DNA of 34,099 bases, taken from the NCBI GenBank assembly GCA_020853135.1, contig JADYZO010000046.1, positions 1-34,099 of the forward strand, read 5' to 3'. Position numbers and translations under genes: made by a program. Below the pieces are notes generated by a model that saw only the letters and a list, made by a program, of their open reading frames with translations, searched no databases and was not told where the DNA came from. This document shows positions 1-34,099 of this stretch, piece after piece; position 1 is the stretch's first letter, and each line of letters opens with the position of its first letter. The stretch is from Gammaproteobacteria bacterium. Its GTDB lineage: Bacteria; Pseudomonadota; Gammaproteobacteria; Steroidobacterales; GCA-2729495.

Positions 1-323
1 CTAGGGTCGCCACTCCCGACCGAAATGGTGCGCTCAGGGTGCAACGGTCCCCGCTCCCCGTTAATGATCCACGTCAAGTCTGGCCGTGTATTACCGGATA
101 CAGCCATAAGTGATACTACGTAGCGGCAGGGCCAAAGTCGACACTGTCAGCGGGTGCTGACGAATTCCGCGCCCTGGCCCGCTCCGGCCCGAATGCCGCC
201 GGGCGGCACCGGCCCGGGACTCTACTTATTGACCTCGGCCCCGGCCCTTATCGAGAATCGGCGTATCCCGGGATCGTGTTGCGCATGCGACACCCCTGAT
301 CCCACGAAAGGAAAGTGGCCTGC
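1..323. other. Non-coding leader region upstream of the MORN genes
   Basis: I see no convincing gene here; the reading frames crossing it are antisense shadows of the MORN genes. It holds a FNR-like box at 64-77, an 8-base palindrome CTACGTAG at 116-123 and a small stem-loop (GTCAGC / GCTGAC, 4-base loop) at 146-161. A Shine-Dalgarno-like AGGAAAG lies just before the first MORN gene. The left part may instead be the promoter of a gene beyond the window edge. Confidence 0.5.
64..77. promoter_or_regulatory. Candidate FNR/ANR-type box
   Basis: The bases ATGATCCACGTCAA match the FNR consensus TTGAT-N4-ATCAA at 8 of 10 defined positions; the first T is A and the sixth defined base is G instead of A. 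FNR-family sites with GTCAA half-sites are known. A FNR-type regulator is encoded in the same window. No convincing -10 element at the class II distance was found, so the target gene is uncertain: the MORN pair or a gene left of the window. Confidence 0.4.
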
Positions 324-1100
324 ATGATGTCGCGGTTTCTCGCCTGGTTCCGGGATAATCCGCCACAGCCGCCCCCCCCGGGCCCCACCACCGCAGCTGC
401 CGCTCCTGTGGCGGGTTCGACACCGGCCCCGGCAGGCAAGCCGCGTGATGGTGTCGTCGAGTCGTACTACACGAGCGGGCAACTGGGCTTTCGCGGTCAC
501 TACGTCAATGGCCGCATGGACGGCATGCAAGAATGGTACCACTCCAGCGGCCGGCTGCGGGAACGGCAAAGCTATCGCGACGACGTCAAGGAGGGTCCCT
601 GGCAGCTGTTCCATGCCAACGGCCAGCTGCGCTCCAGTGGCTGCTTCATCGGCGGCGCACGCAACGGGCCATTCGAGGTCTTCTACGCGAGTGGCCAGCT
701 GCGCTCGAAGGGCACGCACCGGGACAACCACCGCGACGGACCCTACGAGTCCTACCATGACAATGGCGAGCTGCAGTCGCGGGGCAGCTTCGCCGGCGGG
801 AAGAAGACCGGGCCCTGGGAGGAATTCCACCAGGACGGCCAGCAGAAGCTGAAGGCGACCTACAAGGATGACCAGCTGCACGGCCTGGTCGAGTCCTTCC
901 GCGACAACGGCCGCCTGCAGGCCCGGGAGCACTATCTGGATGGCAAGCGCGACGGCCCCTGCGAATCCTACTTCGAGAACGGCCAGCTGAAGACCCGCGG
1001 CAGCTACCGGCGGGGCATGCTCGATGGCCCCTACGAGATCTATGACAGCAACGGTGAACTCAAGGAAACCGGCGGTTTCCGCAACGGTGCGCCGCGGTAG
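324..1100 (+). CDS. MORN_2-repeat (YwqK-like) protein 1
   Basis: The protein has 258 residues and is built almost entirely of about nine tandem repeats of roughly 24 residues of the form (P)W-x2-[FY]-x-x-[NS]-G-[QR]-L-x3-G-x-[FY]-x2-G-x3-[DN]-G. These are typical of the MORN_2 repeat proteins often annotated as YwqK-type antitoxins, although no toxin partner is seen here. A short aromatic/basic N-terminus (MMSRFLAWFRDN) is followed by a Pro/Ala-rich linker to about residue 40. I chose ATG at 324 because AGGAAAG sits 8 bases upstream; a GTG at 315 is the alternative. The next gene, 24 bases downstream, encodes a paralogue and is probably co-transcribed. Such repeats form beta-hairpin ladders; the binding partner is unknown. 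The repeat family is secure, the function is not. Confidence 0.85.
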   Translation: MMSRFLAWFRDNPPQPPPPGPTTAAAAPVAGSTPAPAGKPRDGVVESYYTSGQLGFRGHYVNGRMDGMQEWYHSSGRLRERQSYRDDVKEGPWQLFHANGQLRSSGCFIGGARNGPFEVFYASGQLRSKGTHRDNHRDGPYESYHDNGELQSRGSFAGGKKTGPWEEFHQDGQQKLKATYKDDQLHGLVESFRDNGRLQAREHYLDGKRDGPCESYFENGQLKTRGSYRRGMLDGPYEIYDSNGELKETGGFRNGAPR

Positions 1101-1124
1101 GACCGGCGCCAGCGAGGCAACAAC

Positions 1125-1697
1125 ATGCGCAGCTTGATGTACTACGTCAGGAGGTGGCTGTCGCGCTTCAAGCGCCCGGACGGCTCCACCGAGTGGTTCC
1201 ACGCGAACGGCCAGCTCGAATACAGGGGCAGCTTCAAGGACGGGAAGGAGGAGGGTCCCTGGGAGTACTACCATGCCAGCGGCCAGCTCGAATTCAGGGG
1301 TACCTACCGCAATGGCGAACGCCACGGCGCCTGGGAGCTGTTCCATGAGAATGGCCGCGTGAAGGTCCGCGGCAACTCCAGGGAAGGCAAGCCCGACGGC
1401 CGGTTCGAGCGCTACTTCGAGACCGGCCCGCTGTTCGAGCGCCTCACCTACAAGGCCGGCGACCTCGATGGCCTGTACGAGAAGTTCCACGAGAACGGGC
1501 AACTGGCCGAGACCGGCCGCTACTGCGAAGGCCGCCCCGAGGGCCTCTGGCACTTCTACTACCCGAACGGGCAGGTGAAGAAGCGCGGCCGGTTCCTCAA
1601 CCGCCGGCGGTCCGGGATCTGGGAATACTTCGACGAGGCTGGCCGGCTGAAGGAACAGCGCAGCTTCAAGACCGACGACGCCGGCGCCCTCTACTGA
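1125..1697 (+). CDS. MORN_2-repeat (YwqK-like) protein 2
   Basis: This 190-residue paralogue of the preceding gene carries about seven repeats of the same 24-residue unit (for example WEYYHASGQLEFRGTY). Its N-terminus (MRSLMYYVRRWLSRF) is amphipathic and basic and has no proline-rich linker. Both paralogues thus carry a short basic/aromatic head that might bind membrane or another protein; this is inference. ATG at 1125 is preceded by GAGG about 7 bases upstream. The gene runs convergently into the ferredoxin gene with only 9 bases between stop codons and no terminator hairpin visible there. The tandem arrangement indicates a local duplication. No enzymatic motif is present. Confidence 0.85.
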   Translation: MRSLMYYVRRWLSRFKRPDGSTEWFHANGQLEYRGSFKDGKEEGPWEYYHASGQLEFRGTYRNGERHGAWELFHENGRVKVRGNSREGKPDGRFERYFETGPLFERLTYKAGDLDGLYEKFHENGQLAETGRYCEGRPEGLWHFYYPNGQVKKRGRFLNRRRSGIWEYFDEAGRLKEQRSFKTDDAGALY

Positions 1698-1706
1698 TGC
1701 GGCTGC

Positions 1707-2030
1707 TCAACGCTCGAGCAGTTCCAGCTTGCCCGGGACGCCCTCCCACTCCTCCGCATCCGGCGGCGGCGGCTTTCCGGCACGGATCTTCGGCCATACG
1801 TCGGCCAGCTGTGCGTTGAGCTGGATGAACTTGCGCTGATCGCCCGGCACCGAGCGCTCGTCCATGATGGCGCCGACGATGCAGGCCGGCTCGCAGAGCC
1901 CGCACTCGATGCACTCGTCGGGATTGATCACCAGGAAATTCGGCCCCTCGGCAAAGGCATCCACCGGGCACACGTCGGCGCAATAGGTGTGCTTGCAGTT
2001 GATGCAGTTCTCGGTGACGACGAAGGACAT
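1707..2030 (-). CDS. fdxA: Seven-iron ferredoxin (FdxA family)
   Basis: The 107-residue protein resembles Azotobacter ferredoxin I over its whole length, including the long C-terminal extension with EFIQLNAELAEVWP-like residues and the final LLER. Cysteines lie at 9, 12, 17 and 21, and at 40, 43, 46 and 50. In this family they ligate one [3Fe-4S] and one [4Fe-4S] cluster. The proline that normally follows the last cysteine is isoleucine here (CIVG). ATG at 2030 has AGGTGAG upstream. It is a soluble low-potential electron carrier and follows the two small membrane protein genes and nnrS on the same strand. Because no Rieske reductase is encoded in the window, it is one possible electron donor for the oxygenases, but that is speculation. 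Confidence 0.93.
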
Positions 2031-2128
2031 GGCGGCTCACCTCGCTGTCGTGGCAATGGCGCCCGGGCCACTGGCACCCGTTGACAGGTTAGCGCCGCGG
2101 CGCCATGGCCGGCGATGGTGGAATTCCC

Positions 2129-2542
2129 CTACTCCGGCTTCGCCGCCTGCGGGCCGGACCCGCCCCGCCGCCCGACACTCCCGAGGCTGCGTGCCGCAAG
2201 GGCGCCGAGGCCGGCACCCAGCGCGGCGTGGCCGGTCACGGTCAGCACCGTCGCCGCCATCACCTCCAGGATCAGCACCAGGGAGATGAAGAAGCCGCCC
2301 AGGCCCAGTGCCCTGGCCAGGCCCTCCGCAACAGGCACGCCGAGGCTTCCGGCACCCATCACCGACAGGAAGATCGCCGGGGCGAGTGCGATGGCACCGA
2401 ACACCAGCGCGCAGACTGCCACGAAGTTGCGCCCCTGCCGCTGCGGGGCGAAGCGATCGGCCACCCTGGTCACCAGCCGGCGCGCGGCCAGGAACGAAAT
2501 CCCGACGCCGCCGAGGATGCCGATGACGATCGCGAACAGCAT
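2129..2542 (-). CDS. Small hydrophobic membrane protein, unknown function
   Basis: I do not recognise this 137-residue protein. It has hydrophobic segments at about residues 2-20, 42-65 and 80-108, suggesting three transmembrane helices, and an Arg/Gly/Pro-rich polar tail. The start ATG at 2542 shares one base with the stop codon of the upstream gene (TGATG), so translation is probably coupled. This fixes the start more convincingly than the longer upstream extension in the same frame, which would read antisense through that gene's coding sequence. It sits between nnrS and a ferredoxin gene, suggesting a role in membrane redox or nitrogen oxide metabolism, but no cofactor motif (CxxCH, paired His) is visible. 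Confidence 0.7.
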   Translation of the reverse strand: MLFAIVIGILGGVGISFLAARRLVTRVADRFAPQRQGRNFVAVCALVFGAIALAPAIFLSVMGAGSLGVPVAEGLARALGLGGFFISLVLILEVMAATVLTVTGHAALGAGLGALAARSLGSVGRRGGSGPQAAKPE

Positions 2543-2958
2543 CAGCCCGCCTTGCGCCTGTCGCGCTTGGGCATGGCGTCCACCACCTTCTTCGCATACA
2601 CGCCGGACACATACAGCAGGCCCAGGAACCCGGCCCACCAGGCGAGTCCGTACAGTGCCTTGCGCACACCGGCCCTCAACAGGAACGCGGTGTAGTCATC
2701 CTCCGAGTGCAGCGTGAAGTGCTGCTCGTAGCGGAACAGCCGCATGGCGCGGCAGGGCTCGCCCGGCTCGGGGAAGTAGTTCGGCCCGCCGGCGTCGGGC
2801 ATGTCACGCCACTGCTGGCATGCCGGCGCGTGCAGGTCGGCGACGATGGCGGCGTCCGGGGCCGGCCATACCGCGACGATCAGGACGATGGTCGAGACAA
2901 GGGACACCAGGGCAAACATGCCCCAGAAACGCTGCCAGGGATTGAGGCGCTGGATCAT
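2542..2958 (-). CDS. Small membrane protein with periplasmic loop, unknown function
   Basis: The 138-residue protein has an N-terminal transmembrane segment at about 13-31, a polar stretch of about 70 residues and a second hydrophobic segment at about 103-122, then a basic tail (MPKRDRRKAG). The polar loop carries two cysteines, in APACQQW and GEPCRAM, that could form a disulfide if it is periplasmic. ATG at 2958 has AGGAA about 7 bases upstream (GGCAGGAACCCGCA). It overlaps the next gene by one base. It lies 121 bases downstream of nnrS on the same strand and may belong to the fnr-nnrS transcript. I do not recognise a family. Confidence 0.7.
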   Translation of the reverse strand: MIQRLNPWQRFWGMFALVSLVSTIVLIVAVWPAPDAAIVADLHAPACQQWRDMPDAGGPNYFPEPGEPCRAMRLFRYEQHFTLHSEDDYTAFLLRAGVRKALYGLAWWAGFLGLLYVSGVYAKKVVDAMPKRDRRKAG

Positions 2959-3079
2959 TGCGGGTTCCTGCCCGTCTGGTCGGGGATATCGGAAGTGCAG
3001 ACTGTACTCATGCGGCGGCGGCGATGCCACTATCCGCGCAGGACAGGGTTGCCGGCGGGCGGGGACCAGGCTGGCAGGT

Positions 3080-4201
3080 TCAGTCCCTCGGGCGCAGCGC
3101 CGCCGGCACCAGCACGATGGCGCCGAGGCCGTAAGCCGCGGCCCAGGCACTCCCGGCCAGCCAGAGCGCCAGGTCGCGATGCGCCGGCATGAGCCAGCCG
3201 CCACCGACCCGCACCGCCACCGCGGTCGCCATCGCCACCTGCAGTGCGTACAGCAGCCGGCCCCGCACCGGCATGTTGCCGGCACGCTGGCGGGCCACAC
3301 GCAGGAACATCACCAGCGTCATCGTGCCGATGCCGCCCGCCGCCAGGGCATGCAGCGCACCGGCATCCGGCGGCAGGATGATGCCAAGACGCTGCAGGCC
3401 GATCAGCACCAGCCCGAGCACGATCCAGAAGAAGGCCAGGTGCATGGGCCAGGTCTCCGGGTCGTGCAGGACCCTGCCGCTGTGCCAGCGGACCATCTGC
3501 AGCACGAGCACGCCGGCGACCGCCAGCGCAACCAGCCCGGCGGGAACAGCCTGGCCCAGGGCATCGAGCAACAGCAGCGCCAGCATGCCGAGGATGCCCG
3601 CCAGTTCGAGCCGCGGCCGCGGCACGATCCGCACCACGTAGCCCCGGCTGCGCAGGGCGCCGATGGTTGCAGTCGGCACTGCGCGGCCGCCCATCACCAT
3701 CACCAGCACCGCCACCACGTAGACCGAAAGCACGGCCGGACTCTGTTCGATCACCGCCAGCCAGCCCATCGTGACCGCATAGGTCACGGCGCCGGCCACC
3801 CCCAGCGCCACCATGACCAGCGGGAAGACGAGGTTGCGGGCCCGCTTCACGCCCCCGAAGCGGCGCACCCCGAGCACTGCCAGGACGACCGGGAATGCCG
3901 CACTCGTCAGCGGCGGCAGCCACGGGTTCACCAGGCCGGGCGGCAGCGCCGGGGACAGCCGGCCGGCGAGCCAGAGCAACCAGAGCGCCAGGACCTGCCG
4001 CCGGTCGAGCGCGGGCAGCAGATAGCCGGCGATCACCGCAAAGCTGTAGCCGAACACCATCTCGCGCCCGTGCCACGCAGCCGACGCCGCGTGCCAGTCG
4101 ATGAACCCCTCGCGCGCCGCCAGCCAGGCCAGCACGTTCAGCGGTGCCAGCACCAGCGCAGATGGAAAGAACAGGCGCCAGGGTTCGATCCGGCCTTGCA
4201 A
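3080..4201 (-). CDS. nnrS: NnrS family membrane protein 1
   Basis: The 373-residue polytopic protein has about 12 hydrophobic segments. It begins with the family-typical WRLFFPSALVLAPLNVLAW region, followed by HGREMVFGYSFAVIAGYLL. NnrS proteins are haem- and copper-containing membrane proteins linked to nitric oxide stress in denitrifiers. The start appears to be TTG at 4201: the preceding in-frame codons are CCG and the TAG stop of fnr, so no earlier start exists. CAGGGG lies about 7 bases before the TTG, inside the end of fnr. Only 3 bases separate it from fnr, so translational coupling is likely. Presence with FNR fits induction by low oxygen or NO. The family call is firm; the biochemical activity is not settled. 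Confidence 0.9.
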   Translation of the reverse strand: MQGRIEPWRLFFPSALVLAPLNVLAWLAAREGFIDWHAASAAWHGREMVFGYSFAVIAGYLLPALDRRQVLALWLLWLAGRLSPALPPGLVNPWLPPLTSAAFPVVLAVLGVRRFGGVKRARNLVFPLVMVALGVAGAVTYAVTMGWLAVIEQSPAVLSVYVVAVLVMVMGGRAVPTATIGALRSRGYVVRIVPRPRLELAGILGMLALLLLDALGQAVPAGLVALAVAGVLVLQMVRWHSGRVLHDPETWPMHLAFFWIVLGLVLIGLQRLGIILPPDAGALHALAAGGIGTMTLVMFLRVARQRAGNMPVRGRLLYALQVAMATAVAVRVGGGWLMPAHRDLALWLAGSAWAAAYGLGAIVLVPAALRPRD

Positions 4202-4204
4202 CGG

Positions 4205-4990
4205 CTACCCCTGGCCGTAGGGCAGCATGGGTCCGGCAAGCGCCTGCAGGCGATCCTCGTCCAGCAGCCGCACGGCCTTGCGCCGGACGCTGATCACGCC
4301 CTGCCCCCGCAACTGGGTGAGGACCCGGCTCACCGTCTCGGGGGCGAGGCGCAGGTGGTTGGCGATGTCCTCCCGGGACATGACCAGCTCGAACTCCGAG
4401 TAGCGCCTGCCCTGGGCCTTGAGCCGGCCGGACTGGCTCAGGAGGAAGGCCGCCACACGCACGGCGGCATTGTGGTCGCCGGTGAGCCGGCCCGTGTAGA
4501 GCGCCGAGCGGCTCGCGATGCGCAACAGGCCGAGGACCAGCCCCGGGAACAGCTGTGCGAGCCGCAGGATCTCGCTGAACGACAGGTGACACACCGTCGA
4601 TGGCACCAGGGCGACGGCGCTGACCGCATGCCGTCCGTGGTAGATCGCCGCGAATCCCAGGACTTCACCGGGCAGGTGGAAATTGAGGATGTGCTCGCTG
4701 CCGTCCGCGTCGACCACCGTGGACTTCAGGCCGCCGGAACGCACCGCGAACAGCGAGGAGAACTCCTCGCCCGCATGGAACAGGACCTTGCCCGCGGCGA
4801 CCGTGCGCTGCCGCGTGACCATGGTTTCCAGCTGCGGCACCTGCGCGGACGGCACGCTGCCGGGCAGGCAGACGCGGGCCACCGGGCACCGGCTGCAGGG
4901 CTGGATGTCTTCGGACTCGCCGGTGCGCTCCCGCACCGCTGGCCGGCGTGCCGGCACTGCGCCCGGTCCTGCGGACCCACGCCCTGGCAT
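4205..4990 (-). CDS. fnr: FNR/ANR-type oxygen-sensing transcription regulator
   Basis: This is a Crp/Fnr-family regulator of 261 residues. Cysteines 32, 35 and 41 have the same C-x2-C-x5-C spacing as E. coli FNR C20/C23/C29. C134 lies 93 residues after C41, the same distance as C122 from C29, so all four [4Fe-4S] ligands are present. The cyclic-nucleotide-like beta barrel spans about 50-150. The recognition helix in the C-terminal HTH holds ETVSR, matching the E/S/R residues of FNR that read TTGAT half-sites. ATG at 4990 has a near-perfect AGGAGG. The N-terminus is about 12 residues longer than in E. coli FNR. It is the first gene before nnrS. Candidate target sites in the window are listed separately. 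Confidence 0.93.
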   Translation of the reverse strand: MPGRGSAGPGAVPARRPAVRERTGESEDIQPCSRCPVARVCLPGSVPSAQVPQLETMVTRQRTVAAGKVLFHAGEEFSSLFAVRSGGLKSTVVDADGSEHILNFHLPGEVLGFAAIYHGRHAVSAVALVPSTVCHLSFSEILRLAQLFPGLVLGLLRIASRSALYTGRLTGDHNAAVRVAAFLLSQSGRLKAQGRRYSEFELVMSREDIANHLRLAPETVSRVLTQLRGQGVISVRRKAVRLLDEDRLQALAGPMLPYGQG

Positions 4991-5085
4991 GAGAAACCTC
5001 CTGGCACGATGCTACCCGACGCCCCGCCAGCCTTCCACCGGGCGCGCGCAGGCAGGCCGGCTGGCGCAGCGGCCATGACACACCA

Positions 5086-5123
5086 CGAACAAAGGGCGGC
5101 GGGACGCATGCCCCGCCGCCCTT
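5086..5123 (-). terminator. Hairpin terminator after Rieske oxygenase 1
   Basis: A 12-base-pair stem (AAGGGCGGCGGG / CCCGCCGCCCTT, at 5092-5103 and 5112-5123) has an 8-base loop. On the minus strand it is followed by TTTGTTCG, an interrupted U tract. It lies 34 bases after the stop of the Rieske gene and before fnr, separating the two transcripts. Confidence 0.6.
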
Positions 5124-5156
5124 CCCGTCCGCCGGTGCCGGCCGGAAGATGCCGGA

Positions 5157-6293
5157 TCAGTCGCTGGAAGCCTTCGAGGCCGGCTTCAGCGGTACCGCCT
5201 TGTGCACCCAGTTCTTCGGGTCCTCGCGACGCGCCGGTGACGGGATCACCAGCATCTCGGTATGGCTGCGGCGCTCGTACTCGTCGAGGTCGATCTCGTA
5301 GCCCTGGGCGGCCCACTTGAAGCAGCGCTTGCGGAAGGCCGTCTCCATGCTGTCGGTCTCGGTGAGGAACTCGTCGGAGAGCTTCGCCGGCGTGATGGGT
5401 GGCTTGAGGTCTTCCACCACCGAGAGATCCTCCACCACCGCCAGCTGGATGCCCGCCATGCGCTCGGCGTCGAACTGCGGCTCCTTGAGGTAGTTGCGGG
5501 CCTGCCAGCCGATGGCGCGGCTGAGTTGCCGGTCCACCGGTGTCCGGGCAGTGAAGTTGATCTGGGTCATGCCCTCCTTGAACGTCGGCTGGATGCGGTG
5601 GCAGAGGCCGACCAGGCTGAACTCCAGCTCGACGCTCGTGTTCAGGCGCTCCTCGCTCAGCATCTTGGCCATTTCGCCCGACTTCTGATCCGGCTTCGGT
5701 GCCGGCTTGCGGCGCGTGACCCGCGCGCCCCACTCGGATTCCACCAGCGGGAAGTTCTCGAGCTTGGGTGTGCGCCGGGCACCGAACTGGCGGTGCACGA
5801 ACTGCGTGTGCGCGGTGTCGAGCGAGTTCTCCTCGAAGCGCATCCAGTTGGTCTTGGCCTGGAAGCCGTAGGGAATGCGGTGCCAGCCGACCGGATCATC
5901 GTACTCGGGAAACAGGTCGGGGATGCGCGGGCGCTGGCTCTCGGGCAGGTCGCCGAGGAACACCCACACCCAGCCGTACTTCTCCTGGGTCGGGTAGCTG
6001 TCGACGCGCACGCGCTTGGGGATGCTGATTTCCGGCCCCATGGCGGGGATCAGCGTGCACTGGCCGGTGCCGTTGAACTCCCAGCCGTGGTAGGGACACA
6101 CGACATTGCAGCCGTTCATCTCGCCCTTGCCGAGCGAGGCGCCGCGATGGCAGCAGACGTCGCTCAGGCACACCGCCTTGCCGCTGTCGTCGCGGAACAG
6201 CACGAAGTCGCAGGCCAGCATGCGCGTCTTCAGCGGCTTGTCCTTCCGCACGTCGGAGGCGGCAGCCGCCACATACCAGTTGTTGATCAGCAT
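5157..6293 (-). CDS. Rieske non-haem iron oxygenase, alpha subunit (1)
   Basis: The 378-residue protein begins MLINNWYVAAAASD and has a Rieske [2Fe-2S] domain with ligands C47, H49, C66 and H69 (C-C-H and CPYHGW, normal 16-residue spacing). The catalytic domain has the mononuclear iron motif D-x2-H-x4-H in NSLDTAHTQFVH and a likely Asp ligand in AVVEDLSVVED. The C-terminus carries IPSPARR, shared with the other two Rieske proteins of this window. Family members use O2 and electrons from a reductase to hydroxylate or cleave aromatic, steroid or similar compounds; the substrate cannot be read here. No beta subunit or reductase lies nearby. ATG at 6293 has GGGAGAA upstream, rejecting a 84-residue longer reading. 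A FNR-like palindrome lies about 92 bases before the start. Confidence 0.92.
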   Translation of the reverse strand: MLINNWYVAAAASDVRKDKPLKTRMLACDFVLFRDDSGKAVCLSDVCCHRGASLGKGEMNGCNVVCPYHGWEFNGTGQCTLIPAMGPEISIPKRVRVDSYPTQEKYGWVWVFLGDLPESQRPRIPDLFPEYDDPVGWHRIPYGFQAKTNWMRFEENSLDTAHTQFVHRQFGARRTPKLENFPLVESEWGARVTRRKPAPKPDQKSGEMAKMLSEERLNTSVELEFSLVGLCHRIQPTFKEGMTQINFTARTPVDRQLSRAIGWQARNYLKEPQFDAERMAGIQLAVVEDLSVVEDLKPPITPAKLSDEFLTETDSMETAFRKRCFKWAAQGYEIDLDEYERRSHTEMLVIPSPARREDPKNWVHKAVPLKPASKASSD

Positions 6294-6384
6294 GGATTGT
6301 TCTCCCGGTGTTTGATTGCCGTGACAGGCACCATCGCGGCCCCGTCCCAGGGATGACCTTACTCCCGGTGGATTGCCTGAATCC

Positions 6385-6398
6385 CTGATGTACATCAG
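6385..6398. promoter_or_regulatory. Candidate FNR-family box (perfect palindrome)
   Basis: CTGATGTACATCAG is a perfect 14-base palindrome with the FNR core TGAT-N4-ATCA; only the outermost T and A of the consensus TTGAT-N4-ATCAA are replaced (C and G). It lies between the divergently transcribed Rieske oxygenase 1 (92 bases from its start) and the methyltransferase (about 128 bases from its start), so it may serve either. Confidence 0.55.
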
Positions 6399-6525
6399 CC
6401 AGGACCTCCGGCACTGCCCCGGCAGACCCGGCGGGCAGCCCGCGGCGGACGGACGAGGGATCTCCGCGCACGGCGCCGGCCTGCTAAGCTGCCGGCGATC
6501 GCCATCCACCCGGGGAACCACAGGC

Positions 6526-7149
6526 ATGGGTGAACAGAGCCGCACGGTGTTCGAACGCCTCTACGCCCGCGCACAGCGGCCGGAGGATCTGCCCTGGCAC
6601 AGCGCCGAGCCCCCCGCCCTGCTGGTCGAAGCCCTGGATGCCCGTGGGGCACCCGGCCCGGCGCTGGATGTCGGTTGCGGCGCCGGCAGCTATTCAATCT
6701 ACATGGCCAGGCGCGGCTACCGTGTCACCGCCGTGGATTTCATGCCGCAGGCCGTCGCGCTGTTGAAGCAACAGGCTTCCTCGCGGCAACTGGACATCAC
6801 CGCGATCCAGGCCGATGTCACCGCCTGGGCGGGCAGCCAGCCGTTCGACGTGGTGCTCGACGTCGGCTGCCTGCACAGCCTCGGGAAGGCGCGCCACGCC
6901 GCCTACAAGGCGCGGCTGCTGCAGTGGCTGGCCCCCGGCGGGGATTTCATCCTCGTGCACTGCGGCAGGCGTGGCTGGTGGGATCGGTGGCCCATCGGGC
7001 CGGATCGTGCATACCACACCGACATCGAGCGGCTGTTCGCGCCCGAACTGGAACTGCGCGCCTACCGGCCCGAACTGCTCACGGGGATGCCGCTGTTCAT
7101 GGGCCGCAGCGCCCTGGCGGGGCGTTACTGGCTGCGTCGCGTGCGCTGA
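6526..7149 (+). CDS. Class I SAM-dependent methyltransferase
   Basis: The 207-residue protein has the class I S-adenosylmethionine-binding motif I LDVGCGAGSYS at about residues 46-56, an acidic residue at the end of strand beta2 (VTAVDFMP) and a motif-IV-like DVVLDVGCLHSL. It resembles small TehB/thiopurine-type methyltransferases; the acceptor substrate is unknown. ATG at 6526 is preceded by CGGGGAA about 9 bases upstream; an in-frame extension to 6373 would cross the FNR-like palindrome and lacks support. It is transcribed divergently from Rieske oxygenase 1 and ends 33 bases before the convergent PspC gene. A role in detoxification or in methylating a pathway intermediate is possible but not shown. 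Confidence 0.85.
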   Translation: MGEQSRTVFERLYARAQRPEDLPWHSAEPPALLVEALDARGAPGPALDVGCGAGSYSIYMARRGYRVTAVDFMPQAVALLKQQASSRQLDITAIQADVTAWAGSQPFDVVLDVGCLHSLGKARHAAYKARLLQWLAPGGDFILVHCGRRGWWDRWPIGPDRAYHTDIERLFAPELELRAYRPELLTGMPLFMGRSALAGRYWLRRVR

Positions 7150-7182
7150 GCGCGTGTCGCGGAACCGGGACGCCGATCGACC

Positions 7183-7416
7183 TCAGTCGGCGGCGCTGTC
7201 CCCGGCTGGCGGCTTCGGCATGATCGTCCAGAGGATCAGGTAGACGACGATCCCGGGCACGATGACGCTCATGACCGAGAACAGCGCGAAGGCGAAACGG
7301 CCGGTTGCCGGGCTCCAGCGCAGCCAGTCGGCGCAACCGGCGCAGACTCCCGCGATCACCTTGTTGCGCGAGCGGCGAAACGGCGGTTTCGGTCCAAGGT
7401 GGGTGGTGGATTGCAT
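7183..7416 (-). CDS. PspC-domain small membrane protein
   Basis: The 77-residue protein contains a PspC domain: RSRNKVIAGVCAGCADWL (residues 15-32), followed by a hydrophobic stretch of about 25 residues ending in YLILWTIMP, as in phage-shock-protein C homologues. The typical 'GVCGGLA' glycine pair is GVCAGCA here. It probably inserts into the inner membrane through one helix and may take part in envelope-stress response, but no pspA or pspB neighbour is present. The ribosome-binding site before ATG 7416 is weak. An inverted repeat (GTTCACC / GGTGAAC) lies 16 bases upstream of its start and may be its operator. Confidence 0.85.
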   Translation of the reverse strand: MQSTTHLGPKPPFRRSRNKVIAGVCAGCADWLRWSPATGRFAFALFSVMSVIVPGIVVYLILWTIMPKPPAGDSAAD

Positions 7417-7431
7417 GGACTGATGTTAGCC

Positions 7432-7469
7432 GTTCACCACGTGGAGATACAGCACGAATTGCGGTGAAC
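7432..7469. promoter_or_regulatory. Inverted repeat between pspC-like gene and Rieske oxygenase 2
   Basis: GTTCACC (7432-7438) and GGTGAAC (7463-7469) form perfect 7-base arms 24 bases apart, in the divergent promoter region of the PspC-domain gene and Rieske oxygenase 2. Arms of this kind can bind a dimeric regulator; no cognate regulator is identified. Confidence 0.3.
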
Positions 7470-7497
7470 ACGCGGCTGTTACGTACATTCCACAGGA

Positions 7498-7524
7498 TCG
7501 ACCTGCCGGCATGCCTGCTATAAA
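7498..7524 (+). promoter_or_regulatory. Possible sigma-70 promoter of Rieske oxygenase 2
   Basis: A good -10-like TATAAA lies at 7519-7524. The best -35 candidate, TCGACC at 7498-7503, is poor and only 15 bases away, so the promoter may be activator-dependent. The gene starts 46 bases after the -10, and AGGAG (7556-7560) precedes the ATG. Confidence 0.35.
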
Positions 7525-7569
7525 AATGCCGTCCCTTTAAAACAACGCCTCTGGCAGGAGACTGCAAAA

Positions 7570-8751
7570 ATGTATATCAATTTCTGGTACCCGATGGTCC
7601 GCAGCGAGGACCTGAGTGCCGAAAAGCCTGAGAAGGTCAAGGTCCTCGGTCTGAACTTCGCGGTGTTCCGTGACAAGGAAGGCATCGCCCGCACCATCAG
7701 CGACACCTGTACCCACCGCGGCGGCTCGCTGGCCGGCGCGTGGCAGCTGCCGACCCAGCCGCGCATCGTCGATGGCTGCATCGTGTGCCCCTACCACGGC
7801 TGGGAATTCGGCGGCGACGGCGAGTGCAAGAACATCCCGTCGATCGGCTACGGCACCAAGCCGCCGGCCCGCGCCAAGGTCGATTCCTACCCGACGGTGG
7901 AGAAGTACGGCATCGTCTTCGCCTTCCTCGGCGACCTGCCTGAGAACGAGCGTCCGCCGCTGATCGAGGTCAAGGAGTGGGGTGATCCCAAGTGGCGCGC
8001 CAACTCGGTGCTCGTCCTCGACGTGCCCTTCCACTTCGAGCGCTCCATCGAGAACGGCATCGACCCGGCGCACAACGAGTTCGTGCACCCGACCCACGGC
8101 CACTCCGCGATCAACCGCGAAACCTACAAGGTCCGCGAGCACGACGTGATCGAGGGCGACCAGAAGCTCGGCATCATGTTCAAGCACCGCTATGCGGCAC
8201 CGGGCCTGCAGCACAACGAGACCTACAAGAGCGTCAGCGCCAACGCCCCGGCCCAGGACATCTACGCCGGCACCGAGACCTACGGCCCGGCCGCGATGAT
8301 CACCACGATCGAGCCCACCGCGGGCATGGCGTTCCGCCAGTACTTCATCGAGCAGCCGGTGGACGAGACCCGCACGCGGATCTTCTTCGTCAACATGCGC
8401 AACTTCATGCTCGACGCGAAGAACGACGGCCCGATCCACGCGCGCAACAAGGTCATCGCCCAGCAGGACATCGAGACGCTGAGCGGCGTCTACCCCGTGC
8501 GCACGCCGATCCCCAACACCCGGGAAGTCCACATGCCGGCGGACAAGGCCGTCGTGGGTTACCGCGAGTGGCTCGCCAAGTGGGACGACAAGGGCTGGCG
8601 CATCGACTGGAACCAGTTCAGGGAGCGCAACGCCAAGGGCGAGACCGCCTTCGCGATCCCGAGCCCGGGCCGTCGCACCTCCGGCAACTGGGTGCTGGAG
8701 ACCGTGCCGCTGTTCAAGAACCGCAAGGCACGCGAGGACGCGACCAAGTAG
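7570..8751 (+). CDS. Rieske non-haem iron oxygenase, alpha subunit (2)
   Basis: The 393-residue protein starts MYINFWYPMV. Rieske ligands are C47, H49, C73 and H76, but the spacing between the two pairs is 23 residues instead of the 16 found in the other two homologues here; the extra seven residues fall around WQLPTQPRI. The catalytic domain has D-x2-H-x4-H in NGIDPAHNEFVHPTHG, and the likely Asp iron ligand is in VIAQQDIETL. The C-terminus has IPSPGRR. It is most like Rieske oxygenase 3 (shared PxHNEFxHPTHG). The gene stands alone between its own promoter and a strong terminator, so it is monocistronic and no partner protein is co-transcribed. The ribosome-binding site is GGCAGGAG. Substrate unknown. 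Confidence 0.93.
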   Translation: MYINFWYPMVRSEDLSAEKPEKVKVLGLNFAVFRDKEGIARTISDTCTHRGGSLAGAWQLPTQPRIVDGCIVCPYHGWEFGGDGECKNIPSIGYGTKPPARAKVDSYPTVEKYGIVFAFLGDLPENERPPLIEVKEWGDPKWRANSVLVLDVPFHFERSIENGIDPAHNEFVHPTHGHSAINRETYKVREHDVIEGDQKLGIMFKHRYAAPGLQHNETYKSVSANAPAQDIYAGTETYGPAAMITTIEPTAGMAFRQYFIEQPVDETRTRIFFVNMRNFMLDAKNDGPIHARNKVIAQQDIETLSGVYPVRTPIPNTREVHMPADKAVVGYREWLAKWDDKGWRIDWNQFRERNAKGETAFAIPSPGRRTSGNWVLETVPLFKNRKAREDATK

Positions 8752-8791
8752 GGATCAGCTGATCCAGCGCCTTTCCTGAAGAGGTGCAATG

Positions 8792-8823
8792 ACGGGCGGC
8801 CCCCTGGGCCGCCCGTTTTTTTT
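8792..8823 (+). terminator. Rho-independent terminator of Rieske oxygenase 2
   Basis: An 11-base-pair GC-rich stem (8792-8802 and 8806-8816, starting ACGGGCGGCCC) has a 3-base loop and is followed by eight T's (8816-8823). The last T is also the first base of the convergent enolase-like gene's stop codon, so the two transcription units abut exactly. Confidence 0.9.
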
Positions 8824-10115
8824 CATCGGCCCGGATTGCGTCCGAAGATTCCGGCTCCGGCAAAGCGCGCGCGGGCACCCAGGCGCTCCTCGATGCGCAG
8901 CGCCTCGTTCCACTTCGCCATGCGCTCGCTGCGCGCGAAGGAACCCACCTTGAGCTGCCCGGTCCCCCAGCCGATCGCCAGGTGGACGATGGTGGTGTCC
9001 TCGCTCTCGCCCGAGCGGGCCGAGACGATTCCCGCGTAGCCGGCCGACTGTGCGGCCTGCCAGGCGCGCAGCACCTCGGTGAGCGTACCGCGCTGGTTGG
9101 GCTTGAGGAGCACGGCGTTCGCTGCGCCGATCAGCGCCGCCTCCCGCACGCGTGCGGCATCGGAAACGAGGAAATCATCGCCGATGACCTGCACCCGGTC
9201 GCCCACCGCGCGCGTGAAGCGCGCGAAACCCTCCGGATCGTCCTCGGCGAGCGGATCCTCGATCGAGAGGATCGGGTAGCGGCCGATCCAGCCGAGCAGC
9301 ATGTCGATCATGCCGTCGGAGTCCAGCTCGCGCGACTCCAGCCCCAGCGTGTAGCGCCCGCCGCGGCCGAACTCCGAGGCGGCCACGTCCAGCACGATCC
9401 CGACCTGCTCGCCGGGAATGAAGCCCGCCTTCGCGATGGCTGCCACCAGCGTCTCCAGCGCCTGCTCGTTGGTGGCGAAGTCCGGCCACCAGCCGCCTTC
9501 GTCGGCGACGCCGGCACGCGAACCGCGCGCCTGCATCAGTTCGCCGGCGCTGCGATAGACCTCGGCGGTCCATTCCAGCGCCTCGCAGAAGCTCGTTGCA
9601 CCGGGACAGGCGACCAGGAAGTCCTGGATGTCCACGCGACGGCCCGCGTGCGCCCCGCCGCCGAAGATCTGGATCTGCGGCATCGGCAGGAGCACCGCCG
9701 CGGGACCGCCAAGATATTCATAGAGCGGCACCCGCAGCGAGGCGGCAGCGGCATGCGCTGCCGCCATCGACACCGCGAGCGTCGCATTGGCGCCGAGGCG
9801 CGCCTTGGCGGGCGTGCCATCGAGCGCGATCAGCCGTTCGTCGAGCGCGGCCTGCCCATCCGCCCGGCAGCCGCCGAGGGCACGCGCAATCTCGCCGTTG
9901 ACGTTGCCGACCGCCCGCTGCACATCGAAGCCGCCGAAGGCGGGCGTCCCGTCACGCAGTTCGAGCGCCTCGCGCGAGCCCCTGGATGCGCCGGCGGGCA
10001 CGATGGCGCTGCCGACCGCACCATCGGCCAGGACCACCTCGGCCTCGACCGTCGGCCGGCCACGGCTGTCCCAGACACGGCGCGCGTGGATCGAGCGGAT
10101 ACTTCGGGGATTCAT
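8823..10115 (-). CDS. Enolase-family paralogue with altered active-site residues
   Basis: The 430-residue protein has full-length enolase architecture. Retained: metal ligands D243, E286 and D313, lysines K338 and K389, E206 (ADEGG), H156 and the loop serine S44. Changed relative to standard enolases: the glutamate of the QEFM motif is D165 (QDFL); the histidine of SHRSGETEDT is A366 (SARSGESEDT); the mobile loop PSGASTG reads PAGASRG; KxNQIG reads KPNQRG. These positions line the 2-phosphoglycerate site, so the enzyme may dehydrate another phosphorylated hydroxy acid; weak or normal enolase activity cannot be excluded. Its ATG overlaps the stop of the kinase gene (ATGA), and it is last in the acyl-CoA operon, an unusual place for a glycolytic gene. 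The antisense-looking N-terminal extension of the frame is rejected because it overlaps the kinase. Confidence 0.88.
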   Translation of the reverse strand: MNPRSIRSIHARRVWDSRGRPTVEAEVVLADGAVGSAIVPAGASRGSREALELRDGTPAFGGFDVQRAVGNVNGEIARALGGCRADGQAALDERLIALDGTPAKARLGANATLAVSMAAAHAAAASLRVPLYEYLGGPAAVLLPMPQIQIFGGGAHAGRRVDIQDFLVACPGATSFCEALEWTAEVYRSAGELMQARGSRAGVADEGGWWPDFATNEQALETLVAAIAKAGFIPGEQVGIVLDVAASEFGRGGRYTLGLESRELDSDGMIDMLLGWIGRYPILSIEDPLAEDDPEGFARFTRAVGDRVQVIGDDFLVSDAARVREAALIGAANAVLLKPNQRGTLTEVLRAWQAAQSAGYAGIVSARSGESEDTTIVHLAIGWGTGQLKVGSFARSERMAKWNEALRIEERLGARARFAGAGIFGRNPGR

Positions 10116-11128
10116 CGGGCAAGTTCCTCCTGCCAGGCTGTGCGGACCAGGGCCAATCGGTCGACGGGGTGCTGCAACAGTGCGCGGGCCACGCGCCGCA
10201 CCCGCTCGCGATCGGCCTCGGCGGTGATGTATTCGACCGGTGACTTGCCATCCACCCGCGCCAGGAACAGCCCGGGCAGCAGCGCCGCAACCCGGCGCTC
10301 GAGCGCCCCGCGCGGCTCCCAGGCGACGGCCTGCAGGTGGGCATCGGCCAGGGCGTCGAAGGCGGCGAGGAAGGCGGCCGTGGCCGGACGGTTCCACAGG
10401 CACTTGAGCAGCAGATGGTTCAGGCAGAACGCGAGGTCAAACGCGGGGTCGCCCCACCAGGCGCATTCCGCATCGAGGAACACCGGCCCGCGGGGCCCGA
10501 TGAGGATGTTCTTGGGGCTCACATCGCCGTGCACCAGCGCCACGGCGTGCGACTGCGTGGCCTCGACGAGCTGCTCCAGCGCCGGTGCGAGGTCTGGGTG
10601 GCGCCGCGCGGTGGCCAGCAGGTACGGCTCCAGCCGGATGTCGAAGAAGATGCCGTCGGTGGCGAACTCCGCCGCAAGCGCCGGCCGCGCCGCCGAATGG
10701 GCGTGGATGCGCCCCAGGGCGTGGCCGACCGCCTGCGCGGTCGGCGGATCCGCCTGTCCGTCGCGCAACAGCTGCTTCCACAGGCGGTAATCGGCCGAAG
10801 CCAGATAGCTCATCACCAGCACGCCGAGCCCCTGGTGCTGGCCGAGCACGCGCGGCGCACAGCCGGGGGAGGCCTCGTTGGCCACCTGCATCCAGCGTGC
10901 CTCGTAGAGGTTGCGCTCCACCGGCGCATGCCAGTCGGCCGCAACCCGCAATTTCGGCAATGCCCGCTTGGCGCACACCGGCCCCTGCGGGGTGTCGATG
11001 CGCCAGATGTCGGAGGACACCCCACCGGTGAGCGGTGCGCCCGTCAGCACCCCGGCACCGGCAAGCCCCAGCTCGCGCAGGGCCTGCACGAATTCATCGG
11101 GAACCGCAGGATCGCCGGCAGGGGGCAT
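10112..11128 (-). CDS. APH/choline-kinase-fold small-molecule phosphotransferase
   Basis: The 338-residue protein has the aminoglycoside phosphotransferase (APH) fold signature. The catalytic loop is HGDVSPKN (H200, D202, N207) and the metal-binding DAE begins at D219, followed by WWGDPAFDLAF. The N-lobe has a glycine-rich GGVSSDIWRI and a candidate lysine in VCAKRAL. Family members phosphorylate hydroxyl groups of small molecules (choline, homoserine, methylthioribose, antibiotics). Given its operon with CoA ligases and a four-base overlap with the enolase paralogue, a metabolic kinase that supplies the enolase substrate is more plausible than antibiotic resistance; that is inference. The start is uncertain: ATG at 11128 or TTG at 11137, neither with a good Shine-Dalgarno sequence. 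Confidence 0.85.
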   Translation of the reverse strand: MPPAGDPAVPDEFVQALRELGLAGAGVLTGAPLTGGVSSDIWRIDTPQGPVCAKRALPKLRVAADWHAPVERNLYEARWMQVANEASPGCAPRVLGQHQGLGVLVMSYLASADYRLWKQLLRDGQADPPTAQAVGHALGRIHAHSAARPALAAEFATDGIFFDIRLEPYLLATARRHPDLAPALEQLVEATQSHAVALVHGDVSPKNILIGPRGPVFLDAECAWWGDPAFDLAFCLNHLLLKCLWNRPATAAFLAAFDALADAHLQAVAWEPRGALERRVAALLPGLFLARVDGKSPVEYITAEADRERVRRVARALLQHPVDRLALVRTAWQEELAR

Positions 11129-11158
11129 GGTCAGCAATCGCGTGCGCAGCCTGCGGGA

Positions 11159-12769
11159 CTAAGGCGACGCCGCGCCGGCCCTGGCCACCCAGGCCTTGCG
11201 CAGCTCGCGCTTGAGAACCTTGCCGTTGGGATTGCGCGGCAGGGTCGCGACGATGTGCACCTCGCGGATGCGCTGGCGCTTGCCGACCCGCTGGTTGGTC
11301 CAGTCGCGGATCTCGCCTGCCACCTCCCCGCCAGCCCCGGGCGCACGCAGCACCACGATGGCCACCGGGCTCTCGCCCCAGCGCTCGTCGGGCACGCCGA
11401 TCACCGCCACCTCCCCCACCAGCGGATGCTCCACCATCACCGCTTCGATATCGGCGGGATAGATGTTCTGGCCACCCGAGAGCACCATGTCTTTCTTGCG
11501 GTCGATGATGTAGAGATAGCCGTCTTCGTCGGTGCGCCCGATGTCACCCGAGCGCATCCACTGGATTCCCCGGCTGTCGATGAACATCGCCTCGCGGGTG
11601 GCATCGGGCCGGTTGTGGTACCCGATCATCCAGTGCACGCTGCGGGCACAGATTTCCCCCGCGCCGCCCCAGGGCACCTCCCGGTCATTGTCGTCGAGCA
11701 GGATGTAGTCGTTGCCGCGCACCGGCTTGCCGACGGAGGCCAGCCTGCCCTCGGCTTCCTCCGGCTGGAGCGTGGTCATGAATCCCTCGGTGAGACCGTA
11801 GAGCTCGATCACCGCGCAGGAAAAGTTCTCCATCACCCGGCGCTTGAGCCCCTCGAACAGCGGCGAGCCGCCCGAGAGGACCGCCTGGACCGATTTCACC
11901 GCGGCTGGCCGGAAGTTCGGCGCATCGAGGATGCGCTGGAACATGATCGGCACCATCATCGCGTGGGTGACCCGGTGGCGCTCGACATCGCCGATCCAGG
12001 CCGCCGGGTCGAACTGGCGGCGGATGAGGCAGGTGCCGCCGACGATCAGCGAGCACATGAGCGAACCCCAGGCGACGTTCGAATACAGGCCGATCGGGCA
12101 GATCGAGATGGCCCCGTAGTGGTAGCGGTGCGCCATGGCCAGTTCATAGATGGACTGCACCCGGCGGCGATGCAGGTGCTTGATCCCCTTGGGGAGGGCC
12201 GTGGTGCCCGAGCTGTAGATGATGTTGCAGGGTTCATCGTCGCCGATGGTGACCGCCGGCTGGCCGGTGTCCTGCTGCCCGCGCCAGCGGGCATAGCCCC
12301 CCGCGGCACCATCGTGCACCAGGACCCCGCCGGGCAACAGCGCAGGCACTTCGCCCAGCCGGGCAGCCAGCCGCAGCTGTTGCGCCGGGCTGCAGAACAG
12401 GACCCGTACCGCGGCATCCTGCAGCATCATCAGCAGCCCACCCTCCGGCACCGCGAGGTTCAGCGGCACGACGACCGCTCCCGCCTTCCAGGCGCCGTAG
12501 AGCATCTCGACGTATTCCACGCAGTTCTCGAGCAGGATCGCCACCGAGTCGCCGTTGCGCACGCCGAGGGCCCGCAGGCCGTTGGCGACCGCATTCGACC
12601 GCTCGTCGAGCGCCCCCCAGGTCAGCGTGGCCTCCTCGTCGGCGACTGCCGGTTTCGCCGGATACCATCGCGCATTGAGGCGCACATAGTCCGGCAGCAG
12701 GGGGCCGGCGAAATCGAAACGGTCCGGCATCGCGGGCGGGGTCGCAGGGGTGTTGCCTGGGATGTTCAT
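11159..12769 (-). CDS. Acyl-CoA synthetase (AMP-binding, class I adenylate-forming) 2 of the operon
   Basis: The 536-residue protein carries all ANL-family motifs: the P-loop IIYSSGTTALPKG, YGLTE, the hinge DRKKDMVLSGGQNIYP, and the catalytic C-terminal lysine in NPNGKVLK. It activates a carboxylic acid to the acyl-AMP and then acyl-CoA. The acid-binding pocket cannot be interpreted by eye; the fatty acyl-CoA ligase/feruloyl-type subgroup is likely. ATG at 12769 has GGAG upstream. It follows the crotonase gene by 23 bases and precedes the kinase by 30, so it belongs to the six-gene operon. It is the second CoA ligase in that operon, suggesting either two acid intermediates or alternative substrates. 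Confidence 0.9.
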   Translation of the reverse strand: MNIPGNTPATPPAMPDRFDFAGPLLPDYVRLNARWYPAKPAVADEEATLTWGALDERSNAVANGLRALGVRNGDSVAILLENCVEYVEMLYGAWKAGAVVVPLNLAVPEGGLLMMLQDAAVRVLFCSPAQQLRLAARLGEVPALLPGGVLVHDGAAGGYARWRGQQDTGQPAVTIGDDEPCNIIYSSGTTALPKGIKHLHRRRVQSIYELAMAHRYHYGAISICPIGLYSNVAWGSLMCSLIVGGTCLIRRQFDPAAWIGDVERHRVTHAMMVPIMFQRILDAPNFRPAAVKSVQAVLSGGSPLFEGLKRRVMENFSCAVIELYGLTEGFMTTLQPEEAEGRLASVGKPVRGNDYILLDDNDREVPWGGAGEICARSVHWMIGYHNRPDATREAMFIDSRGIQWMRSGDIGRTDEDGYLYIIDRKKDMVLSGGQNIYPADIEAVMVEHPLVGEVAVIGVPDERWGESPVAIVVLRAPGAGGEVAGEIRDWTNQRVGKRQRIREVHIVATLPRNPNGKVLKRELRKAWVARAGAASP

Positions 12770-12792
12770 CGCAGCTCCATCAGCCGGCCTGC

Positions 12793-13551
12793 TCAGGTGA
12801 AATTCGGGCGCCGCTTCTCGCGAAACGCGCGCAATGCCTCGGCGCCCTCCGCCGAGCCCAGCCCGAGGAAGACACCACGCTCTTCTTCGCGGATCCGTTC
12901 AAGCAATCCTGCCGTGTCGCCCTTCATCAGCCGCTTCGCCCGCCGCATGGCCTGCGGCGGCTTGCTGGCGAACTCGGCAGCAATCTCCAGCGCCACCTTG
13001 TCGACAGCTCCCGGCTCGGCGAGCCTCGAAACGATGCCGAGGCGGTGGGCCTCGGTGCCGTCGATGGAGCCCGCACGCAGGACCAGGTCCGCGGCACGGG
13101 TGTAGCCGAGAAGGCGCACCAGCAGCAGGGAGGAGCCCGCCTCCGGCACCAGCGCCAGGTTGAGGAACGGGAAGACGATACGCGAACCCGCGCTCGCCAC
13201 CACCGAGTCGAGGTGCAGCAGCATGGTCGAACCGATGCCCGCGGCCACGCCTTCCACCGCCGCCACGATGGGCACGCTGGCATTGACCAGCGCCTTGACG
13301 AAGCGCATGACCGGGGTCGGTCCCTGCTGGCCGGATCCTGCGTCCGGGAAGTCCCCCACGTCGTTGCCGGAACAGAAGTTGCCACCCGCGCCGCCGAGCA
13401 CCACCGCGCGCACGGCGGTGTCCGCCTCGGCCCGCTCGAGCGCCTCGCTGATCACGTCATACATGGGCAGCGTCAGCGCATTCTTCTTTTCCGGCCTGTT
13501 CATGCGGATCTGCAGCACATGGCGCTCGAAGTGCGTGGTCACCGTGGTCAT
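12793..13551 (-). CDS. Enoyl-CoA hydratase/isomerase family protein (crotonase)
   Basis: The 252-residue protein shows the crotonase oxyanion-hole regions: NFCSGNDVGDF and EGVAAGIGSTMLLHLD. The catalytic region reads LNLALVPEAGSS. The first of the two classical hydratase glutamates appears replaced (FPFLN where crotonase has a QPE-like sequence), while the second is kept in VPEAGSS. This pattern resembles PaaG-type isomerases and related enoyl-CoA hydratases, so hydration or double-bond isomerisation are both possible. ATG at 13551 overlaps the stop of the upstream CoA ligase (ATGA), and the frame's upstream extension is rejected for that reason. The role is probably a beta-oxidation-like step on the CoA ester made by the neighbouring ligases. 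Confidence 0.9.
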   Translation of the reverse strand: MTTVTTHFERHVLQIRMNRPEKKNALTLPMYDVISEALERAEADTAVRAVVLGGAGGNFCSGNDVGDFPDAGSGQQGPTPVMRFVKALVNASVPIVAAVEGVAAGIGSTMLLHLDSVVASAGSRIVFPFLNLALVPEAGSSLLLVRLLGYTRAADLVLRAGSIDGTEAHRLGIVSRLAEPGAVDKVALEIAAEFASKPPQAMRRAKRLMKGDTAGLLERIREEERGVFLGLGSAEGAEALRAFREKRRPNFT

Positions 13552-15122
13552 GCGGATCCTCCGGGTTGCGGGCTGCCCGTCGCGTAACGCCGCCGCAGCG
13601 TCACCCGGTCGAGCTTGCCGGTCACTCCGACGGGCAACCGCTCGTGGAATACATAGGTCTTGGGCTGCTTGAAGGACGCCAGGCGCCCGCGGCAGTGCTC
13701 CCGCAGCTCCTCTTCCGTGGTGCCGGTGGCCACCGCGACGTGCGCCTCGATGCGCTGTCCCCATTTCGGGTCCCTGACGCCGATGACCGCCACCTGCAGC
13801 ACGGCCGGGTGGGCCATCAGGCAGATCTCGACCTCCTCACCCTGCACCTTGATGCCGCCGCTGTTGATGGTGTTGTCGGTGCGCCCCGCGACGTGCAGGT
13901 AGCCATCGGCATCGAGGTGCCCCATGTCGCCCGAGCGCCACCAGCCAGCCACGAAGCGGCGCGCGGTCAGTTCGGGGTTGCCCAGGTAGCCGGTGGAGAG
14001 CGTCGGGCCCCGCAGCAGGATCTCCCCGCTCTCGCCCACCGGCCGCAGGTCATCGATGCCACCCTCCGGATCGACGATGCGCAGGTCGGCGCCGGGAACC
14101 GGCTTGCCGGCACAGACCGGCTTGCCGCGCAGCGTCTGGTCCCGCAGCTCCCAGCAGGTCGCCGCCCCGGGTGCGGATTCCGATGCCAGGTACAGGCAGC
14201 GGATGTCGGTGTCGGCCCAGGAGCGCACCCGCTCGATGTCGGCGGGCGATGGCGGCTCGCCGGCGCACAGGACCATGCGCAGGGAGCCGAGGTCGTAGCG
14301 GCGGGTGATCTCCGGTTCCAGCATGCGGATCATCGTCGGCACCGGCCCCACCATGGTCACCTTCTCGCGCTCGATCGTGGCGCAGAAGGACTCCGGCGTG
14401 AAGCCCTCCACCAGCACCTGCGTGGCGCCCGCGTACAGGGTCGAGATCGACGAGAACGGCCAGGCCGCGAACGAGGTGCCGACCATGACCAGCAGCCGCG
14501 TGTGGCGCGAGACATCGCCGAACAGGGCCGGCACGGCCTGCATCCAGCGGACGAAATTCCCGTTGCTGTGCACGATCCCCTTGGGCGTGCCGGTCGATCC
14601 CGAGGACAGGATGATGATGGCCGGATCATCGGCAGAGGGCCGCGCCTGCGGCTCCTCGGCCGGATGACGCGCCAATGCCTGCGCATACGCCAGGTCGACG
14701 CCCGGCGGCGGCACATCGCCCAGCGAGAGCACCAGGGGCTTCCCCGGCAGCCTCGCCACGGCCTCGGTGACCATGGCGGCGGCGCCGTCGGCGCAGACCA
14801 CGGCCCGGGCGCCGATGGCGCGCAGCGTGGTGTCGATGAAGGCCACCGGCTCGCGCACGTTGATGTTGCAGGTGACGCAGCCGAGCTTCTGCGCGGCGAG
14901 GAACGCCGCATAGAAACGGCAGGTCGACGGCCCGAGGAAGGCCACGGCATCCCCCTGCGCGATGCCCGCGTGCTGCAGGGCCTGCGCGACCGCCCGCGCC
15001 TCGCGGTTCAGCCGTTCGCCGGTGTAGCGGTCCCTGCCATCCACCAGCAGTTCTGAGCCGGCGTGCCACCGGCAGAGCAGGTCGATGGCGTGGCGCACGG
15101 TGCAGGGATCGCTGGCAGCCAT
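13548..15122 (-). CDS. Acyl-CoA synthetase (AMP-binding) 1 of the operon
   Basis: The 524-residue adenylate-forming enzyme has the P-loop IILSSGSTGTPKG, SGDMGHLDADG, the hinge GRTDNTINSGGIKVQ and the C-terminal lysine in GVTGKLDR. The usual Y-G-x-T-E motif that contacts AMP is YLASES here, so the Thr is Ser and the Gly is replaced. It resembles short- or medium-chain and aryl acid CoA ligases rather than long-chain ones. It lies 3 bases after the quinone-oxidoreductase-like gene and overlaps the crotonase gene by 4 bases, so it is tightly coupled. It likely activates a carboxylic acid intermediate for degradation. The substrate is not determinable. Confidence 0.9.
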   Translation of the reverse strand: MAASDPCTVRHAIDLLCRWHAGSELLVDGRDRYTGERLNREARAVAQALQHAGIAQGDAVAFLGPSTCRFYAAFLAAQKLGCVTCNINVREPVAFIDTTLRAIGARAVVCADGAAAMVTEAVARLPGKPLVLSLGDVPPPGVDLAYAQALARHPAEEPQARPSADDPAIIILSSGSTGTPKGIVHSNGNFVRWMQAVPALFGDVSRHTRLLVMVGTSFAAWPFSSISTLYAGATQVLVEGFTPESFCATIEREKVTMVGPVPTMIRMLEPEITRRYDLGSLRMVLCAGEPPSPADIERVRSWADTDIRCLYLASESAPGAATCWELRDQTLRGKPVCAGKPVPGADLRIVDPEGGIDDLRPVGESGEILLRGPTLSTGYLGNPELTARRFVAGWWRSGDMGHLDADGYLHVAGRTDNTINSGGIKVQGEEVEICLMAHPAVLQVAVIGVRDPKWGQRIEAHVAVATGTTEEELREHCRGRLASFKQPKTYVFHERLPVGVTGKLDRVTLRRRYATGSPQPGGSA

Positions 15123-15125
15123 CGC

Positions 15126-16106
15126 TCAGTCCCGGATGCGGACCACGACCTTGCCGATCACCGACCGGCTGGCGACTGCGGCGAGCGCCTCCACGGCCCG
15201 GTCCAGCGTGAAGACCCGGTCGATGCGCGGGCGGACGGCGCCTCGGGCAAAGAGTTCCATGAGCTCGGCGAAATTGCGGTCGACCGCCCCGCGCTCGTGC
15301 GTGAAGAAACCCTGGTAGTTGACGCCGATGAGCGCATTCTCCTTGAGCAGCGCCAGGTTGGTCGCGTACTGGCCGATCTGCCCGCTGGCGAAGCCGACGA
15401 TGAGGATGCGCCCGTTGCGCCGCGCCGTGCGGCAGGCCTGGCCGAAGAGTTCACCGCCCACCGGGTCGAAGACGACATCGACGCCCGCGCCATCGGTCAG
15501 CCGGCGCACCGCCTCGCGCAGATCCTCCTGGCCGAGATCGATCAGTTCACCGAAGCCCTCCTCGCGCAGGGCCGCCGCCTTGGCGGCCGAGCCCACCACG
15601 CCGATCACCCGCGCCCCCATCGCGCGACCGATCTGCATGGCGGCCATGCCAACGCCGCCGGCAGCACCGAGCACCAGGAGGGTTTCCCCGCTGCGCAGGG
15701 CCGCGCGCTGCCTCAGTGCGTGGTAGGAGGTGGTGTGGCCACCCTGGAAGACGGCCGCGCACAGCATGTCCATCGGGTCCGGGACCGGCACGATGACCCG
15801 CGCCGGGACCACGGCTTCCTCGGCCAGCCCGCCCCAGAACAGCGTGGCCATGACCCGCTGGCCGATAGTCAATCCGCCGACACCGGCACCGACTTCGCTG
15901 ATGGTCCCGGCCACCTCGCCGCCCGGGAAAAACGGCAATGGCGGGCGCACCTGGTATTTCCCCTGCGCCAGCAGGATGTCCGGGAAGTTGATGCCACAGG
16001 CATGCACCTGGATCCGGACCTCGCCCTCGCCCAGCCGTGGCGGTCCCACCTCCTGCACCCGCAGGTCCTCCAGCGGACCGAACGCGGTGCAGACGAGCGC
16101 CTTCAT
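15126..16106 (-). CDS. Zinc-free MDR-family quinone oxidoreductase/enoyl reductase
   Basis: The 326-residue medium-chain dehydrogenase/reductase has the N-terminal GroES-like domain (VHACGINFPDILLAQGKY, PFFPGGEVAG) and the Rossmann motif LGAAGGVGMAAMQIG at about 147-161. No catalytic zinc cysteines or structural four-Cys loop are visible, placing it with NADPH:quinone oxidoreductases and related enoyl reductases. In a CoA-ester operon it may reduce an alpha,beta-unsaturated carbonyl; that is inference. ATG at 16106 has a strong AGGAGT Shine-Dalgarno sequence. It is the first gene of the six-gene operon, immediately downstream of the TonB receptor's terminator. Its promoter must lie in the 16107-16190 gap or upstream read-through feeds it. 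Confidence 0.9.
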   Translation of the reverse strand: MKALVCTAFGPLEDLRVQEVGPPRLGEGEVRIQVHACGINFPDILLAQGKYQVRPPLPFFPGGEVAGTISEVGAGVGGLTIGQRVMATLFWGGLAEEAVVPARVIVPVPDPMDMLCAAVFQGGHTTSYHALRQRAALRSGETLLVLGAAGGVGMAAMQIGRAMGARVIGVVGSAAKAAALREEGFGELIDLGQEDLREAVRRLTDGAGVDVVFDPVGGELFGQACRTARRNGRILIVGFASGQIGQYATNLALLKENALIGVNYQGFFTHERGAVDRNFAELMELFARGAVRPRIDRVFTLDRAVEALAAVASRSVIGKVVVRIRD

Positions 16107-16133
16107 GCGATCACTCCTGGATCATGGCCCGGA

Positions 16134-16164
16134 GAAAAAGAAGGGCGGGCAATGCCCGCCCTTC
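16134..16164 (-). terminator. Rho-independent terminator of the TonB receptor gene
   Basis: A near-perfect 12-base-pair palindrome (16140-16151 and 16153-16164, starting GAAGGGCGGGCA) is followed on the minus strand by TTTTT and a further pyrimidine run. It lies 26 bases after the receptor stop codon and marks the boundary with the six-gene operon. Confidence 0.85.
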
Positions 16165-16189
16165 GGGTTGTACACCCTGGTGCCGCGTC

Positions 16190-18667
16190 CTAGCGGAACT
16201 TCCAGGTGCCCTGCAGCGTGACGTAGCGCGGCGTGGCCACGGAGGCCACATGGGCCCGGCCCACCTGGAAGGCGTGGTTGATCGTCTCCTGGTCGGTGAG
16301 GTTGCGGCCGACCAGCGCCACTTCCCAGCGGTCATCCATGTCGGCCAGGGCCACCCGCAGGTCGATCTTGGTGAACTTGCCCTGCTTGTACAGGGGCGAC
16401 TCGTCCTGCGTGATGAAGTAGTCACCCGAATAGGAGACCGCACTGTTGACCAGCAGGCGCAGCCCCGCGGTGAGCTGGCTGTCCCAGTCGGCGGTCAGCG
16501 TGCCCTCGACCTTCGGGGTCCGCTCCAGCGGCTCGCCGGAAAGATCCCCGTGGCCGTTGGTGCAGCCCGGTACCGCCAAGGTGCCATCTTCCTTGATGAC
16601 CTTGCAGAACGTGTCCTTGTACTCGTCGTACGTCGCATCGACATAGCCCGCATTCAGCCCGAGCGTGAGGTTGTCGGTCGCGCGCCACTGGAGGTCGGTC
16701 TCGATGCCCTCGGTGGTGGCCTGGGCCGCGTTGCGGGTGATGAACCGGATGCCATCGTACTGGGACGACTGCATGTTCTTGTACTTGGTGTGGAACAGGG
16801 CCACGTTCCAGTGCAGGGCGCCGTCGAGGAACTTCATCTTGGCGCCGAGTTCCCAGGCATTCGCCCTCTCCGGCTTGTAGTCCCAGACGCCGTTGTTCTG
16901 CTTCAGCCAGACGCCAGCCTGGATCTGTGCCGGCGTGATGGTCGGCATGCCCGCATACTCCATGGCCCAGGAACTCACGCCGCCGCTGGTGGTGGCGGCA
17001 ACCTGGCTCAGGACGTTGGCGCCGACCGTCTGGTCGTTGGCGATGAACCCGCCGGCCTTGAAGCCCTGGGCATAGGACAGGTAGGTCATGACGTCGTCGG
17101 TCACGTCGTACTGGAAGGTGAGGGAGGGCAGCGTGTAGTGCTCATCCCGGTTGCCATACAGGCTGAACTCCTGGTAGTTGGCGCCGAGCTGCCCCGGGGG
17201 ATTCACCGGCGTCACCGTGTCGGTGACCCGGTTGTACGTGCTGTTCCTGATCCAGGAATGTGCATCCATCGTGTCCTTGCTGAGGCGCAGGCCCAGGATG
17301 GCCCGCAGCTGGTCATCCAGGAAGTGGAAGGTGCCGCTGCCATAGGCCGAATAGGAATTGCCCTCGCCCCGGTAGGAGCGCGGGGTCGCGCCGAAGGTCA
17401 GGCTGTCCAGGTTGGCCGGGTAGGTGTAGAGCTGGCCAAACGACGGCATATAGACGCCGGTCTGTTCGATCTTGGAGTTGTCCTTCGAGTAGTAAAGACC
17501 GACCACGTAGTCGAAGACCCCGCCGGTCGGCGACAGCAGGCGCAGTTCCTGGCTGTACTGGTAATAGTTCTCCATGATCTGGCTGTCGATGGCCAGCACC
17601 GTGGCCGCCGTCGCCGAGGTCCGGCGCTTGAAATCGAAACCCACCGCGCCGGTGATGGATGTCAGCGTGAAGTCACCGAGCTTCCAGTCGACCTGCAACG
17701 CGTAGCTCTCGTTGTCCGTGTTGTCGTACTGGCCATCGGGCCAGATCACCAGGGCTGATGTCTTCCAGTCGAGCTTCTCGACCTTGGAGAACGGCACCCC
17801 GGTCGCCAGCGGGTTGGCGTAAGACGTCCCGGGATTGGCGCCCCAGGCGATCAGCTGGTTCGTGTAGCCGTCGTAGTCGCGCCGGCCCCACTCGGCCTTC
17901 AGCCGCACATGCAGGTTGTCGGTCGGATCCCAGTCGAGGATGCCGCGGACCACATCGGACTTGACGGCATTCTCGTCCTTGCCGGTCGAGGTGTTCTTGA
18001 TGTAGCCGTCCAGGTCCTCGTGCTTGGCGGCGATCCGGAATCCCAGCTTGTCGTTGATCGGGCCGGAAATGATGCCACTGAGGTTGTAGCCGCCCTCCAT
18101 CATCTCCACGCCGGCGCTCACCTCGCCCTGGAGGGCCTTCGTCGGCCCCTTGGAGATGGTGCTGATCGCGCCGGCAATGGTGTTCTTGCCGAAGAGGGCG
18201 CCCTGCGGCCCGCGCACCACTTCGATGCGATCGATGTCGAAGAGCGGGTTCTGGAAGCAGCGCGGGCGGCCGCAGTAGACGCCGTCGGTGAAGGTGCCGA
18301 CCGCGCTCACGAACGAGAGCTGGCTGGCGCCCGAACCGATGCCGCGGATGCGGACCGAATAGCTGCCGAGGGTTTCCTGGATGACCAGGTTCGGCACGTA
18401 GGTCTGGACGTCTTCCAGGCCCTTGAGGGCGAAGTCGGAAATTTCCTTGCCGCCGATGACTCCCACCGAGATCGGCACACTCTGCAGCGTTTCCTCGCGC
18501 TTGGTCGCCGTGACGACGATCTCGCCCAGCGAGCTCGCGGCCTTCTTGTCAGCTGCAGCACCCTGCTCCTGTGCCCGTGCATCGCCCCCCGGCGTCATGC
18601 CCAGCATCAGGGTCGCACACCCCGCAGCCAGCAGGCTGCCCGTTCGCAGAACGAATCCCGTCGTCAT
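16190..18667 (-). CDS. TonB-dependent outer-membrane receptor
   Basis: The 825-residue protein has a signal peptide (about residues 1-33, cleaved near ARA-QEQ), a TonB-box-like stretch EIVVTATKREE and a plug domain with RIRGIG and DIDRIEVVRGPQGALFGKNTIAGAI. A 22-strand barrel of aromatic-rich strands follows, ending ...YVTLQGTWKFR. It belongs to the large non-siderophore group common in organisms that degrade steroids, terpenoids and aromatics; the ligand is unknown. ATG at 18667 has GGGGGAA upstream, which rejects a 24-residue longer reading. It is monocistronic, with its own promoter and terminator, next to the catabolic operon, so uptake of that operon's substrate is a reasonable inference. 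A TFTDGVYCGRPRCFQ loop in the plug contains two cysteines that may form a disulfide. Confidence 0.93.
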   Translation of the reverse strand: MTTGFVLRTGSLLAAGCATLMLGMTPGGDARAQEQGAAADKKAASSLGEIVVTATKREETLQSVPISVGVIGGKEISDFALKGLEDVQTYVPNLVIQETLGSYSVRIRGIGSGASQLSFVSAVGTFTDGVYCGRPRCFQNPLFDIDRIEVVRGPQGALFGKNTIAGAISTISKGPTKALQGEVSAGVEMMEGGYNLSGIISGPINDKLGFRIAAKHEDLDGYIKNTSTGKDENAVKSDVVRGILDWDPTDNLHVRLKAEWGRRDYDGYTNQLIAWGANPGTSYANPLATGVPFSKVEKLDWKTSALVIWPDGQYDNTDNESYALQVDWKLGDFTLTSITGAVGFDFKRRTSATAATVLAIDSQIMENYYQYSQELRLLSPTGGVFDYVVGLYYSKDNSKIEQTGVYMPSFGQLYTYPANLDSLTFGATPRSYRGEGNSYSAYGSGTFHFLDDQLRAILGLRLSKDTMDAHSWIRNSTYNRVTDTVTPVNPPGQLGANYQEFSLYGNRDEHYTLPSLTFQYDVTDDVMTYLSYAQGFKAGGFIANDQTVGANVLSQVAATTSGGVSSWAMEYAGMPTITPAQIQAGVWLKQNNGVWDYKPERANAWELGAKMKFLDGALHWNVALFHTKYKNMQSSQYDGIRFITRNAAQATTEGIETDLQWRATDNLTLGLNAGYVDATYDEYKDTFCKVIKEDGTLAVPGCTNGHGDLSGEPLERTPKVEGTLTADWDSQLTAGLRLLVNSAVSYSGDYFITQDESPLYKQGKFTKIDLRVALADMDDRWEVALVGRNLTDQETINHAFQVGRAHVASVATPRYVTLQGTWKFR

Positions 18668-18730
18668 GCCAGTTCCCCCAGTGTGTTGGCTACGCTCGTC
18701 CAGCCCTTGCGCACGGGCCCCTCTGTCCCG

Positions 18731-18759
18731 ATGTTCCAACAGTCAACCGTATCTGTCAA
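18731..18759 (-). promoter_or_regulatory. Candidate promoter of the TonB receptor with GTCAAC direct repeat
   Basis: On the minus strand a perfect -35 TTGACA (18754-18759) is followed after 17 bases by GAACAT (18731-18736), a weak -10. On the plus strand GTCAAC occurs twice, at 18742-18747 and 18755-18760, in 13-base phase, which could be a regulator site overlapping the promoter. Confidence 0.4.
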
Positions 18760-18920
18760 CAATCCTGCGTATCGGGGTTCGCCTGGAGCGCCCCCCGCAA
18801 CCGTCGGCCTCCCGGGCGCAGGCACGCACAGGGTGGGCCTGGCCGGGCGGGAAGATGAAGGCATACGGACCACGGGAATTCCGGGCAAACTGGGGCCCGG
18901 GTCCGGATGAGGAAGGCACC

Positions 18921-19859
18921 ATGAAAGTCCTGTTCCACCATGACGCCGGCCGGCGCCTGCGTGCCGAGGTGGCGGCGCTGGCCGACGCCGGGCTCACCCT
19001 CGTCTACTGCCCGGAGGGCCCGGAAGAACCATTGTTCAGCGAACTTCACGATGCCGAGGTGCTCTGGCACGTGCTGTGGCCGGTGACGGCGGCGGTCATC
19101 GCCCGGGCACCGAAGCTGCGGCTGATCCAGAAGATCGGCGTGGGCGTCAACACCATCGACATCGAGGCGGCGCAACGCCGCGGCATCGCCGTGTGCAACA
19201 TGCCCGGCACGAACAGCCGTGCGGTTGCCGAGATGGCACTGCTGCTCATGCTCAATACGCTGCGGCGCCAGCACAGCGTCGAGCAGGCGCTGCGCAACGG
19301 CCGCTGGGTGCTGGATGAGGCCACACGGGAATCGCTGGGCGAGCTGGCCGGCCGCACCGTCGGCCTCGTCGGGTTCGGCGCCGTGCCGGGCATCCTGGCG
19401 CCGATCCTCGCGGCCATGGGCGCCCGCGTCGTCTACACGGACACTGCGCCGAAGGCCGTGCCCTGGGAATACCTGCCGCTGGAGCGCCTGCTCGGCGAGG
19501 CCGACATCGTCACGCTGCATGTGCCGCTCACCGATGCCACCACGCGCCTCATCGACCGCCAGCGCATCGCCCGCATGAAGCCCGGCGCAATCCTGATCAA
19601 TACCGCCCGGGGCGGCCTCGTCGACGAAGGCGCGTTGCACGAGGCACTGGCAACCGGCCGGCTCGGGGGCGCCGGCCTCGACGTGTTCGCCGAGGAACCG
19701 GTCAGCGCCGGCAATCCACTGTTTCAGCTGCCCAACGTCACGGTGTCGCCACACGTCGCCTGGCTGACGCTGGACACCTGGAAGCGCAGCATCGCCGCCG
19801 CGCTGGGCAACGTGCGGGCCCTGCGCGCGGGGACGCCGCTCAGCAACCGCGTCGCGTAG
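18921..19859 (+). CDS. D-2-hydroxyacid dehydrogenase (NAD-binding)
   Basis: The 312-residue protein belongs to the D-isomer 2-hydroxyacid dehydrogenase family (phosphoglycerate/hydroxypyruvate type). Catalytic residues are visible: Arg in NTARGGLVDE, Glu in LDVFAEEPV and His in VSPHVAW. The dinucleotide motif reads VGFGAVPG, with Pro in place of the third glycine of GxGxxG. The acidic residue after beta2 (VVYTDTAP) favours NAD over NADP. ATG at 18921 has GAGGAAGG upstream, so a long upstream extension in the frame is rejected. It is divergent from the TonB receptor and separated from the next gene by 204 bases. Physiologically it interconverts a 2-hydroxy acid and a 2-keto acid; the substrate is unknown. 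Confidence 0.9.
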   Translation: MKVLFHHDAGRRLRAEVAALADAGLTLVYCPEGPEEPLFSELHDAEVLWHVLWPVTAAVIARAPKLRLIQKIGVGVNTIDIEAAQRRGIAVCNMPGTNSRAVAEMALLLMLNTLRRQHSVEQALRNGRWVLDEATRESLGELAGRTVGLVGFGAVPGILAPILAAMGARVVYTDTAPKAVPWEYLPLERLLGEADIVTLHVPLTDATTRLIDRQRIARMKPGAILINTARGGLVDEGALHEALATGRLGGAGLDVFAEEPVSAGNPLFQLPNVTVSPHVAWLTLDTWKRSIAAALGNVRALRAGTPLSNRVA

Positions 19860-19997
19860 GCGCGGCGGGCCCGGACGGCGCGGGCGGCCCGGCTGCTGTG
19901 GCTTGCATGCAACAGCTGGGCGCGGCGGCAGAGCCGGCTGGGCAGCGGGCCATCCTGGCGGCAGGGCAGGGGCAGCCGGCCCAATTAGACAACAAGG

Positions 19998-20025
19998 TTG
20001 ACATTCTGGCAGAATCCTGCACAAT
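19998..20025 (+). promoter_or_regulatory. Candidate sigma-70 promoter of VOC protein 1
   Basis: A perfect -35 TTGACA (19998-20003) and a -10-like CACAAT (20020-20025, four of six matches) are 16 bases apart. The VOC gene starts at 20064, leaving room for a leader of about 30 bases with AGGAG at 20050-20054. Confidence 0.45.
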
Positions 20026-20063
20026 CAGCTGCGACCGACAATCACCTACAGGAGCAGCTTCCG

Positions 20064-20633
20064 ATGAGCCCCACAGCCATGACCCGCGCAACTGCACCAA
20101 AGATCCTGCATACGCACCACACCGCCTTCCGGTGCTTCGACGCCGAGGAAACCCGCAAATTCTGGGAGGACGTCATGGGCCTCGAGCTGGCCGCCGCGCT
20201 GTCCTTCGACCATATCTCCGGGACGAACACCAAGCTCGACTACATGCACCTGTTCTTCAAGCTGGGCGACGGCAACTTCATCGCCTTCTTCGACGTGCCG
20301 GACCACATGCGCCCGGACCTGTTCAAGCGCCGCAGCGGTCTCTACCACCACATCGCCATGGAAGTGGCCACCGAGGCCGAACTGGAGGCCTTCGAGAAGC
20401 GCTGGCGTGATGCCGGTCTCGAGGTCACCAGCGACCTGGACCACAGCTTCGTGCGTTCGATCTACACCTATGATCCGAACGGCGTCCAGACGGAGATCCT
20501 CTGGAAGTCGCCCCAGTACAAGGCAATCCTCACCAAGGCCACGGCTGCGGTGCCCAAGGACATGAAGGACTGGACCGAGAAGACCCGCGCCAAGAAGGAC
20601 GCCTACCGCAAGCAGCACCCCGCCCACGCGTAA
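20064..20633 (+). CDS. VOC-superfamily metalloenzyme 1 (glyoxalase/extradiol dioxygenase fold)
   Basis: The 189-residue protein has paired beta-alpha-beta-beta-beta modules of the vicinal oxygen chelate fold. Likely metal ligands are H19 (HTHHTAFRC), H96 (LYHHIAMEV) and E144 (DPNGVQTEIL), the 2-His-1-Glu set. The phrase YTYDPNGVQ is typical of the second module in extradiol-dioxygenase-like and glyoxalase-like members. The C-terminal 30 residues are Lys-rich. ATG at 20064 follows CAGGAGCAG, rejecting a start 22 codons earlier inside the promoter. It is homologous to the VOC protein encoded convergently at 20743. Ring cleavage of a catechol-like product of the Rieske enzymes is possible; lyase, isomerase or other VOC chemistry is equally allowed. 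Confidence 0.88.
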   Translation: MSPTAMTRATAPKILHTHHTAFRCFDAEETRKFWEDVMGLELAAALSFDHISGTNTKLDYMHLFFKLGDGNFIAFFDVPDHMRPDLFKRRSGLYHHIAMEVATEAELEAFEKRWRDAGLEVTSDLDHSFVRSIYTYDPNGVQTEILWKSPQYKAILTKATAAVPKDMKDWTEKTRAKKDAYRKQHPAHA

Positions 20634-20734
20634 CGGGCAGGGCCGCGCGCGGCCCAGCGGCTGCGCCACGGATCCATCAGGAGTCCCGGTCGCCGATGGG
20701 CCTGCGCCCGCCGGCGGCCGGGATCGCTGTCCCG

Positions 20735-20755
20735 GCGGCCGGCTATGCCGGCCGC
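20735..20755. terminator. GC-rich hairpin at the VOC gene junction
   Basis: A perfect 9-base-pair stem (GCGGCCGGC / GCCGGCCGC) with a TAT loop lies between the convergent VOC genes and overlaps the stop codon of VOC protein 2. A second 6-base-pair stem (CCGGGA / TCCCGG) lies at 20718-20735. No T tract follows on either strand, so intrinsic termination is doubtful. Confidence 0.3.
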
Positions 20756-21327
20756 GGTGGCCGGCGGCTGCGGCGGTCGATGGCGGCCGCACCGAACCGC
20801 CGCTCCTTCATCGCCCGCATCCTGTGCGCCCAGCCAGCCAGGCTGGTACGCGCCCGGGCGGGATTGGACATCTCCTCCTCCCAGGCTCCGGTGCGGAAGG
20901 TCAACTCGACCTGCAGGCCGTTCGGGTCGTACATGTAGACCGACTTCACGAAGCCGTGGTCGATCGGCCCCAGGCAGCTCACGCCGGCATCATTGATGCG
21001 CTTCTGCCAGCCGAGCAACGCCGCCTCGTCAGGCACCTCGAGCGCCAGGTGGCGGTCGAAACTCTCCGCGCGCGCGAACTTGGCCTCGTCGGCCGTCTCC
21101 GGCTGGTCGAAGAAGGCGATCGTCTCGCCATTCCCCAGCTGGAAGAACAGGTGCATGTAGGGAATGTGGTCACCGGTGCCCGGCACCTCCTCGAAGACCG
21201 GCGCCGTGACGAGCGGAAGACCCAGCACGTCCTCATAGAACCAGCGCGTCTGCTCGGCATCCCGGCAGCGGTAGGCGACGTGGTTGATGCCGCTCGGGCG
21301 CGGCAGGCTGCTTGGCGTCTTTTCCAT
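20743..21327 (-). CDS. VOC-superfamily metalloenzyme 2
   Basis: The 194-residue protein is a paralogue of the VOC protein on the opposite strand: GINHVAYRCRDAE, PYMHLFFQLGNGETIAFFD and KSVYMYDPNGLQVEL line up along the whole length. The likely metal ligands are the His in INHVAY, the His in FDRHLALEV and the Glu in LQVEL. The C-terminus is Arg/Pro-rich (IDRRSRRPPRPA) and is encoded in a hairpin-rich stretch. ATG at 21327 has GGAGAGGA upstream. It lies 32 bases downstream of an acyl-CoA synthetase gene on the same strand, so the two are probably co-transcribed. Activity is unassigned; glyoxalase-like or dioxygenase-like roles are open. Confidence 0.88.
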   Translation of the reverse strand: MEKTPSSLPRPSGINHVAYRCRDAEQTRWFYEDVLGLPLVTAPVFEEVPGTGDHIPYMHLFFQLGNGETIAFFDQPETADEAKFARAESFDRHLALEVPDEAALLGWQKRINDAGVSCLGPIDHGFVKSVYMYDPNGLQVELTFRTGAWEEEMSNPARARTSLAGWAHRMRAMKERRFGAAAIDRRSRRPPRPA

Positions 21328-21359
21328 GGATCCTCTCCGGTCGGTCTGCGTCAACAGGC

Positions 21360-22913
21360 TCAGATCCGGCGTGGGCGGCCCGCCCAGTGCGGCTCGCGGA
21401 GCTGCGCCTTGAGTATCTTGCCCGCCGCATTCATCGGCAGCGGCTGCGTGCGGATCTCCACCGAGCGCGGGCACTTGTAGCCGGCGATGCGCTCGTGGCA
21501 GAACGCCATGATATCGGCTGCGGTGGCCGTGGCACCATCATGCAACGCGACGATGGCATGCACCCCCTCGCCCCACTGCTCGCTCGGGATGCCGATCACC
21601 GCGCACTGGGCCACCGCGGGATGGCGCGAGACGATGGCCTCGACCTCCGTCGAATAGACGTTCTCCCCGCCGGAAATGATCATGTCCTTGATCCGGTCGG
21701 TGATATAGACGAAGCCGCCGCCGTCCATGTAGCCCGCATCGCCGGTGTGCAGCCAGCCATCGCGGATGACCTCCCGCGTCAGCGCCGGGTTCTTCCAGTA
21801 GCCCTTCATGACGATGGGCCCGCGGATCACGATCTCGCCGACGGCGCCCCGCTCCACGTCGCGGCCGGCGTCGTCCACGATCCGCACCTCGCAGGTCGCC
21901 ACCGGGCGGCCCGCCGCGCGGGTCAGCCCGGCATCGACGGCTTCCTGGCTGTGGTGCTCGGGGCCGAGATACAGCGGCCCGGGCGCCTCGGTCATGCCAT
22001 AGGCCTGGGCGAACCGCAGTTGCGGATAGCGTCGGCGCGCCTCCTCGAGGACGCGCGGCGGCATGGGCGAGGCGGCATATCCGAGCATCCGCAGGCTGTC
22101 CAGCCGGCAGGCGCCGGCATCCGGGTGGAAGAGCATGCGTTCGAACATCGCCGGCACCGACAGGCAGCAGGTCACCCGGTGCTCGTCGATGGCGCGCAGT
22201 GCTTCCCCGGGATCGAACTTCGGCAGGATCACGTGGGTGCCGGCCACCGCCGTCGTCGCCAGCACGCCGATGCAGGAGAGGTGGAACATCGGCGTGACGT
22301 GCAGGTGCACGAGCGTCGTGTCCACGCGCTCCGAGATCATGAAGGTGATGATGAAGTGGAACAGGTTGTCATGCGTGAGCATGACGCCCTTCGGCACGCC
22401 GGTCGTGCCGCCGGTGTAGAAGATCGCCGCGACATCATCCCCGCCGCGCCGTTCATCCGGCAACGACGCGGCGGCAGCCACCGCCGCCGTGTACGCCATG
22501 ACGCCGGCCAGCGCGGATCGCTCGCCATCCATGACGACGAGGTGGCGCAGGCGGGGGATGCGCGCACGCAGCTCGCCGGCCAGCTCGCGGAACTGCTCCT
22601 CGAAGAGGAGGATGTCGGCCTCCGCGTGGTCGACGATGTAGGCCAGCTCCGCGATCTGCAGGCGGAAGTTGAGGGGCAGGAGCACGCCACCGGCCCAGGG
22701 CACCGCGTACAGGCACTCGACGAAGCGCTCGCTGTTCATCGACAGGATGGCGACCTTGCTGTCCTGCCCGACGCCCAGCTGCCGGAGCATGCCGGCCGCG
22801 CGGGCGACGGCCGCGTGGAATTCGCGCCAGGACCGGCGCACCGGGCCGGCGATGATCGCCAGCCCGTCCGGGTTGACCTGGATGGCGCGGTGTACGCTCT
22901 GGGTCAGTTCCAT
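21360..22913 (-). CDS. Acyl-CoA synthetase (AMP-binding) 3
   Basis: The 517-residue adenylate-forming ligase has the P-loop IFYTGGTTGVPKG, YGMTEAPG, TGDAGYMDGGGFV, the hinge DRIKDMIISGGENVY and the catalytic lysine in NAAGKILK. It resembles long-chain and aryl acyl-CoA ligases. I prefer ATG at 22913 (MELTQSVHRA), 11 codons inside the longest frame, since ligases of this type begin close to that point; the Shine-Dalgarno sequence is weak. It follows the hydrolase by 52 bases and precedes VOC protein 2 by 32, forming a three-gene run. Together with the two ligases in the 8.8-16.1 kb operon this makes three different CoA ligases in the window. Confidence 0.9.
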   Translation of the reverse strand: MELTQSVHRAIQVNPDGLAIIAGPVRRSWREFHAAVARAAGMLRQLGVGQDSKVAILSMNSERFVECLYAVPWAGGVLLPLNFRLQIAELAYIVDHAEADILLFEEQFRELAGELRARIPRLRHLVVMDGERSALAGVMAYTAAVAAAASLPDERRGGDDVAAIFYTGGTTGVPKGVMLTHDNLFHFIITFMISERVDTTLVHLHVTPMFHLSCIGVLATTAVAGTHVILPKFDPGEALRAIDEHRVTCCLSVPAMFERMLFHPDAGACRLDSLRMLGYAASPMPPRVLEEARRRYPQLRFAQAYGMTEAPGPLYLGPEHHSQEAVDAGLTRAAGRPVATCEVRIVDDAGRDVERGAVGEIVIRGPIVMKGYWKNPALTREVIRDGWLHTGDAGYMDGGGFVYITDRIKDMIISGGENVYSTEVEAIVSRHPAVAQCAVIGIPSEQWGEGVHAIVALHDGATATAADIMAFCHERIAGYKCPRSVEIRTQPLPMNAAGKILKAQLREPHWAGRPRRI

Positions 22914-22965
22914 GTGCCGATCCGCATGCCACCGGGCGCCCGGCAACGCCGGCGCGTCAGCCCCG

Positions 22966-24141
22966 TCAGCCGAGGAACCGGTTGCGTGCCATCCACTCGA
23001 TGCACACCCGCGCTCCCTCGTCGGCCTTGTCGGGCTGGTTGAAGTAGTAGTGGTTGGCGCCCTTGATCGTCACCAGTTCCTTGTTGGTATGGCGGATCGA
23101 GTCATAGAGGATCTGGTTGTGGCTGGGCGGGCAGCCGTCATCCGCGGAGTTGGCGATGATCAGCACCGGCACCTTGATGCGCGCCGCGCACTTCGGCCCG
23201 TTGGCGTTGGCATCGTCGTAGCTCCACTGCGACAGCCAGCTGCGCAGCGAGCTGAACCGCGCCAGCCCGATCGGGCTCATGTTGACGATGTGCGGCTCGC
23301 CGAGGAAGCACCAGCGCGGCTTGCGGTCATTGGCATCGAGCGAGGGATCGAGCCAGCGCGGGTCGGCCATCGTGCCCTGCACGACGAAGGACAGCTCCTG
23401 GTTGGCCATGCCCTTCGATCGGTAGTCCTCCAGCACGCCGCGTACCCAGGCGGTGATGCGCCGGTTGCGCGCGATCTGCGCGGCGCGGTAGCGGGCGAGG
23501 AACTCCGGATCATAGGGCGGTTGCGGACCCTGGGGGTCATAGATGTCCAGCGAGCGGTCGCGACGGGTGAAGTCGCGCTCGTCGGTGATCGCCGGATCCA
23601 GCCACTCGGTGAAGGTGAGGTTGCGGGCCATGTGCGCCGCCAGCAGCATCACGCCATCGACCGGGAGCAGGTTCTGCGCGGTGAGGTCCGGCGGTTCCCC
23701 GGCCGGCGTGCAGCTGACCCGCGGATCCTCGGCTTCCGCCTGGTAGAACAGCGACAGCGAGCCGCCACCGCTCCAGCCCCCGAGCAGGATCCTGTCGTAG
23801 CCCAGCCGTTCCTTCGCATCCCGCACGCAGGCCGCCAGGTCGAGCACGACCTTTTCCATGATCAGCGCGTAGTCCACGCCGCGGTAGCGGCTGCTGCAGA
23901 CGATGACGTCCACGCCCGCCCTGGCGAGGGCGATCGGCATCGGCAGGTACTGCCCGCCACCGATCGGGTGCATGAAGATCACCACGGTCTTCGAGTTCAC
24001 GCCGCGCGGCTTGAGCAGGTGCGCCTCCAGCACGACGCGGCCGATCTCGCCTGCATAGGTGTCCTTGAACCCGGCCTTCTCCAGGAACCTGATCAGGTAA
24101 GGGATCCGGTCGTACTGCAATTCCTGACGCGCTTCGGCCAT
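22966..24141 (-). CDS. Alpha/beta hydrolase
   Basis: The 391-residue protein has an alpha/beta hydrolase fold: an oxyanion-region HPIGGG at 58-63, nucleophile S124 in GGWSGGG, a likely acid Asp in NSADDGCPP near residue 337 and the catalytic His in KGANHYYF near 361. A cap of about 180 residues lies between the nucleophile and the acid. The nucleophile elbow G-W-S-G-G differs from lipase-like GxSxG only in the following glycines. Ester, thioester or C-C bond hydrolysis is possible; a meta-cleavage product hydrolase is less likely because those are shorter, near 280 residues. ATG at 24141 has GGGGGAG upstream. It leads the hydrolase-ligase-VOC run. An AT-rich patch with TATTTA (24197-24202) upstream may hold its promoter. 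Confidence 0.87.
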   Translation of the reverse strand: MAEARQELQYDRIPYLIRFLEKAGFKDTYAGEIGRVVLEAHLLKPRGVNSKTVVIFMHPIGGGQYLPMPIALARAGVDVIVCSSRYRGVDYALIMEKVVLDLAACVRDAKERLGYDRILLGGWSGGGSLSLFYQAEAEDPRVSCTPAGEPPDLTAQNLLPVDGVMLLAAHMARNLTFTEWLDPAITDERDFTRRDRSLDIYDPQGPQPPYDPEFLARYRAAQIARNRRITAWVRGVLEDYRSKGMANQELSFVVQGTMADPRWLDPSLDANDRKPRWCFLGEPHIVNMSPIGLARFSSLRSWLSQWSYDDANANGPKCAARIKVPVLIIANSADDGCPPSHNQILYDSIRHTNKELVTIKGANHYYFNQPDKADEGARVCIEWMARNRFLG

Positions 24142-24316
24142 GGTGCTCCCCCAGTCGTCGAGCGGCGCGGCCCGGACACCCCGGGCCGCAGGATCGTAAA
24201 TAAGACTGACAGACTCTAGTCGATGCCCGGCGCTGCTGGCAATGCGCGTGGCTGGCGGCCGGCCTCACGCGGCACGGCATTTGCGCCCGGTGCCAGGACA
24301 GCCCCCCCGGGGCGGC

Positions 24317-25495
24317 CTACTGGTCCGCGCGCGGCCCGGTGAGGATCGGGGCGTACACCCAGAGGAACAGGCTGAAGGCGGCCACCCAGAGCAGCGCGGC
24401 CGTATCGATCATCGCCATGTAGGGGCCGGGCAGCAGCGGCCCGAAGCTGCGCAGGACAGCGGCGAGCGCCAGCAGCACATAGGCGACGGCGATCGGGCGC
24501 ACCACGACCAGCGGCCTCCCGGTGTGGCCGAGCGCCACGCGGGTCATCATGGCGAGGATCATCCCGCTGATGCCGCCGATGGTCAGCAGGTGCAGCGCCG
24601 CAGTGCGTGGCAGCGGCAGGCCGAGGGCGGTGGCGCCCAGCAGCACATAGCCTGCCGCCGCACAGGCATAGGCCAGGTGCAGCGACCACAGCAGCGGGTT
24701 CGACAAGGCCTTCGACCCCTGCCAGCCATTGAGCCGCCAGAGATTGACCGCGCCGGCCAGCAGGCAGGCCAGGCCGGCCGGCAGCGTGTCGGGTGCCAGC
24801 GTATCGGCGGCCCCCGCCACGGCCACCAGCGCGATGGCCAGCGGATCAAGCAGCGGCCGGACCGTCGGCGGTGGACGGGAGTCGCCCCGCATCCGCAGCC
24901 AGTTCGCCGTGAACAGCGGTATGACCCGGCCGCCGACCACGGCGATGAGCAGCATGAGCAGGTGGACCATCACCGTGGCGCAGAGACGGTCGGCGCCCGG
25001 GATGATCCCCGCCTCGCCGAGGTGGTACAGGAGCACGAGCGCAGGCAGCACCCAGGTGATGGCGGCGATGCCGTAGTTGCGCCGGCTCCCGCCCCCGACG
25101 ATCTCCCGGCCCGCGAACACCGCCAGCAGCACCGGGAAGGCCAGGTCAATGACCGCCAGCCACGGCGCCGGCAACCCGCCGCCGAGGGTGGCCGCCAGGC
25201 GACCGGCCAGCCAGGCCGCGACCAGGACGAGCAGCCACGGCCCCCGCAGCGGCGTGCGGCCGGTCCAGCTGGCGACCGCGGTCAGCAGGAAGCCGGCCAC
25301 CACCCCGCCGCCGAAACCCAGCGCCATTTCCCGGGCATGCCACAGCGAGGAAATGACCAGCGGCGCGCCGGGCCAGCGCAGGCCGTGGAAGCCGGTGATC
25401 CACAACGCCAGCGCCAGCACGGCATACAGGCCGGCAAGCAGGAAGAACGGGCGGAACGCGTAACTGAGGAAGACGGGAGGGTTGTTCTGGCTCAT
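24317..25495 (-). CDS. nnrS: NnrS family membrane protein 2
   Basis: The 392-residue polytopic protein has the family hallmark YAFRPFFLLAGLYAVLAL at its N-terminus, HAREMALGFGGGVVAGFLLTA, and conserved histidines in VMVHLLMLLIAVVGGRVIP, LWSLHLAYA and LHLLTIGG. It is clearer than, and diverged from, NnrS 1. ATG at 25495 (MSQNNPPVF) is chosen because family similarity starts there; the 100 upstream codons in the same frame run antisense-like through the 3' end of the Rieske gene. It lies 125 bases after Rieske oxygenase 3 and 175 bases before the hydrolase on the same strand. NnrS proteins respond to nitric oxide; a second copy inside an oxygenase/hydrolase run suggests protection of iron enzymes, which is inference. 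Confidence 0.93.
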   Translation of the reverse strand: MSQNNPPVFLSYAFRPFFLLAGLYAVLALALWITGFHGLRWPGAPLVISSLWHAREMALGFGGGVVAGFLLTAVASWTGRTPLRGPWLLVLVAAWLAGRLAATLGGGLPAPWLAVIDLAFPVLLAVFAGREIVGGGSRRNYGIAAITWVLPALVLLYHLGEAGIIPGADRLCATVMVHLLMLLIAVVGGRVIPLFTANWLRMRGDSRPPPTVRPLLDPLAIALVAVAGAADTLAPDTLPAGLACLLAGAVNLWRLNGWQGSKALSNPLLWSLHLAYACAAAGYVLLGATALGLPLPRTAALHLLTIGGISGMILAMMTRVALGHTGRPLVVVRPIAVAYVLLALAAVLRSFGPLLPGPYMAMIDTAALLWVAAFSLFLWVYAPILTGPRADQ

Positions 25496-25580
25496 GGTGA
25501 CCGACGTGGCTGCCCGCGGACTGGCGGCGGGCGGTATTGTCGGTGAATGCCGCAGGCGGTGCCAGAGCAGGCGCCGGCGG

Positions 25581-25607
25581 CTGGCCGGGTCCTGCGGACC
25601 CGGCCAG
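25581..25607 (-). terminator. Strong hairpin after Rieske oxygenase 3
   Basis: A perfect 12-base-pair stem (25581-25592 and 25596-25607, CTGGCCGGGTCC with its complement) has a 3-base loop and lies 13 bases after the Rieske stop codon. No T tract follows, so it may be a transcript-end stabiliser or attenuator rather than a complete intrinsic terminator. Confidence 0.45.
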
Positions 25608-25620
25608 CGTGCAGGATCCC

Positions 25621-26775
25621 TCAGGCCCTGTCCTTCTTCGCGGCGGCAGCTGCACCGCCAGCCGCCAGGAGCGGGACGGCCGGCAGGACCCAGCCCTTCC
25701 TCTCGCGCCGGGCCGGGCTCGGGATGGCATGAACCACGGTGTCGCGGTCCGCGCGCAGCCGGGTGATGTCGATGCGCCAGCCACGCTCCTCCCACTGCCG
25801 GATGTAGTCCCGGTAGCGGGCGATGGTCTTGTCCGCCGGCACGAAGAACTCGTGCGTGTTCTGGTGCGGCGTCAGCTTCGGGTGCAGCGGCTCGAGCACG
25901 TAGCGGTCCTGCTCGGCGATGAAGGCCGCCCGGGCCTCGAAGGTCTGGTCATATTTCGCGTCCGCCAGGAAGCTCCGGCCAAACAGCACGCAGATGCGGT
26001 CGGTCACCTCGTCCACGGGCGTGTGGAAGGCGTAGCCGTGCATGTGGGCCTGGTCGGAGGGGTGGATGTGCGTCCAGGTGCAATGCGGGCCGAAATGGCC
26101 GGCGCCGTTCTGCACCACCTTGTCGCCGGTGCGCCCGGCGGCCTGGTTCATGTCGCGCTGCGCCAGCGTCGGCGTATCCATGTGATGCCAGGAACCCGTG
26201 CCCCAGGGCCGGTCCTCCACCTCGTAGTCCCTGACGTAGTAGTCCGGCTTCACGCCGAGGAAGCCATGGGTCGGGTGCGTGAACTCGTTGTGCCCGGGAT
26301 CCATGGTGTTCTCGATGGCGCGCTTGTAGTCGACGTTCCAGGTCAGGCCGAGGCGGATGAAGCGCCAGGCCGGGTTGTCGTATTCGGGGATATCGATGAT
26401 GGGCGGGCGCTCGGCCTCCGGGAGGTCGCCGAGGAACACGTGCACGAGGCCATACTTCTCCTGCACGGGGTAGGCATCGACCTGGGTCCGGTCCGGGATC
26501 TTCGCGTTCGGGCCGAGCGAGGGCAGCCGCACGCACTGGCCGTCGCCGCTGAACGTCCAGCCGTGGTAGGGGCACTCCACGCAATCGCCACGGATCCGGC
26601 CATCGGCCAGCGCACCGCCGCGGTGGCTGCAGGTGTCGCTGATGCAGCGCACCTGCCCGGACTTGTCACGCCACAGCGCAAAGTTGTGACCCAGCATCCG
26701 CACCTTCACGGGCCGTTCGGCCCCGAAGGTGATCTCGCCGCTCTGCGCGGCCACGTACCAGAAATTGATGAACAT
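25621..26775 (-). CDS. Rieske non-haem iron oxygenase, alpha subunit (3)
   Basis: The 384-residue protein starts MFINFWYVAAQSG. Rieske ligands are C49, H51, C68 and H71 with the normal 16-residue spacing. The mononuclear iron motif is D-x2-H-x4-H in NTMDPGHNEFTHPTHG, with a likely Asp ligand in FIAEQDRYVLE. The C-terminus has IPSPARR and then an Ala/Gly/Lys-rich tail. It is closest in this window to Rieske oxygenase 2. No beta subunit, ferredoxin or reductase accompanies it. ATG at 26775 has GGGAGGA upstream. A FNR-like box lies about 102 bases before the start, in the divergent region shared with the FAD hydroxylase. Substrate unknown. Confidence 0.93.
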   Translation of the reverse strand: MFINFWYVAAQSGEITFGAERPVKVRMLGHNFALWRDKSGQVRCISDTCSHRGGALADGRIRGDCVECPYHGWTFSGDGQCVRLPSLGPNAKIPDRTQVDAYPVQEKYGLVHVFLGDLPEAERPPIIDIPEYDNPAWRFIRLGLTWNVDYKRAIENTMDPGHNEFTHPTHGFLGVKPDYYVRDYEVEDRPWGTGSWHHMDTPTLAQRDMNQAAGRTGDKVVQNGAGHFGPHCTWTHIHPSDQAHMHGYAFHTPVDEVTDRICVLFGRSFLADAKYDQTFEARAAFIAEQDRYVLEPLHPKLTPHQNTHEFFVPADKTIARYRDYIRQWEERGWRIDITRLRADRDTVVHAIPSPARRERKGWVLPAVPLLAAGGAAAAAKKDRA

Positions 26776-26876
26776 GAACCATCCTCCCGGGAGATGGGCG
26801 CACACGCGAGCGGGCGCGGGCACCGTGATTGCTGAACCGTCCTGGCGCATCTAAATTCCACTGCACCCGGCGCATC

Positions 26877-26890
26877 TTGACCTGCGTCAT
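26877..26890. promoter_or_regulatory. Candidate FNR/DNR-type box
   Basis: TTGACCTGCGTCAT matches the DNR/NNR-style form TTGAC-N4-GTCAA except for the final base. It lies in the divergent region between Rieske oxygenase 3 (about 102 bases from its start) and the FAD hydroxylase (39 bases from its start), and close to nirS further downstream. Confidence 0.5.
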
Positions 26891-26928
26891 CCGGGGGCCG
26901 GGTCCGCGGCTTCAGTCCACGTGGTGGA

Positions 26929-30532
<3,604 letters not shown>

Positions 30533-30568
30533 TCGCAACGCGACACAGCAAGGCGAAAGCAGTCCCAC

Positions 30569-31813
30569 ATGAAGCAATGCATCACCGGATCAATCACCAC
30601 CCTCGCGGCCGCGATTCTCGCGGCCGCGCCGGTGGCCTGGGGCGAGAGCCTCACCGACCAGCTGGCGACCTCGGTCAGGGAAGGCACGGTCAACCTCAAC
30701 TTCCGCTACCGGTTCGAGGGCGTCGATGACGACGCGTTCCAGAAGGACGCCTGGGCGAGCACGCTGCGTTCGCGCCTGACGCTGGCCACCAAGCCGCTCA
30801 ACGGCTTCTCGGCGCTCGTGGAATTCGACGATATCCACCGCATCGGCACCAACCACACCTTCAACGACACCCGCAACGGCATCACGGACCGGCCGACCAT
30901 CGCCGACCCGAAGGCCACCGACCTCAACCAGGCCTACCTGCGCTACACCGGCTTCGAGGGCACGGACATCAAGGTGGGTCGCCAGCGCATCCTGCGCAAC
31001 AACGAGCGCTTCATCAGCGGATCGGGCTGGCGGCAGAACGAGCAGACGTTCGATGCGATCAGCATCAGCCACAAGTTCAACGACAAGCTGACCGCCTCCT
31101 ACGCCTGGATCAGCCAGGTCAACCGCATCAACGGCCCCAATGCGGGCACGCCGCCGGCGGACTTCAACAGCAGCACGCACCTGTTCGATGGCAGCTACAC
31201 CTTCGGCCCGGCGCTGACGCTGGCGGGCTACGCCTACCTGATGGACTTCAGCAACGCCGATGCGGCATCGAACCAGACGTACGGCCTGCGCGGCACGGGC
31301 AGCTACGCCATCAACGACACCTGGAAGGTGCCCTACACCGCCGAGTTCGCCACCCAGAGCGACTACGCCGACAATCCAGTGAACTACCACGCCAACTACT
31401 ACCTGGCGGAAGTGGGCGTCACCTCGTCGCAGATCGGCATCAAGCTGGGCTATGAAGTACTGGCAGGCAACAGCACCGCCGGCAAGGGCTTCCGCACCCC
31501 GCTGGCGACGCCACATGCCTTCCAGGGCTGGGCCGACAAGTTCGCCGCCAACACGGTCGGGGGCCTCAACCAGGGCGTGAAGGACTTCTACGTGGCGCTG
31601 ACCGGCAAGGCGCTCGGCGCGGACCTGCTGCTGCGCTTCCACGACTTCAGCGCGGAGACGGGCAGTGCCGACCTCGGCACCGAGGTGGACGCCTCGGCGA
31701 ACTGGGCCATCGGCAAGCACAACGCGGTGCTGCTGAAGGGCGCCAGCTACGATGCCGATACCTTCGCCCGGGACACCACCAAGTACTGGGTGATGCTCAC
31801 CGCGAACTTCTGA
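30569..31813 (+). CDS. Outer-membrane porin (alginate-export-like/OprD-type beta barrel)
   Basis: The 414-residue protein has a signal peptide (cleaved after about residue 25, AWG-ESL) and a barrel of alternating aromatic strands. It begins VNLNFRYRFEGVDDDAFQKDAWASTLRSRLTLATKP and ends with the C-terminal phenylalanine (MLTANF) typical of outer-membrane barrels. The N-terminal part resembles the alginate-export family of porins. GGCGAAAG precedes ATG 30569. Lying 36 bases after nirS and before a terminator, it is probably co-transcribed and might move nitrite or small anions, or simply organic acids; the cargo cannot be read. Confidence 0.85.
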   Translation: MKQCITGSITTLAAAILAAAPVAWGESLTDQLATSVREGTVNLNFRYRFEGVDDDAFQKDAWASTLRSRLTLATKPLNGFSALVEFDDIHRIGTNHTFNDTRNGITDRPTIADPKATDLNQAYLRYTGFEGTDIKVGRQRILRNNERFISGSGWRQNEQTFDAISISHKFNDKLTASYAWISQVNRINGPNAGTPPADFNSSTHLFDGSYTFGPALTLAGYAYLMDFSNADAASNQTYGLRGTGSYAINDTWKVPYTAEFATQSDYADNPVNYHANYYLAEVGVTSSQIGIKLGYEVLAGNSTAGKGFRTPLATPHAFQGWADKFAANTVGGLNQGVKDFYVALTGKALGADLLLRFHDFSAETGSADLGTEVDASANWAIGKHNAVLLKGASYDADTFARDTTKYWVMLTANF

Positions 31814-31848
31814 GCAGCGTTCCCCCCGCGGGCAATCGCCCGCAACCC

Positions 31849-31880
31849 GGGGCGTCATCGTCAGGATGGCGCCCCTTTTT
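31849..31880 (+). terminator. Rho-independent terminator of nirS-porin unit
   Basis: An 11-base-pair stem (31849-31859 and 31865-31875, GGGGCGTCATC against GATGGCGCCCC with one G-U pair) has a 5-base loop and is followed by TTTTT at 31876-31880. A second small GC hairpin (GCGGGC-AATC-GCCCGC) lies just before it. Confidence 0.88.
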
Positions 31881-31922
31881 CATGCGTGGCACGCAGGTCC
31901 GGTACGGACCCCGACAGGGATG

Positions 31923-32324
31923 CTAGCGGCGCGCGAGTTCCTGCCAGCGGTTGCTGGCGTAGACGCTGTTGAAGGCCCAGAGGCCCGGGTTGAGGGACAG
32001 CGGGATATGGCACAGCCAGCCCCACCTGCGCCGCATCAGCACCCCGTAGCTGGCGATCCCGAACAGGACGGCGTAGGCAATGATCGCCAGCAGCCAGCCG
32101 CGCCAGCTGCCGATGGACAGCATGGCCACGGCGGCGAGCCCGATGCCCAGGGCACCGATGACCCCGCTGTAGCCGAGGAAGTATCCCCACTTGTACGACA
32201 GCGTGTCGGGCTGGCGCCCGTTGAGCTCGGCATCCTTGCGCTGGGCCAGCAGCAGGCTGGTGAGGAACCACAGGACCAGCAGGATGAATGGCACGACGAC
32301 GCTGGCGGCTATGAAAACGTCCAT
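31923..32324 (-). CDS. Small integral membrane protein, unknown function
   Basis: The 133-residue protein has three clear hydrophobic segments at about residues 5-28, 48-70 and 73-97 and a Trp/Arg-rich C-terminal tail (MRRRWGWLCHIP). It has no haem-binding CxxCH and only scattered histidines. ATG at 32324 has AAGGAGGGG upstream, a strong Shine-Dalgarno sequence, so an upstream extension of 51 codons is rejected. It is convergent with the porin gene and divergent from cytochrome b561. I do not recognise a family; membrane redox support is a guess from its neighbours. Confidence 0.7.
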   Translation of the reverse strand: MDVFIAASVVVPFILLVLWFLTSLLLAQRKDAELNGRQPDTLSYKWGYFLGYSGVIGALGIGLAAVAMLSIGSWRGWLLAIIAYAVLFGIASYGVLMRRRWGWLCHIPLSLNPGLWAFNSVYASNRWQELARR

Positions 32325-32492
32325 GAACCCCTCCTTCACCAGTGGGTTTATGCGCGGGGGCGCGCCTGCGGGAACCTTCCCGCGGCTTGCGGCCCATTGT
32401 GGCAAGCACGGGCAAGGGCTGTCATCGGCCCCGGGCCACGCGCATCTGCGGAATCCACGTATACCCGTCGGGCGCATACCCCGTGGCCTGCG

Positions 32493-32501
32493 TGCTAGGA
32501 T
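32493..32501 (+). promoter_or_regulatory. Possible extended -10 promoter of cytochrome b561
   Basis: TGCTAGGAT is an extended -10 element (TGn followed by TAGGAT, four of six matches to TATAAT) 35 bases before the cytochrome b561 start. No -35 element is recognisable at 17 bases. Confidence 0.3.
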
Positions 32502-32535
32502 AAACCCGGTCTAAGACACTTTCCGGCAGCCCGCC

Positions 32536-33060
32536 ATGGCCGTATCAACCAAGCAGCACAACTACAAGGTGGCGCAGGTCCTGCACTGGATCGCCTTCGT
32601 CATCATCGTGTTCAACCTCCTGTCCGGCTGGCGCATCGAGAATTTCGCCCTGGAGATCAAGACGGTGCTCCTGATGATCCATTCCGGGGTGGGCACCACG
32701 ATCTTCATCCTCATGGCCATCCGCTGGTGGTGGCGCAAGAAGCACCACCTCTATGCGCCTCCCCGCTGGTGGAAGCGGCCGACCATGGTGCTGCAGTGGG
32801 CTTTCTACCCGCTGGTCGTCACCCAGGTGCTGATCGGCGTGGCGCAGGCCGCCTTCGCCGACTTTCCCGTGGTGGCCTACGGCTTCATCCCCTATTCCTC
32901 GCTCGGCCCGGCTGATCCGACCCTGCAGGCGCTGTTCCTCGGCATGCACAAATGGATGGCCTGGCTGCTCATCACGCTGGTCATCGTCCACGCCCTGGAT
33001 CGGGGGCGGATCTTCTTCAAGGAAGATGCTGCCGCACTGGCTGCCGAAACCCACAGCTGA
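32536..33060 (+). CDS. Cytochrome b561 family protein (YceJ-like)
   Basis: The 174-residue protein has four transmembrane segments and the haem-ligating histidines expected for two b haems: H17 (LHWIAF), H49 (MIHSGVG), H139 (MHKWMAW) and H153 (IVHALDRG). Bacterial members act as superoxide:ubiquinone oxidoreductases or quinol-linked electron carriers in the inner membrane. ATG at 32536 is chosen; the Shine-Dalgarno sequence is weak. The terminator at 33091 follows. It could transfer electrons between quinol and the periplasm in the respiratory part of this region, but the partner is not shown. Confidence 0.9.
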   Translation: MAVSTKQHNYKVAQVLHWIAFVIIVFNLLSGWRIENFALEIKTVLLMIHSGVGTTIFILMAIRWWWRKKHHLYAPPRWWKRPTMVLQWAFYPLVVTQVLIGVAQAAFADFPVVAYGFIPYSSLGPADPTLQALFLGMHKWMAWLLITLVIVHALDRGRIFFKEDAAALAAETHS

Positions 33061-33090
33061 AGCCGCATACCGGCAGCCCACCCGCTTCCC

Positions 33091-33121
33091 ACCGCTTCCT
33101 GCAGCGGTAGTCTTTTGTTTT
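33091..33121 (+). terminator. Likely terminator of cytochrome b561 gene
   Basis: A 6-base-pair stem (ACCGCT at 33091-33096, AGCGGT at 33103-33108) with a 6-base loop is followed by the T-rich AGTCTTTTGTTTTC. The stem is short, so confidence is moderate. The AT-rich stretch directly after it (to about 33135) may also carry the promoter for the regulator gene. Confidence 0.5.
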
Positions 33122-33173
33122 CAAACGTTTTTATTCCTGCCTGCCCGGGGGCGGGCGGTACGGTGCTGACAAG

Positions 33174-33203
33174 CTGCCGCAGCGACACTCTGCCGCAGTG
33201 ACA
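33174..33203. repeat. 14-base direct repeat upstream of the TetR gene
   Basis: CTGCCGCAGCGACA (33174-33187) and CTGCCGCAGTGACA (33190-33203) differ at one base and are phased by 16 bases. They sit next to the tandem palindromes and may be part of the same regulatory region. Confidence 0.5.
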
Positions 33204-33207
33204 GGTA

Positions 33208-33245
33208 TCGGACAGGGCTGTACGATTTCGGACAGAGTCGTCCGA
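33208..33245. promoter_or_regulatory. Tandem palindromic operators of the TetR gene
   Basis: Two 18-base sites in tandem, 20 bases centre to centre: TCGGAC-AGGGCT-GTACGA (33208-33225, one arm mismatch) and TCGGAC-AGAGTC-GTCCGA (33228-33245, perfect arms). They end 18 bases before the GTG start of the regulator, as expected for an autoregulated TetR protein. Two sites in helical phase (about two turns apart) suggest binding of two dimers on one face. Confidence 0.65.
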
Positions 33246-33262
33246 TAGAGCAGTCCTGAACC

Positions 33263-33871
33263 GTGAACAGTTCCGCCATCGCCAAGGCCCCGGGCGCCGC
33301 CAGCGCCAAGATTGCCAACCGGCAGAGCCGCACCCGGGAGCGCATCCTCGCCGAGAGCACCCGGCTGTTCCTGGCCCACGGGTTTGCCGGCGTCAGCGTG
33401 GACGCCATCGTGGCGGCCGCCGAAGTGGCACGCAGCAGCTTCTACCGGTTCTTCGCCAACCGGGACGAGGTGATCACGAGCATCATCCGCCCCGTCTTCG
33501 AATCGGGCATCGCGATGATGGAGGGCCTCGATGGCCGCCCCCCGCGGCAGATCATGGACGGCGTGTTCCGGGTGTACCTGCGTCTCTGGCTGGCCAACCC
33601 GGAGACGCTGCAGCTGACCATCCGGATGGGCGGCGCCTATTTCCGGCTCTTCGACGAAGGACACCACCGGCTCCGCCAGCGGCTGACGGAACTGGTGCGC
33701 TCGGTCGAGCCCAGCGGCCTGCTGCTCAACGGCAGCGGCGACAACACGGCCCGGCTCATCGCCCGGATCGCTGTGTCGGTGCTCGACATCTACCGCGATG
33801 ACCCCCGCATCGAAACCCTGTACCTGCAGACCATGCGCGGCCTGCTCATCAAGCCAGAGGCACAACCATGA
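33263..33871 (+). CDS. TetR/AcrR-family transcriptional regulator
   Basis: The 202-residue protein has a TetR-type N-terminal HTH from about residue 22 to 68: SRTRERILAEST, FLAHGFAGVSVDAIVAAAEVARSSFYRFF and NRDEVI. The rest is a divergent ligand-binding/dimerisation domain. The start GTG at 33263 has only a weak Shine-Dalgarno sequence, which may keep expression low. The two palindromes just upstream suggest autorepression. Its stop overlaps the start of the next gene (ATGA), so regulator and the membrane protein are translated together and the latter may be its target. The inducer is unknown. Confidence 0.9.
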   Translation: MNSSAIAKAPGAASAKIANRQSRTRERILAESTRLFLAHGFAGVSVDAIVAAAEVARSSFYRFFANRDEVITSIIRPVFESGIAMMEGLDGRPPRQIMDGVFRVYLRLWLANPETLQLTIRMGGAYFRLFDEGHHRLRQRLTELVRSVEPSGLLLNGSGDNTARLIARIAVSVLDIYRDDPRIETLYLQTMRGLLIKPEAQP

Positions 33872-34099
33872 CAACAGCCACCACCACCAAGCTCAACCCG
33901 TTCAAGCGGATATTCCACCGCCCGCCCTTCATCGGCATGCTGGCCTTCGCCGTCGTCTTCCTCGTGCAGGGCCTGGGCCACACCCAGATGGTGCTCATGG
34001 AGGCCCTCTTCCACGCCGGCGTCTACACCTCTGCGTTCCTCGTCGGCATGATCGGTGCCGTCTGCCTGTGGTTCTCCATGCGCAGCGAGAGCGAGGTCA
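33868..34099 (+). CDS. Integral membrane protein, partial (cut by window end)
   Basis: Only the first 77 codons are inside the window and no stop is seen. The translation begins MTTATTTKLNPFKRIFHRPP and then shows two hydrophobic segments at about residues 22-38 and 50-70. ATG at 33868 overlaps the stop of the TetR gene by four bases. I do not recognise the family from this fragment; a transporter, an efflux-linked component or another membrane enzyme is possible. Its position makes it the likely target of the TetR regulator. Confidence 0.75.
   Translation, partial: MTTATTTKLNPFKRIFHRPPFIGMLAFAVVFLVQGLGHTQMVLMEALFHAGVYTSAFLVGMIGAVCLWFSMRSESEV

Follow-up and report, generated by a model that had tools for sequence, protein, structure and literature searches.

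To our knowledge, enolase (EC 4.2.1.11; TIGR01060, PF03952/PF00113) is usually regarded as a family with one reaction. Glycerate 2-kinases (GarK, GckA/MOFRL) feed it, and their operons, as far as is known, depend on the ordinary enolase of the cell. The logic of reductase, kinase and enolase in these systems is the same as in the locus described here, but GarK and GckA/MOFRL belong to other kinase families than ours. The IlvD/EDD dehydratases and the MR/MLE dehydratases of the enolase superfamily turn 2,3-dihydroxy acids into 2-oxo-3-deoxy acids; this is the same net conversion as the one proposed below, but it proceeds without a phosphorylation step. The nearest published principle is that of the LvaA/LvaC and ACAD10/11 pairs, which consist of a 4-hydroxyacyl-CoA kinase and an acyl-CoA dehydrogenase and in which, according to PMC12440821, a kinase-like protein activates a hydroxyl before its removal. 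The substrates there are CoA esters and the second enzyme is an acyl-CoA dehydrogenase, whereas the partner of our kinase is an enolase. A search of open-licence full texts returned nothing on a kinase-enolase pair, and other work may exist.

The window, i.e., the whole stretch of DNA analysed here, covers positions 1-34,099 of contig JADYZO010000046.1 of assembly GCA_020853135.1 (Gammaproteobacteria bacterium); its relevant genes are collected in Table 1. A sequence-only reading of this DNA had described a kinase and an enolase paralogue overlapping by four bases (ATGA) behind two CoA ligases, a crotonase and an oxidoreductase, with a 2-hydroxyacid dehydrogenase further away. This layout was confirmed: the overlap lies at 10112-10115 with both genes on the minus strand, profile matches bear out the two AMP-binding ligases, the crotonase-family protein and the quinone-reductase-type oxidoreductase upstream of the pair, and the dehydrogenase is found where it was expected. 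The kinase reading frame opens at a TTG at 11137 (10112-11137), and an ATG follows at 11128, in agreement with the gene end given in the sequence-only reading. The true start of the crotonase-family gene is probably nearer 13548, its Pfam match beginning at residue 80. When start codons were placed by a simple rule, the 4-base overlap of kinase and enolase was present in 72 of 84 copies.

Table 1. Genes of the window relevant to the kinase-enolase pair
Feature	Position	Strand	Evidence or remark
Enolase paralogue, 430 aa	8823-10115	-	Pfam, TIGR01060; D165, A366, R159/R160, A204, W210
APH-fold small-molecule kinase, 338 aa from ATG	10112-11128	-	HGD-x4-N and DAE motifs
AMP-binding acyl-CoA ligase	11159-12769	-	Pfam; genus-specific neighbour, also precedes the pair in relatives of the genus
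Crotonase-family protein	12793-13764	-	Pfam
Second AMP-binding acyl-CoA ligase	13548-15122	-	Pfam
Quinone-reductase-like medium-chain oxidoreductase	15126-16106	-	Domain/family profile matches
D-2-hydroxyacid dehydrogenase (CtBP type), likely reductase partner	18921-19859	+	PF02826, 181.6 bits

Judged by its sequence, the window protein belongs to the enolase family, and it departs from the glycolytic type on two tested features, the active-site residues and the position in the tree. It matches both enolase domains and is of full length (Enolase_N, PF03952, 162.5 bits; Enolase_C, PF00113, 290.1 bits), and its TIGR01060 score is 488.8 bits at a cut-off of 300. The residues named in the earlier reading are all there (H156, D165, E206, D243, E286, D313, K338, A366 and K389). 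The window enolase has the metal ligands and the equivalents of K345/K396, E211, R374/S375 and H159 of glycolytic enolases, but in place of Glu168 and His373 it carries D165 and A366. We take these two positions to be yeast Glu168 and His373, the contacts of the leaving C3-hydroxyl, and A41 presumably corresponds to Ser39 of the lid loop in the yeast numbering. In yeast enolase, activity on 2-phosphoglycerate suffers strongly from a single substitution at sites of this kind; our literature search on the yeast-equivalent residues found nothing.

The same changes recur in enolases paired with a relative of the kinase. We scored 92 paired rows against 49 canonical rows, not every row being scorable at every site, and the canonical enolase of the window genome is entered under both L001 and L127; these 49 rows, like the 45 and 51 rows of the trees below, therefore represent one gene fewer. 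D165 was found in all 90 scorable paired rows, where the canonical enolases have E (47/47), and A366 in all 88, where they have H (48/48). The motif GDEGG is changed to ADEGG (A204 in 89/89 paired rows, G in 48/48 canonical ones), an Arg stands in the HA-x-x loop (R159 in 88/90, against N in 46/47), and W210 (89/90) takes the place of A (48/48). The lid-loop S is usually replaced by A41 (88/91). In an 85-row alignment of paired enolases the counts were 82/85 for A41, 84/84 for D165 and 83/83 for A366. The paired enolases retain the metal ligands, the two lysines, the general acid E206, H156 and the Arg-Ser phosphate site (R367, S368). Part of the earlier claim did not hold up: the loop PAGASRG is present in the window enolase, but its Arg45 is not conserved (T in 52, K in 20 and R in 13 of 85 rows). 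A lineage of 45-50% identity (Methylobacterium, Rhodococcus, Sphingobium) has D165, A366 and ADEGG and an adjoining kinase relative; the same three features, again next to a kinase relative, are found in one further copy from Rhodococcus and in one from Bacteroidota.

Phylogenetic analysis sets these proteins apart as well. The paired enolases form their own clade, split from 45 canonical rows with an ultrafast bootstrap of 100 and from 51 other-enolase rows, with Bacillota and Actinomycetota added, with a FastTree support of 1.0; the window enolase is not placed among the canonical enolases. The signature side of the split also holds L097, an odd Enterobacter plasmid homologue without the signature. 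Eight short rows (4 paralogue, 4 canonical), the two pieces of a broken copy (L101) and L048 were omitted from the trees. On its contig C107 the window genome encodes a canonical enolase, which shares 50.6% identity with the paralogue over the aligned part, and a canonical-type second enolase was detected in all 11 pair genomes tested, in two of them (G126 and G250) as fragments only. Of the three refuting conditions named in the sequence-only reading, the two on the tree and on a second enolase thus did not refute it.

The window kinase matches APH (PF01636) with 70.1 bits, and at E 0.001 its Pfam matches are APH, EcKL, TCAD9 and Fructosamin_kin only, with no match to the glycerate kinase families MOFRL and PF02595. 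The HGD motif with its catalytic Asp (H203, G204, D205), the metal-binding D222 and the lysine K57 are invariant across 29 kinase rows, as expected of an APH-fold kinase. In the structure model (pLDDT 92.3) the nearest solved folds are 5-methylthioribose kinases (Foldseek E 4.3e-15, TM 0.78), and the best NCBIfam match is likewise MTRK, at 55.1 bits against a TIGR01767 cut-off of 275. Fold and motifs are the same as in that enzyme of the APH family, a kinase of a polyhydroxy compound, but the score stays below the cut-off, the identity is about 16% and the gene context is different.

To assess how closely kinase and enolase are linked, we scanned named genomes for the kinase and kept the best 80 of 188 confirmed loci, a choice by which near relatives are over-represented and related genomes are not independent. 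In 77 of these 80 best loci the enolase lies directly behind the kinase on the same strand, 0-123 bases after the kinase match, and in the remaining three the contig stops 62-145 bases past that match. The kinase was found in 6 of 369 gammaproteobacterial genomes, the window's own included, with the enolase adjoining in all five others, and in 6 of 40 genomes of the window's family, all of them in its genus (10 genus genomes examined). A scan starting from the enolase (398 Pseudomonadota genomes, E 1e-128 or better) gave nine matches besides the window's own. Eight carry D165 and A366, and all eight genomes have the kinase, adjacent in six and about 5 and 8 kb off in two; the ninth match has an ordinary active site and its genome has no kinase. 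Kinase and enolase distances correlate with r = 0.80 over 72 loci. Kinase relatives were also found in 26 plasmid records. Plasmids of Rhizobium, Paraburkholderia and Cupriavidus carry both genes in one cluster, though some kb from each other. Among the plasmid records fetched, that of Enterobacter (39% kinase identity) has no signature enolase. Signature enolase and kinase together occur in Pseudomonadota, Actinomycetota and one Bacteroidota plasmid. We thus conclude that the pair is a conserved module. The co-occurrence, the common signature and the tree strongly support the idea that the two proteins act jointly and that the housekeeping enolase is a different protein.

The recurring partner of the pair is a 2-oxo-acid reductase of either of two unrelated families. 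A ketopantoate-reductase-like (PanE-type) gene precedes the kinase in 25 of the best 80 of 188 loci, or 25 of the 74 that have 950 bases or more of upstream room; it reaches up to the kinase or stops just short of it, and ApbA/ApbA_C domains were found in the three representatives scanned. Behind the enolase, a D-2-hydroxyacid dehydrogenase of the CtBP type occurs in 36 of the same 80 loci, or 35 of the 65 whose downstream flank measures 3.3 kb or more. No locus among these 80 carries both types within the flanks. Where both flanks are long enough, one reductase is adjacent in 51 of 61 loci; of the other ten, three have one further away. The two types are exchanged twice on the enolase tree by a Fitch count in which a CtBP gene anywhere in the flanks served as the label and tips with neither reductase were left open. 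In the window the CtBP-type gene lies about 8 kb from the pair on the opposite strand. Its orthologue (77-79% identical) is present in 6/6 pair-bearing genomes of the genus and in 0/4 of those that lack the pair, the best match there being 37% or less. Two unrelated 2-oxo-acid reductases in one slot suggest that the kinase is fed with a 2-hydroxy acid.

What is established is that the pair is conserved, has a signature and a clade of its own and alternates between two reductases; from this we infer a substrate and a reaction. Our preferred reading, which we regard as close to an even call, is that the pair may be the core of a three-enzyme module which would reduce, 2-phosphorylate and dehydrate an acid substituted at C3, and not 2-phosphoglycerate. 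To judge from the partner genes, the CtBP-type or ketopantoate-reductase-type enzyme would reduce a 3-hydroxy-2-oxo acid to a 2,3-dihydroxy acid, whose 2-hydroxyl the kinase, by its fold and its partners, would then phosphorylate. The enolase, with its metal ligands, lysines and phosphate-binding Arg-Ser kept, would take the 2-proton and the 3-hydroxyl and give an enol phosphate and, from it, a 2-oxo-3-deoxy acid. The substrate is probably larger than hydroxypyruvate. A C3 group, instead of 2-phosphoglycerate, is predicted because the presumed C3-hydroxyl contacts are changed in all paired copies scored and a normal enolase is also present. The near-obligatory linkage to a dedicated enolase despite the canonical-type one argues for such a substituent, and so does the ketopantoate-reductase-type partner, since its known relatives reduce branched 2-oxo acids. 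Seen more broadly, pair and reductase suggest an undescribed way to strip a hydroxyl from small acids via phosphate. We would tentatively extend this to a widespread reduce-phosphorylate-dehydrate route that may take the 3-hydroxyl from 3-hydroxy-2-oxo acids, or 2,3-dihydroxy acids, larger than hydroxypyruvate and so give substituted phosphoenolpyruvates, with a branch of the true enolase family, now outside glycolysis, as its last enzyme. If true, this would mean a second reaction in the enolase family and a catabolic route through substituted phosphoenolpyruvates. It would also mean a systematic annotation error, as the window protein passes the NCBI enolase cut-off; the annotated plasmid copies fetched are named phosphopyruvate hydratase or enolase.

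The main rival is a glycerate module, in which hydroxypyruvate would be reduced to D-glycerate, phosphorylated to 2-phosphoglycerate by the APH kinase as a new glycerate 2-kinase and converted to PEP, the enolase changes being tolerated or tuning the kinetics. We consider it rather unlikely. The sequence-only reading had offered glycerate as a plainer alternative, and the reductase partner is indeed closer in shape to it, but E165D and H366A, the leaving-group changes present in each paired copy that could be scored, argue against 2-phosphoglycerate itself. A glycerate module would not need a dedicated enolase either, given the canonical-type one in all 11 pair genomes tested, and yet the linkage is nearly complete. 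Two Rhizobium plasmids carry the PEP carboxylase gene ppc in a row with CtBP and kinase, the paired enolase lying a few kb off, which points to PEP; within the flanks fetched, however, ppc was found near the pair in none of the best 80 of 188 genome loci. The CtBP protein of Rhizobium scores with the models of hydroxypyruvate reductase, glyoxylate reductase and PGDH, all below cut-off, which would fit glycerate. The pair also sits in unrelated catabolic clusters (aromatic, acid-sugar and sugar), which could mean one simple substrate such as glycerate. The occurrence of other glycerate kinases is mixed and does not discriminate between the substrates. The MOFRL glycerate kinase is missing in 6/6 genus genomes with the pair and PF02595 in all 15 genomes searched, in favour of glycerate, but MOFRL is also missing in 3/4 genus genomes without the pair and is present in 5/5 other gammaproteobacteria with it.

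It is improbable that phosphate itself is the leaving group, i.e., that a hydroxyl beta to the acid receives the phosphate from the kinase and loses it again by elimination on the enolase variant, in the manner of LvaA/LvaC and ACAD10/11. A kinase of the same superfamily acting with an enzyme that turns the phosphorylated intermediate into an enoyl product is established, according to PMC12440821. The enolase changes also fall at what we take to be the leaving-group site, but the variant still has the 2-phosphate-binding R367/S368, H156 and the two catalytic lysines, and the partner enzymes, being 2-oxo-acid reductases, produce a hydroxyl at C2.

Very improbable is an acyl-CoA-linked dehydroxylation, in which the pair would act on a hydroxyacyl-CoA, or its acid, from the neighbouring ligases and crotonase: in the window and in four relatives of its genus, the ligase-crotonase-ligase genes are found no more than about 2 kb ahead of the pair, but the ligases are absent from the 14 kb contig of the sixth pair-bearing genus genome, and no locus listed outside the genus (those under 5 kb are mostly not among them) has a match to the window ligases beside the pair. 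The proposal that the substrate comes from the acyl-CoA operon is therefore not supported, and this operon was rejected as the general context of the pair, since these neighbours occur in the genus only and the recurrent partner is a 2-oxo-acid reductase.

The wider surroundings of the pair vary. Acid-sugar genes occur near it mostly in Acetobacteraceae; within the flanks fetched of the best 80 of 188 loci we found a GMC oxidoreductase in 18, a DUF1537-type kinase in 10, PdxA in 8 and an HpcH/HpaI aldolase in 7. In Roseibium, Paracoccus and a single Rhizobium copy, genes for an FAH hydrolase and SDRs take the place of the reductases, in the former two together with a sugar transporter. In Rhizobium, Rhodococcus and Sphingobium there are varying sets of genes for an extradiol-dioxygenase-like VOC protein, a cupin, an alcohol dehydrogenase, CtBP and FAH-family proteins. 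An Azospirillum copy lies with a PEP_mutase-family gene, PhyH and Fe-ADH; phosphonate chemistry was considered and dropped because the PEP_mutase query matched none of the best 80 of 188 genome loci. As for kinase and enolase replacing an aldonate dehydratase in sugar clusters, the Inquilinus cluster also has an IlvD/EDD dehydratase, which argues against such a replacement there.

Loci on two Rhizobium plasmids (L094 and L172) carry a PEP carboxylase gene in one row with the kinase of the pair and with the CtBP-type D-2-hydroxyacid dehydrogenase, a recurrent reductase partner, while the paired enolase is found on the opposite strand, a few kb off from this row. On an Azospirillum brasilense plasmid (L102), the genes upstream of the module encode a PEP-mutase-family protein, an iron alcohol dehydrogenase, a TRAP transporter and a PhyH dioxygenase.

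An Enterobacter chuandaensis plasmid locus (L097) encodes an enolase homologue (35% identical) whose active-site motifs are unlike those of both ordinary enolases and the signature enolases, i.e., paired enolases with Asp165 and Ala366. It is adjoined by a divergently transcribed kinase relative, and the gene run also includes aminotransferase, peptidase, nucleotidyltransferase and MFS genes. This locus looks like a biosynthetic cluster carrying a further enolase branch.

The window itself encodes, within 34 kb, three Rieske oxygenases whose C-terminal domains are of the VanA type, one of them convergent with the enolase. Around the catabolic region lie nitric-oxide or denitrification genes, which encode two NnrS proteins, a Crp-family regulator and a cytochrome d1-domain protein.

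Coordinates of features in the window and at two compared plasmid loci
Feature	Location	Position	Orientation
Rieske oxygenase, VanA-type C-terminal domain	window	5157-6545	-
Rieske oxygenase, VanA-type C-terminal domain	window	7570-8751	+
Rieske oxygenase, VanA-type C-terminal domain	window	25621-26850	-
Two NnrS proteins, Crp-family regulator, cytochrome d1-domain protein	window	3080-4990 and 24317-30532	
Enolase homologue and kinase relative	L097, E. chuandaensis plasmid	about 8178-9449 and 9848-10903	divergent
Module surroundings	L102, A. brasilense plasmid	4855-12903	

Some compared metagenome bins bear implausible-looking species labels (Bordetella parapertussis, Asaia bogorensis, Planctomycetia, Nitrosovibrio), odd against loci of neighbouring rank; those of L029, L031, L039, L040, L054, L068 and L090 may be wrong. 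One TGA lies inside the signature enolase match of L189 (genome G608), which may reflect a sequencing error, a broken gene or recoding.
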